A program made the translations under genes and the position numbers. The notes under the pieces are model-generated. The model saw only the letters and a program-made list of their open reading frames with translations, ran no database searches and was not told the origin of the DNA. Positions 1 through 64,000 of a stretch of DNA of 64,000 nucleotides are shown here, piece by piece. Source of the DNA: Cystobacter ferrugineus (lineage in GTDB: Bacteria; Myxococcota; Myxococcia; Myxococcales; Myxococcaceae); NCBI RefSeq assembly GCF_001887355.1, contig NZ_MPIN01000001.1:1139785-1203784 (forward strand), read 5' to 3'. Within the stretch, counting starts at the first letter, position 1. The number at the start of each line of letters is the position of its first letter.

Positions 1-721
1 CGGTGTCACCCGTGGTGGCGAACCCGGGGAAGGTGTTCGCCGCGGCCACCAGGGCCGAGTAGGTGTAGAAGCTGCTGCGGCCGGGGAACATCGAGTTGAA
101 CGTGGACTCGCTCAGGATGGCGGCGATGCCCGTGCCCGTGGGAGGCGGGGTGGTGCCTCCGTCGACCTTGTCGAAGGTATAGAGCTGGTTGGCGCCGCCG
201 GTGTACGGGTACTGGACGTACTGCGTGCCATTGTCCGCCGAACCCCAGTACAGGTCGATCGCCATGTCCGTGTGGCGCACGTGCATGCTGAACTGGTTGT
301 TGCCCCGGCCCACGAACTTGAACTGCTGGTTGCCGCCGCCCACGTAGCTCCACTGATGGAGCGGGGCGTTCTGCGCGGTGCTCACCTCGGCGATGTCGAG
401 CCCCTTGTTGCTGTTGACGTTGATGATCTTGAAATAGCCATCCGACGTCGGGGAGATGTGGAACTTCTGGGCGTTGGTCCCGTTGCAGTCCCACTGCTGC
501 ACCTTGGCGCCATCCGCGGTGCTGGCTTCCGACACGTCGATGCACTTGTTCGTCATCACGGACCGGATGACGTAATCCCCCTCGGTGATGCTGGAGACGA
601 TGGCGGCACTCTCGAGCCGTGAGAGTTTCTCGGCGGACTTCACCTCGTCCGCCGTGCATCCGCTCAATCCACCGAGGACACCCAACAGCGCCATGCCGCG
701 AGACGTGATTTTGTAAAACAT
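1..721 (-). CDS. Secreted GH19 chitinase with N-terminal ricin-B lectin domain (3' end cut by window)
   Basis: The frame reads from an ATG at 721 to the window edge without a stop. An AGGAG six bases upstream favours this ATG over the one at 726, which soon hits a stop. Residues 1-22 form a lipoprotein signal ending in the lipobox LSGC (Cys22). Residues about 48-170 form a ricin-type beta-trefoil with the QxW motifs QQW and HQW. A Gly/Thr/Pro linker (GGTTPPPTGTG) follows. The last visible stretch, MFPGRSSFYTYSALVAAA, is the typical start of a family 19 chitinase catalytic domain. Inference: a surface or secreted enzyme that hydrolyses chitin or a related glycan, with the lectin domain binding sugar. 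The catalytic glutamates lie outside the window, so activity cannot be judged. It is divergent from the amidohydrolase gene at 958. Confidence 0.85.
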   Translation of the reverse strand, partial: MFYKITSRGMALLGVLGGLSGCTADEVKSAEKLSRLESAAIVSSITEGDYVIRSVMTNKCIDVSEASTADGAKVQQWDCNGTNAQKFHISPTSDGYFKIINVNSNKGLDIAEVSTAQNAPLHQWSYVGGGNQQFKFVGRGNNQFSMHVRHTDMAIDLYWGSADNGTQYVQYPYTGGANQLYTFDKVDGGTTPPPTGTGIAAILSESTFNSMFPGRSSFYTYSALVAAANTFPGFATTGDT

Positions 722-726
722 TTCAT

Positions 727-957
727 GCTCCTGGTTCTGGCGGGCACGCACTCCAAGGACTCCTGACGTGTCTGGAGCCGCGTGCCTGCGTCGAGAAGCC
801 AAACTAAAGCATGGAATGGAATAACTCGCCAGATCCGTACTGAGGTGAAAACGTTAAAAATCGTGAGGAGTGGAGGATTGACCCGGAATCCACGCTCGCG
901 CGCTCTGTTGTATTTGGAGCCGTGCGCCCCGGGCAGGTGGGCATATCGTGCCGCCCC
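727..957. other. Divergent intergenic region between chitinase and amidohydrolase genes
   Basis: About 230 bp between two divergent secreted-protein genes, so promoters for both should lie here. A less G+C-rich block around 800-870 (containing ataactcgcc and gaaaacgttaaaaatcg) is the likeliest promoter area. No convincing open frame, operator palindrome or RNA gene was seen. Confidence 0.4.
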
Positions 958-2247
958 ATGCGCTGCCTGCTCTCGTTTCTTGTCATGTTGCTGTGCGTCG
1001 TGCCCCGCCTCGCGGCCGCCCAGACGGCGTCCGCCGCTCCCACCGCCTATCTCCTACGCCCCGCGCGTGTCTTCGATGGAGTCTCCGCGAAGCCTCAGGA
1101 GGGCTGGGTCGTGCTCGTGCAGGGAGAGCGCATCGCCTCCGCCGGTCCGGCGGCTCAGGTGAAGGCGCCCGCGGGCACCGAGGTCATCGACCTGCCCGGC
1201 ACCACCCTGCTTCCCGGTCTCATCGAAGGCCACTCGCACCTGCTGTTGCACCCCTACAACGAGACCTCCTGGAATGATCAGGTGCTGCGCGAGCCGTTGG
1301 CGCTCCGGGTGGCCCGCGCCACCAACCATGCCCGCGCCACGTTGATGGCTGGCTTCACCACCGTGCGCGACCTGGGCACGGAGGGCGCCGCCGACGCCGA
1401 CGTGGGCCTGAGGCAGGCCATCCAGCAGGGCATCATTCCCGGGCCGCGCGTGCTCGCCACCACCCGCGCCATCATCGCCACCGGCTCGTATGGACCCAAG
1501 GGCTTCGCTCCCGAGTGGCACGTTCCCCAGGGCGCCGAGGAGGCCGATGGGGTCGACGCGCTCGTGCGCGTGGTGCGCGGACAGATGGGCCGGGGGGCGG
1601 ATTGGATCAAGGTCTACGGGGACTACCGCTGGGGGCCCGGGGGCGAGGCGCTGCCCACGTTCTCCGAGGAGGAGTTGAAGCTCATCGTGCGCACGGCCCG
1701 CGATGGGGGACGCCCCGTGGTGGTGCATGCCAGCACGCCCGAGGGCATGCGCCGCGCGGTGCTCGCCGGGGTCGAGACGATCGAGCATGGGGATGGGGGC
1801 ACGCCCGAGGTCTTCAAGCTCATGGCCGAGCGCGGTGTCTTCCTCTGCCCCACGCTCGCCGCGGGTGACGCCGTTCAGCAATACGGAGGGTGGAAGAAGG
1901 GCAGCGACCCCGAGCCCGCCGCCATCCAGCGCAAGCGCGCCAGCTTCCGGGCCGCGCTCGCCGCCGGTGTGACGATTTGTGCTGGCAGTGACGTGGGCGT
2001 CTTCGCCCATGGCGACAACGCGCGCGAGCTGGCGTTGATGGTCGACTATGGCATGACTCCCGTGCGGGCACTCCAAGCCGCCACCTCCGTGAACGCGCGC
2101 ATGCTCCACTTGCAAGACGTTATCGGGCAGGTGAAGCCAGGGTTGCTTGCGGACCTCGTCGTGGTGGAGGGAGACCCCACCCGGGACATCTCCGCGCTCC
2201 GCCACGTGCGCCTGGTCATGAAGGGCGGCATCCTGCACCGCCGATAG
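958..2247 (+). CDS. Secreted metal-dependent amidohydrolase (Xaa-Pro/imidazolonepropionase-like)
   Basis: A 429-residue amidohydrolase-superfamily protein. ATG 958 is preferred over GTG 922 because it starts directly with a signal peptide ([21 protein letters not shown]). The metal-site motifs appear in order: HxH in EGHSH (His92, His94), a Lys in DWIKVYGD (about 218, the usual carbamylated bridge), VVVHAS (about 257), IEHGD (about 277) and GSDVG (about 344). The family includes secreted or periplasmic dipeptidases acting on Xaa-Pro, Xaa-Arg or Xaa-Lys dipeptides; the exact substrate cannot be read from sequence. Its stop codon lies just upstream of the next gene, so the two may be co-transcribed. 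Confidence 0.88.
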
Positions 2248-2267
2248 GAGCGGTTATCCTGTTGCCC

Positions 2268-2993
2268 ATGTCCGATTCTCTTTCCGCTCCCAGGCCCCGC
2301 GCGATCCTCTTCCAGCACGACCTCCCGGTGAGCGTGGGGGCACTCGAGGGGGCGCTCGTGCGGGCCGGCTTCACCCTCGAGACGCGCTTTCGCGAGGTCC
2401 GGCCGGGAGATGCCGACGCGGACCTCGTGGTCGTCCTGGGTGGCTTCATGGGCGTCTACGAGGCCGACCAACACCCGTACCTTCGCGAGGAGCTCGCCCT
2501 GATGGAGGGGCGGCTGGCGCGGCGCCGTCCCTGCCTGGGCATCTGCCTGGGGGCCCAGATGCTCGCGGCCATCTCCGGTGCCCGTGTCTTCCAAGATCCC
2601 AAGGGAATGGTCCTGGGTGTGCAGCCCATCCACGTCACGTCCGCGGGCCACGCGCACCCCGTCTTCTCGGGGGCTCCGGCGTCCTTTCCCGTCGTCCAGT
2701 GGCACGGCGATACGTTCGACACCGTGCGCGGGGCGGAGGCACTCGCCTCCTCGGAGCGCCAGCCCCAGGAAGCCTTCCTCCTGTCGAACTCGGTGGGCTT
2801 CCTGTTCCACCCGGAGGTCGTGCCTCCGATGCTGGAGTCCTGGGTGCGCGCCTTCCCGGAATCCCTCACGCGCTCGGGCCGGCGGCTCGAGGACGTGCTC
2901 ACGGGAGATCTTCCCCGGCTCGAGGCGGCACGCCCCGAGATCGAGGGGCTCCTGGCGCGCGTGGCCCGCTACCTCGCGCACGAGATCTCGTGA
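2268..2993 (+). CDS. Class I glutamine amidotransferase domain protein
   Basis: A 241-residue protein made almost entirely of a GATase1 domain. The nucleophile elbow GICLGAQ (Cys93) and the FHPEV segment (His181, Glu183) give the full Cys-His-Glu triad. No synthetase domain is attached. This fits the stand-alone GuaA-like amidotransferases, which supply ammonia to or remove gamma-glutamyl groups from small molecules; the partner is unknown. An AGGAG overlaps the previous stop at 2245-2247. It sits 11 bases from a TTG at 2262 and 17 bases from ATG 2268, so the start could be either. The gene ends in a perfect 14-bp palindrome (CACGAGATCTCGTG, 2979-2992). Confidence 0.85.
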   Translation: MSDSLSAPRPRAILFQHDLPVSVGALEGALVRAGFTLETRFREVRPGDADADLVVVLGGFMGVYEADQHPYLREELALMEGRLARRRPCLGICLGAQMLAAISGARVFQDPKGMVLGVQPIHVTSAGHAHPVFSGAPASFPVVQWHGDTFDTVRGAEALASSERQPQEAFLLSNSVGFLFHPEVVPPMLESWVRAFPESLTRSGRRLEDVLTGDLPRLEAARPEIEGLLARVARYLAHEIS

Positions 2994-3125
2994 GCACCCG
3001 GACGCGCTGATACCCGCCGTGTGGGTGGAGTGGGAACGTCCGCGAGAAGAGCCCGTCTTCCGGGGGTTACCGGGTAGCCAAGACTCCGGATGCCAGGGGA
3101 AGATGGGGCGCATAGCGGAGGCGGA

Positions 3126-6100
3126 ATGGCTCACGGCGTCATCGACAGCATCTGCCCCGAGGAGCCCCTCGTGCGAGAAGTCGCCTCGGGTCGCTTCCCG
3201 GAGGCGGAGGTCGCGCGGTTGCTCGCGCACGCGGAGAACTGTCCCGCCTGTGGCCGGCTGCTGATGCGTTCCGGCGGTTTCGAGGCGACGGGGGAGGTGC
3301 CCACCAACGTGGTGCCGCCTCCCGCGCTCCTGGCGGCTCCCGCGCCCGAGGAGGTGCTCCCGCGCGGCGCCACGGTGGGCCGTTACATGGTGCTGGAGAA
3401 GCTGGGCGCCGGCGGAATGGGCGTGGTGTACGCGGCGTATGACCCGGAGCTCGACCGCCGGCTGGCCCTCAAGCTGCTGCATGCCGGGTCGGATCATGTG
3501 GAGCGCAGCGGTGGACAGGCCCGGTTGCTGCGCGAGGCGCAGGCCCTGGCGCGGCTGTCCCATCCCAACGTCACCTCCATCTATGACGTGGGGACGTGGG
3601 AGGAGCGCGTCTTCATCGCCATGGAGCTGGTGGAGGGGCCGTCGCTGCGCGACTGGCTCAAGCAGGGGCCGCGGCCCTGGCGCGAAGTGGTGGAAGTCTT
3701 CATCGCCGCGGGACGGGGACTGGCGGCCGCGCATGCGGCGGGCCTCGTGCACCGCGACTTCAAGCCAGACAACGTGCTGCTGGGCAAGGACGGGCGGGTG
3801 CGCGTGCTGGACTTCGGGCTGGCCCGGCAGGCCTCCGTCGCGGCTCCAGAGGAGACGCCCGCGGAGAAGCCCCCGTTGCCTCCCGTGGAGGTCCCCTGGT
3901 CCGAGCTTGGCCAGTCGCCCCTGAACACGCCCCTGACGCGCGCGGGGCTCGTCATCGGCACCCTGGCCTACATGGCGCCGGAGTCGTACGAGGGCATCTT
4001 CGACGCGCGCGCGGACCAGTACAGCTACTGCGTGACGCTCTACGAGCTGCTCTATGGCGAGCGGCCCCAGGGCAAGACGCCGGGCCCTCCCTCGACGTGG
4101 CGCCCCCCGGAGCCTCCTCGCGACGCGCGGGTCCCCGCCAGCGTGCGGCGCATCGTCCTGCGGGGGCTCGAGCTCAAACCCGAGCAGCGCTGGCCGTCCA
4201 TGGATGCCTTGCTCGGGGCGCTCGGCGATACCCTGCCCCGGCGGCAGCGCCAGTGGCTCGCGGTGGGCGGGCTGCTGGCGCTCTCGCTCGGCATCGGGCT
4301 GCCGCTGCAACTGCGGAGCAGTGCCGAGCCGCCGTGCCAGGGGGGAGCCCGGCGCCTGGAGGGACTGTGGGACGGGACTCGCAGGGCGGCGCTCGGCCAG
4401 GCCTTCCAGGCCACCGGCAAGCCCAACGCGGAGGAATCCTGGACGCGCGCCGCGCAGGTGCTGGACACCTACGCACGCGACTGGACGTCCATGCATGTCG
4501 AGGCGTGCGAGGCCACGCGTGTGCGCGGTGAGCAGTCCGACGCGGTGCTCTCGCTGCGCATGGCGTGTCTGGAGCGGCGGTTGCAGTCGCTGCGGGCCCT
4601 CACCGACGTCTATGCCCATGCGGACGCCGCGCTGGTGGACCAGGCGGCCAAGGCGGCCAGTGCCCTGCCCCTGGTGGCGGGGTGCGCGAACGTGGAGGCG
4701 CTCCGGGCGCCCGTGCTCCCGCCGGAGGACGCGGCCACGCGCCAGAAGGTCGAGCGGCTCGAGGTGCGTCTGGCCGAGGCCCGGGCCCTCTTCGACAGCG
4801 GCCAGTTCGTGCCGGCCCTGGCGCGCACCCGGACGCTCGCCGACGACGCCCTGGCGCTGCGCTACCGCCCCCTGCAGGCCGAGGTGCTCGAGTTGCGCGG
4901 CGCCCTGGAGGAGAAGGCCGGGGACCTGAAGGCCTCGGAGGACTCGCTCCGGCAGGCGGTGTGGGCGGCGGAGGCGGGCCGTCATGACGAGGTGATCGCC
5001 TCGGCCTCGGCCCGGCTGGTGCGCTCGGCGATGCTCCAGGCGCACTTCGAGCAGGGCCGCGAGTGGGCCGAGCACGCCCGCGCCGTGCTGGAGCGCATGG
5101 GCGGGGACGCGCGCATCGAGGCCTTCGTCACCAACGCCCTGGGGGCCATCTTCATGCGCGAGGACAAGACGGCCGAGGCGCTGGAGAACTTCCGTCAGGT
5201 GGTGGCGCTGCGCCAGAAGGTCTACTCGACCGAGCACCCGGAGGTGGCGGCGGCCTACAACAACCTCGGGGCGGCGCTCACCAAGGCCGGACGGTTGCCC
5301 GAGGCGCGCGAGGCGTTGGCGCACGCGCAGCGGCTCTACGCGAAGACGCTGGGGCCGCATCACCTGGAGACGGGCAATGCGTTGCACAACCTGGGCATCC
5401 TCGCGCAGAGGACCGCCGATGACGAGGCCGCCGTGGGCTACTTCCAGGGAGCCCTGGAGGCACGCGAGGTGGGCTCGCAGCGCGAGACGCTCGATGTGGC
5501 CATGACGTATTCCACCCTGGGCGCGAGCTACTGCCACCTGCGAGACTTCGCGCGGTGTCTGTCCGCCCACGAGCGCGCCCTGGACATCCGCGGCAAGGTC
5601 TTCGGTCCCGAGCACACGGATGTCTCCACCAGCCTGGTGGATGTCGCGGGGGCTCTGTATGCCCTGGGCCGCCTGGGCGAGGCATTGGAGCACTATCAGC
5701 GGGCACTGCGGCTCGCGGAGGCGGCCGAGGAGCAGGTGCCCTATCAGCTCATCAATCCCCTGAGCGGCATCGGCGAGGTGTTGCTCGCGCGGGGCAAGCG
5801 CGCGGAGGCGCTGCCCTACCTCCAGCGGGCGCTGTCCCTGGCGGAGAAGAGCGAGGTGGATGAGGGCTGGGCGCTCTCCATCGTGGTGGAGGACATGGCC
5901 GACTGGTACCTGAAGGGAGGCCAGCACCGCCAGGCGTTGCCGTACTACCAGCGGGCGCTGGCCCTGGACGAGAAGCGGCTGAGCGCGCGTCACCCGGCGC
6001 TCTTCGGACCCCTGGTGGGGATGGCGGAGTGCCAGCTCGCGCTCCACGCGCCCGCCGAGGCCCGCGCCACGCTGGAGCGGGCCCTGGCCACCGAGCCGCT

Positions 6101-6287
6101 CTCCCGCATCTCCGCCAGCGACCTGGCCCATGCCCGCTTCCTGCTCGCCCGGGCGGTCTGGGAGGCGGGGGACGCGGCCCAGGCCCGGGAGCTGGCCTTG
6201 CGCGCCCAGAAGGCGCTCCTCCAGGCGCACGAGGACTCCAAGGCCTCCCAGGTGACGGCCTGGCTGGAAGCACATGCCGAGCGCTGA
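3126..6287 (+). CDS. Membrane Ser/Thr protein kinase with C-terminal TPR array
   Basis: A 1053-residue protein. ATG 3126 is chosen because a GGAGGCGGA lies directly before it; ATG 3090 would add only 12 residues. A short Cys-rich head (HAENCPACGRLL, about 35-46) resembles zinc-binding anti-sigma heads. The kinase domain spans about 80-350: glycine loop GAGGMG, Lys116, HRDFKPDN at 209 and DFG at 229. It has every catalytic residue, so it should be active. One hydrophobic segment (about 376-395) crosses the membrane. The remainder is helical TPR repeats of the NNLG/LG type over several hundred residues, suited to binding partner proteins. Myxobacteria carry many such kinases; the target is unknown. 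Confidence 0.92.
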   Translation: MAHGVIDSICPEEPLVREVASGRFPEAEVARLLAHAENCPACGRLLMRSGGFEATGEVPTNVVPPPALLAAPAPEEVLPRGATVGRYMVLEKLGAGGMGVVYAAYDPELDRRLALKLLHAGSDHVERSGGQARLLREAQALARLSHPNVTSIYDVGTWEERVFIAMELVEGPSLRDWLKQGPRPWREVVEVFIAAGRGLAAAHAAGLVHRDFKPDNVLLGKDGRVRVLDFGLARQASVAAPEETPAEKPPLPPVEVPWSELGQSPLNTPLTRAGLVIGTLAYMAPESYEGIFDARADQYSYCVTLYELLYGERPQGKTPGPPSTWRPPEPPRDARVPASVRRIVLRGLELKPEQRWPSMDALLGALGDTLPRRQRQWLAVGGLLALSLGIGLPLQLRSSAEPPCQGGARRLEGLWDGTRRAALGQAFQATGKPNAEESWTRAAQVLDTYARDWTSMHVEACEATRVRGEQSDAVLSLRMACLERRLQSLRALTDVYAHADAALVDQAAKAASALPLVAGCANVEALRAPVLPPEDAATRQKVERLEVRLAEARALFDSGQFVPALARTRTLADDALALRYRPLQAEVLELRGALEEKAGDLKASEDSLRQAVWAAEAGRHDEVIASASARLVRSAMLQAHFEQGREWAEHARAVLERMGGDARIEAFVTNALGAIFMREDKTAEALENFRQVVALRQKVYSTEHPEVAAAYNNLGAALTKAGRLPEAREALAHAQRLYAKTLGPHHLETGNALHNLGILAQRTADDEAAVGYFQGALEAREVGSQRETLDVAMTYSTLGASYCHLRDFARCLSAHERALDIRGKVFGPEHTDVSTSLVDVAGALYALGRLGEALEHYQRALRLAEAAEEQVPYQLINPLSGIGEVLLARGKRAEALPYLQRALSLAEKSEVDEGWALSIVVEDMADWYLKGGQHRQALPYYQRALALDEKRLSARHPALFGPLVGMAECQLALHAPAEARATLERALATEPLSRISASDLAHARFLLARAVWEAGDAAQARELALRAQKALLQAHEDSKASQVTAWLEAHAER

Positions 6288-6457
6288 GTCGGGTGTACAT
6301 GGCGCTCAAACCAGACACCCGCCCGTCTCTCCTCGGCTGAGAAAAAGAGAACTTCACGCCGCTGATTTCTCAGCAGCAGGAAAAGACAGACTCTTGCTGA
6401 AATCCAGACGACCGCACCCCTGGAATTACGTATCATGGGGGACGGAGGAGCCGGCCC
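6288..6457. other. Intergenic region with imperfect stem-loop
   Basis: Between the kinase and the next gene. TCAGCA near 6369 can pair with TGCTGA near 6396, and GATT/AATC extends the stem around a small bulge. There is no T-run after it, so it is not a clear intrinsic terminator; it may be a leader structure. Confidence 0.25.
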
Positions 6458-8503
6458 ATGTCCATTCGGATCAACCCGAACAACGTTCCCACCCCTCGAC
6501 CGCTCTTGGAGCAGAAGCCCTCGGGGGTCTCCACGCCTCCCTCCGGGGTGCAGGGACCGTCGGCCTCCGTTCCCGCCAACAAGGTGAATGGCACGGGCTT
6601 CCAGACGAAGACCGAGACCGTGAACCTCCAGGGGACGTCGAGCGCGTGGACCCAGGACAGCGTGCAGCGCCAGCTCGCGGTGAACTCGACCTACGCCCGG
6701 CTCATGGAGGATGTGGTGACGGCGAAGGCGCTCAACGCCCTGCGGGTGCGGGACGGCGCGGCCCTGGCCGCCCTGGGCAACCTGCTGGCGAGCGGCAAGT
6801 TCTCGCTGTGGCCGGACAAGCAGGCCGCCCTCGAGAAGCTGCAGCAGACCCAGCCGGAGCTCTTCACCCGGCTCGTCACCCTCGCGCAGCAGCTCGGCTC
6901 CAGTGCTCCGCTGCCGGTGGGCTCCACCCCGGATGCCGCGGCGACGCAGGCCGCCAACGCCCTCACCGCGGCGCAGAACGCCTACACGCACGCACGTGAT
7001 GTGGTGAACGTGTTGGATCAGCAGCTGGCCGCCGGTCTGGATGCGCTCGGCCCCGCGCTCACGGGCGCGCAGAAGCAGGCCTACATCGAGGCCTTCCGCG
7101 CCGCGCACCAGGCGGACTATGACCGCGCGCTCCAGGCGGAGGCCACGCTCGCCGCCTCGCTCCTGAATCCCGAGCTGGACAAGGTGCTCGGCCGGGATCT
7201 CCACCTCGCCTACGCCTCGGCGGAGGTGGCCAAGGCCCTGGCCGGTGGCGCGCACTCGGTGGAAGTGCTCCAGTGGGCCGCGCGTGTCCTGAACGAGGCC
7301 AACATCACCCAGGACATGTTCGAGCAGACCCAGACGGGGGTGTCGATTCCCGGCTGGAAGGGCACGAGCGAGCTGCACGCGCCGGTCGACTTCGCGGAGC
7401 TCCAGCGCCTGGCGTTGGGCGGTGCGGCCGGAGAGCTGCTGGCCCAGGCCAATGGCGATCCCCAGGCGGCCCTGGCGAACTTCTCGGCGCTGGTGGTGGG
7501 CCTGGGCGGAGATACCGGGAAGACGAAGGAGCTGCTCTCCGCGCTCGACAAGGCCTCGGCGGGGGACTTCTCGGGCATCTCGCAGATGCTCAACTCGGCG
7601 GATCCGTTCACCCAGGGTCTGGGCACGGCCGCGGCGGTGTTCGCCGGACTCAACGCCCGCAACGCCACCCAGCAGGCCTCGTATGGGAAGTTCCTGAAGA
7701 ATCTGGCCGCTACTCCGGCGGGAGCGAAGGTGCTGGGTGATGCGCTCCACTCCCTGGCCGGGGCGAGCCTCGCCGCGACGGAGGGCTCGGCCCTGCCCGC
7801 GCAGATCGCGCCGACCCTGAGCGCGTTGACCACCGCGCTCGACAGCGGCACGGAGACGCTGGATCTCTTCAGCGCGTCCTCCTTCGATGACGGAGCGCAG
7901 CAGGCGCTGACGGATTTGAGTGCCCTGGCCGACAGCGGCGCGCCGGCCGTGGCGCCGCAGCCGGAGTCTCTCACCGAGAGCATCACCGACCTCATCACCG
8001 ACCTGGGCGAGGAGCTCTCCGAGCTCGACAGCAGTGAGTCGGCCGAGGCGGAGAAGCGGACGGAGCGCGAGGAGGAGACGCGCGACGCGGAAGTCCGCGA
8101 GGAGGAGGAGCGGGAGCTGCTCGAGAAGGTGGGCGTGGAGCGGACCCTGGCGAAGACGCTCGCCAAATCCAAGGACCTGCCCAAGGTGCTGAGCAAGAAG
8201 GTGGGCCTGACGCCCGCGCAAATCCAGTCGCTCGCCGTCTCGCACCCCGAGGTGTTCGCGTCGGCCCGGGCCGCGCAGGATGCGGTGGAGTTCGCCCGGG
8301 TGTGCGGCATGAGGGGGGACAACGTGCGCAAGTTCTTCGATGCCCTCTCGCAGGACTCCGCCAACTACCTCCAGACGCTCTCCAACGAGGGCGCCGCGCT
8401 GGAGGAGAAGGACGCGGAGATGCGGGCGTTCGTCGAGCGCTCCTTCCCGAAGGCCCGTGCGCTCATGCGCCAGGTCGCTTCCGACGACCGGTCCGCCGCC
8501 TGA
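6458..8503 (+). CDS. Unknown 681-residue Ala-rich helical protein
   Basis: I do not recognise this protein. It starts at an ATG preceded by GGAGGAG and has no signal peptide or membrane segment. Residues 1-60 are Pro/Ser/Thr-rich and probably disordered. The next ~450 residues are Ala/Leu-rich and likely helical, with few aromatic residues. About 510-570 is a highly charged Glu/Arg coiled-coil stretch. The C-terminal ~110 residues (KVGLTPAQIQSL onward) look like a compact helical domain. It follows the kinase gene in the same direction after 170 bp, so it could be its substrate or partner, but nothing in the sequence proves that. Confidence 0.6.
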   Translation: MSIRINPNNVPTPRPLLEQKPSGVSTPPSGVQGPSASVPANKVNGTGFQTKTETVNLQGTSSAWTQDSVQRQLAVNSTYARLMEDVVTAKALNALRVRDGAALAALGNLLASGKFSLWPDKQAALEKLQQTQPELFTRLVTLAQQLGSSAPLPVGSTPDAAATQAANALTAAQNAYTHARDVVNVLDQQLAAGLDALGPALTGAQKQAYIEAFRAAHQADYDRALQAEATLAASLLNPELDKVLGRDLHLAYASAEVAKALAGGAHSVEVLQWAARVLNEANITQDMFEQTQTGVSIPGWKGTSELHAPVDFAELQRLALGGAAGELLAQANGDPQAALANFSALVVGLGGDTGKTKELLSALDKASAGDFSGISQMLNSADPFTQGLGTAAAVFAGLNARNATQQASYGKFLKNLAATPAGAKVLGDALHSLAGASLAATEGSALPAQIAPTLSALTTALDSGTETLDLFSASSFDDGAQQALTDLSALADSGAPAVAPQPESLTESITDLITDLGEELSELDSSESAEAEKRTEREEETRDAEVREEEERELLEKVGVERTLAKTLAKSKDLPKVLSKKVGLTPAQIQSLAVSHPEVFASARAAQDAVEFARVCGMRGDNVRKFFDALSQDSANYLQTLSNEGAALEEKDAEMRAFVERSFPKARALMRQVASDDRSAA

Positions 8504-8597
8504 CGTGTGAGCGGGGCTGCGCAGGCCCGTGTGCTGATTTCCTCCTCGCGGTCCCGGTCCCAAGCTCATTTCGGGTGGCCTCGCGCGGAGGTGTTTC

Positions 8598-8933
8598 ATG
8601 GCATCCCGAGTGCGTTTGGGAATGATGGTGGTGCTCATCATTCTGCTCAGTCTGATGATGCAGGCGTGCCTCGTCGTGCCCGTGCCCCGGACTCGTCCGG
8701 CCTACGGCTACGGGGGAAGCGGCTATTACACCGACGTGGATCCGCGGGAGGCCCAGCGGGAATGCGCCCGCGTGGCGCGTGACTTCAGGGGCTACCGGGG
8801 TGTTCGCGTGGGGGCCGTGGACGTGACGGGGCCCGAGACGGCCCGGGTCGAGCTGCGCGCCCGGACGTATGGCGGCTACGTGCGCATGGGCTGCACCTAC
8901 GACGCCCGGACCGGCCGCGCCTATGTCCCGTGA
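8598..8933 (+). CDS. Small lipoprotein of unknown function
   Basis: A 111-residue protein with a GGAGGT six bases before the ATG. Residues 1-24 form a signal peptide ending in the lipobox MMQAC, so the mature protein should be lipid-anchored. The mature part opens with a Gly/Tyr-rich stretch (YGYGGSGYY). A domain of about 65 residues follows, containing AQRECARVARDF and a second Cys near the C-terminus, so the two cysteines may form a disulfide. Function unknown. Confidence 0.7.
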   Translation: MASRVRLGMMVVLIILLSLMMQACLVVPVPRTRPAYGYGGSGYYTDVDPREAQRECARVARDFRGYRGVRVGAVDVTGPETARVELRARTYGGYVRMGCTYDARTGRAYVP

Positions 8934-8989
8934 GGTGCCAGAACCCGGGTGAGGGATGACCCCTCCCGGTTGTCCGACGGGAGAGCCTT

Positions 8990-9439
8990 GTGTCATATGG
9001 AAGACACATGGCGCCCATCCAACGCAAGTGGACGATAGGGAGGAACACCTTCCACTTCGAGGCTCCCGATGTGCTCTGGGCGAGGTTCCAGGGGGGGTGC
9101 TGCCTGGATGAAGCCATACTCCTGGTGAAGCTCTACCGGGAACTGGGCTCGGTCCATCCCTTCTACCTCCTGAGCGACATGGAGGCGGCTGGAGGAATAG
9201 ACGCGGAGGCCAGGCGATACATCAACGAGCACGTCCGGCAGGAGTGGCTCCTGGGCGTCATCTATTTCAGGACGCGGCTCTTGCACCGAGCCATCGCCAA
9301 GGGCCTGCTCCTCGCCGCGGAGATGACCCGATCGGAGGATGATCCCCCGAGTACGAAGATCTACTTCGTCTCCACGCGGGAGAGGGCACGGGAGTTCCTC
9401 GTCCAACTGCGTGCGCGGCAGGATGAACACCGCGTTTGA
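8990..9439 (+). CDS. STAS/SpoIIAA-like cytoplasmic protein
   Basis: About 149 residues. GTG 8990 has a GGAG six bases upstream; ATG 9008 is an alternative that shortens the protein by six residues. The pattern is typical of the SpoIIAA-like/STAS fold: an N-terminal strand pair, a helix, a central strand with FYLLSDMEAAGGIDAEARRY, then a helix and a final strand. Myxobacteria carry many such single-domain proteins, usually without known partners. No catalytic or phosphorylation site can be pointed out. Confidence 0.5.
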   Translation: MSYGRHMAPIQRKWTIGRNTFHFEAPDVLWARFQGGCCLDEAILLVKLYRELGSVHPFYLLSDMEAAGGIDAEARRYINEHVRQEWLLGVIYFRTRLLHRAIAKGLLLAAEMTRSEDDPPSTKIYFVSTRERAREFLVQLRARQDEHRV

Positions 9440-9598
9440 TGAGCATTGAGCCGTCTCCCTCCAGCACAGGGCATGGTTTGGGGTATGGCTTCAGGTCGGC
9501 GGGTGCTTGTCAGGAATTTCCGCGAGGGCCGTCGTGCTACCGTGGCGGGGCCGCTCGCGGGACTGTGATGCGACTTCCGAACCTTGCTTTTGAGGCTT

Positions 9599-9610
9599 GA
9601 CTAGCTAGTC
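9599..9610. promoter_or_regulatory. Perfect 12-bp palindrome upstream of the TROVE-like gene
   Basis: GACTAGCTAGTC is a perfect inverted repeat with no spacer, 70 bp before the start of the TROVE-like/vWA gene. It holds the rare CTAG twice, unusual in this G+C-rich DNA. It is placed where an operator could control the downstream pair. This is inference only. Confidence 0.35.
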
Positions 9611-9680
9611 GTGTCCGCCTTCCCCGAGCGGCCTTTCGCCACCTCAAGCCCCGAGACGAGGGCACTCAGAGGAGGCCGTG

Positions 9681-11177
9681 GTGGGACAGTCGGCGTTGGA
9701 GCGCGCCGAGCAGGTGGCTCGCGAGGATCTGGTGATGTTCGTGAACGCGTGCTTCTCGTGCACGGGGCAGCGCGAGTTCTACAACGACGCGCGCGGGCAG
9801 TCGGTCTCCATCGAGTTCCTGCACGCCTATATCCTGGGCAACTACCGACGCCTCTACGCCCGGACCCTGGCCGCGGGCATCAACCACTTCAACCAGGCGC
9901 AGATCATCCTCAACCTGCTGGCCACCGGGAAGCAGACGCCCGCCGGGGACCGGCGCGAGGAAGGGGCCCTCATCGCCGCGTCGCTCCGGTCGCTGCCGCC
10001 CCAGCGGGCCTTCCGCGTCCTGGAGTTGCTGCGCGAGCGGCGCATCAACAACCGCCGGGCTCGCGCCATCGCTCGTGAGTACCTGGAGGGCCGCGAGGAG
10101 CCGAGCTTCGATGCGGTGAAGTACCGCGCCAAGCTGCGGGCCTCGGTGGCGCATGGACACCTGAAGCTCGCTGGGGAGCTCAATGCCTTCCTGTTCCACG
10201 GCTGGCGCAAGCGTGTGTTCAAGACTCCGCTGCTGGAGACGTTCCGCCGGGCCCACTACCAGCAGGCCGCCCTCTTCGAGCTGCCCTTCACCATCGCCGA
10301 GGGGCTGGCCGTGAAGCATGGCATTCCCCGCGACGTGTTCCTCGAGCGCATCGAGCCGCGCCTCACCGTGGGTGAGCGGCTGCGCCTGCAAGGGGCCGCG
10401 GCGCGCCAGGAGGGCGCCATCGCCATCGATCTGGGGAATGCGCCGCTCACGAAGCTGGCGCTCTACCTGCTCTCGATGAAGCCGGAGACGCGCCGGGAGC
10501 GCCACGCCGAGCTTCACGCCGCGCTGGAGCGGGCCGCCACGCGGACGCTGCGCCGGGGCACCGTGCCGCTGGGCCGGGTGGCCGCCGTGCTCGACAACAG
10601 CTACTCCGCCTCGGGCTCCACCGAGAAGCGCCGCCGGCCCCTGGGCGTGGCGCTCGCCGCGCACTACCTCCTGTCCTCCATGGCCCGCGAGTATCGCGCC
10701 TTCTGGACCTCGCCTCCGGAGTCGCCGCTGCTCGTCGGGGCCCGGGGTCAGACGGACCTCGCCTCGCCGCTGCTCGATGCCCTGGAGTGGGGCGCGGAAC
10801 TGGTGGTCATCGTGTCCGATGGCTACGACAACGACCCGCCCCACGCCGTGGCCGAACTCACCCGCGTGTTCCGCACGAAGTTGGATCCATCGCGCCGCAC
10901 CACCCTCATCCACGTGAACCCGGTGTTCGCCTCGGATCTCTACGCTCCGCGAGCGCTGGGCGCGTACGTCCCCACGGTAGGTGTGCGAGACGCGGAGGAC
11001 TTGCCCACGGTGCTCGGCTTCGCGCGCTTCGCGGAGGGGGCGGCCCCGTTGTCGGAGCTGGAGGACTACCTCGCCGCGCGCGTGCGGCGGCTGCTGGAGC
11101 GTGGGCGGAGGGCGGCGGAGCCGGGGGTCTCCCCCGTGGAAGACGAGGCGACCCTGGACGCCGGGGAGGACGCATGA
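9681..11177 (+). CDS. TROVE-like helical repeat plus vWA domain protein
   Basis: A 498-residue protein. AGGAGG at 9670-9675 fits GTG 9681 best (five-base spacing); GTG 9678 is just upstream. Residues 1 to about 290 are helical and repeat-like (for example RAFRVLELLRERRINNRRAR), as in TROVE (Ro60-type) proteins. The C-terminal part is a von Willebrand A domain with an intact MIDAS motif, DNSYSAS (about 304), and the later acidic loop VIVSDGYDND. Ro60-type proteins bind small RNAs; whether this one does is unknown. Its stop overlaps the next start as ATGA, so the two are translationally coupled and likely act together. The TROVE assignment is from overall pattern, not a strong motif. Confidence 0.65.
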   Translation: MGQSALERAEQVAREDLVMFVNACFSCTGQREFYNDARGQSVSIEFLHAYILGNYRRLYARTLAAGINHFNQAQIILNLLATGKQTPAGDRREEGALIAASLRSLPPQRAFRVLELLRERRINNRRARAIAREYLEGREEPSFDAVKYRAKLRASVAHGHLKLAGELNAFLFHGWRKRVFKTPLLETFRRAHYQQAALFELPFTIAEGLAVKHGIPRDVFLERIEPRLTVGERLRLQGAAARQEGAIAIDLGNAPLTKLALYLLSMKPETRRERHAELHAALERAATRTLRRGTVPLGRVAAVLDNSYSASGSTEKRRRPLGVALAAHYLLSSMAREYRAFWTSPPESPLLVGARGQTDLASPLLDALEWGAELVVIVSDGYDNDPPHAVAELTRVFRTKLDPSRRTTLIHVNPVFASDLYAPRALGAYVPTVGVRDAEDLPTVLGFARFAEGAAPLSELEDYLAARVRRLLERGRRAAEPGVSPVEDEATLDAGEDA

Positions 11178-12316
11178 AGGCGAAGGTCTCGGTGACGAAC
11201 ATCGTGCCCACGGGGCTCCGGCTGGCGCCGTCCCAGGTGTGGGGCACCCTGCGGCTGGTGCCCGTGCTGCGCGACGAGGTGCGGGGAGACCTGCGCTTCG
11301 CCCAGCGCTCGTACGACGATGACCTGACGCTCGTCTCCTTGAAGGGCGGACTGAAGGAGCCCGGGCTCAAGTACCTCTCCTATGTGCCGCACGGGCTGGT
11401 GATGTCGTGGGAGGGCCGGCACGCGGAAGCCGTCGTCGGCACGCAGCTCCAGAAGCCCGAGGGCAAGGCGCTGAAGGTGGGGCCCCACACGCTCCGGTTG
11501 ATGCATCGCATGGTGCGCCGGGAGGAGAAGAACCGGCTGCGGATGCTGCCCCTGCACCTGGCCATGGAGGGCTTCCTCTCCCTGCACTTCGGAGGGCCGG
11601 AGGTGGCCTGGGCCGAGTACTCACGGGAGGCGCTCTCCCACGGGCTGGATCCCCGGACGGAGTGGTCCGTGCCGGGCTGGGCGAACCCGCTCTTCGACGA
11701 GGCCCTGCGTGTCTTCGAGATCCACGAGCGGCAGGTGGGCGTGCTTCTCTTCCACGCGGACCTGTTGCTGTCCGCCTTCATCGTCTCGCACCCCGAGGAC
11801 TACCGGGCCCTGCACCGCACGCTGCTGGAGGACTTCTACGGCGAGCTGTTACTCCAGTACGGCTTCCTCGACAGCGCCGCGTCCCTGGAGTCGCCCATCG
11901 ACGAGCGGCGGGTGTCCTCGCTCGGGGAGTTGAGGGCCGCCGTCGGGCGGATGCGCGAGGATTGGGCCGAGTTCCAGGGCTTCATGGCGGGAGGGCTCTT
12001 CGGCGCGGAGGTCTGGGCGACTTCCGTCTACGGGGCGGGCCCCTTCCACCTCCAGCGCTTCGTCACCGGCCTTCAGGTGTCGGAGGAGAACCACATCGGT
12101 GAGTGGGTCACCCGCCAGGACGGCACACTCGAGTACCTCAGGACGTACCGCCTCTCCGCGGCCCAGACCCGGCGCGCCTACCTGCTCAAGCAGCTCGCGC
12201 TCGCGGACTGGAACCTGGACCGCGCCGCGGAGGCCCTGAAGACGACCCGGGCGGAGCTGATTCTTCGCCTGCGCAACGCGGGCTTCGGCTACCTCCTCAA
12301 GGACTCCGTGAAGTAG
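11174..12316 (+). CDS. ARPP-2-like protein with C-terminal Fis-type helix-turn-helix
   Basis: A 380-residue protein starting at ATG 11174, which overlaps the previous stop. The segments RLAPSQVWGTLRLVPVLR, YVPHGLV, LPLHLAMEGFLSLHFGG and VFEIHERQVG match my memory of ARPP-2 domain proteins, described by others among candidate prokaryotic conflict systems. The last ~50 residues (AYLLKQLALADWNLDRAAEA, then RAELILRLRNAGFG) look like a Fis-type DNA-binding helix-turn-helix or a degenerate copy. No enzyme motif is apparent. Inference: it works with the coupled vWA protein, perhaps as regulator or sensor. Confidence 0.6.
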   Translation: MKAKVSVTNIVPTGLRLAPSQVWGTLRLVPVLRDEVRGDLRFAQRSYDDDLTLVSLKGGLKEPGLKYLSYVPHGLVMSWEGRHAEAVVGTQLQKPEGKALKVGPHTLRLMHRMVRREEKNRLRMLPLHLAMEGFLSLHFGGPEVAWAEYSREALSHGLDPRTEWSVPGWANPLFDEALRVFEIHERQVGVLLFHADLLLSAFIVSHPEDYRALHRTLLEDFYGELLLQYGFLDSAASLESPIDERRVSSLGELRAAVGRMREDWAEFQGFMAGGLFGAEVWATSVYGAGPFHLQRFVTGLQVSEENHIGEWVTRQDGTLEYLRTYRLSAAQTRRAYLLKQLALADWNLDRAAEALKTTRAELILRLRNAGFGYLLKDSVK

Positions 12317-12343
12317 TACCCCTCGATATTCCTGGAGCCCGGA

Positions 12344-12730
12344 ATGTTCGTTCGCTTCGTCATCAACAGACTCGATCCGGACTCAGGCCGGCGTCAGGGA
12401 ATACTGCAAGCCTTGAGGGAACTCAGGGACGATGACCTTCTGCTGCCCGAGGAACAGGAGGTGTGCGATGAAGTCTTCGCCTGGCTTTTCGACAATCTGG
12501 ACAGACCGGACACGTTCTCCCGCTCGCGGAAGCGTCATGCCGCGAAGGTCGCGTTGAGCTGGTTCAAGCCGACGGCGAGAGAGCACATCGCGCGCATGCA
12601 TGTGCTGGCCAGGGTCCTCGAGGCACATGGGCTCCAGGTGGATATCATCGAGGAACGGCGGCCCGGGTACATCGTCCATGAGGACGAGTATCAGGTCGTC
12701 GCCGAGCCCTTTCAGGAGACGCGCACCTGA
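12344..12730 (+). CDS. Small cytoplasmic protein of unknown function
   Basis: A 128-residue protein 27 bp after the ARPP-2-like gene and probably in the same operon. It has no signal peptide. Recognisable stretches are FVRFVINRLDPDSGRRQGIL at the N-terminus and SRKRHAAKVALSWFK in the middle, followed by a helix and a C-terminal strand region ending in Tyr/Val-rich sequence. I have seen similar conserved small proteins in many bacteria without an assigned function. It may belong with the vWA/ARPP-2 pair or be independent. Confidence 0.6.
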   Translation: MFVRFVINRLDPDSGRRQGILQALRELRDDDLLLPEEQEVCDEVFAWLFDNLDRPDTFSRSRKRHAAKVALSWFKPTAREHIARMHVLARVLEAHGLQVDIIEERRPGYIVHEDEYQVVAEPFQETRT

Positions 12731-12873
12731 ACTCCAGCGCCTGTGAGTAGCGTGAGCGCCACTTCCATGAGCTTCGCGTTGTTCATCCTCATGCTGTCTC
12801 CCCTCCGAGCGACGGGATGTCACCCGTCACGCGAGGAGGGAGTTCATGGGGTTGAGCGCTGCGAGGGCGGGCA

Positions 12874-13281
12874 GTGGCAACAGGTGCGTCACGGGGAGCG
12901 GAGTCTTTGGCGTTTGAGACGCCGCGAGCCAGCCTGCTCAGGAGCGGCTCGCTGGCCGCGAGGTGCGTACCGGAACAGGAACAGGTCGACGAGTTCTTCG
13001 AGTGTCGCGTCCTGGGTAAGGATCGCGCGGAGCGCTGCCTGCTCGACACCCACGTGAGCTGGACTGCCGTGTACCCGGTGTCGCTGCGCAACGGGAAGAC
13101 CTCGGCGACCGTAACGGTCAAGCCACTCGATGAGGTGGGCAGTGTGCCGGGACTTCCGGTGATCTCGTACGCCGATGTGGCGAGGGTGCTCCTCGAACTC
13201 GCGGGAGACCGTGCCCGGGCCGGGCAGCGGCTCCTCATCACGACAGCGAACGGGTGGAGCGCCGAGCCTCGGAGCGTCTGA
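12874..13281 (+). pseudogene. C-terminal remnant of an NAD(P)H-binding short-chain reductase
   Basis: The frame encodes the second half of an NmrA/YwnB-like NAD(P)-binding protein. WTAVYPVSLRNGK corresponds to the family's WTIVRP...L.dG segment, and ISYADVARVLLELAGD to ISRADVA..LL. The N-terminal Rossmann half with its GxxGxxG nucleotide motif is absent, and the only start is a poor GTG at 12874. It therefore looks like a decayed gene fragment rather than a working oxidoreductase. It converges on the FAD oxidase gene. Confidence 0.6.
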
Positions 13282-13306
13282 CGCCTGCCCGGGGCCCGGC
13301 TCGGGC

Positions 13307-15157
13307 TCAGGCGGCCGAGGTTGTCACGGCCTTCTTCGGGACAGCCTCCGCGATGTCCAGGTGCCAGCGCCAGTAGTCGGTGACGAAGAGCTGGCCCGGA
13401 TCCATCTGCTCGCGCAACTGCATGAACTCCTGCCACTTCGGGTAGAGCGCGCGCAGGTAGCCCACGCCGGTGGCGGAGTCCGCATCCGGCAGGTACTTGG
13501 CCCAGTGCGGCCGGAAGTCGTACGGCGCCAGCAGCTTCCAGAACTGCGGGTAGTAGGACAGCGAGGGATCCTTGAGGTTGTAGGCGAACCAGAAGATGTC
13601 GATTCGCACCACCGGCTCTCCGTAGGAGGGACTCAGCCAGTACTCGGATTGCTTGGCGGAGTAGATTTCGCAGCTGTAGGTGCCGGTGGCGGCCATGCCG
13701 CCCTCCTCGTAGTGCTTGCGCAGCACTTGCATCACCTCCTGCGTACGCGACAGCGGCACCCAGAGCTCGGTGAACTCGGTGGGCATCCTCACGTCCGAGA
13801 TCTGGTTGTCCATGGGCAGTGTGGCGTACCAGTAGTCCTGGAAGGTCTGGGTGCCGTCCTGGACGAACTTGTCGATGATCCAGCAGATGAAGGCCTCGGA
13901 GAGTTCGCCGAGCAGCTTGTCCAGCTCGTTTCCGAAGAGCTTCTCTCCCTCGTCATACAGTTTGCCCAGCCACGCCAGCAGGCTTCCGACGAGTTCGAGC
14001 AGCTTGGACGGGTCCGCGGGCAGCGTCACGGAGAGGGGGCCACCCGGCGTGCCATTGTCTGACGAGTGCTCGGCTACCTCGGGCACGTGGGTGATGGCGT
14101 GGGCGAGCAGCGTGGGCCTGTCGAACAGGTGTTGGAGCAGGCGCGTGGACTTGCCCACCTCCTTCTTGCAGAAGTCCTGGAAGGCCAGCCGGATCTCCCG
14201 GTTGCCCATCAGCGCGTGGACCCACTGTGGCCAGGTCCCCACCAGGGTGTAGAAGGCGCTGCCCGCCGCCTGGCCGAGCACCTGGGTCAGCAGGGTGAGC
14301 AGCGGGTCGTTGTCGAAGCGCCTGCCGATCTCCACGTAGGGCTCGACCTTCATGTTGGGGTCATAGGGGATGCGCTTGCCCTGCCACACCACCATCTTCT
14401 CCACGCCTTGCTGCGGCCACCACAGCAGCCGTGCGTACTCCGTCTGCTCGAGGAACTGCTGGAGGCTCGGCTTGCCGTTGCCTCCCGGGCCGAACAGATC
14501 GATGGCGCAGTCCTGGACCGAGGTGGTGACCTCGGTGCCCTGGATGGCGAACCTCCTGACGCAGCGGAAGGTGACGGCGGTGATGATGCCCAGCAGGCCC
14601 AGCGAGACGCCCGCCGCACGGAAGAGCTCCGGGTTCGTCTCTCGCGAGGCGTACCGCACCTGCCCCGTGCCGTCGATGAATCGGATGGCGTGGATGGCAT
14701 CGCCGACGGAGTCCGTGAGCGAGCCACCCGCCGAGCCCGTCGAGATGAAACCAGCCACGGTCTGATGGATGATGCCACCCGTGTCCGGGAAGGCCCACCC
14801 CTTGTCGTTGATCTGGGCGAAGAGGCTATTGGCCCAGGTAGAGGTGGCGGAGGGGTCATGCGGATCCTGCCCCAGGTTGCAGCCCGCCTCGGCCGTCACC
14901 AGCATGCTGTCCTCGGTGGCTGTCTCCTCGTGGAAGGTCACCGCGCGCATCTGGTCGAGCATGAGGTTGAAGCCGCTCGAGCGCGCCATGCCCTTCTGGA
15001 AATTGCTGGTGTAGACGGCCGCAGCCACCGAGTGTCCCGAGCCACGCACGCGCACCTGCTGCCCCCGCGCTCGCGCCTCCTGGATGATGGCGATGATCTG
15101 CTGCTCGTTGAGCGGATGGTAGAAACCATCCTGGCCGATGGCGATGACGTCACTCAT
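13307..15157 (-). CDS. VAO-family FAD-linked oxidase (aldonolactone/alditol oxidase-like)
   Basis: A 616-residue cytoplasmic flavoprotein with GGGGAGGGGG just before its ATG. The N-terminal FAD domain has VRVRGSGHS, where His42 is the usual covalent FAD attachment site, and a second FAD loop around FISTGSAGGS. The C-terminal end carries PHWAKYLP, related to the HWxK motif of L-gulonolactone/D-arabinono-lactone oxidases. The protein is longer than typical family members (about 420-460), mainly through a central region of roughly 200 residues around 260-440. The substrate, probably a sugar lactone, polyol or other alcohol, cannot be set from sequence. It is divergent from the chemoreceptor gene. 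Confidence 0.8.
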   Translation of the reverse strand: MSDVIAIGQDGFYHPLNEQQIIAIIQEARARGQQVRVRGSGHSVAAAVYTSNFQKGMARSSGFNLMLDQMRAVTFHEETATEDSMLVTAEAGCNLGQDPHDPSATSTWANSLFAQINDKGWAFPDTGGIIHQTVAGFISTGSAGGSLTDSVGDAIHAIRFIDGTGQVRYASRETNPELFRAAGVSLGLLGIITAVTFRCVRRFAIQGTEVTTSVQDCAIDLFGPGGNGKPSLQQFLEQTEYARLLWWPQQGVEKMVVWQGKRIPYDPNMKVEPYVEIGRRFDNDPLLTLLTQVLGQAAGSAFYTLVGTWPQWVHALMGNREIRLAFQDFCKKEVGKSTRLLQHLFDRPTLLAHAITHVPEVAEHSSDNGTPGGPLSVTLPADPSKLLELVGSLLAWLGKLYDEGEKLFGNELDKLLGELSEAFICWIIDKFVQDGTQTFQDYWYATLPMDNQISDVRMPTEFTELWVPLSRTQEVMQVLRKHYEEGGMAATGTYSCEIYSAKQSEYWLSPSYGEPVVRIDIFWFAYNLKDPSLSYYPQFWKLLAPYDFRPHWAKYLPDADSATGVGYLRALYPKWQEFMQLREQMDPGQLFVTDYWRWHLDIAEAVPKKAVTTSAA

Positions 15158-15303
15158 GTGGTCCCCCTCCCCGTGACGGGTGTGCCGGAAACGCTACTGC
15201 CTCGCCCGTGCCCGGCGCCAGTGCCCCCTTTCACACGCGGGCCCTCCAGCACGTCTTGAAGGTGCGGCTCGGGATCATCCCGGCCCCCACCTGGTGGAGC
15301 CGT

Positions 15304-18300
15304 ATGGGTGATGAAGAGAAATCACTGCTGAAAAGCCAGTTCGCGGCTCACGTGGGCGCCCTCCTGTTGGGGACGGCGCCCCAGACCTATTTGCAGGGGC
15401 TGGTGCTCGGGCTGGAGGAGCCGGTCCACATCCAACGGATGTTCCTGCTGAACGTGCCGTGCTTCCTGGTCATCTATGGGCTGCTGGTCCCCCTCCCGTG
15501 CCAGGTCCTCACCATCCGCCATGCATTGGCACGCGTCCCCGGGGAGCCCCCTGGACGTCGGCTCGTGCGCCTGCTCGAGTTGCCCCGGAACCTCGAGATG
15601 TATCACATGGCGGCGCTCGCGCTGCTGGTGGTCTTCATCAGCACGATGAACTGCCTGTGGTTCGACCGGAGCCTGCTGCTCGTCGTGCCCTGCACGCTGG
15701 CGCAGACCCTGTTCGCCCACTTCGTCTCCGTCCAGCACGTCTTCTGGATGGAGGAGCGGCTGCGTCCGCTGGCGCTGGAGGAACTGGGACGGGCGCCCGA
15801 GGTCCAGCTCCCCTGGCGCGGAGGCATCCGCTGGCGCACCTTCCGCTGGTACCTGCCCTATACCGTCGCTCTCACCTTCGTCTGCACCCTGGTGATGTCG
15901 GCCACCATCCTCTGGAGTCAGGGCCGTAAGGCCTTCCGGGAACTGGCGGAGGCGCTGGCCGCCCGGGGTCTTCCCGATGCCACCGGGCGGCTGGCGAGGC
16001 AGGTGGCGCATCTGGGGAGCGAGAGCCTCGGACCCATGCTCCTGCTGGGCGCCTTCCTGCTGGTCTGTGGCACCCTGTCTGCCTGGTGGACCGCGGAGCA
16101 GATCGCCCGTGGCGCGCGGGCCTGCCGTGATTCCATCGAGCGCATGGCGCTCGGGGCCTATCACCCACCGGAGTGGAGCTCTCCCGACGAGCTGGGACGC
16201 CTCTCGGTGGCCACCGCGAGCGCCTTCCAGGGCATCGAAAGACAGGCGCGGCGCGTGCGCGAGTCGGCGGATGCGCTCGGCCGCGCGGCCCAGGTGCTGG
16301 ACGAGGCGCGCAGGAGCAAGGAAGGCGGTCTGTCCCGGCAGGCCGCGGCGCTCGAGGAGATGCGGGTGGTATCCGAGACCATCCAGCGGGCATCCCTGGT
16401 GGCGGCCCAGAAGGCGGAGAAGGTGCTCGCCATGGCGGGCAACGCCGGCACGCTTCTCCAGACGGGCGAGACGGCCTCCGCGGAGGGCCTCACGGGCTTG
16501 ACCGCCATCCGCGAGCAGGTCTCGGCGATGAGGGCGCGCGTCCGGGAGCTCGAGCGCCACGCCGGGGGAATCCGGGCCGTGGCCTTCCTGGTCAAGGAGT
16601 TCGCCGACCAGTCCCGGATGATCTCTCTCAACGCGGAGCTCGAGGCCGTGCGCGCCAGCGATGGTTCCCTGGGTTTCAGACACGTGGCCCTCAAACTGCG
16701 CGCCCTGGCGGAGCAGTCCATCCAGTCCACCCTCCGGGTGGCGGAGATCGTCCAGGGTCTCCTCGGCGCCATCCGGGAGACGGTGCGCCTGACGGACCGC
16801 AGCGCCGAGCAGGTAGAGGCGAGCCTGCGGGCGGTGCCGGAATCGGGCGAAGCACTCCATCAACTCGGAGCCATCATCGCCGATGTCAACCACGCGGCCT
16901 GGCGGATCTCCACGGTGACCGCCCAGCAGCGCGAGGGCATCCTCCAGTTGTCCCAGGCGGTCGCTGGTCTCTCCCAGTCGGCCGCGGAGACGCTCCGGCA
17001 GCTCGAGGGTTCATCCCAGGTCACCCGTCGTGTCGAGCAGGTCGCTGGACAGGTGCGGACCGCGCTGCGGGAGTGGGGCAGGGGGGAGGTGCCATCACCG
17101 GAGACCTCCGCCCACGAGGCGCAACCGCGCCATCTCCTCCTGCGCGGGTTGTTCCTGTCGCGGCTGGCCTGCCTGCTGGGAGTGCTGCTGCCCCTGGCTT
17201 ATCTGGGCGGCCGTCTCCTCGGGCTCGATGCGTGGGAGCTCCGCTCCGCCGCGGCGCGCGTGCTCCTCCCGCTCTGCGTACTCGGTGGCGTGCTCCTTCC
17301 CTGGTGGATGGATCATCGGCTGGTGGCGCACGCCCTGGCGGAGGAGCCCGCATCGACCCGGCTCGAGCGCCTGCTCGAGCTGCCCCGGCGCAAGCTGATG
17401 CGGCACCTGGGGCTGCTGGCCATGTCGTTCGCCACGGCCGCCGCGGCGTGCTGCGTGTTGTACGGACGAAGCCTCCTGCTCGTCCTGCCCTGCACGGGCG
17501 TCTTGATGCTGCTGTGCGCCTTCGCGGGCATCCCACAGACGCTCTGGGTGGAGGCGTGCATCCGTCCGCTCGCGCTCCGGGAGCTCCACCGCCACCCGGA
17601 GTCTCCTCTCTCCCTCGGTGGTGTCTATTGGCGCAGGCTGCGCTGGTACCTGCCATACCTGCTGGGACTCACCGCCGCCTGTACGCTGGTGCCCGCCGTG
17701 GCCGTGCTGGCACGAATGGGCATCGAATCCTCGCGGGAGCTGATGGTGGAGCTGGGGCCACACCATGCCCCGCTCGTGCACCACTTTCTCTGGAAGTTGC
17801 TGCACGAGGCCCTTCCGACGGTGGTGTTCCTGGGCTCGTTCCTGACGCTGTGCGCGGGCTTGAGCGCGTGGCGGATGGCGCGCCAGCTCGACCAGGGTGC
17901 ACGGGAGCTCGAGTCCTCGATCTCGAGCATCGCGGCGGGCAATCCGCGCCCTCCCGCGTGGATCTCCACCGACGAACTGGGCAGCCTCGCCGTCACCACC
18001 CTGTCCATCTTCCAGCGGCTCTGGACGCTCACCCAGGGCCTGCATGGGGCCGCGGGGCAACTCGGTCGTGCCGCCACGGAGTTGAGCGCCTCGCACGAGG
18101 CCCAGACGCGCGGCCTCTCCATGCAGATGGAGCTGCTGCGACGCACCGCGGAGCTCGCGCACGAGGTGGAGCGGATGTCCAGGGATGCGTCTCGCGGCGC
18201 CGAGGCGGTGCTCGAGGGAGGCATCCGCGCCGGGACGCTCCACCAGTCCGGACTGGAGGCCCTGGCTCGGGGCTACGAGGGCCTGACCGACATCCGCCAG

Positions 18301-18873
18301 CAGGTGACGTTCCTGGAGACACGGCTCCAGACGTTGGCGCAGGACGCCTGGCGGATCCGCCACATCACCGTGTCCATCAAGAATCTCTCGGATGAGTCGG
18401 ATGTGCTCGCGCTCAACGCGGCCATCACGGCCATGCAGTCGGGGGAGCCGGGGCAGAGCTTCGGCGTGGTGGCCAGGGAGGTGCGCGTGCTGGCGGACCG
18501 CTCCCTTCAGGAGACGAGGGAGGCGGCCCGGCTGCTCCAGGAACTCCTCCAGGCCATCGACGAGACGGAGGCGATGGTTCGCGAGGGCTCGGCGCGGGTG
18601 CAGGACAGCCTGGCGCGCGTCGACGCCTCCGGGGAGACGCTGCGCCAGCTCTTCGCCCTGGTGCAGGAGGGTCACAGCAGCGCGCGGCAGATCGCCGCGA
18701 CCATCCACCAGCAGGGCGCGGGCATCGCGCAGGTCTCCCAGACGGTGGCCGACGTGTCCCAGATGATGGGCGAGATGATGGAGCGGCTCGCCACCTCGGC
18801 CCGCGTCTCCGAGGACGTCGATCGCCTCGCGGAGCAACTGAGGACCGCCATGCGCGGGCCCGCGCGGCCTTGA
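15304..18873 (+). CDS. Tandem-fused double chemoreceptor (two MCP modules in one chain)
   Basis: A 1189-residue membrane protein made of two homologous receptor modules. Each has a multi-pass membrane region, a HAMP-like linker and a methyl-accepting signalling hairpin. Matching landmarks are LLELPRNL/LLELPRRK, DRSLLLVVPCT/GRSLLLVLPCT, RPLALEEL/RPLALREL and RWYLPY in both. The hairpin tips are near residue 432 (EFADQSRMISLNAELEA, divergent) and near 1029 (SDESDVLALNAAITA, near canonical). Module two starts near residue 609. ATG 15304 has a GGAG four bases upstream; GTG 15208 would add 32 residues. Inference: it signals through CheA/CheW to motility or gene control. No che genes are nearby. 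Confidence 0.88.
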   Translation: MGDEEKSLLKSQFAAHVGALLLGTAPQTYLQGLVLGLEEPVHIQRMFLLNVPCFLVIYGLLVPLPCQVLTIRHALARVPGEPPGRRLVRLLELPRNLEMYHMAALALLVVFISTMNCLWFDRSLLLVVPCTLAQTLFAHFVSVQHVFWMEERLRPLALEELGRAPEVQLPWRGGIRWRTFRWYLPYTVALTFVCTLVMSATILWSQGRKAFRELAEALAARGLPDATGRLARQVAHLGSESLGPMLLLGAFLLVCGTLSAWWTAEQIARGARACRDSIERMALGAYHPPEWSSPDELGRLSVATASAFQGIERQARRVRESADALGRAAQVLDEARRSKEGGLSRQAAALEEMRVVSETIQRASLVAAQKAEKVLAMAGNAGTLLQTGETASAEGLTGLTAIREQVSAMRARVRELERHAGGIRAVAFLVKEFADQSRMISLNAELEAVRASDGSLGFRHVALKLRALAEQSIQSTLRVAEIVQGLLGAIRETVRLTDRSAEQVEASLRAVPESGEALHQLGAIIADVNHAAWRISTVTAQQREGILQLSQAVAGLSQSAAETLRQLEGSSQVTRRVEQVAGQVRTALREWGRGEVPSPETSAHEAQPRHLLLRGLFLSRLACLLGVLLPLAYLGGRLLGLDAWELRSAAARVLLPLCVLGGVLLPWWMDHRLVAHALAEEPASTRLERLLELPRRKLMRHLGLLAMSFATAAAACCVLYGRSLLLVLPCTGVLMLLCAFAGIPQTLWVEACIRPLALRELHRHPESPLSLGGVYWRRLRWYLPYLLGLTAACTLVPAVAVLARMGIESSRELMVELGPHHAPLVHHFLWKLLHEALPTVVFLGSFLTLCAGLSAWRMARQLDQGARELESSISSIAAGNPRPPAWISTDELGSLAVTTLSIFQRLWTLTQGLHGAAGQLGRAATELSASHEAQTRGLSMQMELLRRTAELAHEVERMSRDASRGAEAVLEGGIRAGTLHQSGLEALARGYEGLTDIRQQVTFLETRLQTLAQDAWRIRHITVSIKNLSDESDVLALNAAITAMQSGEPGQSFGVVAREVRVLADRSLQETREAARLLQELLQAIDETEAMVREGSARVQDSLARVDASGETLRQLFALVQEGHSSARQIAATIHQQGAGIAQVSQTVADVSQMMGEMMERLATSARVSEDVDRLAEQLRTAMRGPARP

Positions 18874-18968
18874 GGCCTCGTGGTGACTCGTCTTCCCTCC
18901 GTCCGGGAGATGAGCGGGGTGGGGGACGCGAGCGCTTCACTCCGTCCCTTGCTCTCAGCGGCCCTCTC

Positions 18969-19646
18969 TCAAGGGCAGCTCGAAATGCACTTCGCCTGCT
19001 TTCCCCTGGGCGGTTCCTCCGGCTGCCGCGCTCCTGATGCCCGGGGCTCCTGTCTTGGTGGCCGCACATCCATCGGCGTCCCTCGAGCCAGGTGGCCATC
19101 CAGGTTCTCCTTGAGCAACCGCCTCGCCTCCTGGACGCGCTTGCGCAGGTTGACCTCCGTCAGCTCCGACTGTTGGGCTATCTGCGCATAGGACAGCCCT
19201 CTCACGGAGCGATCGAGCAGTGGCTTGCGCAGATGGGGAGGCAGGTCCTGCAGTGACAGGTAGAGCTGTCTCATTCCTTCGCGCTGCAGGTAGCGCTCCT
19301 CTGGGTTGGACCCGGGCTCTTCCTGCTGCTCCAACTCCGAGAGCTCTGGCTCACCCTGGATCAGGACCCGTGAGTTCCACTCGCGCTTGCGCATGCGTAG
19401 CAGATCAATGCTCGCGTTGCGCACGACCCGCACCAGCCATGCCTTGGGGTTCTCCAGCTCCTCGGAGGACGGGAACTTCCTGAGGGCGGACTGGGCGGCC
19501 TGGCTGAGTGCGTCCTCCGCGTCCGCCCGGTTTCCTCCCATCAGTTTGAGACAGAGCAGGAACAGTTCCCGGTGGTGTTGCTTCCAGTGCACCACGAATC
19601 TTTTCGCCGCCTCGGATTGTGTTTCCCGGTGATGCTTGTCACTCAT
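18969..19646 (-). CDS. ECF-type RNA polymerase sigma factor
   Basis: A 225-residue sigma-70 family protein. Region 2 is seen in DAEDALSQAAQSALRKF and AWLVRVVRNASIDLLR. Region 4 is seen in LPPHLRKPLLDRSVRGLSYA followed by QIAQQSELTEVNLRKRV, a good helix-turn-helix. A Pro/Arg-rich tail of about 45 residues after region 4 is unusual. There is no anti-sigma gene beside it. It lies downstream of four same-strand genes encoding secreted or unknown proteins and may control them. An 8-bp inverted repeat sits immediately before its ATG (19648-19666), where a Shine-Dalgarno would be expected and none is visible. Confidence 0.88.
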   Translation of the reverse strand: MSDKHHRETQSEAAKRFVVHWKQHHRELFLLCLKLMGGNRADAEDALSQAAQSALRKFPSSEELENPKAWLVRVVRNASIDLLRMRKREWNSRVLIQGEPELSELEQQEEPGSNPEERYLQREGMRQLYLSLQDLPPHLRKPLLDRSVRGLSYAQIAQQSELTEVNLRKRVQEARRLLKENLDGHLARGTPMDVRPPRQEPRASGARQPEEPPRGKQAKCISSCP

Positions 19647-19647
19647 T

Positions 19648-19666
19648 GGTGACGCTGCGCGTCACC
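19648..19666. promoter_or_regulatory. Inverted repeat abutting the sigma-factor start codon
   Basis: GGTGACGC-TGC-GCGTCACC, eight perfect base pairs around a three-base loop, begins two bases upstream of the sigma-factor ATG. It could be a protein operator or an mRNA hairpin masking the start. Confidence 0.4.
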
Positions 19667-19825
19667 ACGACGCGATTCCCTCATGAAGAGGTGACGACCG
19701 GGTCTTCAGGGCGTGAATTTTTAGTTGTCGGACAGTCTGGGGGCCGGACGCTTGACGAAACCTGTCAGGGAGCATTGGGCGCCCCTTCGGGCCGGACGGG
19801 GCCCACCCCGGGAGCGGTGCCCCCG

Positions 19826-20458
19826 TCAGAGCGAGTGGGTGGTCACGGTGAACACCACCTCTCCGGTGCTCGTCTTCTCGTTCAGCGTGACGACGTACTC
19901 GGTGATGCCGCTGGGCTCCGCGTAGGTCACCTGGCAACGTTGGCTGGGAAGCGCGCTCGGGGAGAGGGGATCGCCGCGCCGCAGTTCGGACAGCGCCACC
20001 CAGAAGCTCGATTCGACCGTGAAGGACGCGCGCGCGAAGGGGACGAGTTCCGCCCCGAACAGGAGCCGGCGCTCCTTGAGGATGACGGCGGAGCGCCGGG
20101 CGAAGATGACGGTGTTCTCCACCTGCACGGCGTTCGCGCTCGCCGGGTCGGTGCTGGGTATCAACCTCAGCACTTCCTCGGGGCTGTCCTGCTGAAGTGC
20201 CCAGCCCTGGCCATATTGGCCGGGCATGGGCGCACTGAGCGAGTAGTCCGGGGGGGCACCGGTCATCCCGGCGACTTCGAAGGTGGTGGGCAGGGCCAGG
20301 ATGCCCTGCCCACCACCGCCTTGCAGCAGGCGGCTGTCCCAGACGTAGAGCATGGGGCTGTCTGGGGGCTCGGCCGCCACGTTGTCCTGATAGACGATGA
20401 CACGCCGATCCTGGCCCGTGTTGTTCACGAGCCGCAGGTGGAGGGGGGGCTGCGGCAT
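19826..20458 (-). CDS. RhiA-like protein, paralogue of 22361-23068
   Basis: About 210 residues from ATG 20458; an upstream start at 20521 is open but would overlap the neighbour more. The N-terminal segment LRLVNNTGQDRRVIVYQDN parallels the start of the protein at 22361-23068 (ITVINDTSEDTYGLVFQQD). Both continue with the same strand-rich pattern, so they are paralogues. The layout resembles RhiA of Rhizobium, an abundant protein of unknown function, but similarity is weak. There is no signal peptide or membrane segment. The expected fold is beta-rich. Its place between a sigma factor gene and secreted-protein genes suggests a shared role. Confidence 0.5.
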   Translation of the reverse strand: MPQPPLHLRLVNNTGQDRRVIVYQDNVAAEPPDSPMLYVWDSRLLQGGGGQGILALPTTFEVAGMTGAPPDYSLSAPMPGQYGQGWALQQDSPEEVLRLIPSTDPASANAVQVENTVIFARRSAVILKERRLLFGAELVPFARASFTVESSFWVALSELRRGDPLSPSALPSQRCQVTYAEPSGITEYVVTLNEKTSTGEVVFTVTTHSL

Positions 20459-20481
20459 GAGCGGGGATCGGGAAAGGGGTT

Positions 20482-21783
20482 TCAGGGGGTGGCGCGTTCG
20501 TAACTCACGGCGGAGGACCACGGCCGGGCGGAGTCGCCCAGACAGCGGGCCACCCGGCTACCAGACTTCGCGGCGGGCGAGGCCATCCAGGCACTCCGAT
20601 GCTTCTCCAACAACTCACGCGCCGGTCCGGATGACAGGGCGGCGAGACGCAGGAGCTCGGACAGGAGCGGCTCGAGCTCGTTGCCCTCCAGTTTCACCGC
20701 GGAAAGGCTCGCCGGGAGCTGCTTCTCGCCAGCGAGCCGGGCCCGCTCGAGTCGAGCCAGGAGCATGAGTGGCCTGGAGAACTTGTCCGGGAGCAGCGAC
20801 TCGAGCTGGTTCAAGCTGGCCACATGGGTCGCGGCCGGATGGCGCACGAGCACACTGGCCACTCCGATGCTGGTCCAGAGCGTCTCGGTCTGTGAGGAGG
20901 GCACTTCACGGACGAGCGCGTCCAGGTCGAGCTGCCAGGCGATGGCTTCCAGATATTCGCGGCTGGCCGTGCGCTCGGCTGGAGAAGAAGACGCGAGCCC
21001 CGCCGCGAGCTCCTGGCGCGTGGGCGCCCCGAGCTCGGCGAAGTGGATCCACCACCAGAGAAGAGCCCCCTCGGGCGGCCGGGTCAGCTTGTCCGAGCCG
21101 ATGTGGACGGCGCTCAGCCGCGTGTGGTCCCTCACCGACTGGATGTAGAGGGTCTTGGTCGGATGGGGCTTGATGGCGAGGGTGAGCAGGTCTCGGAGCC
21201 GGTAGTCTCCCTGGGGGAGCTCGACGGCGGTGTCGAAGGTGTTGGTGAACGCCGAGCCCCATCGAGCGGGGACGATGTGGAGACCGGGCACCGCTCCGAG
21301 TGGTAGGAGAACGCCGGTCTGGAGGGGAACGGCGCATGCGTCCCGCGGTATGCGCAGCCGCTCGGAGAGGAGCTCTCCGAAGCCCAGCGCCCGGGGATGG
21401 ATCCACAGAACACCCGTCTGGGGATCCGCCGTCCAGGTGAAGTCCGGATAGGCTTTGACGAGCGCGTTCAGGACGTCCCTCACCTTGCTGTGTGAGGTGT
21501 TGAAGAAGAAGGGGCCGGTGGTTTTCGCGGGCGCCTTCACGAACAGGACGGAGCGTACCAGGTGGTGGGTGTTGAGGAGCTGCCACGCCTCCTGGAGGCT
21601 GCCCGCCGACAGGGTGACATCGCGCAACCTCAGCTCGGGCAGCGACCGGTCCCAGTCTGGCGACTCCGGCGCGCTGGCGGCGTGGGCCGTCGTGGTGGTC
21701 AAGAGGAGCGTGACACCGAGGAGCAGCAGTCGCGTGGACGTGCTCTCCGCCCGCACCAGGGAGAGGATCGAAGAATGTCTCAT
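20482..21783 (-). CDS. Secreted protein with an STN-like N-terminal domain
   Basis: A 433-residue protein with an N-terminal signal peptide (RLLLLGVTLLLTTTTAHA). After it, residues about 50-135 (TLSAGSLQEAWQLLN, then VRDVLNALVKAYPDFTW and TGVLWIHPRA) follow the pattern of a secretin/TonB short N-terminal domain, as in FecA or PilQ. No beta-barrel follows. The rest is mixed strands, then mostly helical with Leu/Ala-rich repeats. Function unknown; a periplasmic adaptor or signal-relay protein is possible, and an ECF sigma factor lies two genes downstream. Its end overlaps the start region of the next gene. Confidence 0.55.
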   Translation of the reverse strand: MRHSSILSLVRAESTSTRLLLLGVTLLLTTTTAHAASAPESPDWDRSLPELRLRDVTLSAGSLQEAWQLLNTHHLVRSVLFVKAPAKTTGPFFFNTSHSKVRDVLNALVKAYPDFTWTADPQTGVLWIHPRALGFGELLSERLRIPRDACAVPLQTGVLLPLGAVPGLHIVPARWGSAFTNTFDTAVELPQGDYRLRDLLTLAIKPHPTKTLYIQSVRDHTRLSAVHIGSDKLTRPPEGALLWWWIHFAELGAPTRQELAAGLASSSPAERTASREYLEAIAWQLDLDALVREVPSSQTETLWTSIGVASVLVRHPAATHVASLNQLESLLPDKFSRPLMLLARLERARLAGEKQLPASLSAVKLEGNELEPLLSELLRLAALSSGPARELLEKHRSAWMASPAAKSGSRVARCLGDSARPWSSAVSYERATP

Positions 21784-21808
21784 GGGAGTGTTCCTGCTGG
21801 GAGGCGGC

Positions 21809-22276
21809 TCAGTAGTTACAGGTGGCTGTCGCTCCGTCCGACGAGGTGGCCACCTGGGCCGGGGTCTTCGTGACCTGGATGAGCTGTCCGTTGTAGTAGG
21901 GGCACTGCTCGACGGTGGATTGGGTCGGGCCGGTGAAGATCGTCTGCTGGGTCAGGTCCCTGCAGGGAGCGAGCGGGCCCGGTGGCCCGTTCGTGTTGGA
22001 GACGTCGTCGATGATGGTTCCGCTCCGCGACTGGAAGGGGTTGATGGTCTGGTCGATGGTTCCGGGCTGGCACTCGTTCGGTTCACCCTGAACCACTCTC
22101 TCCTTGAACCACCACATCGCGGCGTTGGTGTATGTGAATTGGATGTACGCGCCATACTCGACGCCACAACGCGCGTTGGATGCCAGGGCGCTCTGGGTCG
22201 GGCAGGCCGCGGCGCCGTTCGTCAGGGCGAGAAGCCCGAACAACGCGAGCAGGGCGGCTCCATGGGATGGGGACAT
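21809..22276 (-). CDS. Small secreted cysteine-containing protein
   Basis: 155 residues from ATG 22276, chosen because it begins a clean signal peptide (MSPSHGAALLALFGLLALTN, then GAAA and a Cys). The mature protein has six cysteines spread along it (for example NARCGVEYG, EPNECQPG, APCRDLT, EQCPYYNG and the final TCNY), which suggests disulfides outside the cytoplasm. No family is recognised. It lies between the two RhiA-like paralogues on the same strand. Confidence 0.6.
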   Translation of the reverse strand: MSPSHGAALLALFGLLALTNGAAACPTQSALASNARCGVEYGAYIQFTYTNAAMWWFKERVVQGEPNECQPGTIDQTINPFQSRSGTIIDDVSNTNGPPGPLAPCRDLTQQTIFTGPTQSTVEQCPYYNGQLIQVTKTPAQVATSSDGATATCNY

Positions 22277-22360
22277 GGTCTGTCTGATTCCTCGAAAGGG
22301 TTTGGAGTGGAGAAAGGAAGGCCGGGGAGGCAACGCGCCATCCCCGGCCTGGCGAGCCTG

Positions 22361-23068
22361 CTAGCCGGCCACGCGCTCGGTGATGGAGTGGGGCTGGTGG
22401 CGGCCCCGGGGCGTCGCGACCGTATTCACCGGCTGCGAATTGACCTTGATTGACCACTTCCGCTCGCCGGTGTTCGGATTCATCGTGAGCGTCGCCTCGA
22501 CATCATTGGCGCCATCGAGGTTGATTCCCACCGCCTGGGGCGTGCTGATCGAGGCCTTGATCTGCGAGCCCTCGACGAGCGAGGTGTACCAGGCGACGTA
22601 GATGTAGTTGATGGGCAGGAAGGTCGCCTGCGCGAGAGCGCCGACCTTCGGATACGTGAGCAGCGGCTTGCTGTTCTTGATCAACGACATGGACGCGTAG
22701 CTGCCGCTGTTGTTGAGGCAGATGATCGAGTTGTCCCCCGCGGTCCCCAGGTTCTCCAGCGCGTAGAAGCCACTTGGCTTCAACAGCTCCCACTTGGACT
22801 TGGTGTCGGCGTACTTCGCGACGGAGACGGTACCGGTGAACGCATCGTTGGTATCGCCGCCACCGAGCTCGTACTGGATGGGGAGGATCGCCGTGCCGCG
22901 GCCGCCGAACTTGCTCCCCGGCGTCTTCTTGGACAGCGGGAACACCTGCCACGCCGTGGGGAAGACATCCACGAAGATCTTGTCCAGGCTCGGATCCTGC
23001 TGGAAGACCAGGCCGTAGGTGTCCTCCGAGGTGTCGTTGATGACGGTGATCTTGACGTCGTTTGCCAT
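22361..23068 (-). CDS. RhiA-like protein of unknown function
   Basis: 235 residues starting at ATG 23068, which has GGAG eight bases upstream. It begins MANDVKITVINDTSED, followed by LVFQQDPSLDKIFVDVFPTA, a pattern reminiscent of RhiA (an N/S-rich strand, then FQQ). It lacks a signal peptide. The sequence is rich in strands and Asn/Thr/Gly/Lys, and less Ala/Arg-rich than neighbouring proteins. It is paralogous to the product of 19826-20458. It is probably the first gene of the minus-strand group running to the sigma factor. Function unknown. Confidence 0.55.
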   Translation of the reverse strand: MANDVKITVINDTSEDTYGLVFQQDPSLDKIFVDVFPTAWQVFPLSKKTPGSKFGGRGTAILPIQYELGGGDTNDAFTGTVSVAKYADTKSKWELLKPSGFYALENLGTAGDNSIICLNNSGSYASMSLIKNSKPLLTYPKVGALAQATFLPINYIYVAWYTSLVEGSQIKASISTPQAVGINLDGANDVEATLTMNPNTGERKWSIKVNSQPVNTVATPRGRHQPHSITERVAG

Positions 23069-23406
23069 TGCGGTTGCTCCTTGGTGTGGGTGTCCGCCAT
23101 CCATTCGCGGTGCACCCATCCGTGAAGACGAACGCCGCGAATTCTCGTGAAGCCCCATGAGCACGGCACACGACGACCAGACTGCTTCGTCGGGTCGCTG
23201 CGCTCGGTCGTCTCGGTTTGGGCCCGGTCACGTACGAGCCGGGGGCGGGAGCTCGGGCTGTCGGAGGCCGACACGCACACCGCCACCGTGCAGGTGACGG
23301 GACACCTCGAGATCGCTCATGACTGCTGGTGGTTTCCCGAGGACGACCTGGAGCCCTCAGGGAAAAAGTCTCCTCGGAGAACGGCTGATGAAACAGACCA
23401 TCCATG
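23069..23406. other. Intergenic region upstream of the RhiA-like gene
   Basis: Some 340 bp between the start of the RhiA-like gene and the terminator-like hairpin after the GH114-like gene. Several frames are open but none shows a recognisable domain or ribosome site. It should contain the promoter for the minus-strand group. Confidence 0.3.
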
Positions 23407-23438
23407 AAGACGGGTCCCCGATGGAGGAGACCCGTCTT
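23407..23438 (-). terminator. Hairpin after the GH114-like hydrolase gene
   Basis: AAGACGGGTC and GACCCGTCTT are perfect 10-bp complementary arms around a 12-base loop, 12 bases past the stop of the hydrolase gene. The following T-run is poor, so it may act as a weak intrinsic terminator or an mRNA end-protecting stem. Confidence 0.55.
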
Positions 23439-23449
23439 TCAAGGGAGGC

Positions 23450-25576
23450 CTACTGCAGTCGGTAGAGGAACGAGCGCACCGCGCCCTGGGGCTGCAGGGC
23501 CGCGTCCGGGTAGGCATCCACGGTGGTTCCACCCAGCGAGGGATTGTCTCCCAGGAAGAACAGGTTGATGACGGAGGGATTGTTCACCCAGGCCCGCGGG
23601 ACGAAGAGCTCGGCGTTCAGGCCGCCCCAGCTGAAGCCCGCCGTTCCCACCAGGGTCCACTGCCAATCCAAACCCGTGCCCGTGTAGCGGTAGAGGCTCG
23701 TGCCCAGGAGGACGAACTCGGCGCCCACGGGGAACTGGTCCCCGCCTCCCCGGAAGCCCGTGGAGCGGGTGTTGTCGGTGTCCAGGTACACCGAGAAGGC
23801 GGCGTTGAGCTGGGTGATGGAGACGTGGTTCTGGAGGGCGAGGTAGAGGTTGTTGGCGTCGTGGGCGAGCCAGGCCCGGGCCCAGTCCGCCACATCACCG
23901 GACGCCGTGGCGTCCTGGGGGTCCACCGCGAACGACGTCAACGCGGCCCAGTCGGAGAGCTCGCCATTCACGTTGATGCTGGCATTGGGGTTGGACACGT
24001 AGGTGGGCACCGTGATGGACAGGGTCACCGTGTTGGTGTCCTCGTGCGGCACGGAGGCGCTGTCCTCCGCGCGGACCCGGAAGTAGTGCGTCCCGGGCGT
24101 CAGGCCGGTGAGGGTGTACTGGTTGGCGAACTTCGTCGTCGGATCCGTGGACCAGCCCTCTCCGACCTCGAAGTTCACCTGGGCATACTTGACCGGATTG
24201 CTGAAGGTGGACGAGGTGGAACGGTAGATGTTGTAGCGGACCGGGAGGCTCTGATCGCGCGCCACGTCCCAGTGGACGATGACCTCTCCGGGCCGTGACG
24301 TGAGGGACAGGCGCTGGACGCCCACGCGGTCCGGCACGTCCGGGAAGGCGGGATTGATGACCTCGGCGTAGGCGGCGGTGCTGTCCCAGACGGGCGCGGC
24401 GGTATCGGCCGCGGGTGGATGGGTGGAGACATAGGTGCCCAGGGTGTCCAACTGGCCGGTGGGCGCGATGTACTCCACCCAGCCGTTCTTGATGGCGGTC
24501 TCCTGGAGCGCCTGCGCGGACAGGGCCGCGCCACGGCCCATGTCGTAGTCGAGGCTGAAGACGGTGAATCCGTCGGGACGGTTGGCCTCGGCCATGAGCT
24601 TCTGCGCGTAGTTGTCCCGGTTGACTGGCAGGTAGGGACTCAGGCCGGTGTGGGAGGGATCACTGTCGAGGGCGTAGCTCTCGAACAGGGCGGCATGGAT
24701 ATAGGGCCGCAGGGAGTATTGGTACGGCCGGATGCCATAGGTCGGGTTGGCGATGAGCGGATTGAAGAAGAACGTCCCCCGGTTGGCGAAGACGATCTTC
24801 CCCGGGTAGCTGTCGTGGATGAACTTCACCGTCTTCTGCATTTCCGGAGCGACCCAGGCGTAATACCCCCAGGCATTCACATACGGTCCGGCCGTGTCGA
24901 GGGTGTCCAGGAAGAACCCATCGAAGCCGAAGTCGTGGGTGCGATCGCTGTCCGTCGCGCTCGTCCGGGCACCCGCCAGTTGCTTGAGGCCCGCCACGCT
25001 GCGATTGGCCAGGGACGTGGCGGGAACGCCTCCGATGCGCTGCTCGTTGAGCACCCAGCGCCAGTCATCATTGGGCCAGATGAAGAACCCCCCGAAGTTC
25101 GTGTTCACGTCCGGCAGCCCATCCGAGACGTACTGGCCCTGGCTGGAGTTCCAGAGCTGGTCCACGTAGAAGGACGCGACGCCACCATTGGCCGGCACGA
25201 TCTTGCTCGCGTCGTACCCCGTGCTTCCCCCGGTGTAGCGGACTGGCCCTTGTCCGTTGCCCACGATGGGAATGGGGTTGCCCGCGGCATCGTGCGGCGC
25301 CGGATCCTCGCCCACGCTGATGTAGGCGATGACCTTCACGCCCGCACCCTGCAACTCGGCCACGACGCGGGGCGTGAGCTGCGCCGAGTTGGTGGGATGC
25401 AGGACGACGATGTCCGCCTGTTTCAGGGTCGCGAGGACCGTCGGGCCGTAGTCCTGACCGTAGTAGACCAGGAACTGGCTCGAGGACGTGATGCCCGGCA
25501 CGCGGCTCGCGGCGGAAACCGCCGCGGGCCCACCCGCCAGGGCGAGGGACAGCAGGAGACCAAGACTTCGTTTCAT
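23450..25576 (-). CDS. Secreted GH114-like glycoside hydrolase with Fn3 and CBM9-like domains
   Basis: A 708-residue protein with a signal peptide (MKRSLGLLLSLALAGGPAA). Residues about 30-400 match the endo-alpha-1,4-polygalactosaminidase/TM1410-like TIM barrel: ADIVVLHPTN, GVKVIAYISVGE and DFGFDGFFLDTLDT are the strand ends that carry the acidic residues. A fibronectin-type or similar beta domain follows (about 430-530). A C-terminal carbohydrate-binding family 9-like domain begins near INVNGELSDWAAL. The family cleaves galactosamine-containing exopolysaccharides such as Pel. Likely role: remodelling or degrading extracellular polysaccharide. One copy of a 95-bp repeat lies 10 bp upstream of its start. 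Confidence 0.8.
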   Translation of the reverse strand: MKRSLGLLLSLALAGGPAAVSAASRVPGITSSSQFLVYYGQDYGPTVLATLKQADIVVLHPTNSAQLTPRVVAELQGAGVKVIAYISVGEDPAPHDAAGNPIPIVGNGQGPVRYTGGSTGYDASKIVPANGGVASFYVDQLWNSSQGQYVSDGLPDVNTNFGGFFIWPNDDWRWVLNEQRIGGVPATSLANRSVAGLKQLAGARTSATDSDRTHDFGFDGFFLDTLDTAGPYVNAWGYYAWVAPEMQKTVKFIHDSYPGKIVFANRGTFFFNPLIANPTYGIRPYQYSLRPYIHAALFESYALDSDPSHTGLSPYLPVNRDNYAQKLMAEANRPDGFTVFSLDYDMGRGAALSAQALQETAIKNGWVEYIAPTGQLDTLGTYVSTHPPAADTAAPVWDSTAAYAEVINPAFPDVPDRVGVQRLSLTSRPGEVIVHWDVARDQSLPVRYNIYRSTSSTFSNPVKYAQVNFEVGEGWSTDPTTKFANQYTLTGLTPGTHYFRVRAEDSASVPHEDTNTVTLSITVPTYVSNPNASINVNGELSDWAALTSFAVDPQDATASGDVADWARAWLAHDANNLYLALQNHVSITQLNAAFSVYLDTDNTRSTGFRGGGDQFPVGAEFVLLGTSLYRYTGTGLDWQWTLVGTAGFSWGGLNAELFVPRAWVNNPSVINLFFLGDNPSLGGTTVDAYPDAALQPQGAVRSFLYRLQ

Positions 25577-25585
25577 GGGATGAGC

Positions 25586-25680
25586 TCCATCAGGTTGTTC
25601 GAGCAGGACCGCCGGAGCACCCTACCCGAAAACCCAGGGGCCATTCGTTCTCACTCCGTGAGATTCGTCTCCGCGAAGAC
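25586..25680. repeat. 95-bp direct repeat, copy 1
   Basis: Begins TCCATCAGGTTGTTCGAGCA. It matches 27958-28052 in the same orientation with three substitutions and two single-base indels. This copy lies directly upstream of the GH114-like gene start. With copy 2 it brackets the epoxide hydrolase and LysR genes. Confidence 0.9.
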
Positions 25681-25821
25681 GTGCCGGTCGTAGACACGCT
25701 ACTGGCGGAGGCGAGCCACCTTCTCGTCCAATGACAGGCAGGGACTGTTCGGTGGCTCCACGCGGACGATCTGCATGCACGAATGTTGAATGCGGTTGAA
25801 CATTCGTGCAACGGGCAGCGG

Positions 25822-26958
25822 TCAGGCGCCAAGCTCCTTGGCGAACCCGCGGATGTCCCCGGCGAGCAGCTCTGGCGTCTCGAAGCCCGGAAAGTGACCG
25901 CCCCTCGGCAGCTCGGTCCATCGCTGGATGTCGAGCCAGCGCTCGCCCCATGCGCGCGGTGCCGGCAAGATGTCCTTCGGGAAGATGGCGACGCCCACCG
26001 GCACGCCCTGCTTCGGCGGTGGCGACATCACCCCCGCGTCGGTGAAGGCCTCGCGATAGAGCCACTGCGAGGAGCCGATCGTTCCGGTTACCCAATAGAT
26101 GGTGAGGACGGTGCACAGCGCATCGAGTGAAACGGCCCCATCGAGCCGGCCGCCGCCGTCGGTCCAGCCGTGGAACTTCTCGCCGATCCACGCCGCGAGT
26201 CCGGCGGGCGAATCGTTGAGTCCCACCGCGATCGTCCGCGGCTTGCTTCCGTGGAGCATCGAGTAGGCGCCTTCCCGCATCTGCCATTGCCGGGCGCGCT
26301 GGAGATAGTCCTTCTCCTCGGACGAGAGGCCGTCCGGCGGCGGATAGAACCAGTTGACGTTCACCATGTGGATGCCGAGCAGTTGCCCGGCATGGTTGGC
26401 GCGCAGCCGCTCGACGACCCCCGCGCCCATGTCGCTGCCATGGGCCAGGAAGCGGTCATACCCCAGCCCCGCCATCAGCTTCGCCCACAACCCGGCGATC
26501 CTCGTGATGTTCATGCCGGGCGCGCGGGGCCGGTCGGAGAATCCGTAACCGGGCAGCGAGGGGATGACCACGTCGAAGGACAAGCCATCCACCTCCCGCG
26601 TCAGCAGCGGCACGAGTGGTAGGCACTCGGTGAAACAGCTCGGCCACCCGTTGGTGAGGAGGATGGGCAATCGGCGTTCGCCCTCGCCGCGGACATGGAC
26701 GAAGTGCAGGCCGAGGCCGTCGAGCTTGGCTCGAAAGGCGGGCACCGCGTTGATGGCCGCTTCGGCCGCGCGCCAGTCGAAGCCGCGCCAATGGTCGAGC
26801 AGCGTGCGCAGCGCGTCCGGGTCCATCCCCCAGTCCCAGCCGCCGCCCTCGACCGTGTCCGTCAGGCGGGTTCGCTCCAGCCGGGTCCGCAGGTCTTCGA
26901 GTACCGCATCGGGAACCGCGACGGTGTAGGGCCGGGGGTCGATTTTCGTCGTTTCCAT
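25822..26958 (-). CDS. Epoxide hydrolase (alpha/beta hydrolase, EHN domain)
   Basis: 378 residues from ATG 26958; a longer form from GTG 27000 is open but lacks the family's usual start. Residues 1-110 form the epoxide hydrolase N-terminal domain (KIDPRPYTVAVPD, LRTRLERTRLTD). The hydrolase core has NGWPSCFTE (oxyanion loop), AHGSDMGAG with the Asp nucleophile, and GGHFPGFETPE with the catalytic His. The enzyme should open epoxides to diols in the cytoplasm. It is divergent from the LysR gene with only 71 bp between them, the classic arrangement of a regulated target and its regulator. Confidence 0.88.
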   Translation of the reverse strand: METTKIDPRPYTVAVPDAVLEDLRTRLERTRLTDTVEGGGWDWGMDPDALRTLLDHWRGFDWRAAEAAINAVPAFRAKLDGLGLHFVHVRGEGERRLPILLTNGWPSCFTECLPLVPLLTREVDGLSFDVVIPSLPGYGFSDRPRAPGMNITRIAGLWAKLMAGLGYDRFLAHGSDMGAGVVERLRANHAGQLLGIHMVNVNWFYPPPDGLSSEEKDYLQRARQWQMREGAYSMLHGSKPRTIAVGLNDSPAGLAAWIGEKFHGWTDGGGRLDGAVSLDALCTVLTIYWVTGTIGSSQWLYREAFTDAGVMSPPPKQGVPVGVAIFPKDILPAPRAWGERWLDIQRWTELPRGGHFPGFETPELLAGDIRGFAKELGA

Positions 26959-27015
26959 GCCGGGAGGAGTACGCCACTCGCGGCTCATTTGGATTGGCAC
27001 GATGTCGAAGGTCTG

Positions 27016-27033
27016 CCATTCACATTTGAATGG
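27016..27033. promoter_or_regulatory. Inverted repeat at the epoxide hydrolase/LysR divergent promoter
   Basis: CCATTC-ACATTT-GAATGG, perfect 6-bp arms, overlaps the LysR start codon at 27030. Its inner part ATTC-N6-GAAT is the kind of interrupted dyad LysR regulators bind, so autoregulation and control of the divergent hydrolase gene are plausible. Confidence 0.45.
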
Positions 27034-27956
27034 CCTCCTCGTCTCCGGATTGGTCCCTCTATCGCTCGTTCATCGCCGTGCTGCGGGAGGGCTCGCTCTC
27101 GGCGGCCGCCAGAGCGCTGGGGCTCAGTCAACCCACGCTCGGCCGGCATATCGCGTCGCTCGAGAGCGCACTCGGGGTGGCTCTCTTCACCCGGTCACCC
27201 GATGGCCTCGTACCGACCCTGGCCGCCGAAGCGCTCCGCCCCGAGGCCGAGTCGCTCGCCGCCGCGGCCGACGCCCTGCTCCGGACCGCGTCGGGCTCGC
27301 TGAAGGAGAACGCCGGCACGGTGCGGCTCACCGTGAGCGAGGTGTTCGCCGCCGAGGTGGTCGCGCCGATCCTGTCCCGCATGCAGGCCGACCACCCGCG
27401 GATCCTCGTGGAGGTGGCCGTCTCCAACCGGAGCGATGATCTCCTCCGGCGCGAGGCCGACATCGCCGTACGACTGGTGCGGCCGAGCCAGGACGCGCTC
27501 GTGGCGACGCGGGTGGGCGAGGTCGAGCTCGGTCTCTTCGCACACCCCTCCTATCTCGCGCGCCGCCCTGTGCCCCGGTCAGTGGCCGAGCTCGAGGGCC
27601 ACGCGCTGGTCGGGTTCGATCGCGGCGCTCCGTACACGCGCACGCTCCAGCTCGAAGGCCGGCCCCTCACGCGCGAGCAGTTCACGTTCCGCTCGGACAA
27701 CGACCTCGCTCAGCTCGCGGCGATCCGGGCGGGTTGTGGCATCGGTGCCTGTCACGTTCCGCTCGCCCATCGTTCGGGCCTCGTCCGCGTCCTGCCCTCG
27801 GCATTCGCGCCCACCGTCGAGATGTGGGTCGCCATGCATGAAGATCTGCGGACGACCGCGCGGTATCGGACCGTCTTCGATGCGCTCACCGCCGGACTGA
27901 AGGACTACCTCCGCGAGCCGGCGAGGCGTCCTCACCGGCAGCTCCGCAAGCGCTAG
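27030..27956 (+). CDS. LysR-family transcriptional regulator
   Basis: 308 residues. The N-terminal winged helix-turn-helix is clear: YRSFIAVLREGSLSAAARAL then SQPTLGRHIASLE. A periplasmic-binding-like effector domain follows (AEVVAPILSRMQADHP and LVRPSQDALVATRVGEVELG). It most likely regulates the divergent epoxide hydrolase in response to a small ligand. No Shine-Dalgarno is visible before the ATG, so translation may be leaderless or weak. Its stop is one base before repeat copy 2. Confidence 0.9.
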   Translation: MASSSPDWSLYRSFIAVLREGSLSAAARALGLSQPTLGRHIASLESALGVALFTRSPDGLVPTLAAEALRPEAESLAAAADALLRTASGSLKENAGTVRLTVSEVFAAEVVAPILSRMQADHPRILVEVAVSNRSDDLLRREADIAVRLVRPSQDALVATRVGEVELGLFAHPSYLARRPVPRSVAELEGHALVGFDRGAPYTRTLQLEGRPLTREQFTFRSDNDLAQLAAIRAGCGIGACHVPLAHRSGLVRVLPSAFAPTVEMWVAMHEDLRTTARYRTVFDALTAGLKDYLREPARRPHRQLRKR

Positions 27957-27957
27957 G

Positions 27958-28052
27958 TCCATCAGGTTGTTCGAGCAGGACCGCCGGAGCACCTACCCGA
28001 AAACCCAAGGGGCCATTCGTTCTCACTCCGTGCGATTCGTCACCGCGGAGAC
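27958..28052. repeat. 95-bp direct repeat, copy 2
   Basis: Same orientation and about 95 percent identity to 25586-25680. It starts one base after the LysR stop codon. The two copies are 2372 bp apart, so recombination between them would excise the epoxide hydrolase and LysR genes as a unit. Confidence 0.9.
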
Positions 28053-28296
28053 TCGCCTGGCATCCCGGCTGAACCACGCCGCCCCCTGCGAGTGCGTCCC
28101 ATGTCGAGCCGGTCCGGCTCGGAGCACTGCCCGGCACCTTCCGGCAGGCAGGGCCAGCAAGGTCGTACTCCCCCCAAGCGGGGGAGCAGGAGGCAAGCGT
28201 GGCGCCGCCCGGCGGCGTCACAAAAAAAGGCGCGGCGACTCCATCCCTGGTGTTGAGGGCAACTTGAAACAGCCTTGAGCTAGGGAGCAGAGGAGT
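28053..28296. other. Gene-free region before the lipid cluster
   Basis: Holds a perfect palindrome (28105-28121), a CTCCCCC/GGGGGAG stem near 28170 and a G+C-rich stem followed by an A-run near 28225. No gene was seen. The promoter of the desaturase operon must lie here. Confidence 0.4.
28105..28121. promoter_or_regulatory. 17-bp palindrome upstream of the lipid cluster
   Basis: CGAGCCGG-T-CCGGCTCG, 8-bp perfect arms around one base, 175 bp upstream of the first desaturase gene. It could be an operator or part of an RNA stem; nothing more can be shown. Confidence 0.3.
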
Positions 28297-29301
28297 ATGT
28301 CACACCTTCATGAGGATGTTGGCATCGACCACCCATCGGTGGCTTCTCGAGCGAGGATTGCCATGGCGAACTCCCCCGAGCAGGCAAGACTCGATCAACT
28401 CCTGGCCGTCATTGTCACGGTGGTTCCAACCCTGGGAACAATTGCCGCGGGAGTGTTATGGTGGACTGGCCATGCTCCAGCAGCGCCGGAATTGATCACC
28501 GCCGCGATCCTATACATCATCACTGTCATTGGACTGGAAGTCGGTTTCCATCGGCATCTGGCTCACCGGGCATTCCAAGCGCGTCCAGGCTTGCGCGCGG
28601 CGCTCCTCGCGGCGGGCTCCATGGCCTTCCACGGGCCCGCCATCTGGTGGTGCGCGATCCACCGGCGCCATCATACGCTGAGTGATCTGGAGGGAGATCC
28701 GCACTCTCCCAGGCTCTCTGGAGATGGCGCCTGGGGAAAGTTGAAAGGCTTCTTTCACAGCCACATGGGTTGGCTCTTCACGGCGGGCTCGACACGGCCC
28801 GAGAACTGGCGCGACCGGGTCCGGGACCTCTACGAGGATGAGCTGGTCCTGCGCCTGCACCTGCAATATTATGCATGGTTGTTCCTGGGCCTGCTCATTC
28901 CCGCCGCGGTCAGCGGGTTCGTGCACGGCAGCCTGTCCGGCGCCCTGATGGGCTTCCTCTGGGGCGGCATGGTTCGCATTTTCCTCGTGAATCAGTGCAT
29001 CTGGTCGCTCAACTCCTTGTGCCACCTGATCGGGAAGCCCTATTTCAGCACCCGGGACCACAGCAAGAACAGCTTCATCCTGGCGTTGTTCACCTTTGGC
29101 CAGGGCTGGCACAACAACCACCATGCATTCCCAAGCTCCGCCTATACAGGGCTCAGGTGGTGGCAGATCGACTTCGGAGGGTGGGTCGTCTGGACGCTGA
29201 AATCCACGAGGCTCGTCTGGGACGTGCGCAAGCCAACCCCGGAGATGATCGCCCTCAAAGCTCTCTACAAAAAACCAAGCACTCGGGAGGATCCACCTTG
29301 A
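28297..29301 (+). CDS. Membrane fatty acid desaturase (type 1), first of two
   Basis: 334 residues, several membrane spans, and the three His boxes of the di-iron membrane desaturases: HRHLAHR, HRRHH and HNNHH. These enzymes use O2 and electrons from a carrier to place a double bond (or, in acetylenases, a triple bond) in a fatty acyl chain. A GGGAG lies nine bases before ATG 28297. Its stop overlaps the TTG start of the carrier protein gene, so desaturation of an ACP-bound chain is plausible. No ferredoxin or rubredoxin gene is nearby. Chain position and product are unknown. Confidence 0.88.
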   Translation: MSHLHEDVGIDHPSVASRARIAMANSPEQARLDQLLAVIVTVVPTLGTIAAGVLWWTGHAPAAPELITAAILYIITVIGLEVGFHRHLAHRAFQARPGLRAALLAAGSMAFHGPAIWWCAIHRRHHTLSDLEGDPHSPRLSGDGAWGKLKGFFHSHMGWLFTAGSTRPENWRDRVRDLYEDELVLRLHLQYYAWLFLGLLIPAAVSGFVHGSLSGALMGFLWGGMVRIFLVNQCIWSLNSLCHLIGKPYFSTRDHSKNSFILALFTFGQGWHNNHHAFPSSAYTGLRWWQIDFGGWVVWTLKSTRLVWDVRKPTPEMIALKALYKKPSTREDPP

Positions 29302-29561
29302 GCAATCCAACAATCGCCCAGACGCAGTCCGCTGACAGCCGTGCGTGGATGTGTAACTACCTGGCCAGGAAGCTGGGGGTCACGCCCGAGCAGGTGGACA
29401 CGAAGAAGACGTTCGACAGTTTCGGACTCGACTCGGCCGAGGCCGTGCGAATGGTCGGAGACCTGGAGGACTTCGTCGGCCGCAAGCTTTCTCCCAGCCT
29501 GCCCTTCAAGTACCCGACCATCGAGGCCCTTTCGCAGCACCTGGATGCGGGCAAGCACTGA
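29298..29561 (+). CDS. Stand-alone acyl carrier protein
   Basis: 87 residues from the TTG at 29298, which has GGGAGG seven bases upstream and overlaps the desaturase stop as TTGA. The 4'-phosphopantetheine site is FGLDSAEAV, with the Ser as attachment point. Helices on both sides (FDSFGLDSAEAVRMVGDLED and LPFKYPTIEALSQHL) are typical of ACPs. It probably carries the fatty chain loaded by the acyl-AMP ligase at 32435 and presents it to the desaturases and methyltransferase. Confidence 0.9.
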   Translation: MSNPTIAQTQSADSRAWMCNYLARKLGVTPEQVDTKKTFDSFGLDSAEAVRMVGDLEDFVGRKLSPSLPFKYPTIEALSQHLDAGKH

Positions 29562-29600
29562 TCGCGTCATTCATTCCTCAACCGGGACAGGAGCCTGGCC

Positions 29601-30485
29601 ATGACAACCAGCGGTGCACAGGCGCAGGTGGGCGCCTCCAAGGAATCCATCCAGTACCACTACGATATTGGGAATGACTTCCTGGCCCTCGCGCAGGAAG
29701 AGACCCGCACGTACTCGTCCGCCATGTGGGAGGACGGGGACACACACGAGCAGGCGCAGATCCGCAAGCTGGACTACCACATCGCGCAGATCCGCGCGGA
29801 GGGAGCCGAGCGGGTCCTCGACATCGGCTGCGGCTGGGGCTCGCTGATGAAGCGGCTGGTGGTGAACCACGGCGTCAAGAAGGTCGTGGGGCTCACGCTC
29901 AGCCAGGAGCAGGAGAAGTACATCCACCAGGCGATCGGGCTGCCGCGGATCGAGGTGCGGCTGGAGAACTGGCAGGACTACCAGCCGAGCGCGCCGTTCG
30001 ACGGCATCATCTCCCTGGGAGCCTTCGAGCACTTCGCGAAGATCGACGAGGACAAGCTCGAGGCGTACCGGCGCTTCTTCGAGCGCTGCTACGGCTTTCT
30101 CAAGCCCGGCGGCCGCATGTCCCTGCAGACCATGGCCTACGGCGACGTCCCCCGCGACCGCAAGCACAAGGACCTGTTCATTGCCCGCGAGGTGTTCCCC
30201 GAGTCGGACCTGCCGTACCTGGCCGACATCGTCCGCTCCAGCGAGATGCTCTTCGAGGTCGAGTTCCTGCGCAATGACCGGCACGACTACGTCAAGACGA
30301 TGCGGGCCTGGTTCGAGAAGCTGCGCGGCAACCGCGAGAAGGCGCTGAAGCTGGTGCCCCTCGAGGTGATTGAGCGCTACGAGCGGATGTATCGGACGAT
30401 GAGCTACTCGTTCGACCTGGGGGCTTTCCACCTCTACCGCATCACCTTCCGGCGCATCGAACCCAACCGTTTCGGCAAAGACTGA
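29601..30485 (+). CDS. Cyclopropane-fatty-acid-synthase-like SAM methyltransferase
   Basis: 294 residues, with AGGAG eight bases before the ATG. The SAM loop VLDIGCGWGSL and the acyl-enzyme motif GAFEHF match the CFA/mycolic acid cyclopropane synthase family, and SIQYHYDIGNDFLAL is the conserved N-terminal helix. It lacks the ~90-residue N-terminal domain of E. coli Cfa and so resembles the short mycobacterial enzymes. It should transfer a methyl(ene) group from SAM to a double bond, giving a cyclopropane or methyl branch. Its place between two desaturases suggests it acts on their product. Confidence 0.87.
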   Translation: MTTSGAQAQVGASKESIQYHYDIGNDFLALAQEETRTYSSAMWEDGDTHEQAQIRKLDYHIAQIRAEGAERVLDIGCGWGSLMKRLVVNHGVKKVVGLTLSQEQEKYIHQAIGLPRIEVRLENWQDYQPSAPFDGIISLGAFEHFAKIDEDKLEAYRRFFERCYGFLKPGGRMSLQTMAYGDVPRDRKHKDLFIAREVFPESDLPYLADIVRSSEMLFEVEFLRNDRHDYVKTMRAWFEKLRGNREKALKLVPLEVIERYERMYRTMSYSFDLGAFHLYRITFRRIEPNRFGKD

Positions 30486-30498
30486 TCCCCGTGCCCCC

Positions 30499-31458
30499 AT
30501 GAGCGAAAACGTCTCGGCCGCGGCCCTCTCTGGCTCAGGAGGCGATGCGCGGCTTTCCAAGTCATCCCTGCTGCGCCACGGCCTCGTCATCCTCGTGCCC
30601 GTCTTCGGGACGTGCGCGGCCCTCTACCTGTGGTGGAGCGGGCTCGCGGTGCCGAAGACGGCGGACTTCATCCTGCTCGGGGTGTTCTACGTCCTGAACA
30701 TCCTCGGGATGGAGCTGGCCTACCACCGCTACTTCGCGCACCGGTCCTTCCGGGCTCCCCGCGCGGTGGAAATCGCCCTGGGGGTGCTCGGCTCCCTGGC
30801 GTACGTGGGACCGATCATCTGGTGGGTCGCCATCCACCGCATCCACCACAAGAACACGGACCACGAGGGGGATCCGCACTCGCCCTGGTGGCCCCGGTAT
30901 CCAGGCCGCCTCCGGCGGCTGTACCACGCCCACGTGGGGTGGCTCCTGGATGCCCGATGCGCCCGCCCGGAGCAGTGGGGCCAGTATGCGATGGACCTGT
31001 ACAAGGACCCGATCCTGTTCAAGTTCCACATGATGTACGACTACTGGCTGGTGCTCGGCCTGGCGCTTCCGGCGGCCATCGGCGGCCTCATGCATGGCTC
31101 GCTCCAGGGGGTGCTGCTCGGGTTCCTCTGGGGGGGCACGGTGCGCGTCTTCCTCGCCACCAACGCCATCTGGAGCATCAACTCCTTGGGGCATGCGCTC
31201 GGAGGGCGCAGCCCCCTGCGGAGCCGTGACAACAGCCGCAATTCCTTCTGGCAGGCCATCGTCACGCTCGGCGCGGGCTGGCACAACAACCATCACACCT
31301 TCCCTTCCTACGCCATCACCTCTCTGCGCTGGTGGCAGGTCGACCTGACGGGCCTGCTCATCCGGGCCCTTGCGCTCGTCCGGCTCACGCGGGACGTGCA
31401 TCTGCCCAACCCGGCCTCCGTGGAAGCCAAGAAGAAGAAACCCCTGGCGACGACCTGA
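30499..31458 (+). CDS. Membrane fatty acid desaturase, second of two
   Basis: 319 residues, paralogous to the product of 28297-29301. His boxes HRYFAHR, HRIHH and HNNHH are all intact, as are the hydrophobic spans (LVILVPVFGTCAALYLWW and others). The second copy may act at a different chain position or make a second unsaturation in the same chain. It starts 13 bp after the methyltransferase stop and ends 5 bp before the amidohydrolase start, so it is in the same operon. The Lys-rich tail KKKKPLATT is distinctive. Confidence 0.88.
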   Translation: MSENVSAAALSGSGGDARLSKSSLLRHGLVILVPVFGTCAALYLWWSGLAVPKTADFILLGVFYVLNILGMELAYHRYFAHRSFRAPRAVEIALGVLGSLAYVGPIIWWVAIHRIHHKNTDHEGDPHSPWWPRYPGRLRRLYHAHVGWLLDARCARPEQWGQYAMDLYKDPILFKFHMMYDYWLVLGLALPAAIGGLMHGSLQGVLLGFLWGGTVRVFLATNAIWSINSLGHALGGRSPLRSRDNSRNSFWQAIVTLGAGWHNNHHTFPSYAITSLRWWQVDLTGLLIRALALVRLTRDVHLPNPASVEAKKKKPLATT

Positions 31459-31463
31459 TCCTC

Positions 31464-32438
31464 ATGACCACGCGAGAACTTCCCGCTACTTCACCTCGAG
31501 CACCGCGCGCCTTCGACGTGCACGTGCACCTCTTTCCCGGCATGCTGGCGCGCTTCATCTGGAAGTGGTTCGAGGAGAACGCCTGGCAGATCCGGCACAA
31601 GCCCACGCCCGAGGAGACGTTCGATCTCCTCGCGCGCTACGGCATCGAGCGCATGGTCGGGCTCTGCTACACGCACCAGCCCGGCCTCGCTGGCATGCTC
31701 AATGACTTCATGGCGGAGTTGGTGGCCGCCCATCCCGAGCGGCTCGTTGGCTTCGGCACCGTCCTGCCCGGTGAAGAGGGATTCGAAGCAGAGGTCCAGC
31801 GTGCGCTCGGGGAGCTCAATCTCTCTGGGATCAAGATCCACTGCCACGTGCAGAAGATCGCACCGGACGACGACCGCATGTTGCCCGTATTCGATGCCAT
31901 CGCGGAGACGGGCAAGGTCCTGCAGATCCACTGTGGCCCGGTCTCGGAGAGCAACGCCCATAAGCACGAGATCGACGATCTGTGCGCCGTTCCCCGCTTC
32001 GTGCGCGCCATGCGGCGCACGCCGGACATCAAGGTGATCGTGCCCCACATCGGGTATGACGAGGTCCAGCTCTACCTCGACATGTTGGATGAGTTCCCGA
32101 ACCTCTACCTGGATACGGCCATGGCATTCGGGGGGTATCGCGTGGCCCGGGGAGAGGCGCTTCCGGACGTTCGGCCCCTCGCGCTGGCGCGTTATGAGAA
32201 GGGCCAGAAGCCGCGCCTGCCCGAGCTTTGGAAGCCCGCGCTCGAGCAGCTCGTTCCGCAAATCATGGAACGACCGGAGCGGTTCCTGTTCGGCACCGAC
32301 TTTCCCAACCTTCCGTACGACCCCGACCTGGAGATGCGCGAGTTGGAGCGCTACCTGCCTGAAGACGTGCTGCGCCAGGTGCTCTGGGACAACGCCGCCA
32401 GGCTCTTCGGGCCGGCGGAGAGGCAGGGACGCACATGA
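31464..32438 (+). CDS. Amidohydrolase-2 family metal-dependent hydrolase/decarboxylase
   Basis: 324 residues from ATG 31464. The N-terminal FDVHVHLF (HxH metal motif), IQIHCGPV-like strand (LQIHCGP), VPHIGYDE and FGTDFPN are the strand-end ligands of the amidohydrolase TIM barrel. The family holds C-C hydrolases and decarboxylases (ACMSD type) as well as amide or lactone hydrolases. In this operon it could remove a carboxyl group or cleave a lipid-derived intermediate. It overlaps the next start as ATGA, showing tight coupling with the acyl-AMP ligase. A second member of the family is encoded at 36483-37235. Confidence 0.82.
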   Translation: MTTRELPATSPRAPRAFDVHVHLFPGMLARFIWKWFEENAWQIRHKPTPEETFDLLARYGIERMVGLCYTHQPGLAGMLNDFMAELVAAHPERLVGFGTVLPGEEGFEAEVQRALGELNLSGIKIHCHVQKIAPDDDRMLPVFDAIAETGKVLQIHCGPVSESNAHKHEIDDLCAVPRFVRAMRRTPDIKVIVPHIGYDEVQLYLDMLDEFPNLYLDTAMAFGGYRVARGEALPDVRPLALARYEKGQKPRLPELWKPALEQLVPQIMERPERFLFGTDFPNLPYDPDLEMRELERYLPEDVLRQVLWDNAARLFGPAERQGRT

Positions 32439-34159
32439 ATACGGACAGACAGGCCTCACGGTTCGAGTCTCTCGCCGAACTCATCGAGCACCGCGGCACG
32501 GAGCAGCCGGACCTTGAAATCTACCGCTTCGTGGAGGACGGAGAGCGCGTCGTCGCGAGCCTGACGAGCGGGGAGCTGCTGAACAGGGTCCGCGGAATCG
32601 CCCGCCAGCTCGTGGAAGCCCAGCTCGTGGGTGAGCGGGCACTCCTTCTCTACCCGCCCGGGCTCGAGTTCCTCGTCGGGTTCGCCGCCTGCGTCTACGC
32701 GGGAGTGGTGGCGGTACCCGTGTACCCTCCAGACCCGGCGCGTCTGGAGAGGGCGCTGCCGCTCCTGCTGGGAATCATCCGCGACGCGAGCCCTCGCGCC
32801 ATCCTCGGCGACTCCATGACGCTGGAGCTGGCGCGCATGCTGACCAGCGAAATCGAGGACGCCGGCAAGAAGGTCTGGCTCGCAACGGACACGGTGGCCG
32901 AGGCGCCGGATGCCATGCGTGTGAGGCCGCCCACGGAAGAGAGTCTCGCGTTCCTGCAGTACACGTCGGGCTCCACGGGTGCTCCCAAGGGCGTGGCCCT
33001 GAGCCATGGAAACCTGCTCCACAACCTGTCTGTCATTCAAGCGCGGTTCGAGCACACACGCCAGAGCCAGGGAGTGATCTGGCTGCCCTCCTACCACGAC
33101 ATGGGCCTCATCGGCGGCATCCTGCAACCGCTGTACGCGGGGTTCCCCGTGGTGCTCATGTCACCGTTTGATTTCCTGAAGAAGCCCATCAACTGGCTGC
33201 GTGCGATCACCCGGTTCCGGGCGACCACCAGTGGTGGCCCCGCGTTCTCGTTCGACCTGTGCACCCGCGGCGTGCCGGACAGCGAACTCGGCACGCTCGA
33301 TCTCTCGTCCTGGAGCGTCGCGTTCGTCGGCTCCGACATGGTCCGTTGGCAGGGCCTGGACGCCTTCGCGAGGAAGTTCGCCCGCAGTGGCTTCCGCCTG
33401 GAGGCGTTCTATCCGTGCTACGGCCTGGCGGAGTCCACGCTGTATGTGTCCGGCGGCGACAAGGGCGCGGCGCCGGTGGTGCGTCCGAGTCCCGTCCACG
33501 ACGGCGAGCCGCAACTCATGGTCGGCTGCGGCAGAGCGGGCACGGACAGCGAGATCCGCATCGTCGATCCCGACTCATGCACGCCCATGGAAGAAGGACA
33601 GGTGGGCGAAATCTGGACGCGCGGCCCGAGCGTCGCGCGCGGGTACTGGGAGAACCCCGCGCAGACCGAGGAGATCTTCGGAGCCCGGCTGGTGGGCGAT
33701 GACTCCTGGCGCTATCTGCGGACGGGCGACCTGGGGTTCATCCGTGAAGGGGAACTCTTCGTCACCGGGCGCATCAAGGAAGTCATCAAGGTCCGGGGCA
33801 AGAACCACTTCCCCCGCGACATCGAGGTGACGGCCGAGGACAGCGATTCCCAGATGATACGCCGGGGCTGTTCGGCCGCGTTCGCCACGAACGATGACGC
33901 CGAGCTCGTCGTGGTCATCGAGGTGCGCAAGCCGGACGGAGGGGACGCGGCCCTGCCCATGGAGCGCGCCGCGGCGATCTGCGAGAACGTGCGCGCCGCC
34001 ATCACGGCGAAGCATGGCCTCTCCGTGGCGGGCGTCGTGCTGGTGCCTCCCGGCACCGTGCCGAAGACCTCCAGCGGCAAGGTTCGCCGTGTTGTCTGCA
34101 AGGACATGTTCCTCGGTGATGAGCTGCCCGTGCTCGGTGCATGGCGGCGCGGCGGGTGA
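32435..34159 (+). CDS. Fatty acyl-AMP ligase (FAAL)
   Basis: 574 residues. Adenylation motifs: YTSGSTGAPKGVALSH, YGLAESTLYVSGG, GDLGFI and the C-terminal KTSSGKVRR with the catalytic Lys. The segments YGLAESTLYVSGG and VGCGRAGTDSEIRIVDPDS are characteristic of FAAL enzymes, which make acyl-adenylates and pass the chain to a carrier protein, rather than CoA ligases. Likely role: activate a free fatty acid and load the ACP at 29298. It is the biosynthetic anchor of the cluster. ATG 32435 overlaps the previous stop. Confidence 0.9.
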   Translation: MNTDRQASRFESLAELIEHRGTEQPDLEIYRFVEDGERVVASLTSGELLNRVRGIARQLVEAQLVGERALLLYPPGLEFLVGFAACVYAGVVAVPVYPPDPARLERALPLLLGIIRDASPRAILGDSMTLELARMLTSEIEDAGKKVWLATDTVAEAPDAMRVRPPTEESLAFLQYTSGSTGAPKGVALSHGNLLHNLSVIQARFEHTRQSQGVIWLPSYHDMGLIGGILQPLYAGFPVVLMSPFDFLKKPINWLRAITRFRATTSGGPAFSFDLCTRGVPDSELGTLDLSSWSVAFVGSDMVRWQGLDAFARKFARSGFRLEAFYPCYGLAESTLYVSGGDKGAAPVVRPSPVHDGEPQLMVGCGRAGTDSEIRIVDPDSCTPMEEGQVGEIWTRGPSVARGYWENPAQTEEIFGARLVGDDSWRYLRTGDLGFIREGELFVTGRIKEVIKVRGKNHFPRDIEVTAEDSDSQMIRRGCSAAFATNDDAELVVVIEVRKPDGGDAALPMERAAAICENVRAAITAKHGLSVAGVVLVPPGTVPKTSSGKVRRVVCKDMFLGDELPVLGAWRRGG

Positions 34160-34202
34160 TAGGAAGCACACGACAATCCACACGCACCATCGCGGGGGAA
34201 CC

Positions 34203-34706
34203 ATGCCAGAAAGCACGAAGCCTGGAATCAGGAGCCGTACGGTTCATTGGGCGGACGTCCAGGAGATCGTGGCCCACGCCACGAAGGAGGATTATCTGCA
34301 GGGATGGGCCGAGGGCCGCTATCCTGCCCCTCCGATCTGCGATTCCATGGGGATCCGCTTGATCGAGGTCGGCCAGGGGCGCGCGGTGTTTACCGGGACT
34401 CCCGCCGAGTATCACTACAATCCGATGGGCACCGTTCATGGAGGGATGCTGTCCACGCTCATCGACAGCGCGTGTGGTATCGCCTGTATGTCATTGCTGC
34501 CGCATGGCACGCGGTGGACCACGGTCAACCTGAACGTCTCCTTCTTCAAGATGGTGACGGAGGCAACGGGGATCATCCGCTGCGAGGGAGTGGCCGTCCA
34601 TCAAGGACGCAAGATCGTGGTGGCCGATGCAACCATCCTCTCCCCGGACGGAGAGCAGATCGCCTCGGGCCGCGCCACCTGCCTGGTGCTCGACTCTTCC
34701 CGTTGA
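34203..34706 (+). CDS. Hotdog-fold thioesterase (PaaI-like)
   Basis: 167 residues from ATG 34203 (GGGGAA just upstream). The hotdog signature is YNPMGTVHGGMLSTLIDSAC, with the His-Gly-Gly and the acidic Asp on the central helix as in PaaI/4HBT thioesterases. VNLNVSFFKMV and ADATILSPDGEQIASGRAT complete the fold. It should hydrolyse an acyl-CoA or acyl-ACP thioester in the cytoplasm. Two further release-type genes follow, so this one may have a proofreading role. Confidence 0.83.
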   Translation: MPESTKPGIRSRTVHWADVQEIVAHATKEDYLQGWAEGRYPAPPICDSMGIRLIEVGQGRAVFTGTPAEYHYNPMGTVHGGMLSTLIDSACGIACMSLLPHGTRWTTVNLNVSFFKMVTEATGIIRCEGVAVHQGRKIVVADATILSPDGEQIASGRATCLVLDSSR

Positions 34707-34727
34707 GCCGCTGGGGAAAGAGGAGTC

Positions 34728-35633
34728 ATGATCAATGTCACCTGGATCGATAGCTTCCGGCTCCGTGCCCGCGCTGGCGGCATCAGGGACGGCTGGGCGG
34801 CGAGCACGCGCCCCGGAGTCGCGTTCCACGAGCTGCCCGAAGCCACGCTGAGATCGAGGACCGGAGGCACGCGCAAGGCAGGGGAACCCACGGTGGTGAT
34901 GGTGTGTGATCCGCCGAATGTCCTCGAGCACTTCGATGCGGTGTTCGAGAGGTTCTCGCCGCACGGCCGGGTGATCGTCTTCGAGCCGCCCGGGTTCGGG
35001 TTCTCGCTCCCGAGCGCCTCCTTCCGCTTCACCTTCGACGAGTATCGTGCCTGTATCGAGGGCTTGTTGCGGAAGCTGGATGAAGGGCCGTATGTGCTCG
35101 CCTTCACCTGTGTATGGGCACACATCGCGCTCCAGGTCGCGGCGAAGGAGCCGGGGATGATCGCGAAGCTGATGCTCTGGCAATCACCCTCGTGGGCCCA
35201 GCAGGTCACCTGGGCCAGGGAGGTGGACAAGAAGAAGGTCATCTCGCGCCCGGTGCTCGGGCAGGTGATGACGGCGTTGAAGCCGGAGAAGATCGGACTC
35301 GGGTGGTACAGGGCAGCGTTGGCCAAGAACCGGTATCCCGACTTCATGCCCACGCTGGAGCAGGCCCTGAAGCGGGGGGCCTTCTGTTGCCTGGGCTCGT
35401 TGTGGCAGCAGTGGTTCCACGGGTACACGCCACCGCCTGTCCGGGTGGAGCAACCGGCGCTGGTGACCTGGGGCCTGGCGGACCGCACGCATGCGCGCAG
35501 CGACAAGGAATCCATCGGAAGCCAGCTCGCCCACGCGAAGTGGCACAGCTTCCAGCACGCGGGGCACTCTCCTGAGCTGGAGGCGAGCCAGGAGTATTGC
35601 GAGCTCCTCCGGGGTTGGCTCCAGGAGGACTGA
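34728..35633 (+). CDS. Alpha/beta hydrolase-like protein with altered nucleophile elbow
   Basis: 301 residues with the alpha/beta hydrolase layout: VIVFEPPGFGFS (oxyanion region), a nucleophile-elbow position reading AFTCVWAH, an acid loop TWGLADRTH and the His loop QHAGHSPELE. The elbow normally reads GxSxG; here Cys replaces Ser and both flanking glycines are replaced. So it may be a Cys-nucleophile enzyme, a lyase-type member or a non-catalytic binder. It lies in the lipid operon between two thioesterases and could release, cyclise or bind the acyl product. Confidence 0.7.
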   Translation: MINVTWIDSFRLRARAGGIRDGWAASTRPGVAFHELPEATLRSRTGGTRKAGEPTVVMVCDPPNVLEHFDAVFERFSPHGRVIVFEPPGFGFSLPSASFRFTFDEYRACIEGLLRKLDEGPYVLAFTCVWAHIALQVAAKEPGMIAKLMLWQSPSWAQQVTWAREVDKKKVISRPVLGQVMTALKPEKIGLGWYRAALAKNRYPDFMPTLEQALKRGAFCCLGSLWQQWFHGYTPPPVRVEQPALVTWGLADRTHARSDKESIGSQLAHAKWHSFQHAGHSPELEASQEYCELLRGWLQED

Positions 35634-35668
35634 GCGTTCGGGTCTCCCCAGCGCTCATTGGAGGCCTT

Positions 35669-36526
35669 ATGTCAGAGACTCCGGTCACCGAGTTGGAGCT
35701 CGTTGCCCGTAGCTACGAGGTGGATGCCGGCCTGGAGCTGAAGCCGCTCACCTACATGAACTGGCTTCAGGAGATCGCATGGGAAGCAGCCGCCGCCGGG
35801 GGGGTGCCTCCCCAGTGGTTCCTGACGCGCGACATCGCGCCCGTGTTCAGCGTCTCCCGCTTCGAGAAACAGCATCCCATCCGCTATGGGGACCGCATCA
35901 TTGCCCGAACGTGGTTCTCGAAGATGGAGGGCTCCCTGGCCCACCGGGAGTACGAACTGCGCCGCGCGAAGGACGGCAAGGTGGTTCTTCACGGCCGCAC
36001 GGAGATCATCCTGGTGAACCTGCGCACCCGTACCCCGACCGACTGGGGTGAGCTCGTCGATCGGTTCAAGCCCAATGGGGTGTCCTTCTACAAGCAATAC
36101 GAGCCCGCGGCGGTGACGCCGGTCATGGAGACAGTCTCCTTCCAGGTAGAGCGGCTCGTGCAGCCCGAGGAGATCGACATGGCCCGGCACGTCAACAACG
36201 GATTCTATCTGCGTTGGATGACGGATGCGCTGTACTCCTTCCTTCAGCCCGCGCTGGGCGACAAGACGGATGAAGCCCGCCTTCAGTCCGTCCTCCTGAA
36301 GTTCGGCTCCCCCATCACCCTGGGGCAGGACGTGCTCATCTCCGGCCAGTTGGCGGGGGTTGGAGACGACATCAGCCGTTGGAGCTTCCAGGTGGCCCCT
36401 GTGTCTGGCAGCCGCAGGCCCGCGTCCGCGGAGCTGACCTTTCGCTGGGCCCCGGAATGGAGCGCTCTGCTGAAACCACGGGTCAGTGCAGATGGAACAG
36501 CCTCTGGACGTTGGCGCCGAGGATGA
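35669..36526 (+). CDS. Double-hotdog acyl-ACP thioesterase-like protein
   Basis: 285 residues from ATG 35669 (GGAGG just upstream). It contains two hotdog domains in tandem. The first has YMNWLQEIAWEAAAAGG, HPIRYGDRIIARTW and ILVNLRTRTPTDW. The second opens with EIDMARHVNNGFYLRWMTDA, the typical D-x-x-x-H-V-N-N-x-x-Y motif. This is the FatA/FatB or YbgC-pair architecture. It would hydrolyse acyl-ACP to free acid. It is the last plus-strand gene of the cluster; its 3' end overlaps the convergent gene by 44 bp. Confidence 0.82.
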   Translation: MSETPVTELELVARSYEVDAGLELKPLTYMNWLQEIAWEAAAAGGVPPQWFLTRDIAPVFSVSRFEKQHPIRYGDRIIARTWFSKMEGSLAHREYELRRAKDGKVVLHGRTEIILVNLRTRTPTDWGELVDRFKPNGVSFYKQYEPAAVTPVMETVSFQVERLVQPEEIDMARHVNNGFYLRWMTDALYSFLQPALGDKTDEARLQSVLLKFGSPITLGQDVLISGQLAGVGDDISRWSFQVAPVSGSRRPASAELTFRWAPEWSALLKPRVSADGTASGRWRRG

Positions 36527-37235
36527 GGTCTCGCTCGGCCTCGGACACGGGCAGCAGGCAGATCTTCTTGAGCTCCAGCCCCGGGTGGGACATGGGGAAC
36601 TCGGAGCCGAAGACAATCTTGCTCGCGCCCGTCTTCTTCACCGTCTCCTGCAGGCGCAGGAAGGTGCCCAGGGACGTCTCCAGGAAGAGGTTGTCGAGGC
36701 TCGCGGCCGCATCCACCACGTCCATGTCCGCCTGGAGCCCGCCCATGTGCTCGAGGAGGAAGCACGTCCTGGGGAAGCGCCGGGCGAGCTGGATGAAGTC
36801 TCCAGGGGTCACCCCCGGCCGGAATCCGGTGTGGGAGACGAGCGGAATGTCCCGCTCGCCACAGAGCGCCGCGAGCGCCGCCACGCACTCGTCCAGGAAC
36901 GAGAACGGGTGGACGAGGGGGCTCACGAGCAGGCCCCGGAAGCCCCGGGACACCCATTCCTCCAGAGCCTCCGGGGCGTGCGGCAGGCGCGGGTCCAGGC
37001 ACGCCACGGCGGCCAGCCCGGGATGGGCGAGCACGGCTTGCTGGATGTAGTCATTGCAGGGGATGGGATCGGCCTGGCGCCTGCCGGAGGTGAATTCGCC
37101 CAGCCGGCGGACATCCACCATGCCCCCTGGACAGACGAGGCCCTGCTTGATGCCGCTGAGATCCAACTGCGAGAGGTAGTGCTCCACCGAGCCATAGGGC
37201 TTGGGGCACAGATGCGCGTGTGCGTCGATGATCAT
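36483..37235 (-). CDS. Amidohydrolase-2 family hydrolase
   Basis: 250 residues, with AAGGAG eight bases before the ATG. Metal motifs: MIIDAHAHL (HxH), IPLVSHTGF, CFLLEHMGG and FGSEFPMSH; the last has Glu where the usual motif has Asp (GSD). TIM-barrel C-C hydrolase or decarboxylase fold, cytoplasmic. It is smaller than the family member at 31464. It is on the opposite strand, converging on the lipid operon with a 44-bp overlap, and likely co-transcribed with the PaaK-like gene upstream. Substrate unknown. Confidence 0.8.
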   Translation of the reverse strand: MIIDAHAHLCPKPYGSVEHYLSQLDLSGIKQGLVCPGGMVDVRRLGEFTSGRRQADPIPCNDYIQQAVLAHPGLAAVACLDPRLPHAPEALEEWVSRGFRGLLVSPLVHPFSFLDECVAALAALCGERDIPLVSHTGFRPGVTPGDFIQLARRFPRTCFLLEHMGGLQADMDVVDAAASLDNLFLETSLGTFLRLQETVKKTGASKIVFGSEFPMSHPGLELKKICLLPVSEAERDLILGANVQRLFHLH

Positions 37236-37266
37236 GCCGCGACTCCTTTCTGGGGTGGGACCGCCC

Positions 37267-38571
37267 TCACTCGCGCACGACGCGCAGGGCCTTGGCGCTC
37301 GTGCGGGGCAGGTGCTCGACGAACTCGATCTCCAGGGGCAGGCGCGTGAAGAACTCCATCCTGCTGGCCAGCGTGCTGCCCAGCTCCCGGGAGGGCCGCA
37401 CCCCGGTGGCGGGCTCGCACCGGACCTTGATGCGGGCGGTGTCCGAGGCGGGCACGACGAAGTGGAACCAGTTGCCCACCTCGGGCATGCGCATGAGGAA
37501 TTCCTCCAGGAAGATGGGCGACACGCTCTGGCCCCGGTACTGGAGTTGCTCGAAGGTCCGGCCGCGCACGCGGAAGCGGCTCGCCGTGGCGCCGCAGGTG
37601 CACGTGCCCTCCTCGAACACTCCCAGGTCCCCGGTACGAAAGCGCAGCAGGGGACTGTCGTGGCGCAGCAGCGCCGTCACGACGAGCTCTCCCACCGAGC
37701 CCGGGGGCAGGGGCTCCCCGGTGTCGGGGGCCACCACCTCGAGCAGGGTGTGGCCCTGGGTCAGGTGGTAGCCCTGGCGGGCCTCGCACTCCACGCCCAT
37801 CATTCCGCCCTCCAGTGAGCCATAGAGGAAGAAGGCAGCGCAGCCCCAGAGCGCCTCCACGCGCCGCCGGAAGGCGGGAGAGCAACCCTCGCCGGTGAGC
37901 CACATCCTCCGGGGGGCCATCGACGGCAGGGAGAGGCCTTGTCTGGCCGCTTCCTCCGCCAGGGCGATGGCCCACGACGGACTGGTGATGACGATGCTGG
38001 GACGAAGGTCCCGGAAGACCTTGAGGGTCTTCGCGGGCGTGGAGTACGCGCCGCCCTTTCCGGCGGCGATTACCGTGGCCTGGCAGTTCTCGGTGAACTC
38101 CCGGTGCATGGCCAACCCCGCGGTGCTCATTTCATAGGGCAACGCATTGAGACACACGTCTCCCGTGGTGACCGGGAGCAGCGAGGGATAGTGGGCGGAC
38201 AGGTGGTATTGCAGATCCAACCGGCTCTGGGCGCTGTAGATCTCCTCGCCGCCACTCGTGCCCGTGGAGACCTGGATGATCATGACGTCCCGGCGCTCGC
38301 AGGTGAGCAGACGCCAGGGGTGCCCGTGCAGTTCCTCCTTGGTCAGGAAGGGCAGGCGCGGGAGATCCTCCAGGCCACGGATACTTCCAGGGCGGATGCC
38401 CGCCCGCTCCAGCTTCTCCCGGTAGAAGGGCGAGGCCTCCTGGGCCCGGGTGGCCACGGCACGCAGGGCCGCGGACCGATAGTCTTTCAATGTCTCGGGT
38501 TGCATCCGCTCTGCTTGTCTCAACTCCGAGGCATGGCGGGAGATGACCGTGGCGAGTCTCGATGTGTCCAT
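37267..38571 (-). CDS. PaaK/CapK-like adenylate-forming ligase
   Basis: 434 residues from ATG 38571; a TTG at 38607 would add 12 residues. The P-loop-like STGTSGGEE, the LYGSLEGG region, FRTGDLGVFEEGTCTCG and the C-terminal LPRTSAKALRVVRE are those of phenylacetate-CoA ligase relatives. It should activate a carboxylic acid as an adenylate and transfer it to CoA or another acceptor. It lies 31 bp upstream of the amidohydrolase on the same strand; the two probably form an operon. Whether they serve the neighbouring lipid pathway is an inference from position. Confidence 0.82.
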   Translation of the reverse strand: MDTSRLATVISRHASELRQAERMQPETLKDYRSAALRAVATRAQEASPFYREKLERAGIRPGSIRGLEDLPRLPFLTKEELHGHPWRLLTCERRDVMIIQVSTGTSGGEEIYSAQSRLDLQYHLSAHYPSLLPVTTGDVCLNALPYEMSTAGLAMHREFTENCQATVIAAGKGGAYSTPAKTLKVFRDLRPSIVITSPSWAIALAEEAARQGLSLPSMAPRRMWLTGEGCSPAFRRRVEALWGCAAFFLYGSLEGGMMGVECEARQGYHLTQGHTLLEVVAPDTGEPLPPGSVGELVVTALLRHDSPLLRFRTGDLGVFEEGTCTCGATASRFRVRGRTFEQLQYRGQSVSPIFLEEFLMRMPEVGNWFHFVVPASDTARIKVRCEPATGVRPSRELGSTLASRMEFFTRLPLEIEFVEHLPRTSAKALRVVRE

Positions 38572-38744
38572 GCCTCGCAACGTGTGAATGGCACAGACAT
38601 GGATCAAGGACCCCGGACGCCGTCTGGAATCCAGGCATACGAGCCCGCCAATGGCTGTCGGCCAGGGAAGCGCTGCTTGGGGATGTCTGCAGCGGATTGG
38701 ACGGGAGCCCAGGACCGGTGCGAAGCTCCCGCGCGACTCACACT

Positions 38745-39869
38745 TCAGGGAGTGTAGATCTCCACCGTGTCGAGTGACTCATTATTGCCCTCGTACCCTC
38801 CCGCGACGAGCACCTCACCCGACGGCAACAGCGTGGCCGTATGGGAGGAGCGCGAGTGCGCCAGGGAACCCGCGCTCGTCCAGACCCCGCTGGCCGGGTC
38901 ATACAGCTCCGCCTGGGCGCTGCCTCCGCCCACGACGAGCACCTGGCCCGACGGCAACAGCGTGGCCGTATGGGAGGAGCGCGAGTGCGCCAGGGAACCC
39001 GCGCTCGTCCAGACCCCGCTGGCCGGGTCATACAGCTCCGCCTGGGCGCTGCCTCCGCCCACGACGAGCACCTGGCCGGAGGGCAGCAACGTGGCCGTAT
39101 GGCCAGCGCGAGGCGTCAACATGGAGCCGGTCGGCGTCCAGGTGTCGGTGCTCGGGTCGTACACCTCCGCGTCGGCGTAGTCGCCCGAGTAGCCGCCGCC
39201 CGAGAGGAGGACCTTTCCCGAGGGCAGCAGCGTCAGGGCCGGCTGCATGAGGAGCCGGGAGGTATCCCGGGCGCGGCTCCAGATGCCCGTCGCCGGATCG
39301 TACAGCTCCGCGAAGCCAGGACCGTTGGGGTTGTTGGCAACACCCCCCACCACGAGCACCTGGCTCGAGGGCAAGAGCACCGCCTGGACGTTTTGTCTCT
39401 GGAAGTGCATGGAGCCGGTGGGCGTCCAGACGCCGGTGGTCGCGTCATAGAGATCCGCCGTGTTCGAGAACGGACCATGCCCCATGCTCAGGAGCTTGCC
39501 CGTGGGAAGCAACACGGCGGCGTGGGTGACGCGTGGCTCATTCATGGAACCGGTGGATGTCCAGGTGCCCGTGGCTGGATCATAGAGTTCGGACGAACTC
39601 AGGCTCCTTGACAGGTCCGGAGCGTTGGGATTGTAGCCACCGGCTACAATCACCTGCCCGGAGGGAAGCAGGGCCGCCGCGTGGCCGGTGCGGGCCGTGT
39701 TCAGGGGGGCCGTGGAGCGCCAGGTCTGATGGGCCGGGGGCGTCTCGGAGCCGCTCCCCCCGCCAGGGGCGGCCGGTGGCACGACTCCCAGGAAATTTCC
39801 ATCGATGCATCCCGTGGTGAGGGCCAACGACAGAACAATGCCGCATCCAGCGCGAGCGACGAGCCTCAT
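38745..39869 (-). CDS. Kelch-repeat lipoprotein
   Basis: 374 residues with GAGGGAG before the ATG. Signal peptide with lipobox LTTGC, then a Gly/Ser/Pro linker and about six kelch blades. Each blade has LLPSGQVLVVGG followed by AELYDPASGVWTSAGS-type sequence. Such beta-propellers are common on myxobacterial surfaces and probably bind glycans or proteins. Two adjacent blades are encoded by a perfect 129-bp tandem duplication (38818-39075), showing recent repeat expansion. Confidence 0.85.
   Translation of the reverse strand: MRLVARAGCGIVLSLALTTGCIDGNFLGVVPPAAPGGGSGSETPPAHQTWRSTAPLNTARTGHAAALLPSGQVIVAGGYNPNAPDLSRSLSSSELYDPATGTWTSTGSMNEPRVTHAAVLLPTGKLLSMGHGPFSNTADLYDATTGVWTPTGSMHFQRQNVQAVLLPSSQVLVVGGVANNPNGPGFAELYDPATGIWSRARDTSRLLMQPALTLLPSGKVLLSGGGYSGDYADAEVYDPSTDTWTPTGSMLTPRAGHTATLLPSGQVLVVGGGSAQAELYDPASGVWTSAGSLAHSRSSHTATLLPSGQVLVVGGGSAQAELYDPASGVWTSAGSLAHSRSSHTATLLPSGEVLVAGGYEGNNESLDTVEIYTP
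38818..38946. repeat. 129-bp perfect tandem repeat, unit 1 (inside kelch gene)
   Basis: Identical by eye to 38947-39075, directly abutting. 129 bp equals 43 codons, one kelch blade, so the frame is kept. Confidence 0.9.
38947..39075. repeat. 129-bp perfect tandem repeat, unit 2 (inside kelch gene)
   Basis: Second copy; sequence diverges from unit 1 immediately after 39075 (CCGGAGGG against CCCGACGG). Confidence 0.9.
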
Positions 39870-40492
39870 GTGTGAACTCCCTCGGTGGGCCAGAATCCTT
39901 GCCGCGGTAGTCTACACGAAAAACCCCGCGCGATACTCATTGTGCATTTTTCCCTCGCGAATCCGTCCAACCCAAAATTTTTCTTTGGACTGCACGGGGT
40001 GCGACAAGCCATCTGTCATGAGAATCAGAATCCCAGCCATCATTGAAAAGGACAGACAGTCGGTTGTCTTGTCTTTCTCTCGAAATGGGGTCGTTCATGC
40101 GCTCAACATGCGCGAGCGGGGGGGGGCCGGAAGTGTGATTGTTCACGGGAAAAGTAGCATGAGAATGCTGTCAGGGGATTTGGAGCAATCTCGGTCTTTC
40201 CAGCGAGTCTTGGGAAAGCGATCACCGGATGACTCCTGGCCCGCTTGCATGGTGGTCAGGTGCCGGGAGAGGTCGTCATTCGGCCCATCGCCGTAGAACG
40301 TCCGGGGCTCGAACCTTGCTCCCGCATCCATGTAGACCGTGGCGAGGGAGAGCCGTGGTGGAATGGCTCCAGGCGCGCCTCCACGGTACGTGGGCCATCC
40401 GCGCCCCGGACACTTGTGCTTCCAGCACCCGGAGCTGGGCATTCCCGTGCCGCACATCGCGGCGGGAGAACATCGACGAGGGCGCCAGTCCG
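39870..40492. other. 623-bp stretch without a supported gene
   Basis: Contains a block of lower G+C at about 39915-40110 (runs such as CCCAAAATTTTTCTTTGG) and then normal G+C. Open frames exist on both strands, but none shows a recognisable domain, a signal peptide or a good ribosome site. It may be old coding debris. The kelch gene promoter should be near 39900. Confidence 0.4.
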
Positions 40493-41569
40493 TCAGGAGG
40501 CGCGGGGATAGTCGACGTAGCCTTCCGTCCCCTGGGAGTACCAGGTCGCCATGTTGTCCTTGGCGAGCGGCAGCTTCTTGGCCAGACGGTGCGGCAGGTC
40601 CGGGTTGGAGATGAACGGACGGCCAAACGTGATGGCGTCGGCGACGCCCGCGTCCAGTTCCCCTTGGGCCCGCGTCAGGTCGTAATCCGAGTTCAGGATC
40701 AAGACGCCCTTGAAGCCACGGCGGATCGCCGGCGCGAGGGGCGGCCGCTCCCCCTTGCCAAAGGTGCCATCGAGCGGCGGCTCGCGCAGTTCCAGGTAGG
40801 CGATGCCCAGGGACGACAGCGCCTGGGCGGCGGCGACGAACAAGGGCTCGGGATTGCTGTCATTGACGCCCTGGCTGTCACCATTCGGAGACAGGCGCAC
40901 GCCCGTGCGGTCCGCGCCCACCGTGTCGACGAGCACCCGCGTCACCTCGCTCAGCAGGCGGATGCGGTTCTCGATGGGGCCGCCATAGGCATCGTCGCGG
41001 AGGTTGGAGTTGTCGCGCAGGAACTGGTCGATGAGGTAGCCATTGGCGGCGTGCAGCTGCACCCCGTCGAAGCCCGCTTTCATCGCGTTGCTCGCGGCGC
41101 GCCGGTAGTCCTCGAGCAGGCCCGGAATCTCGTCCAGGCGCAGGGGCCGCGCTTGCGCATAGGGCTGCTTGCCCTCGTAGGTGTGCGCGCGGCCGGGCGC
41201 CGTGGTCGCGGAGGCCGAGACCGGCTGTTCACCCCCGAGGTAGCTCGGATGGACGATCCGGCCCATGTGCCAGAGCTGCGCCACGATCCGGCCCCCGGCG
41301 GCGTGGACCGCATCGGTGGCCTTGCGCCAGCCCGCGACCTGCTCGTCGGACCACAGCCCCGTGGCATAGGGCCAGCCCAGGCCCTGCTGGGAGATTCCAA
41401 TGGCCTCGGAGATGATCAACCCCGCGCTGGCGCGCTGCGCGTAGTAGTCCGCCATGATGGGCGTGGGCACGTGCTCGCGCGTGCCCCGGGCCCGCGTCAG
41501 GGGCGCCATCATGATGCGGTTGGGCGCCTCGATGGCGCCAAGTCGGATCGGATCGAAGAGAGTCGGCAT
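40493..41569 (-). CDS. nemA: Old Yellow Enzyme family alkene reductase (NemA-like)
   Basis: 358 residues with AAAGGAG seven bases before the ATG. FMN-binding TIM barrel: NRIMMAPLTRAR at the start, QLWHMGR, HAANGYLIDQFL with the His/Asn pair that binds substrate oxyanions, YGGPIENR and FGRPFISNPDLP. These enzymes use NADPH to reduce activated C=C bonds, nitro-esters or quinones in the cytoplasm. Length and motifs are standard, so activity is expected. It is a single gene, with the FAD monooxygenase next upstream on the same strand. Confidence 0.9.
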   Translation of the reverse strand: MPTLFDPIRLGAIEAPNRIMMAPLTRARGTREHVPTPIMADYYAQRASAGLIISEAIGISQQGLGWPYATGLWSDEQVAGWRKATDAVHAAGGRIVAQLWHMGRIVHPSYLGGEQPVSASATTAPGRAHTYEGKQPYAQARPLRLDEIPGLLEDYRRAASNAMKAGFDGVQLHAANGYLIDQFLRDNSNLRDDAYGGPIENRIRLLSEVTRVLVDTVGADRTGVRLSPNGDSQGVNDSNPEPLFVAAAQALSSLGIAYLELREPPLDGTFGKGERPPLAPAIRRGFKGVLILNSDYDLTRAQGELDAGVADAITFGRPFISNPDLPHRLAKKLPLAKDNMATWYSQGTEGYVDYPRAS

Positions 41570-41808
41570 GGCTTGCTCCTTTTGGCGTGTCAGGATGCGC
41601 GACCCAACGAAATGTCGCCGGGACCGTGGGGCTCACCGCGCGAACGCCTTATGACTGCCAGAAGGTGGTGCGGCGGGGTCCACGGTGCCCGCACGGTGTG
41701 TGTGGCCTTCCTGGTGCCTCCGGCTCGGACAAATTCCCCGCCGCGCCTCCAGGGGAGGGCCGCCTGATTGGCATGTAGGGCCGGTGTCTAAGGAGGGGGG
41801 CGGTCGCA

Positions 41809-43029
41809 CTACTGCGCGACGATGTCGATCATCTTCGCTTTGAAGTCTTTGTCGCGCATCACTTTCTTGGCGATCGGGCCCGTCAGGCGATTGCTCATGA
41901 GGCGGATACCCATCGCGCGAACGACTCGCTGCGCCTCGTTGGCCGGAGTGAAGAGCTGTCTTGCTTTCAGCGAGTCGCGCTGCATGCCCTCGACGAACGG
42001 GCGCAGCTTCTCCTCCCACCGGGTCAGCGCGCGTTCCATGTCGTTTGGATGCTTCTCCAGCATGTCACCCAGGAGTTCACCCCCGGCCAGACCGGTCGAC
42101 ACGCCCATCCCTGAATACAGGGTCAAACACCACGCGGAATCGCCGATCAGCACGACCCGCCCCTTGTGCCAGCTCGGCATGCGGACATGGTTGGTCGAGT
42201 CGAACAGATATTCGTCCGCGGTCTCGAACTCATCGAGCAGATGGCTCAGCACCGACCCCGTCTTTTCCGGTCCGTACGCCTTGCGCAGCGACTCGATGGG
42301 GCGGCCGTGGAACTGCGCGGCCACGTCCTCGACGCGGTAGGAGAAGAGCACGGTGGGGTTGTGATTCGCGAAGGGAAACACCCACGCCGATCTTCCCGCC
42401 TCGGCCAGGACCAGTCCTTCGTGTGTGGCGTAGCCCTGCACGGGGTTGCGCAGGATGCAGGCGGCGATCATGTAGTTCAGCGGGTGCAGGAAGTTCTCAT
42501 GCGGACCAAAGACGAGCTGACGGACGGTCGAGCGCATGCCATCAGCGCCCACCACGAGGTCGAAGCGCTCGGTCGTGCTCGTGCCGCTCTTCTTGTGGGT
42601 CAGCGTGACGTCGGCCCCCCACGGGCCCTGCTCGATCCGGGTGGGAACCGTCGCGAAGCGGACCTCCACGTCCTTCGGCAACGCGGAGAACAAGGCGTTT
42701 TCCACGTCGCCGCGCAGCAGCGGGAGCGGCGTGCCGGGTGCGTCCACGAAGGACATGCCCTTGGACCGATGATTGGCCCGGTCAATCTCGTAGGTCGTCA
42801 TCAGCGGGGAGTTGCGATCGACCAGGGTGTCCAACACCCCGAGCCGTCTGGCGGATGCCTGGCCGGTACCGAACAGGCCGATGAAGTAGCCGCCCTTGCG
42901 GCGTTCGGGTGCCCGTTCGATGAGCACGGGCTCCCAGCCGAGCTTGTGAAGCCGGATGGCCGTGGCGATGCCGCTGATGCCGAGTCCAACCACCAGAACG
43001 CGGCGACGAGGTGTCGTTGAGTTCGTCAT
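41809..43029 (-). CDS. FAD-dependent monooxygenase (PHBH fold)
   Basis: 406 residues from ATG 43029. The Rossmann motif VVGLGISGIATAIRL, the DG motif VVGADGMRSTVRQLV and the second FAD motif VVLIGDSAWC are intact and in order. This is the class A aromatic hydroxylase/polyketide monooxygenase fold, related to TetX- or PgaE-type enzymes. It should hydroxylate or epoxidise a small aromatic or similar substrate using NAD(P)H and O2. No biosynthetic partners are adjacent, so a detoxification role is as likely. It is divergent from the peptidase gene at 43198. Confidence 0.85.
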   Translation of the reverse strand: MTNSTTPRRRVLVVGLGISGIATAIRLHKLGWEPVLIERAPERRKGGYFIGLFGTGQASARRLGVLDTLVDRNSPLMTTYEIDRANHRSKGMSFVDAPGTPLPLLRGDVENALFSALPKDVEVRFATVPTRIEQGPWGADVTLTHKKSGTSTTERFDLVVGADGMRSTVRQLVFGPHENFLHPLNYMIAACILRNPVQGYATHEGLVLAEAGRSAWVFPFANHNPTVLFSYRVEDVAAQFHGRPIESLRKAYGPEKTGSVLSHLLDEFETADEYLFDSTNHVRMPSWHKGRVVLIGDSAWCLTLYSGMGVSTGLAGGELLGDMLEKHPNDMERALTRWEEKLRPFVEGMQRDSLKARQLFTPANEAQRVVRAMGIRLMSNRLTGPIAKKVMRDKDFKAKMIDIVAQ

Positions 43030-43197
43030 GATGTCCAGACAGTAAAGAGCGGCGGCACCCCTCACCAGAGCGTGGCTTGGGGCGGAAATCGGCTTGGATT
43101 GGGGCTTGGGGGAGCGAGTTGCTGCTGGAGGCGCGGAACAACGGCATGAGAGGATGTCGTCCCTCCCAGACCCGGGCACCTCTGGAGTCACCACGCC

Positions 43198-45474
43198 ATG
43201 ATGAAGATGCTTCGCTTTGCCTTGATGGGGTGGGTGCTGTGTTCCGTCTCACCAGCACTCGCCGCTCCTTATTGGGGATCCTTCCAGTCGGACGCCTGCA
43301 CGGGCCTCGGCCAGCGTCAGAAGTCCTCCGTCCTCTGGGGCATTCCCTCGGGGGCCTCGTGGGAGTCCACCTGCGCGAACACGGGCGCCACCATTGATGG
43401 GCGCTGGTACGCACGGCCGAACCGCTGCGTGAGGACCAGCACCAACATGTGGGGCCAGTTCGACGTGCCCGACAGCTCGTGCAATCCCGGTTGGAGCACC
43501 TTCAAACAGGATCGGTGCACGGACTCGGGCCGGCGCCAGTACTCGGCGCAGTTGATGAACATCCCGCCCAACACCTCCTGGGAGAGCGCGTGCCAGGCCT
43601 CCGGCGCCACCGTGGCCGGCTACACCTTCCTGCGTCCTACCCGCTGCGTGAACAAGGGCACCTCCGGCATGTGGGGCGAGTTCGAGGTGAATGACACCGC
43701 CTGCAACCCGGTGACGGAGTGCAACTCCTCCCTCCCGGCTGGCACCTTCTCCAAGCCCGGGAACACCGGCTCGGTGAGCTGTGAAGCCTTCTGCGCCAAC
43801 CGTGACGCCAACTGGGGCCAGCGCGGCACGTGTGTGAAGGGGCTGGTCACCAGTGGCCCTCATGCGGGCTCCTGCCTGGCCTGCACCGACGTCGCCTCCG
43901 AGCAGGGCGACACCGGCGTCTCCTGCACCTGCAAGGCGCCCGCGAAGGGCTTCGCGGATCTCCATGCGCACCCGTTCGCCAACCTCGCTTTCGGCGGCCA
44001 GGCCTTCTTCGGCAAGGCCTACGGTCCCCTCAGCACCTCCCTGCCGTGGTGCGACAGTGTCCACGGGCCGGGGGGCACCCGGGACTCCTTGGGCAGCATC
44101 ATGGCGACCCTCGGCTATGGCACTGGCGGCGCGGGCCATCTGGTGGGCGGCTACCCGCAGTACGACGGCTGGCCCCGCTGGAACAGCTACACGCACCAGT
44201 CCATGTACGAGGATTGGCTCTACCGCTCCGTGCAGGGCGGCCTGCGGCTGATGGTGATGCTGGCCGTCAACAACCAGGATCTCTTCGGCTTCCCCATCTA
44301 CGCCACCAAGGCGCCGGGCCGCACGGGAGAGGACATGGAGGCGGTGGATCTCCAGATCGCCGAGGCCTACGCCATGCAGAGCTACCTCGACAACAAGGCG
44401 GGCGGCGCGGGGCGCGGCTGGTTCCGCATCGTGAAGTCTCCCGCGGAGGCCCGCACCGTCATCGCTCAGGGCAAGCTGGCGGTGGTGCTGGGCGCCGAGG
44501 TGGACTATCTCTTCGACTGCCGCCGCAACGGCTCGTGCACGAGCGCGTATGTGGAGGAGCGGCTGGACCATTACCAGGCCATGGGCCTGCGCCACCTCTT
44601 CCCCGTTCACTTCAAGCAGAACGCCTTTGCTGGCTCGGCGCTCACCAGCATCACGACCGAGGGAGACTCTCGCGACTGCAAGCAGGAGGGCTACGTCTAC
44701 AAGCGAGACGTCGCCAGGGAGCCCATCTGCGGCGCGCAGGGGCTCACGGCCCTGGGCCGCACGCTGGTGCAGGGGATGATGCGCCGGAAGATGTTGATCG
44801 ACATCGATCACATGTCGAAGCTGGCCTTCGATGACACGCTGGGGATGGTGGAGCCCTACGGCTACCCGGTGGTGAGCGGCCACACCACGCTGTTCGAGAC
44901 GGCCCGCGGCAACAAGCGCCACGAGGGCAGCCTCAAGCCGGAGCAGCTCCAGCGCATCCGCCGCGTGGGAGGCATGGTGTCGCTCATCCTGGATCAGGGC
45001 AATCGCGAAGAGGTCCCCACCTGGCGCGGAGCGGGCCAGCCGGTGGTGGAGCACCAGTGCGGCAGCACCTCGCAGAGCTGGGCCCAGGCGTACCTCTATC
45101 TGACGAAGGAGCTGAGCGGGGTTCCCGTGGGCTTCGGCTCGGACTTCAACGGCTTCGCTGGCATGCCGAGCCCCCGCTTTGGCGGTGAGGCGTGCCACGG
45201 CGGCAGCTCCGCCGCGCAGGTGGCGCGCACGAGCTACCCGCTGAGCATCGCCGTGGAGAACAGCGTCACGAAGTTGGAGCGCAGCGTGGTGGGCAACAAG
45301 GTGTTCGACATCAACGAGGATGGCGTGGCCCACGCGGGCATGATCCCGGACTTCATCGCGGATCTCCGCCGCCAGGGCCTGCGCAGCCAGGATCTGGATC
45401 CGCTGATGAACTCCGCCGAGGGCTACATCCAGGTCTGGGAGCGCGCCGAGGCCATTGGAGCCACCGTGCCGTAA
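43198..45474 (+). CDS. Secreted M19-like membrane-dipeptidase domain protein with Cys-rich N-terminal modules
   Basis: 758 residues with a signal peptide (MLRFALMGWVLCSVSPALA). Residues about 24-185 hold two copies of a ~70-residue Cys module (SDACTGLGQRQ..., SWES.C..., RC...MWGQF.V.D). A third Cys-rich segment follows (CNSSLPAGTF to CTCKAP). The C-terminal ~500 residues have the metal motifs of the renal-dipeptidase (M19) barrel: FADLHAHPF, LGAEVDYLF, IDIDHMS, VVSGHTT and FGSDFNG. Likely a secreted metallopeptidase or amidohydrolase acting on D-amino-acid or other dipeptides. The modules may bind a surface. ATG 43201 is an equal start choice. Confidence 0.75.
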   Translation: MMKMLRFALMGWVLCSVSPALAAPYWGSFQSDACTGLGQRQKSSVLWGIPSGASWESTCANTGATIDGRWYARPNRCVRTSTNMWGQFDVPDSSCNPGWSTFKQDRCTDSGRRQYSAQLMNIPPNTSWESACQASGATVAGYTFLRPTRCVNKGTSGMWGEFEVNDTACNPVTECNSSLPAGTFSKPGNTGSVSCEAFCANRDANWGQRGTCVKGLVTSGPHAGSCLACTDVASEQGDTGVSCTCKAPAKGFADLHAHPFANLAFGGQAFFGKAYGPLSTSLPWCDSVHGPGGTRDSLGSIMATLGYGTGGAGHLVGGYPQYDGWPRWNSYTHQSMYEDWLYRSVQGGLRLMVMLAVNNQDLFGFPIYATKAPGRTGEDMEAVDLQIAEAYAMQSYLDNKAGGAGRGWFRIVKSPAEARTVIAQGKLAVVLGAEVDYLFDCRRNGSCTSAYVEERLDHYQAMGLRHLFPVHFKQNAFAGSALTSITTEGDSRDCKQEGYVYKRDVAREPICGAQGLTALGRTLVQGMMRRKMLIDIDHMSKLAFDDTLGMVEPYGYPVVSGHTTLFETARGNKRHEGSLKPEQLQRIRRVGGMVSLILDQGNREEVPTWRGAGQPVVEHQCGSTSQSWAQAYLYLTKELSGVPVGFGSDFNGFAGMPSPRFGGEACHGGSSAAQVARTSYPLSIAVENSVTKLERSVVGNKVFDINEDGVAHAGMIPDFIADLRRQGLRSQDLDPLMNSAEGYIQVWERAEAIGATVP

Positions 45475-45511
45475 GCCAGCTCGCCGCCTGGGCGTCCCTC
45501 GAATATCCTGA

Positions 45512-45874
45512 CACCATGCTGGCGGCAGCGGGAGTGCCAACCGCGCCTGGACCGCCTGGCCACCGCCGGGCCCCGTCCCCCTCGGAGCCATCCACATCCC
45601 GGGGAAGACCTCGGTCGATGTCACCGGGTGGTCCGTACAGACCTACGCGTCCAGCCACAACCTCACGAGCGCGCAGGTCACGGTCACGGACAACGGGCAG
45701 CCCGCTCCGGTCACCGTGACGCAGTTGCTCGCGCACTACGGCTCCGCCTACGCCATCCGCTTCAACCCACAGGGCTGGACCACGCAGGCTGGCCATACCT
45801 ATGCGGTGACCATCACCGCGCCGGGACTGACCAACCCCATCCGCTACACCGTTCAGCCGGTGAACTGCCCCTAG
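45512..45874 (+). pseudogene. C-terminal domain remnant of a secreted CAP-type protein
   Basis: This frame, from just after a TGA (45509-45511) to a TAG at 45872, encodes a clean beta-domain (HIPGKTSVDVTGWSVQT, VTVTQLLAHYGSAYAIRF, WTTQAGHTYAVTITAPG, ending QPVNCP). The pattern is that of the C-terminal domain of myxobacterial CAP-domain proteins, as far as I recall. There is no plausible start codon and the N-terminal domain is missing, so it is a gene fragment. Confidence 0.6.
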
Positions 45875-45895
45875 GGTAGAGGGGGGACGCCCCAG

Positions 45896-46021
45896 GTGGT
45901 CCTTCTGCTGCTCATATCCGCCTACGCGCGTGGCATGACGAGCAGCCGGGAGATTGAGCGGCGGTGCGAGACGGACATCGCCTTCCGCTACCTGACGGGA
46001 GGCGAGAGACCCGACCACGAC
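45896..46021 (+). pseudogene. Transposase N-terminal remnant (IS1182/IS5-like)
   Basis: The 42 residues read VLLLLISAYARGMTSSREIE, then RCETDIAFRYLTGGERPDHD. This is the conserved helix block near the start of IS1182/IS5-type transposases (LLLY.Y..G..SSR.IE..C..d.aFr.L.g...PDh). The frame runs out into unrelated sequence at 46021 and there is no DDE catalytic part. It abuts the CAP-type remnant, so the two mark an old insertion or deletion scar. The rest of 45875-46143 shows no gene. Confidence 0.7.
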
Positions 46022-46143
46022 ATGGCTCCTCCCGCGATGGAAAGGGGGCCCCGGACCAAGGCAGGCGGCACGGGCGCCCCCTGAACCGCGCCCCCGAGGA
46101 GCCTGCGGGCGGAGCGGGACTCGGCCCGCGACCCCTCCTCTTC

Positions 46144-46189
46144 CATGGACGTGAACCCCATCCTGGAAACGGGGAGGTCCACGTCCATG
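46144..46189 (+). promoter_or_regulatory. Long-range inverted repeat enclosing the ribosome site of the MBL-rhodanese gene
   Basis: CATGGACGTG (46144-46153) and CACGTCCATG (46180-46189) are perfect 10-bp complements with 26 bases between. The loop contains GGGGAGG and the right arm contains the likely start codon at 46187. An mRNA hairpin here would hide the start. Confidence 0.45.
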
Positions 46190-47623
46190 TTCTTCCAGGC
46201 CATCCAGACACCCGGGCTCGCCCACGTCTCCTACGTGCTCGGCGACAACGGCGAGGCACTCGTGGTGGATCCGCGACGCGACCTCGACGTCTACCTCGAG
46301 GTCCTTCACTCCCAGGGCCTGCGCCTGCGCTACGTGCTCATGACGCACCGGCAGGAGGACTTCGTCCTGGGGGTGACCGCACTCTCCCTCCTCACCGGAG
46401 CCCGGATCGTCGCGGGCAAGCACCCCATCACCGGCTACGCCGACCTCCAGATGGGCGAGCGCGAGCGGCTCCAGCTCGGCCGCCTCTTCCTGCTCGCCCT
46501 CCACACCCCGGGCCACACCCCCGAGAGCTTCAGTTGGGCCATCTTCCTCGACAGCCACCCCAAGCACGCCTGGGGCGTCTTCTCCGGCGACGCGCTCCTC
46601 GCCGGGGAGAGCGGTCGCACCGACCTGCCAGACCCCGAGCGCACCTACGAGAACGCCGCGCTCCTGTATGACTCGTTGCACCGCGAAATCCTGCCGCTGG
46701 GGGACCAGGCGCTCGTCTTCCCGGCACATGGCGCGGGCTCGGTGTGCGGCGGCCACATCGACGACCGGGCGCTGACCACGCTCGGCATCGAGCGCCACCG
46801 CAACCCCGTCTTCGTCCTTGGCCGCGACGACTTCATCGCGCACAAGCTGCACGAGCGCCTTCCCCGGCCGCCCTACTTCTCGCGCATGGAGGAGCTCAAC
46901 CTGCGGGGTGGCTCCCCACTCGACCGGGATCCGCGCACCGTGCCCCCGCTCCCCCCCCGAACCTTCCGGGAGTCCTCGCGGAACGGGCTCGTCATCGACA
47001 CACGTGAGCCCGAGGCCTTCGCCGGGGGCCACCTCCCCGGCTCGCTGAGTATCGGGATGAAGGCGCTGCCCACCTTCGGCGGATGGGTGGCCGCCCCCGA
47101 CACCTCTGTCTTCCTGGTGATGTCCGAGGGCGTGGAACCCGAGCAGGCGGTGCTCGCCCTGGCCCGCATTGGCATCGATCGGGTGGAGGGGGTCCTCGCC
47201 GGCGGCTTCGGCGCCTGGCGCAACGCGGGGCTGCCCATCGAGCGCAGCGCCACCCTGACGCCCAGCGAGCTCCAGGAGCACGCCGAGCGCTACCAACTGC
47301 TGGACGTGCGAGGACTCTCCGAGTTCGAGTCGGGCCACATCCCGGGCGCGCACCACGCCTACGTGGGCCAGTTGGAGGAACGGCTGCCCGAACTGGAGCT
47401 GCGCCCGGAGGTACCGGTGGCGGTGACGTGCGACGCCGGGTACCGGTCGGGACTGGCCACCAGCCTCCTGCTGCGCCACGGCTTCCAGAACGTCTCCAAC
47501 CTGCTCGGCGGGATGACCGCGTGGAAGAAGCTGGAGCTGCCGGTGGAGGAAGGCGCGCCACACCCGAAAGAGACCCCCGCCCCGAGAGAGTACCCGACCG
47601 GTGATGAGGTCTACTCCGAATAG
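46187..47623 (+). CDS. Metallo-beta-lactamase-fold protein with two rhodanese domains
   Basis: 478 residues from ATG 46187 (GGGGAGG ten bases upstream, and the usual family start FFQAIQTPGLAHVSYVLG); ATG 46145 is an alternative. The MBL domain (1 to about 240) has THRQEDF in place of HxHxDH but keeps HTPGHT, SGDALL and PAHG. The first rhodanese domain (about 265-350) lacks a catalytic Cys. The second (about 365-460) has the active loop CDAGYRSG. The layout matches persulfide dioxygenase-rhodanese fusions (CstB-like) that detoxify sulfane sulfur. The changed metal motif leaves the MBL activity open. Confidence 0.8.
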   Translation: MFFQAIQTPGLAHVSYVLGDNGEALVVDPRRDLDVYLEVLHSQGLRLRYVLMTHRQEDFVLGVTALSLLTGARIVAGKHPITGYADLQMGERERLQLGRLFLLALHTPGHTPESFSWAIFLDSHPKHAWGVFSGDALLAGESGRTDLPDPERTYENAALLYDSLHREILPLGDQALVFPAHGAGSVCGGHIDDRALTTLGIERHRNPVFVLGRDDFIAHKLHERLPRPPYFSRMEELNLRGGSPLDRDPRTVPPLPPRTFRESSRNGLVIDTREPEAFAGGHLPGSLSIGMKALPTFGGWVAAPDTSVFLVMSEGVEPEQAVLALARIGIDRVEGVLAGGFGAWRNAGLPIERSATLTPSELQEHAERYQLLDVRGLSEFESGHIPGAHHAYVGQLEERLPELELRPEVPVAVTCDAGYRSGLATSLLLRHGFQNVSNLLGGMTAWKKLELPVEEGAPHPKETPAPREYPTGDEVYSE

Positions 47624-47798
47624 GCCATTCTCGAGCTGCACCCACCAGCGTGAGCAGGAGAAGGGAATGGCGAGGAGGTGAGTGGTTTTGGAATCAGTGT
47701 CTGGGATTGTCCACTGCGCCCGTGCGGCTGACGCATAGGGCGAATGGGAGGACTGTAGAGCGGTAGGTCCGCAGGGGCTTGAGATGGCGTGGCCGGCC

Positions 47799-49115
47799 TC
47801 AGCCGGAGAAGGGCGAGAAGTTCACCACCACCTGGCGCTCGGGGAGGAAGGTGCGGCGCGCGAAGTCCTGCACGGCCCCACGAGGCAGGCGCATGGGGAG
47901 GGACAGCAGCAGCGCCGGGTTGAGGGGGCCCGAGCGGGGTTGGGCCACCTCTCGCGCCAGCTCGCTTCCCCGTTGCAGATCATCATCCACCTGCTGGGCG
48001 TATGCCCGCTGCACGTGCCGGTCCATCAGCTTCTCCTCCGCGGCCGTTGGCGGCTCCCCGCCCAGCCGCTCGAAGGCGAGCTGCATCCGCTCCGGCAGCG
48101 TGCTGGCGTTGAGCGACTCGCTGAAGGCCAGCGCCATCAGGAAGGTGTTGCCCCGCAGGGACATGCACCGCACCTGCATGCCCATCGTCAGCGGCTCCTC
48201 GACGTGCAGCGAGCGCGTCAGCCGCAGCTCCAGCAGGGCCGCCACACGAGCACAGGCCCTCTTGTCCTTCGGAGCCACATGGTAGCCATACGCGATGAGG
48301 CTGAAGACGGCGCGCGTGCTCTGCTCGATGGGCAGCACGGGCGGTGTCACCGGCGTGAGGGGGGACTCTCCGGGCAGGGAGGGGGGCAGCCGCACTGCCC
48401 GCTCGAGCATCCCGAGTACCTCCTCGCGCTTCACGCCACCCGTGATGACGATGCTGGTGTTGGCCGGGGTGTAGTACCGCGTGTAGAAGTCCGCCAGGTC
48501 CCCGCGGGAGATGCTGTCGAGCGTCTGCTGGGTGCCGCGGATGGAGCGCGAGCCCGAGCCCGCGAAGAGTGCGTTCTCGAGGTGCTCGTGGAAGCCCGGG
48601 TCCCGGCCGAAGTCCTGACTCTCGGTGCGGATGATCTCCACCTCGCGCTGCCTCTGCCGCGGGTCGAGCTTGGGGCTGGTGACGATGCGCACGAGCTGGT
48701 CCGCCAGGGGCAGGAAGGACTCCGCCGGGGCCTGAAGCACATAGGTGGTGGAGTGGGCACTGGTGAAGCCGTTGAAATCACCGCCAGCGGCCTTCACCGC
48801 TTGCTGGAAGTCCTCACCCCGCACGTCGTAGGTGCCGTGGAGGATGACGTGCTCGAGCAGGTGCGCCAGCCCTTCCTTTCCCTCGGGATCCTTCTGCGAG
48901 CCGGTGCGCACCACGTAGTGCAACGAGGCCCAGGCCGCCTGGGGCCGCGGCGCGAGCACCAGCTCGCTCCCATCGGCGAGCTTCTCCACCGTGGGACGGG
49001 ACGGGGCCCCCACCGCCGCTTTGCGGCCACGGCCACGGGCCAGGGCCACGGAGGAGACGAGCACCAGGGCCAGCAGGACACAGGCCATGGGGGTTCGGAG
49101 GTGGTTCGTGCTCAC
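47799..49115 (-). CDS. Secreted M16 zinc peptidase, catalytic subunit
   Basis: 438 residues with a signal peptide (MACVLLALVLVSSVALA). The inverted zinc motif HLLEH (His85, Glu88, His89) and the downstream Glu region EIIRTES are intact, so it should be an active M16 (pitrilysin/processing-peptidase type) protease. A second, M16C-like domain follows. It starts with a 4-bp overlap with the stop of the upstream partner gene (49112-50383), which lacks the zinc motif. Bacterial M16B pairs of one active and one inactive chain form heterodimers, and this operon fits that. Confidence 0.87.
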   Translation of the reverse strand: MSTNHLRTPMACVLLALVLVSSVALARGRGRKAAVGAPSRPTVEKLADGSELVLAPRPQAAWASLHYVVRTGSQKDPEGKEGLAHLLEHVILHGTYDVRGEDFQQAVKAAGGDFNGFTSAHSTTYVLQAPAESFLPLADQLVRIVTSPKLDPRQRQREVEIIRTESQDFGRDPGFHEHLENALFAGSGSRSIRGTQQTLDSISRGDLADFYTRYYTPANTSIVITGGVKREEVLGMLERAVRLPPSLPGESPLTPVTPPVLPIEQSTRAVFSLIAYGYHVAPKDKRACARVAALLELRLTRSLHVEEPLTMGMQVRCMSLRGNTFLMALAFSESLNASTLPERMQLAFERLGGEPPTAAEEKLMDRHVQRAYAQQVDDDLQRGSELAREVAQPRSGPLNPALLLSLPMRLPRGAVQDFARRTFLPERQVVVNFSPFSG

Positions 49116-50383
49116 TTCCGGCCCTCCAGGTCCGTGACGAAGTGGATCTGGATGGAGGACTCCTCGCGCAGCCAGGTGGAAGCCACCTCGCGCAGGGCCT
49201 CGGGGGTGAGGGATTGGATGTGCGTGGGCAGCTCGGGGCCGTACCAGGCCGGACGCTGGCGGGCGGTCCGGAGCTCCTCGGCCACCCGGCGCGGGTCGCG
49301 GTCGGCCAGCCGCAGCCGGACGAGGGTGGACTGCTGGTGGCGTTCGAAGGTACCGGGCTCGAGCTGGCCCTGACTCACCGCGTGCATCTCTTCACGCAGG
49401 AAGGGGCCCAGATCGATGCCCGAACTCTCCGCGGCCGGAAGGACGAGTGCGAGCGCATCGAGCCGGGTGGTGAGCAGGGGCGCGGAGGTGAAGCTGTAGC
49501 CCACCGCGGCGTTGCGGAGCTGCTGGAAGAGCCGCTCCTCCAGCAACGACGCGAGGACGCGTGCCGCCGCCGCCTCACGGGGCGTCTGGAGGTGGATGGG
49601 GTAGGCGAGGACCTGCACCTCGCGCGAGGCGAGCACGCGGCGCTGGTAGGGCAGCTTGAGCTTGGGACGTGGGTGCTCGAGGGCGACACCGCCGCGGAAG
49701 CCGGACACGAGCTTGCGCAGTGCCTTCGCGTTGAATCGCCCGGTGGCGATGACGGTGGCGTTGCACGGTGCCAGCATCCTGGACACGTGCTCGCGCACCG
49801 CGTCCAGGGAGATGCCCTCGGCGTTGTAGAGGGAGCCGATGTTGGGGTCCTTGTAGCGGGAGTCCTCGATGAGGGGGCGGGCGAGCAGCAACTCCAACCA
49901 CACCTCCGGGTCGAGTGGCTGCGAATCGTTCTTGGCCCGCTCGAGCGTGGCTTCGAAGCGCCGGGGGTCGAGCTTGGGGGAGAGGACGGAGGTGAGCAGC
50001 GTGCGGGCGAGCGCGTCGAAGTCCTGGGGTGGGGCAGTGAGGGTGAAGCGGCTCTCGTGCAGCCCGGTGCGCATCTCGAGGGTGGCGGCCGCGCCGTACA
50101 TGGCGGTCACCAGGGACTCGTAGGTGCCGCGCGAGTTGGCGTGCAGCAGCGCATGCTGGGAGACGCGCGTGAGCCCGTTCACGAGCTTGTCATCCACGGC
50201 GCCCACGTTGAAGACGATGGTGAGCGTGGAGCGGTTCGCCTCGCGCGGGGCGAGCAGCAGCAGCGGATGTTTGGGCGAGGGCTGGAAGCTCTCCACCTCG
50301 AAAGGCGCGGCGAGCACCGCGGGAGCCAGCAGCAGGAGCGCCACTGTGGCGCGGACGGGGAGCGCGAGACGTGTGGAGCGCAT
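49112..50383 (-). CDS. M16-like non-catalytic partner subunit
   Basis: 423 residues from ATG 50383, with a signal peptide (MRSTRLALPVRATVALLLLA). It has the M16 fold pattern (LTIVFNVGAVDDK, TYESLVTAMYGAAATLEMRT, ATVIATGRFN and IHFVTDLEG at the end), but where HxxEH should be it reads TRVSQHALLH. It is therefore a non-catalytic homologue. The gene overlaps the catalytic subunit gene by 4 bp and likely forms a heterodimer with it outside the cytoplasm. It is divergent from the gene at 50492. Confidence 0.82.
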   Translation of the reverse strand: MRSTRLALPVRATVALLLLAPAVLAAPFEVESFQPSPKHPLLLLAPREANRSTLTIVFNVGAVDDKLVNGLTRVSQHALLHANSRGTYESLVTAMYGAAATLEMRTGLHESRFTLTAPPQDFDALARTLLTSVLSPKLDPRRFEATLERAKNDSQPLDPEVWLELLLARPLIEDSRYKDPNIGSLYNAEGISLDAVREHVSRMLAPCNATVIATGRFNAKALRKLVSGFRGGVALEHPRPKLKLPYQRRVLASREVQVLAYPIHLQTPREAAAARVLASLLEERLFQQLRNAAVGYSFTSAPLLTTRLDALALVLPAAESSGIDLGPFLREEMHAVSQGQLEPGTFERHQQSTLVRLRLADRDPRRVAEELRTARQRPAWYGPELPTHIQSLTPEALREVASTWLREESSIQIHFVTDLEGRK

Positions 50384-50491
50384 GAAGCCGTGGGGCTGGA
50401 AATGGAAGGAAGGTCGAGGCAGGCTATCCGTGAGTGGGGGATGACGTCCTGTGTGGCCCGTGGGCCTCGCTGCCCCCCCGCACAGATTGCC

Positions 50492-52282
50492 ATGAGCACC
50501 GCGTCTTCGTCTTCCTGTCCCTCCTGTCGTCATCCGCTTTCCCTCTATGAGGGGCGATGTGCCCGTTGTGGTGTCCTCCTGGTGGAAGACGAAGGGAGCT
50601 CCGGGTTGGAGCTGGATCTGGACGGGGGATGGAAGGACCCATCCACCTCGCCACCTCCTCCTCCGCCTCCTCCCAAGCCCGAGGTGAGGAAGCCCGCACC
50701 CGCGGCTCCTGTCGCGAAGCCGGCGACGCCGGTCGAGGACGAGGAGCCGGTGGTGCATCGGGTTGGGCCCCGGGGACTGTTCGCCCTGGGCGTGCTGGGG
50801 CTGGTGGGGACGGGAGTCGTGCTGATCACCCAGGCCGCGCTGCCGGAGCGCTTTCCCTCGTTGCTGGCGATGACCGTGTGGGTGACCGCGCTCACTTGGG
50901 TACCCTCGGACTTCTTTCCGGCCTCGGCGTGGGTGCTGGCACTGCTGCCCTGGGGCCTGTTCGCGCTGGCCTTGTCCATGGGGCACCTGCTGGCACGGCG
51001 TGCCCGCGTGCCGTTCGAGCAGGACGCGGTGCAGTGGGTGGCACTCGCGCTCCTGCCGGGAGTGCACCTGGTGGGCGGGCCGTTCGTGCTGGGCGAGCTG
51101 GGGCTGACCGCCGAGTCCCAGACGTCAGGACTCCGTCTCCACTTGAAGGTGAAGACGGTGGTGGCCGTGGTGCTCCATGTGCTCGCGGTGGTGCTCGGGA
51201 TTCGAGCGGCGCGTGATTCCGGGGAGTTCCTCCTCCTGGCGGCGATGGTGGTGCGGGCGCTGTCGGTGGCGGCCTTCGCCGTGGTGCTGGTCGGGATGGG
51301 ACGGGCACTCCAGGTGCTGATGCGCGCCAGTGATGAGCTCGTGGCCTCGGGTGGAACGGGACGGGGATGGGGCCCGGCGGCGCGCATGGGAGGGTCGAGG
51401 AGACCGCTCGTCATGGCGGCGTGGGCGGGGGCGCTGGGGGCCACGGTGGTGGCGATCCCGGGAGTGTGGTTCTTCCAGAGGGAGGCGAGGACCTGCGCGC
51501 CGGGAACGGAGCCGAGCCACACGGAGGGCTTCGAGGAGCGGCGGGTGAGCGCGTGCGTGTTGCCGGATGGACGGAAGCAAGGGGCGGAGCACGTGCGAGC
51601 CGCGAACGGACGGCTGCTGGAGCGCGGCGAGTACCGGGAGGGAAAGCGGCACGGCCTCTTCCGCACGTGGAACGAGCAGGGCGTGTTGCTGGAGGAACTG
51701 TCCTACGCGGAGGGGCTGCCGGACGGGAAGTGGAAGCTGTACTGGCCGGACGGGCAGCGCGCGCTGGAGATGGGGTACGCGAAAGGCACGCTCGAGGGGG
51801 AGAACACCACGTACTACACGAATGGGAACCCGAGGTACCGGAGGACGTACCAGAAGGGCGTGGTGCATGGCCGGCACGCGAGTTGGTTCGAGTCGGGGCT
51901 GGTGGAGGTGGAGGGCGCGTTCAACCAGGGGAGGCCCTCGGGGTGGTGGGTGAGGCGGAACGCGGAGGGGAGGGTGGTGAAGCAGTGGAGCGAGGGAGGA
52001 CTGAGCGCGGACGAAGCGACGGCGGGCGTGTCCGCCATCTTCATGGGAGATGCCACGCTGGCCTCGTCGCGGGTGACGGCCCCGTCCGACGTGGCCGAAT
52101 TGCGAGCAGGCCATACACAGGCGTGGTGGCAGAAGCGGCTCGCCCAACTCAAGGGCAAAGCAGGGAAGGACCCGAAGAGCGCGGCGCTTTATGAGCTCAC
52201 ATTGCAGCGGGCCCGGGCCAACGGCTTCGTGATCCGCGAGAAGTCCGAGGGCGTGGAGCTCTCGCTGGAGCCCGTGCACTGA
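50492..52282 (+). CDS. Membrane protein with zinc ribbon and YwqK/MORN-type repeats
   Basis: 596 residues from ATG 50492. An N-terminal zinc ribbon (CPSCRHPL...CARCGVLL), an acidic stretch and a poly-Pro linker precede about five to six membrane spans (residues about 95-320). After the last span, residues about 345-510 carry YwqK-like repeats (GRLLERGEYREGKRHGLFRT, GLPDGKWKLYWPDGQR, GNPRYRRTYQKGVVHGRHAS). YwqK proteins have been labelled antitoxins and MORN relatives; no toxin gene is adjacent, so that role is unsupported here. The tail is helical. Probably an envelope protein whose repeats form an elongated beta surface. Confidence 0.7.
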   Translation: MSTASSSSCPSCRHPLSLYEGRCARCGVLLVEDEGSSGLELDLDGGWKDPSTSPPPPPPPPKPEVRKPAPAAPVAKPATPVEDEEPVVHRVGPRGLFALGVLGLVGTGVVLITQAALPERFPSLLAMTVWVTALTWVPSDFFPASAWVLALLPWGLFALALSMGHLLARRARVPFEQDAVQWVALALLPGVHLVGGPFVLGELGLTAESQTSGLRLHLKVKTVVAVVLHVLAVVLGIRAARDSGEFLLLAAMVVRALSVAAFAVVLVGMGRALQVLMRASDELVASGGTGRGWGPAARMGGSRRPLVMAAWAGALGATVVAIPGVWFFQREARTCAPGTEPSHTEGFEERRVSACVLPDGRKQGAEHVRAANGRLLERGEYREGKRHGLFRTWNEQGVLLEELSYAEGLPDGKWKLYWPDGQRALEMGYAKGTLEGENTTYYTNGNPRYRRTYQKGVVHGRHASWFESGLVEVEGAFNQGRPSGWWVRRNAEGRVVKQWSEGGLSADEATAGVSAIFMGDATLASSRVTAPSDVAELRAGHTQAWWQKRLAQLKGKAGKDPKSAALYELTLQRARANGFVIREKSEGVELSLEPVH

Positions 52283-52436
52283 CGAGGCGCCCCGTGGAAC
52301 CCGGGTTTTCAATCCGCGGTGAACACCTCGTGGAATGAGCAAAGGCCGCAAGGCGACAGAGGGCCAGAATCCACCGTGACAACGGGTGCGCCTCGGCTAT
52401 TTTCGCGCGCCTTCGGGGTCGCGGGGGGGTTCCAAC

Positions 52437-55400
52437 ATGAAGGCAAGACGGAGTCCGCGGGCCACGGGTGCGATCGTGGCCGCGGGGTTGTCCTATGGAT
52501 CGGTGGCGAGCGCGGACAGCGTGATTCTCGGAACGGTGCTCGACGCCGAGACCAGGAATCCAGTTCCGGACGTGGTCATCACGGCCACCTCGCCTGGACT
52601 CCAAGGGGAACAGGCGGTGGTGACGGACGCCCAAGGGCAGTACCGCCTTCCCCAGCTCCCGCCGGGCGTGTACGTCCTGCGCTTCGACAAGGAAGCCTTC
52701 AGCCCCTACTCCCGCTCGGACATCCATCTGCGGCTGGACCGCACCTTGCGCGTCAACGTGGAACTGCTGCCCGAGAACGCCTCGCGGACCCTCACGCTCG
52801 ACTTCAAGGGCGTGGCGCCGACCCTCGACGTGGGCTCGACGGCGACGGGCCTCAACGTCGACCAGGACTTCATCCGGCGCATCGCCGTGAACCGTCCGGG
52901 TGGCAAGGCGGGCGCCGCCCGCTCCTTCGAGAGCCTCGCCGAGCTGGCGCCGGGCGCCCAGAACGACGCGTATGGCGTGTCCATCAACGGCGCCACCTCG
53001 CCGGAGAACGGGTACGTGGTGGATGGCCTGTCCAACAACGATCCCGCCTTCGGCGTCAACGCGAGCCCCTTGAGCGTGGAGTTCGTGCAGGACATCAACA
53101 TCATCACCGGCGGCTACATGCCGGAGTACGGCCGCTCCACGGGCGGGGTGCTCAACGCGGTGACGAAGTCCGGCTCCAACGAGTTCCACGGTTCCGTCTT
53201 TGGCACCGTCACCCCGGGCGCCTTCGAGGCCGCCCGGACCCAGGTGGTCAGCGCCTCCTCGGTGATCGCCGGCCGCAACGCCCTGGACGTGCTGGGCGAC
53301 GTGGGCGCCACCCTCGGCGGTCCCCTCCTCGAGGACAAGCTGTGGTTCTTCGCCGGGGTGTCTCCCAATTACAGCCACTACACGCACACGCGTTCGATCA
53401 ACGCCTACCAGACGGAACTCGACGCCTCGGGCAAGGTCGTGGTGAAGACAAATGACCGCGGCATCAACCTGTTCACGGAGATTCCAGGCTCGGTGCGGCG
53501 GATCGGCGCCCAGGCGCGAAGCCTGCAGTACCTCGGCAAGCTGACGTATTTGTTCAACCCGGATCACCACCTCTCCCTGTCCGTCTCGGGCACGCCGACC
53601 ACGACGGGGGGACGGGGCACCCTCTCCATCAACCCGTTGACGGGCCTCGTGCCCCCACTCCTCTCCGGCAACCCCGACGCCGAGAACTTCTATACCGAGG
53701 CGGCGTCGAGCACGACGTCCACCGCGCTCAAGTACTCGGGCTCCTCCGCCGACAAGAGACTCCTCCTCGACGCCACCCTCGGCTGGTTCCACCAGACGTC
53801 GTCCCTGCTGCCCTCGGACGGCTCGCGGGTGGGGTCCACCTCGGGCCTGGCGGGCCTGGCGGCGGTCAACTACAGCGCCCCGCGGCCCATCCACACCTAC
53901 GAGCCCGATCTCACCGAGGCCCGGACGGCGTGCACCCAGAACGGCGAGACGACGGGGCTCGTGGCCTGCCCGGTGTACTCGTACCTCGCGGGAGGGCCCG
54001 GCTACATCAACACGGCCCGGCTGGACCGCGTCCAGGCCAACGCCAAGGCCACCTACCTGCTCGAGGCCCTGGGCACCCATGTGTTCAAGCTGGGCGCGGA
54101 CGTGGAGTTGCTGCGCTATGAGAATCTCAAGGCCTACTCGGGGTCCGTGTACCTGCTCGAGGCAACCAACGGGGCCAACTGGGTGGACGTCCGCCGCTAC
54201 GGCTATCTGTCCGGCCCGGACATGGCCACCAGCCTGCCCTCCCTGTATTCGGTGACCGGCAGCAACACGTCGGGCGGCTTCCTGCAGGACAGTTGGACGA
54301 TCGGCCAGCGCGTGACGCTCAACGTCGGCGTGCGCTACGACACCCAGTGGCTCTACGGCGGTGACGGCAAACTGGCCTTCACGCTGCCCCACGAGCTCTC
54401 CCCGCGCCTGGGCGTGGTCGTGGACCCGCTGGCCAACGGCCGCATGAAGCTGTACGCCAACTTCGCGCGCTACTACGAGCAGATGCCCATCAACGTGCTG
54501 GACCGCGCCTTCCCGCTCGAGCCGCGCTATGTGGCCAAGCATGCCGCGGGCGTGGGCAGGTGCGATCCGGCCACCCTCCCAACGCGGGAAGGTCAGGCCA
54601 CCTGCCTGGCGGACTCCAACCTGGAGCTGTTCAACGGCGACGCGGGCCCCGCGCTCTCCGACCCGAGCTTCCTGCACTTCGGCGGCAAGGCCGACCTCGT
54701 GCCCGTGGAGCCCACCCTCCAACCCCAGTCCTCGGACGAGCTGCTGCTGGGCGCCGAGTACGAGTTGCTGACCCACCTCCGCGTCGGTGCGTCCTACATG
54801 CACCGCTCCATGAACATGATCATCGAGGACATGAGCCGGGATGGGGGCAACTCGCGCTTCCTGGGCAACCCGGGCGTGGGCTTCGCCCAGGAGTTCCCCA
54901 AGGGGATGCGCGACTACGACGCGGTGACGGTGTTCCTCAGCCACACCTTCAGCGAGGGCTGGCTGGCGCAGGCGAGCTACACCTGGTCACGGCTGTATGG
55001 CAATTACTCGGGTCTGTTCCGCCCGGAGAACAATCAATTGGATCCGAACTTCAACTCGGACTTCGACCTGGTGACGCTGATGGAGAATCGCGAGGGACTC
55101 CTGCCCTTCGACCGGCCCCATGCCATCAAGCTGTTTGGCGCCAGGGAGTTCGACATCTCCCGGGAGCTGAGCGCGAGCCTGGGGCTGTCGTACCGCGGCA
55201 ACTCCGGCATTCCCATCAGCCACCTCGGCGCGCACCCGATCTACGGCCCCAAGGAGGCGTTCATCCTGGCCCGTGGCTCGGCGGGCCGCACGCCGTGGGT
55301 GCACACCGTCGATGCGAATGCCGGGGTGAATTACCGCCTGAGCAAGACGCACGTGCTGTCGCTCAGCGTGGACGTGTTCAACCTCTTCAACTTCCAGCAG

Positions 55401-55625
55401 GTCACGAGCGTGGACGAGGCCTATACCTTCCAGGGCGTGCTCCCCATCACGGGGGGCAAGGCGGCCGGAGGGGTCCTGACGGCGGACCAGGTCACCGTCC
55501 TCGACCCCGCCACGGGCCTGCCCGCCGGCAAGCTGTCCGCGGACGACGTGAACAAGAACTTCAAACAACCCACCGCCTACCAGAGCCCGCGGCAGATCCG
55601 GCTGGGCCTCAGGTACACCTTCTAG
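52437..55625 (+). CDS. Oar-like TonB-dependent outer membrane receptor
   Basis: 1062 residues from ATG 52437. A signal peptide is followed by a carboxypeptidase-regulatory-like beta domain (ILGTVLDAETRNPVPDVVIT, GQYRLPQLPPGVYVLRF). Next come a plug (VDGLSNNDPAF, EYGRSTGGVLNAVTKSGSNE) and a long beta barrel ending LGLRYTF with C-terminal Phe. This is the Oar/TonB-receptor class so frequent in myxobacteria, which import or export large substrates and adhesins. A lipoprotein gene follows after 27 bp and may cap or assist it. Confidence 0.88.
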   Translation: MKARRSPRATGAIVAAGLSYGSVASADSVILGTVLDAETRNPVPDVVITATSPGLQGEQAVVTDAQGQYRLPQLPPGVYVLRFDKEAFSPYSRSDIHLRLDRTLRVNVELLPENASRTLTLDFKGVAPTLDVGSTATGLNVDQDFIRRIAVNRPGGKAGAARSFESLAELAPGAQNDAYGVSINGATSPENGYVVDGLSNNDPAFGVNASPLSVEFVQDINIITGGYMPEYGRSTGGVLNAVTKSGSNEFHGSVFGTVTPGAFEAARTQVVSASSVIAGRNALDVLGDVGATLGGPLLEDKLWFFAGVSPNYSHYTHTRSINAYQTELDASGKVVVKTNDRGINLFTEIPGSVRRIGAQARSLQYLGKLTYLFNPDHHLSLSVSGTPTTTGGRGTLSINPLTGLVPPLLSGNPDAENFYTEAASSTTSTALKYSGSSADKRLLLDATLGWFHQTSSLLPSDGSRVGSTSGLAGLAAVNYSAPRPIHTYEPDLTEARTACTQNGETTGLVACPVYSYLAGGPGYINTARLDRVQANAKATYLLEALGTHVFKLGADVELLRYENLKAYSGSVYLLEATNGANWVDVRRYGYLSGPDMATSLPSLYSVTGSNTSGGFLQDSWTIGQRVTLNVGVRYDTQWLYGGDGKLAFTLPHELSPRLGVVVDPLANGRMKLYANFARYYEQMPINVLDRAFPLEPRYVAKHAAGVGRCDPATLPTREGQATCLADSNLELFNGDAGPALSDPSFLHFGGKADLVPVEPTLQPQSSDELLLGAEYELLTHLRVGASYMHRSMNMIIEDMSRDGGNSRFLGNPGVGFAQEFPKGMRDYDAVTVFLSHTFSEGWLAQASYTWSRLYGNYSGLFRPENNQLDPNFNSDFDLVTLMENREGLLPFDRPHAIKLFGAREFDISRELSASLGLSYRGNSGIPISHLGAHPIYGPKEAFILARGSAGRTPWVHTVDANAGVNYRLSKTHVLSLSVDVFNLFNFQQVTSVDEAYTFQGVLPITGGKAAGGVLTADQVTVLDPATGLPAGKLSADDVNKNFKQPTAYQSPRQIRLGLRYTF

Positions 55626-55652
55626 CCCTCCCGTGGATTGGAGCGACGCGCG

Positions 55653-56423
55653 ATGAACATGCAGATGGCGACCCTGATGGTCCTGGCGAGCACGGTCGGC
55701 GGCCTGTCTGGCTGCGCCGTGCAACAGCCCTCCCCCGGCTGCCAGATCCAGGATGGGCTCTGGCAGGTCGCGTACATTCCGAAGAACCCCGAGGATGTCT
55801 CCCGATCGTGCGGAACCCTCACCGCGGACCAGCTCGGGGTGTACAAGTACATGGTCCCCGTGAACGAGGAGCCCCAGGCACCGGCCTCCATGGCCCTGCG
55901 TCCCCTCGCGGCGGTCGCACTGGCGACCTACGTCGACACGACTGGCACCCGGCGGCCCCGGGTGACGCTGAGTCCTCCGGCGGACCCCTTGAGCCCGACG
56001 GATCCCACGGGCTCGCTCCGGGCTTCCGCGCTGGCCACGGCCCTGTCGGTGTTCTCCCAGGAGCCGGACGACCGGGACGTGTGCCTGGCGCCGTCCTTCA
56101 GCCGGATCACGATCGATGCCCGGGCCGTGGAGGACGCCAGCGGCGGTCCATTGCCCGCGCGGACGGTGGATTACCAGTTCAGCAACGTGTCCGTGTACTC
56201 CTCGCCGTCGGCTCCGGGAACCACGTTCGAGGGCTCGCTGGTGTTTGGTGATGGCTCCTGCACGGCCGAATACCGGGTGCTGGGCCTGTCTCCCGCGGTG
56301 CCGTGCGGCACGACCGACGACTGTAGGAACCCGGCCCTGGGCATCAACCCGGAACTCGACGTGGTGTGCCTCAACGGGGGCTGCTCGCCCAATCCGGCCA
56401 GGGCGTTTCCGTTTCTCGAGTAG
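55653..56423 (+). CDS. Lipoprotein partner of the TonB receptor
   Basis: 256 residues from ATG 55653, nine bases after GGAG. Lipobox LSGC at about residue 21. The mature protein has conserved-looking Cys pairs (CQIQDGLW, SRSCGTL, DVCLAP, GSCTAEY, PCGTTDDCR, CLNGGCS) and no recognised domain. Myxobacteria often encode such a lipoprotein directly after an Oar-like receptor, so a joint surface complex is likely. Confidence 0.7.
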   Translation: MNMQMATLMVLASTVGGLSGCAVQQPSPGCQIQDGLWQVAYIPKNPEDVSRSCGTLTADQLGVYKYMVPVNEEPQAPASMALRPLAAVALATYVDTTGTRRPRVTLSPPADPLSPTDPTGSLRASALATALSVFSQEPDDRDVCLAPSFSRITIDARAVEDASGGPLPARTVDYQFSNVSVYSSPSAPGTTFEGSLVFGDGSCTAEYRVLGLSPAVPCGTTDDCRNPALGINPELDVVCLNGGCSPNPARAFPFLE

Positions 56424-56484
56424 TGCGTACAAGACGCGGCTTGGGGTGGCCCTCGCGCCGGGGCCAACCCGCCTGCGCGGGCGT

Positions 56485-56574
56485 GTGCCCAAAGAGGGCT
56501 GCACGGCCTGTCCACCGGCCTGGCGCACAGCTTGGCGGCACTGAAGGGTCTGCCATCGAAGAAGATCCGCTGAG
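56485..56574 (+). pseudogene. Possible 3' remnant of a second sitI-type immunity gene
   Basis: The frame ending at the TGA at 56571-56573 finishes ALKGLPSKKIR. The intact SitI gene ends FKPLPSKKSR, and the DNA around both stops (56550-56578 and 58071-58099) agrees at 27 of 29 positions. The match fades upstream, so only the tail can be supported; the left boundary is approximate. It suggests another sitI once stood just upstream of sitA. Confidence 0.5.
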
Positions 56575-56629
56575 CCGGGAGACGCTTTTCGAGCGTGGAA
56601 GGCCCACGCGGCGAACGTAGGATGGTCGC

Positions 56630-57358
56630 ATGAGCTTTTTGTGCTCCAGAGTGGGGCTCGTGCTCCTCGGCGTGCTGCTGAGCGCCTGTGCTTCCTCCGC
56701 GCTCACGGTGCGTGAGGCCGGGGCGCCCGAGGTCGTGTCCTCTTCATGGGCGGAGGCCCGCGCGGACGCCACGTGCGTGGTGCCGCTGTGCGACGAGGAG
56801 CACAGTGCCATCTGGCGTTGCCAGGACGTGGTGGAAGCGGAGGCCCACCCCGTGCTGCTGGCGCAGGCGATGGTTCCGGCGCCCGCGCCCGCCCCGATGT
56901 TCCGCATGCCCTTGGTGCAGGGCCCCAGTGCAAGCCGCTGGTGGGGACATCCTCTCGCCGTGCCCGCGGGTGTGGAGCCTGTATTCGAAATCCCCTGGCA
57001 CAACTGGAAGACGCGGGGGCTGAGCGCGCCCAGGCTCTTCCGCCACCAGTGCCTCTCCCCTCCGCGCGAGCCCTTCGAGAAGCACCACATCTTCCCGCAG
57101 CAAAAGGAATTGGCTGAATGGTTTGGCAGCAGGGATATCGATATCCACGCCTTCACCATCCGGCTGCCGAGGAGTTTCCACCAATGGCTGCACAGTGGAG
57201 AACCCAAGGGAGGGCAATGGAATGAAGCGTGGCGGCAGTTCGTAAGGAAGAACCGCACCATCGCCAACGTGGAGGACATCTGGCGGTTCGCGGGTGAACT
57301 CATGATGCGGTTTGGAGTGAATGGTCCATTCGTGCCCTACTCTTGCGATGAGCGGTAG
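56630..57358 (+). CDS. sitA6: SitA6-family polymorphic toxin lipoprotein (TIGR02269 type)
   Basis: 242 residues with lipobox LLSAC (Cys20). The N-terminal half is a variable linker. The C-terminal ~100 residues (PFEKHHIFPQQKELAEWF, IDIHAFTIRLPRSFHQWLH, GGQWNEAWRQFVRKNR) are the TIGR02269/SitA6 toxin domain, with a His-His core as in HNH-type nucleases. In Myxococcus, SitA lipoproteins pass between cells by TraA-dependent outer-membrane exchange and poison non-kin that lack the cognate SitI. The immunity gene follows at once. No sitB was seen upstream, where a receptor-associated lipoprotein lies instead. Confidence 0.82.
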   Translation: MSFLCSRVGLVLLGVLLSACASSALTVREAGAPEVVSSSWAEARADATCVVPLCDEEHSAIWRCQDVVEAEAHPVLLAQAMVPAPAPAPMFRMPLVQGPSASRWWGHPLAVPAGVEPVFEIPWHNWKTRGLSAPRLFRHQCLSPPREPFEKHHIFPQQKELAEWFGSRDIDIHAFTIRLPRSFHQWLHSGEPKGGQWNEAWRQFVRKNRTIANVEDIWRFAGELMMRFGVNGPFVPYSCDER

Positions 57359-57374
57359 GGTGGCGAACACGCGC

Positions 57375-58094
57375 ATGCGATATTTCACCATCGACGAGGA
57401 CAGAGCCGCGGGCCTCACGGGCTTCGTTGACGCTGCACACAAGTGGAAGCTGCCAGGCATCCGCAATTGTCCAGTCTGCAAGTCCACCTGGAGTGCCGGG
57501 TTCGCTTATCCCTGCGTGGACCTGACCCCAGTGGCCGCCTTGGCCGATTTCGAGAAGGCCCGGCCCGAGCCCATCGAGGAGTACGAACGACTGTGTGAAC
57601 TGGTTCGTCCCCTGCTGCCTCCTGGTGCGCTGTTGGAACCGGGTACGACGTTCGGCCCACTGGTTGGTAGGGGCCAGGGTCGTTTCGGGCAGCTGGTGTC
57701 TCCTTATCCCTGGTGGCTCCTGGCGCGGCGCGAGGCGCTGGTGAAGATTCAGGCAGAGGGCTTGCGAGGACTCGAGGGGTGCCACACCGAGGTGCGTTTC
57801 CGCCAGCGCAACTCGCCCGAGTTGCTCGAACTGCAAATCCTCCCAATGGGCCGACTGCACCGGGATTGCCTGCCTCATCATCAACCGCCCTGCTCGCGCT
57901 GTGGTCGGGGCCGTACTCCCCTGCCCGATGACCTCCTGGTGGATGCCACCACGATTCAGCGGGACCTGGATTTATTCCGATTGGAGGATTTCTCCACGGT
58001 GATCGTCTGCACCGAGCGCTTTGCCGACGCCTGCCAACGCCTGGGCTTGGACGGCGTTGCCTTCAAGCCGCTGCCGTCGAAGAAGAGCCGCTGA
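57375..58094 (+). CDS. sitI6: SitI6-family double-CXXCG immunity protein
   Basis: 239 residues from ATG 57375, 16 bp after the sitA6 stop; ATG 57348 would overlap the toxin gene but is less like family starts (MRYF). Two zinc-type Cys motifs are seen: RNCPVCKSTWSAGFAYPC near residue 30, and PPCSRCGRGRTPLPDDLLVD near 180. This is the SitI6/double-CXXCG pattern. It should bind and neutralise the SitA6 toxin in the cytoplasm. It ends PLPSKKSR, matching the remnant before sitA6. Confidence 0.85.
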   Translation: MRYFTIDEDRAAGLTGFVDAAHKWKLPGIRNCPVCKSTWSAGFAYPCVDLTPVAALADFEKARPEPIEEYERLCELVRPLLPPGALLEPGTTFGPLVGRGQGRFGQLVSPYPWWLLARREALVKIQAEGLRGLEGCHTEVRFRQRNSPELLELQILPMGRLHRDCLPHHQPPCSRCGRGRTPLPDDLLVDATTIQRDLDLFRLEDFSTVIVCTERFADACQRLGLDGVAFKPLPSKKSR

Positions 58095-58099
58095 GCCGG

Positions 58100-58951
58100 T
58101 CAGCGCACCTGGGTGCCGAGCCGCGCCCAACGAATTCCTTCTCCTGGTGTCCACGAGAAGTGGATGAAGCGCACCGCGCCCACCACGTTCTCCACCGGCA
58201 GTGGCCCCCAGAAGCGGGAGTCCCAGGAGTTGTCCCGGTTGTCCCCGAGCATGAAGACGTGTCCCTCGGGCACCACGCACCCCGTCTCGCGTGTCTCCAT
58301 TCCCTCCGGGCACCCGTCGCTCGTGGGGAAGTCCATGGAGTCCAGGCAGGAGGCCTCCTCGCTGGAGGGGCGGCTGTCCACCGCCTGGCCGTCGATGGAG
58401 AGCCGTCCGCAGCGCACCTCCACCGCCTCACCCGCCAACGCCACCGCGCGCATGACGTAGCGCTGCTCGCGCTGCGCGGGATGCTGGAAGACGATGACCT
58501 CGCCTCTCTCCAACGGCCGACCCCACGGACTCGCCACCCGCTTGTCCGTATAGAACTGGTCTCCTGGGAGGAGTGTGGGCTGCATCGAGGCGGAGGGAAT
58601 GGTGAAGGGCTCGGCCAGCCACCTCCGGGTCGTGCTCGCCACGATGCCGGACCCCATCCAGAAGCCCACCAGGGTCAGCAGCACCCGCCACAGCCGCGGT
58701 ACGCCCGCCTCCGGCGGAGGCAGCCTCGCCACGTCCACCGCCGCGCCGAGGATTACCCCGAGCCCGAGCAGCAGCCCGGCGGAGCCCGTGAGTGGCAGCG
58801 AGGCCTGCGCCAACAACAAGGCCCCCAGCCACACGAGCCCCCGCCGCCAGCGGCCCCACAGCACGTGGCCACAGCCCGGGGTGGTGATGCTGAGCAGCAC
58901 CGCCAGCAAGCGGCGCCAACGAGAGACAGGGGGCGAGGAGATCGTCGTCAT
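58100..58951 (-). CDS. Signal peptidase I (S26) homologue lacking the catalytic lysine
   Basis: 283 residues from ATG 58951 (ATG 58999 adds 16). Two or three hydrophobic segments (WLGALLLAQASLPL, LLLGLGVILGAAVD, VLLTLVGFWMG) precede the catalytic part. Box B is PSASMQPTL with Ser122 in place. Box E is GDNRDNSWDSRFWG. Box D reads RYVMRAVALAGE where E. coli has YIKRAVGLPGD, so the general-base Lys145 equivalent is Met167. Unless another lysine substitutes, it should be inactive or altered. A long Cys-containing insertion (about 195-225) is also present. A housekeeping LepB presumably exists elsewhere. Confidence 0.82.
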   Translation of the reverse strand: MTTISSPPVSRWRRLLAVLLSITTPGCGHVLWGRWRRGLVWLGALLLAQASLPLTGSAGLLLGLGVILGAAVDVARLPPPEAGVPRLWRVLLTLVGFWMGSGIVASTTRRWLAEPFTIPSASMQPTLLPGDQFYTDKRVASPWGRPLERGEVIVFQHPAQREQRYVMRAVALAGEAVEVRCGRLSIDGQAVDSRPSSEEASCLDSMDFPTSDGCPEGMETRETGCVVPEGHVFMLGDNRDNSWDSRFWGPLPVENVVGAVRFIHFSWTPGEGIRWARLGTQVR

Positions 58952-59069
58952 GGGTAGAGGGGAACGGCTCCGAAGCGGGTCATGAACAGGTACTTCCATG
59001 CTTACTTTACGTGGCGGAGCGTCTCACCCATCCTCGGAGAGCGCGAACTGCTCGGCGTGGGACGCGGTG

Positions 59070-59837
59070 TCAGGGCTCGAGTGAGCGAGGCTCCGGCTTT
59101 TTGGCGCGCACGGGCATGTAACACTTGCCCTCGTATTCGGCGGTGCCCTTGGGGCAGGGTGCATCCTGCTTTCCCTGGTACCAGCAGGCGCCCCGAATCT
59201 CCACATAGGCCCCTTCTCCACACGGAGGTTTCATCTGCCCGGGGAACGGCTCCTTGGGCATGGGGTAGCCAATGGCGGAATCGACGTCTGCCTGGTCGGC
59301 CCAGAATGTGGGCTCGGCGGGCATGGGCTCGGTCGTGTCCGCTCCCCGCACCGGAGAACCAAGACCGTGGGGACAGAGCACCACGGCCACCAGCACCAGC
59401 ACTCCCGCGACGAGTGCACCCGTCCTCACGTGCCGGCAGCCCGGTACCCGTGTCGTGTGTCTCTCGCTGGGCTGGGGCGTGGGCATTTGGGTGAACGCGG
59501 TGTTCGCCTCCTCCCGGTCCTCCACGGCGGCCATGGCCCCCGCGAGCCGGATGAATCCCAGGCCCACATCGGAGAGGGCGTCGGCGTCGGCCGGAGGAGG
59601 ACGCTCCAACTCCGTGGCGAGGAAGGGAGGAGACACCTGGGAGGTGACTCGCGCGGTCCAGTCGCTGCGAGGTGCCCAGGTGTCTTCGGGCTTCGGCACG
59701 AGCACGAGCGCGGGGCAGCCGGTGTCCACGTGGTGGGCCGCGTAGACCTGGCCGCCGGGCTCATCGAGCTCCTGGTAGCGCGTGTGGAGGAGATACGGCC
59801 CGAGTCTTCCACCCGTCCGGTCGTGGCTGTCGCCCAT
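59070..59837 (-). CDS. Kinase-derived membrane protein with Cys-rich tail
   Basis: 255 residues. The first ~70 residues (GPYLLHTRYQELDEPGGQVY, ALVLVPKPEDTW) resemble the glycine-loop and N-lobe region of myxobacterial Ser/Thr kinases, but no catalytic loop or DFG follows. A single membrane span (GALVAGVLVLVAVVLCP, about 140-157) leads to a C-terminal Cys module (FPGQMKPPCGEGAYVEIRGA, QDAPCPKGTAEYEGKCYMPV). That tail is common at the C-terminus of myxobacterial membrane kinases. Likely a degenerated kinase or regulatory relic keeping the outer module. Confidence 0.6.
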   Translation of the reverse strand: MGDSHDRTGGRLGPYLLHTRYQELDEPGGQVYAAHHVDTGCPALVLVPKPEDTWAPRSDWTARVTSQVSPPFLATELERPPPADADALSDVGLGFIRLAGAMAAVEDREEANTAFTQMPTPQPSERHTTRVPGCRHVRTGALVAGVLVLVAVVLCPHGLGSPVRGADTTEPMPAEPTFWADQADVDSAIGYPMPKEPFPGQMKPPCGEGAYVEIRGACWYQGKQDAPCPKGTAEYEGKCYMPVRAKKPEPRSLEP

Positions 59838-59984
59838 GTGAGAGCCCTCTCAAGAGGTGATGCGGCGCAGCCTACTGCGGACGTCACGTCGGGTGGAAGT
59901 GGGACGGAGACCACGACGGCAAACGGTGGCGATGGCTCCAAACCCCGCTGAGCGGCTACGCTCGCGAACGCCGAGGAGGCCGGA

Positions 59985-60858
59985 ATGTTGGCGAAGGTAA
60001 TCGGGACATGGCTCGCGGTGGCCGCGCTTCTCCTCTGGGCAAGCCCTGCCTACGGCGATACGAGCGCGGAGATCGCCACGCGTTTAGCCCATGCGAAGGC
60101 GGCATTGACGGCGACCCGTGGCCAACTCACGCCGGAGCAGTGGGCCCTGCTCAGCGACAAGCTCGCGGGCGCGGAGAAGGCCCTGGCGGACTACGACCAG
60201 TTCGTCGCGCGGACAGGACGGACACTGGCCACCGCCGAAGCGAGCGCCGCAGCAAGCACCAAGGCGCTCGCCGCCGAAGGCGAGGCCACGGCGGCCCGAG
60301 GCACGGTCTCGGTGCTCGGGAGGGTGGGGGTCATCTTCCTCTCCCTGGTCACGATCCAGAGAGATGACGATCCCAGGCTCTACGAATCCCGTCAGAAACG
60401 GGTGCTGGAAGCACAACTCCAGGAAGTCGGTCGCGCGGCCGAACAGGTCAAGGCGGAAGTCGAGCAGGCCAGCAAGTCCCCTGCCGCCAGGTTCGCCAGG
60501 CGCGAGGAGGAGGAAGAAGAGGAAGAGGACGGATATCTCCACCACATCGCGACGGATAAGAATGACATGTCCGACGCCCGTGGGACCGTGGACGCCAAGA
60601 TTTCGGCAGATCTTCGAAAAGGCGGGAATGACGTTGAACGACCCTGCCAATCTGGTGAAGGTCAAGGGCCACAGGGGCCCGCATCCCGAGCAGTATCATC
60701 AGCAGATTCGTGACGCACTACAGCTCGCGACGGATGGCTGCGTCGGCGTGGCGCAATGCCGTGAACGACTCACGAGAGCGCTTGGGCGGTTGGGCGTGGA
60801 GTGCTCGACTCCTGGAACAAGGCTGAACCAGTGGATTACGACGCCAACCGCAAGATAG
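59985..60858 (+). pseudogene. Secreted AHH-domain nuclease toxin, frameshifted in the toxin domain
   Basis: GAGGAGG precedes ATG 59985. A signal peptide (MLAKVIGTWLAVAALLLWAS) and a helical, then acidic middle lead to LHHIATDKNDMSDARG, the start of an AHH nuclease domain. The continuation PWTPRFRQIFEKAGMTLND, then GHRGPHPEQYH, is in the +1 frame and ends at the TAG at 60856. The break is at about 60583 (CGTGGGACCGTGG); losing one base or gaining two would restore it. So the toxin is inactivated here, or the assembly has a one-base error. The immunity gene follows after 13 bp. Confidence 0.8.
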
Positions 60859-60871
60859 GAACACCCAGCGA

Positions 60872-61429
60872 ATGCGCTACTTCCAGCTGATGGACGACGT
60901 GAATGTCCCTGGTGGATGGATACTGGGAACCCCGACCGATGAGCGGACGGGCCAGCCTCTGAGTGGCGTATTTCTCGCGGGTCATCCACTTCGCGTTAAC
61001 GGGCCTGTTCGAATTCCCTTCCTCCAGCCCGGAAGAGCGCTCGACTTCTCCCTGGCGGATACAGCGCCGATCGTCCACACGAAGGTGGCCTCGGTCCTGG
61101 CCGAGCTGGCGCCAGCCGATGTGCAACTCATCCCGGCGAACGTTGAGACACAGCCCGAGCAGTATTGCCTCTTGAATGTGCTGCGCATCGTGAAGTGCAT
61201 CGATGATGCCGCTTGCGAAGAGGTCAATTACTGGACGCCCGAAGACGGTGTTCCAGAGAAGACCGGGCGATACTTTTCCGTGTACGGCTTGAGAACCGCT
61301 CCCACACAGGTCGGAGGCGCCCGGATCTTCCGTCCCTGGGGATGGGAGATTGCCCTCATCGTCGCGGAAAGCATAAAGGAGGCAATGCAACGACTGGGCG
61401 TGACGGGTGCCCGGTTCGGGGAGGTTTGA
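60872..61429 (+). CDS. Imm11-type immunity protein
   Basis: 185 residues. MRYFQLMDDVNVPGGWILGT, RIPFLQPGRALDFS, PADVQLIPANVE and EEVNYWTPEDGVPEKTGRY form the pattern of the Imm11/myxobacterial immunity family that accompanies AHH and HNH toxins. It is cytoplasmic and would bind the neighbouring nuclease. It stays intact although the toxin gene is frameshifted, as expected of an orphan immunity gene that still protects against kin toxins. Confidence 0.78.
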   Translation: MRYFQLMDDVNVPGGWILGTPTDERTGQPLSGVFLAGHPLRVNGPVRIPFLQPGRALDFSLADTAPIVHTKVASVLAELAPADVQLIPANVETQPEQYCLLNVLRIVKCIDDAACEEVNYWTPEDGVPEKTGRYFSVYGLRTAPTQVGGARIFRPWGWEIALIVAESIKEAMQRLGVTGARFGEV

Positions 61430-61430
61430 A

Positions 61431-61640
61431 TCACCCAAGCCTCATCAGGCGCTCCGCCTCGTCTTGCGTGGGTGGCGGCAACGGTTCGAAGCGCACGCTG
61501 CCCTCCCCCGGCACGAAGTGAGACATCACTTGCAGCGCCGAGCCGAAGAACTGGATGAACGACACGGCCCCGGTTTGCCCGCCACGCACGTTTTGCCGCC
61601 TTGCCCTCCGGTGCTGCAGGGCGTGCCCCCGCGCGCAGGG
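61431..61640 (-). pseudogene. IS91-type transposase fragment with internal deletion
   Basis: Reading on the minus strand to the stop at 61431-61433: RRARRQNVRGGQTGAVSFIQ, FFGSALQVMSHF, then VRFEPLPPPTQDEAERL. This is the region around the HFH metal motif of IS91/IS801-type transposases (RGGQTGAV.F.QRFGSALQL..HFHSL..DGVF). About a dozen residues including HFHSL..DGV are missing, and both ends of the protein are absent. It is a decayed remnant and marks the spot as an insertion hotspot. Confidence 0.7.
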
Positions 61641-61660
61641 GGGGTGATGCGTATCACCCC
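61641..61660. promoter_or_regulatory. 20-bp operator-like palindrome
   Basis: GGGGTGAT-GCGT-ATCACCCC, 8-bp perfect arms around four bases, about 120 bp upstream of the lectin-like gene and just past the transposase fragment. It has the size and symmetry of a dimeric repressor site. The rest of 61661-61781 shows only a spacer with the AGGAGA ribosome site at 61770. Confidence 0.45.
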
Positions 61661-61781
61661 TTACGTGTGAAGCTACGCACAGCCTCCAGACAGGGGAAGA
61701 GGCAGATTGGTTCTCGTCAGGGCGACGGACCCGTCAGCCCCTGACGCGACAACCCCTTTTGCTCATGTCAGGAGAAAGACC

Positions 61782-62096
61782 ATGAAGAAGCAGCTCGGTG
61801 TGATGACTTGTGCTGTGGTGGCGACTCTCCTCTTCGGCCAGGAGGCGAAGGCCAACTCTTGCGTCGTGGAGGCGGGGCCCATCTGGGGCGACTATGAGGC
61901 CCCGGACAAGTGCTCCGCGACGTGCTCCGCCAAAGATGCTACCTGGACGGGCCAGTGGTGGACGACCGTGTGGGGCAGATGTCCGTCTGCGAGTGCTCGC
62001 TCTCCATCGAATGCTGAGTCACAGCGCTCAACGGTCTGTCGCGGTGGGAGCCGAGCCGCCCGGCTGAGTCGGCTTCCGCGCGAGCAACGCTGGTAG
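61782..62096 (+). CDS. MVL-type mannan-binding lectin-like secreted protein, probably frameshifted
   Basis: AGGAGA lies six bases before ATG 61782. The signal peptide (MKKQLGVMTCAVVATLLFGQ) is followed by one MVL-like module: VEAGPIWGDYEA, then WTGQWWTTVWG, as in Microcystis viridis lectin (AGPLWS...TGQW.T.V...MSV). After WTTVWG the reading frame turns into unrelated Arg/Ser-rich sequence up to 62096. The +1 frame instead reads MSVCECSLSIEC and stops at 62017, the expected module ending. A one-base loss near 61979 (TGGGGCAGATGTCC) therefore seems to have broken the gene, or is a sequencing error. Confidence 0.65.
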   Translation: MKKQLGVMTCAVVATLLFGQEAKANSCVVEAGPIWGDYEAPDKCSATCSAKDATWTGQWWTTVWGRCPSASARSPSNAESQRSTVCRGGSRAARLSRLPREQRW

Positions 62097-62104
62097 CGTG
62101 CTCC

Positions 62105-62260
62105 TCAATCCTCGCCCCGTGCTTCATGGAAGAGGAGCGTGGGCGGTCCGTGGATCGCACGCTGTAGCGCCTGCTGGGCGCCTCCAGCCAAGTCAGCGAA
62201 GCAGGTGTCGAAGAACTCATTCTGGCACCTCGCTCTCTCCGAGTCATTCCCACGAGTCGT
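62105..62260 (-). pseudogene. Possible C-terminal remnant of an unknown Cys-containing protein
   Basis: Directly downstream of the helicase, the minus-strand frame ending at the stop at 62105-62107 reads ARCQNEFFDTCFADLAGG, then AQQALQRAIHGPPTLLFHEA. Its composition looks coding, with paired Cys, but it has no start codon and the family is not recognised. It may be the tail of a toxin or lipoprotein gene interrupted by arrival of the helicase segment. Confidence 0.3.
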
Positions 62261-62279
62261 CAGGCACCGGCCCGGCCTG

Positions 62280-64000
62280 CTACGCCACGTGCTGCGGTTC
62301 GATTCCCGCTGCTTTGAGTATGTCGTACAGAGGGTTTATAGCTTCCCGCTTCTGAATTTGAACGACGTTGTACGTTGGCCGCCGTTCACTGAACGTGAAG
62401 ACTGCTCGCATCTTGGCCCGTGAAAGAGCAACGAAGAACCCGCACGTTTCCTCGTCCCGCTCGGCATTGAACCCTTTTAGTGCGGCATCCTCAAGCCCAA
62501 TGAAAATGACGGTATGGTACTCAAGCCCTTTGCTTTTATGCATTGTCATGATCGGGATGGCGCCGACGCCCTCAAGGTCGTCCAGTGCATCAGAGAGACG
62601 CAGCCGAGCGAACCTAGAAGCGAGCTCCTGGGCGATGTCCCTCCGGGTCTTAGCAAAAAAATCACCTTGTGCGTATTGCTGAAATTCCGCTTTGAATTCG
62701 TCTGTACCAAAGAAGCCGATGATCTCATCGAGCAGAGTCTCAATCATGCAAGGGTCCGTAGGGAGATTGACCAGCTTCGTTCTTAGATCAACAACGAATT
62801 GTGAGAATTTGCGCGACATGCGGCGCTCAAAACGTTCACCAAGCTCGCCCTGCAGTTGCGCCAGAAGATCGACTATCGCCCCCCAACTTTGCGGTGCGTG
62901 GTTCGATGCCGCCAAGCGGAGCATATGGACGACATAGATCGTCAGCGGTTCCGCGACAAGATCTTGTAGGCTGTTCTCGACTCGGGAGTTGATGTTGGCT
63001 TTTAACAACTCTGCTTGCAGGAGCTTCGCGTAGTGCTCGGGGCGTTGCCGTGTGAGGATGCACACGTCACGAGGAGAGAGGGCATCCTGCTTTATCCACC
63101 TCTTAATCATCTTGGCGAGTTCCCTGGCCTCAACCTCGTAGTTCGTAAAGATGAGAGACAAACATTCGCCGTCCGGTTTGCCGTCCGCAATATACATTGC
63201 GGCTTGCGCTGCTGGAGCGTTCGGATCGATGGCCGCAGCTACGAACGACTGCACCCTAACTAACTCAGGCGCTGAGCGATAATTAAACAACAAATGCGTT
63301 CGTTTGGAGGCGAAATCCTGTTCAAAACGATCAAAAATCCCGTCGAGCGCGCCAGCCCACTTGTTTACTCTCTGTTTGTTGTCGCCGACCGCAGTAACGA
63401 CGGTCGTGGTTCCACGAAAGGCAGTTACGGCAAGGTCATAGTGGATCGAGCTTGTGTCTTGAAATTCGTCGAGGAAAACATACGCATATGCCGCTCGTAG
63501 CGCCGCCAGGATTTTTGGGTTCCGGCGGAGTATCAGCTCGGCGAGCCGCCCAATCATGTGGAAGTTCATTTCAGACCGCAAGTCGCCCTTTAGCATGTAC
63601 CGCCAGAGTTCCGCCGCAGCCCGCTCAATCGGGGGGCGCCCCTCCAATCGATCGAGAGAGAGTCGCTGACCGACAAAAGGCCCTTCATAAAACTGTATGC
63701 CGTTGATTCGCGCGCGGACTGCCGGGGATAGGGTACTGCCCTGTGTCGGAAGTGATTGGTTGATCCAGTCACTTGCTGCCCACTTAGTCAGCTCGAAATT
63801 GATCTTGTAATCACGAGTGGGGCGAAACTGGTCTGGCAGCGCTTGTCCAAAACGGTCAACCAAATTCTTCGCGAACGCGTCGAAGGTGTAGGAGTGGAAT
63901 CGCGAAGCTAAGTCGCTGCCGCACCGGAGCTTGACTCGGTCGGATAGGTTGCGTGCTGCATCACGTTTGAAGCTAATCGCTAAGATACGCCTCGGAAACG
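62280..64000 (-). CDS. UvrD/Rep-type superfamily 1 helicase (5' end outside window)
   Basis: The frame stays open to the window edge, beyond the internal TTG at 63863: the extra residues include RRILAISFKRDAARNL (motif Ia) and RFHSYTFDAFAKNLVDRF. Further motifs: YVFLDEFQDTSS (II), AVGDNKQRVNKWAGA (III), LLFNYRSAPELV (IV), MTMHKSKGLEYHTVIF (V) and FVALSRAKMRAVF (VI). Only Walker A is outside. It is an ATP-driven DNA helicase. By eye the G+C and codon use are clearly lower than in the rest of the window, a sign of transfer. Similar lone UvrD helicases act in defence systems such as Gabija (GajB); the gene upstream cannot be seen. Confidence 0.88.
   Translation of the reverse strand, partial: FPRRILAISFKRDAARNLSDRVKLRCGSDLASRFHSYTFDAFAKNLVDRFGQALPDQFRPTRDYKINFELTKWAASDWINQSLPTQGSTLSPAVRARINGIQFYEGPFVGQRLSLDRLEGRPPIERAAAELWRYMLKGDLRSEMNFHMIGRLAELILRRNPKILAALRAAYAYVFLDEFQDTSSIHYDLAVTAFRGTTTVVTAVGDNKQRVNKWAGALDGIFDRFEQDFASKRTHLLFNYRSAPELVRVQSFVAAAIDPNAPAAQAAMYIADGKPDGECLSLIFTNYEVEARELAKMIKRWIKQDALSPRDVCILTRQRPEHYAKLLQAELLKANINSRVENSLQDLVAEPLTIYVVHMLRLAASNHAPQSWGAIVDLLAQLQGELGERFERRMSRKFSQFVVDLRTKLVNLPTDPCMIETLLDEIIGFFGTDEFKAEFQQYAQGDFFAKTRRDIAQELASRFARLRLSDALDDLEGVGAIPIMTMHKSKGLEYHTVIFIGLEDAALKGFNAERDEETCGFFVALSRAKMRAVFTFSERRPTYNVVQIQKREAINPLYDILKAAGIEPQHVA

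What the first reader, a model, noticed from the sequence alone, without database searches (positions are those of the whole stretch)
28297..38571. PKS-free lipid pathway built on FAAL, ACP, two membrane desaturases and a CFA-type methyltransferase
Seen: desaturase, TTG-start ACP, CFA-like methyltransferase, second desaturase, amidohydrolase, FAAL, hotdog thioesterase, odd alpha/beta hydrolase and double-hotdog thioesterase on one strand, with stop/start overlaps (TTGA, ATGA) and gaps mostly of 40 bp or less, followed by a convergent PaaK-like ligase and amidohydrolase. Known: FAAL-ACP-desaturase trios make terminal alkynes (JamABC) and polyynes (cay-type clusters). Inference: a free fatty acid is loaded on the ACP, desaturated or acetylenated, methylated or cyclopropanated, then released. 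The combination with a cyclopropane-synthase-like enzyme and two amidohydrolases, without any PKS or NRPS, is not a pathway I recognise.
Basis: partly seen in the sequence, partly recalled or inferred. Interest (0 to 1): 0.78.

Follow-up and report, generated by a model that had tools for sequence, protein, structure and literature searches.

The report
Carrier-bound fatty acid methylation operon
This soil bacterium carries a self-contained nine-gene operon, shared with some Burkholderia but not found in its closest relatives, that probably loads a fatty acid onto a small carrier protein, adds double bonds and a methyl group, and releases it as a lipid whose identity is still open.

Summary
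Window 28297-36526 (+) is a tight operon: desaturase, ACP, CMAS-family methyltransferase (MT), desaturase, amidohydrolase, FAAL, hotdog, alpha/beta hydrolase, acyl-ACP thioesterase. All nine genes are collinear in two other myxobacteria; the first eight in seven Burkholderia loci and the first seven in a contig-truncated eighth. The convergent PaaK/amidohydrolase pair does not belong: two congeners carry it elsewhere without the operon.

The two desaturases are sister paralogues grouping, weakly, with polyyne desaturases, but the polyyne rubredoxin and third desaturase are missing. The MT belongs to an ACP/FAAL-linked family that elsewhere stands beside PKS, P450 or homoserine-lactone-synthase genes. 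All 28 members examined have Gln where four mycobacterial relatives have His (bicarbonate-binding, recalled), as hydroxymycolate synthase MmaA4 does. I therefore favour carrier-bound alkene methylation over cyclopropanation, at moderate confidence. The hydrolase has an invariant Cys nucleophile; the amidohydrolase resembles non-hydrolytic decarboxylases.

Prior art: Burkholderia versions appear to be in print as an "alkyne cassette" clade and as B. pseudomallei BPSS2037-2040 (transcript table). Ten searches of an open-licence library found no product. New variant of a known kind.

The parts
28297..29301 (+). des1: membrane fatty-acyl desaturase with full His boxes (HRHLAH, HRRHH, HNNHH)
   Evidence: PF00487 1.4e-17; His boxes; sister paralogue of des2, 98/96; 54-57% identity to 9 Burkholderiales loci
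29298..29561 (+). stand-alone acyl carrier protein, TTG start, phosphopantetheine motif GLDSAEAV
   Evidence: PF00550 4.1e-13; DS pair kept in 21 of 21 other ACPs printed
29601..30485 (+). MT: CMAS/CFA-family SAM methyltransferase with Gln176 in place of the bicarbonate His
   Evidence: PF02353 5e-61; best PDB sequence hit MmaA4 3.3e-39; Gln in 24 of 24 family rows and 4 of 4 further plasmid loci; 75-79% identity to 9 Burkholderiales loci
30499..31458 (+). des2: second membrane desaturase, sister of des1
   Evidence: PF00487 6.8e-18; tree
31464..32438 (+). AH1: Amidohydro_2 protein, ACMSD / 5-carboxyvanillate-decarboxylase type fold
   Evidence: PF04909 8.3e-32; AF2 model pLDDT 77.8, best Z 23.9 to an unassigned amidohydrolase-fold protein, decarboxylases at 19-21; aligned with 11 orthologues
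32435..34159 (+). FAAL: stand-alone fatty acyl-AMP ligase
   Evidence: PF00501 2.4e-57 and DIP2-like C-domain 1e-12
34203..34706 (+). single hotdog (PaaI-type) thioesterase
   Evidence: PF03061 1.7e-13; TIGR00369; 33-40% in 9 Burkholderiales loci
34728..35633 (+). abh: alpha/beta hydrolase with Cys128 at the nucleophile elbow, Asp252 and His280
   Evidence: invariant in 11 of 11 rows; AF2 model pLDDT 77.6 puts residue 128 between a strand (122-127) and a helix (129-140); Z 26.4 to an epoxide hydrolase
35669..36526 (+). TE: double-hotdog acyl-ACP thioesterase; last 15 or so residues read into the neighbouring AH2 block
   Evidence: PF13279 and PF01643; found in the 3 myxobacterial loci, 0 of 9 Burkholderiales loci; tail comparison
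36481..36481 (.). junction: DNA from here to 38689 matches two congeners at another place

Best explanation
The nine genes 28297-36526 are a horizontally transmitted, self-contained pathway for modifying a free fatty acid while it is bound to a dedicated carrier protein. Proposed steps: (1) TE, or simple scavenging, supplies a free fatty acid; (2) FAAL adenylates it and loads it on the ACP; (3) des1 puts in a cis double bond; (4) the Gln-type MT methylates that alkene with SAM, and because the bicarbonate-binding His is replaced, the cation is not closed to a cyclopropane but ends as a methyl-branched alkene or methyl-alcohol, like UfaM or MmaA4 products; (5) des2, a duplicate of des1, desaturates next to the branch (as UfaD does after UfaM) giving a methyl-diene or enyne; (6) AH1, of the decarboxylase/hydratase kind, does one further lyase-type or hydration step, or is a remodelled enzyme whose role is open; (7) the Cys-nucleophile alpha/beta hydrolase releases or transfers the acyl group, with the PaaI-type hotdog as an editing thioesterase. 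Shown: gene set, conservation, family assignments, residue changes, different placement in congeners. Inferred: order of steps, substrates, product.
For: Gene set and tight spacing. Collinear conservation: nine genes in L032 and L033; eight in L011 and L066-L071 of Burkholderia; seven in contig-truncated L010, with an abh piece on another contig of that genome; six in order plus displaced hotdog and abh in L009. Flanking genes are not shared between the phyla, nor between L032 and L033, in a blastp of called ORFs. FAAL assignment. No ketosynthase in the window and the 11 other loci of this type; L009 has an A-PCP-aminotransferase protein beside the operon. MT: 28 of 28 members of its family have Gln at the position where CmaA2, PcaA, MmaA2 and UmaA have His and MmaA4 has Gln; three of three more distant Streptomyces relatives (34-36%), with an ACP-like gene but no FAAL found beside them, have His. 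Precedent UfaM then UfaD: SAM methylase on an alkene, then a desaturase giving a methyl-diene (PMC7380195, abstract and passages). des1 and des2 are sister paralogues (98/96) that split before the two phyla's copies. abh Cys128/Asp252/His280 invariant in 11 of 11.
Against: MmaA4's extra Glu (SIEAFEHF) is Gly in this MT, as in the cyclopropane-type enzymes printed, and the Glu143 and Tyr230 counterparts are kept. [quoted passage not shown] A distant CFA-like protein of the own genome (27%) also has Gln and scores best against a cyclopropane-synthase model, below its cut-off, so Gln may not exclude cyclopropanation. No substrate, product or activity is known. AH1 has lost the first His of HxH (Arg) in 9 of 9 Burkholderiales rows, so its chemistry is unclear. 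Which enzyme releases the chain is not settled. Step 1 by TE cannot be general, since TE was not found in 9 of 9 Burkholderiales loci.
Confidence: 0.5

Rival explanations
1. The MT is a true acyl-ACP cyclopropane synthase: the pathway makes a cyclopropane fatty acid (or cyclopropyl-alkene/alkyne) on the ACP.
For: CMAS family (PF02353 5e-61); Glu143, Tyr230 and the Gly of SLGAFEHF as in cyclopropane-type enzymes.
Against: The bicarbonate His is Gln in 28 of 28 members of the family examined.
Confidence: 0.25
2. It is at heart an alkyne pathway of the JamABC kind: des1 and des2 make an acetylenic chain and the MT is a side decoration.
For: FAAL, desaturase and ACP present; des1 and des2 group, weakly (89/77), with polyyne desaturases and one PKS-type desaturase, and far from the own genome's ordinary desaturase; the Burkholderia relatives seem to have been filed as an alkyne-cassette clade.
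Against: No rubredoxin and no third desaturase in the cluster; the MT is the best conserved protein of the operon (median 77% against 34-56% for the other seven), which does not look like a side role; JamB itself was not available for comparison.
Confidence: 0.15
3. The cassette only prepares a starter acyl-ACP that is handed to a PKS or NRPS elsewhere in the genome.
For: Relatives of the des-ACP-MT core sit beside ketosynthase genes in L020, L034, L036, L042, L043 and L074; the own genome has many adenylation-domain genes (76 matches).
Against: None of the 12 loci of this subtype (window included) has a ketosynthase within the stretch held, and the subtype carries its own hydrolase.
Confidence: 0.07
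4. It is a degradative or housekeeping lipid gene set (PaaK and amidohydrolases as aromatic-acid catabolism).
For: A PaaK-like ligase and ACMSD-type amidohydrolases lie next to each other.
Against: AH2-PaaK is separable; the operon is patchy: the close MT is in 3 of 195 Myxococcota genomes and in 0 of 3 congeners.
Confidence: 0.03

Closest known systems
Burkholderia 'alkyne cassette' basal clade (PMC8406139) and B. pseudomallei BPSS2037-BPSS2040 (PMC4236580)
   Same: Burkholderia loci found here carry the same genes in the same order as the window; BPSS2037-2040 are listed as desaturase, ACP, cyclopropane-fatty-acyl-phospholipid synthase, desaturase.
   Different: No product is reported in what I read; the identity of those published loci with mine is inferred from annotation and species names, not from sequence. 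The myxobacterial copies add a double-hotdog thioesterase and keep HxH in AH1.
Polyyne clusters (cepacin, caryoynencin, collimonin, protegencin type)
   Same: FAAL, ACP, two or more related desaturases, thioesterase-type enzyme.
   Different: No rubredoxin and no third desaturase; has MT and AH1.
Mycobacterial mycolic acid methyltransferases, especially MmaA4/Hma
   Same: Same family and similar length, Gln at the same position; the mycobacterial enzymes act on carrier-bound chains (recalled).
   Different: MmaA4's second Glu is Gly here; no mycolate pathway is seen around it.
UfaM/UfaD of furan fatty acid synthesis (PMC7380195)
   Same: SAM methylase on an alkene followed by a desaturase.
   Different: There it acts on phospholipid chains; here a dedicated FAAL and ACP are present. 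The UfaM sequence was not compared, and UfaO was not sought.

Membership tests
FAAL | closest relatives are FAALs rather than CoA ligases | tested here: met
   6 of 18 PDB matches bear AMP- or adenylate-ligase names; the best four are named polyketide synthase or saframycin synthetase and are FAAL structures as I recall; seven of the eight best NCBIfam models are AMP-ligase/FAAL models, below cut-off. Acyl transfer to ACP rather than CoA is not testable here.
JamABC alkyne cassette | FAAL, membrane desaturase and ACP genes in one cluster | tested here: met
JamABC alkyne cassette | desaturase of the JamB clade / makes a terminal alkyne | not testable with these tools
   JamB sequence not at hand; polyyne desaturases were the nearest published kind available
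seven-gene polyyne cassette (as defined in PMC8406139) | rubredoxin gene | tested here: not met
   motif scan of the window and 18 loci gave rubredoxin-like ORFs only in L072 and L073; hits in L066, L068, L076 lie in a UvrA-like ORF (by eye), and one in L043 is spurious; L010 and L011 were not scanned, but L076 covers the place of L011
seven-gene polyyne cassette (as defined in PMC8406139) | three desaturases | tested here: not met
   two in the cluster; the own genome holds one more match, on another contig
seven-gene polyyne cassette (as defined in PMC8406139) | thioesterase | tested here: met
   three candidate releasing enzymes
cyclopropane synthase (CFAS/CmaA) | CMAS family | tested here: met
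   PF02353
cyclopropane synthase (CFAS/CmaA) | bicarbonate-binding His (role recalled) | tested here: not met
   Gln176; Glu143 and Tyr230 kept
MmaA4-type hydroxylating methyltransferase | Gln at that position | tested here: met
MmaA4-type hydroxylating methyltransferase | second active-site Glu (Glu146) | tested here: not met
   Gly140 in all 24 family rows
furan fatty acid pathway | UfaO-type oxygenase | not tested
   UfaO sequence not fetched or sought
ACMSD/decarboxylase-type amidohydrolase (AH1) | fold | tested here: met
   Z 19-24 to ACMSD, 5-carboxyvanillate and dihydroxybenzoate decarboxylases, pyrone-dicarboxylate hydrolases and unassigned amidohydrolases
ACMSD/decarboxylase-type amidohydrolase (AH1) | HxH...H...H...D metal ligands (recalled) | tested here: inconclusive
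   complete in 3 of 3 myxobacterial rows; RxH in 9 of 9 Burkholderiales rows, the other ligands invariant

The most novel reading that the evidence does not exclude
A so far undescribed class of natural lipids: fatty acids that are desaturated, methyl-branched at a former double bond (not cyclopropanated) and desaturated again while on a dedicated ACP, then released by a Cys-dependent hydrolase. It would be one branch of a wider, transferable ACP-Gln-methyltransferase cassette that other bacteria plug into PKS lines, P450 tailoring, or acyl-homoserine-lactone signal synthesis.
Probability: 0.4. Interest if true: 0.72.

Novelty: new variant of a known kind. Interest (0 to 1): 0.55.

Why it matters
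PMC8406139 places 4,013 of 4,990 JamA-type sequences in a Burkholderia-only clade of presumed alkyne makers, found through three genes. If that clade is this cluster, the label may be wrong: the best-conserved enzyme is a methyltransferase with a changed active site. The gene order gives a small, portable operon without megasynthases in which the question 'what does a Gln-type CMAS enzyme make on an acyl-ACP?' is directly testable, and the myxobacterial copies allow this in harmless hosts.

Tried and rejected
Rejected: AH2 and PaaK as parts. The LysR gene 27030-27956 as a cluster regulator: LysR genes also stand beside the P450-type clusters L021 and L090, but identity is only 32% over 115 and 22% over 139 residues, and no match was found in the 10 operon loci tested. 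Polyyne membership. An AMP-binding ligase gene upstream of des1 in L067, L069 and L070 as a core part: it is in 3 of the 12 loci of this subtype only. A link to the antifungal AFC-BC11 cluster (passages of PMC12186527: 'cyclopropane' does not occur in the text) and to imidacins (part 1 of 3 of PMC11301661: cyclopropane, but urocanate plus a type I PKS). Ten paper searches gave no product for this cluster; in the FAAL review PMC11837247 (passages) 'cyclopropa' does not occur; the library holds open-licence papers only. Zhu et al. 2015 on the B. pseudomallei locus is not held and is known to me only through PMC8406139.

Led nowhere or limited: the plasmid collection held no close relative (12 records, best 52%; 10 of the 12 places were read, H11 and H12 were not); one genome-contig scan gave only three loci because it needs exact peptide patterns. 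The desaturase tree used 8 of the 11 other loci of this subtype and dropped matches under 200 residues. The fold searches compare folds, not functions.

Changed on re-reading: the count of fully collinear Burkholderia loci (seven), of ACPs printed (21), the naming of the PDB FAAL matches, the MT count (28), the ACP-like gene beside the Streptomyces relatives, and the tested absence of ketosynthases.
Full report
What is there. The window lies at G000:C1:1139785-1203784 of a 12.05-Mb, 42-contig genome. Names are withheld; that it is a myxobacterium is my reading of genome size and gene content, and my guess from size is Cystobacter, both untested. Nine + strand genes from 28297 to 36526 form one block with gaps of -4 to 43 bp. 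Families were assigned by Pfam and NCBIfam. AH2 and a PaaK-like ligase converge on it from the - strand.

Conservation and boundary. tblastn of each gene against fetched loci shows the nine-gene order kept in two other genomes of the same family, at 80-93% identity (L032, L033). In Burkholderiales, des1-ACP-MT-des2-AH1-FAAL-hotdog-abh is collinear in seven loci, L011 and L066 to L071. L010 has the first seven and its contig ends there; the same genome has an abh piece at the start of another contig. L009, a Burkholderiales MAG, has the first six in order, with hotdog and abh upstream on the other strand. The TE is in the 3 myxobacterial loci and was not found in 9 of 9 Burkholderiales loci. 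L076 is the same place as L011 and was left out of counts. No ketosynthase is detected in the window or the 11 other loci of this subtype. Flanking called ORFs are not shared between L032, L033 and the Burkholderia loci, except that L067, L069 and L070 share an AMP-binding ligase and other genes upstream.

Distribution. The MT at E <= 1e-45 occurs in 6 of 195 genomes of the window's phylum: own, G094 and G095 with the full operon, and three with MTs of 46-50% identity in other contexts. The three congeners show only distant CFA-like hits of 26-29%. In 399 genomes drawn evenly from the order of B. ubonensis, 4 have an MT at that threshold, and only the centre genome G197 has the close (77%) one. 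In 61 genomes of its genus, 19 have a des1 relative at E <= 1e-35, and 8 have one of 55-57% with a second desaturase about 2.3 kb away; two of these 8 (G196, G197) were known beforehand.

Placement. In congeners G001 and G002, blocks matching window 23403-25695 and 40492-41692 (96-97%) are only 2.1-2.3 kb apart, without the operon. The block 36481-38689 (AH2-PaaK) is 94-96% identical at another place (6 Mb away in G002, another contig in the draft G001). The match begins inside the 3' end of TE, whose window version is 285 residues against 270 and 273 in the other two myxobacteria. So AH2-PaaK is a separate unit and the operon's right end is a junction. The third congener, G003, was not compared at this level.

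Carrier loading. The ACP carries the motif GLDSAEAV and its DS pair is kept in 21 of 21 other ACPs printed.

Desaturases. Both have complete His boxes. In a tree of 40 rows (window plus 8 of the 11 other loci of this subtype, and other kinds), des1 and des2 are sister groups (98/96), each splitting into myxobacterial and Burkholderiales branches. With polyyne desaturases and one PKS-type desaturase (L034) they form a weakly supported group (89/77). The own genome's only other hit is an outgroup. The pair thus duplicated within this cluster lineage before the copies of the two phyla parted.

Methyltransferase. It is a 294-residue CMAS protein, best PDB sequence match MmaA4 (3.3e-39). In the alignments printed, CmaA2, PcaA (entry 1l1e, named mycolic acid synthase there), MmaA2 and UmaA have His in the LLHT motif and MmaA4 has Gln. 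All 24 family rows and four further plasmid loci (L089, L090, L092, L093) have Gln; 27 of these 28 lie beside an ACP and/or FAAL gene, L044 has neither found on its 9.8-kb contig. Three Streptomyces plasmid relatives (34-36%; L091, L094, L095) have His; they have a FAS/PKS-type setting with an ACP-like gene, and no FAAL was found beside them. The Glu and Tyr of the site are kept. That the His, Glu and Tyr hold bicarbonate is recalled from the CmaA1 and CFAS literature. [quoted passage not shown] The MT is by far the best conserved protein between phyla: median 77% against 34-56% for the other seven. The 12 MTs of this subtype are one clade (100/100).

Other contexts of the same core. ACP and MT with FAAL and/or desaturase genes stand beside ketosynthase genes (L020, L034, L036, L042, L043, L074), beside a P450 (L021, L045, L090; L021 and L090 also with an annotated alpha/beta hydrolase), beside an ADH and a type II thioesterase (L035), and beside an acyl-homoserine-lactone synthase (L022). 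No FAAL was found in the 20 kb of L036. This is a modular cassette, and the AH1 subtype is one of at least two PKS-free forms, the P450 form being the other.

Release and AH1. abh has Cys128, Asp252 and His280 invariant in 11 of 11 rows, and its AF2 model puts residue 128 at the strand-helix elbow (pLDDT 77.6), on an alpha/beta-hydrolase fold (best Z 26.4). AH1 models (pLDDT 77.8) onto amidohydrolases of the ACMSD and benzoate-decarboxylase kind (Z 19-24). Its first HxH His is Arg in 9 of 9 Burkholderiales rows but kept in 3 of 3 myxobacterial rows, so I do not assign a reaction.

Prior art. PMC8406139 (section 5 read whole, other passages) places 4,013 of 4,990 JamA-type FAALs in a Burkholderia-only basal clade including B. 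pseudomallei, B. thailandensis and B. ubonensis, and notes that an earlier study used the wrong FAAL for the B. pseudomallei locus, the genuine one lying downstream. PMC4236580 (passages) lists BPSS2037-2040 as desaturase, ACP, cyclopropane-fatty-acyl-phospholipid synthase and desaturase, about 3-fold repressed by BsaN; a search for the tags BPSS2037-2042 found no other paper. My identification of those loci with this cluster rests on gene order and species, not on sequence.

Verdict. A real, conserved, transferable operon; partly known by name in Burkholderia; product unknown to me; mechanism committed to above with confidence 0.5, the PKS-free carrier-bound fatty-acid modification as such being much safer (about 0.85).

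Noticed in passing
L022:8896-12776 (Sphingobium indicum plasmid pSRL2); L089:4890-8651: An acyl-homoserine-lactone synthase gene (PF00765 3.7e-25) directly followed by an ACP, a Gln-type MT and a FAAL, with a P450 nearby: it suggests a signal molecule with a specially modified, carrier-loaded acyl chain. Sphingobium sp. TomMM15 has the same layout, where the first gene is annotated hypothetical.
   Followed up: partly
L009:5213-8506: A 1098-residue A-PCP-aminotransferase class I/II protein directly upstream of the operon in a Burkholderiales MAG; it could condense the acyl chain with an amino acid.
   Followed up: partly
L045:5614-11813; L090:4671-11298; L021:10779-16658: A second PKS-free form of the cassette with desaturase, ACP, Gln-type MT, P450 and FAAL; L021 and L090 also have an annotated alpha/beta hydrolase and a PaaI thioesterase near. 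The B. ubonensis genome G197 carries both forms.
   Followed up: partly
L067:16658-18316; L069:2412-4217; L070:1676-3334: An AMP-binding ligase (90-91% alike) lies upstream of des1 in three Burkholderia loci only; it may be the kind of gene once taken for the FAAL of the B. pseudomallei locus (PMC8406139).
   Followed up: partly
window 25583-25685 and 27955-28057: A 103-nt direct repeat (87% identical) brackets an epoxide hydrolase and LysR gene pair just upstream of the operon; one copy lies in sequence shared with congeners.
   Followed up: partly
window 38797-39183: Tandem 129-nt repeats (97% and 68% to the reference copy) inside a Kelch-repeat gene; DNA matches to this gene are numerous in the genus.
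   Followed up: no
window 23403-25695, 40492-41692, 52315-56033: These blocks lie near or next to each other in congeners G001 and G002, so much of this window is a mosaic of insertions and rearrangements.
   Followed up: partly
window 36481-38689: AH2-PaaK is a gene pair found in two congeners, with a 70% alike copy elsewhere in the own genome (G000:C2:401249-403250).
   Followed up: partly
L020:5486-11846 (Polaromonas JS666 plasmid 2): The FAAL-desaturase-ACP-MT-desaturase-PKS cluster on this plasmid, typed as conjugative, is split by an ISL3 transposase gene between FAAL and desaturase.
   Followed up: no
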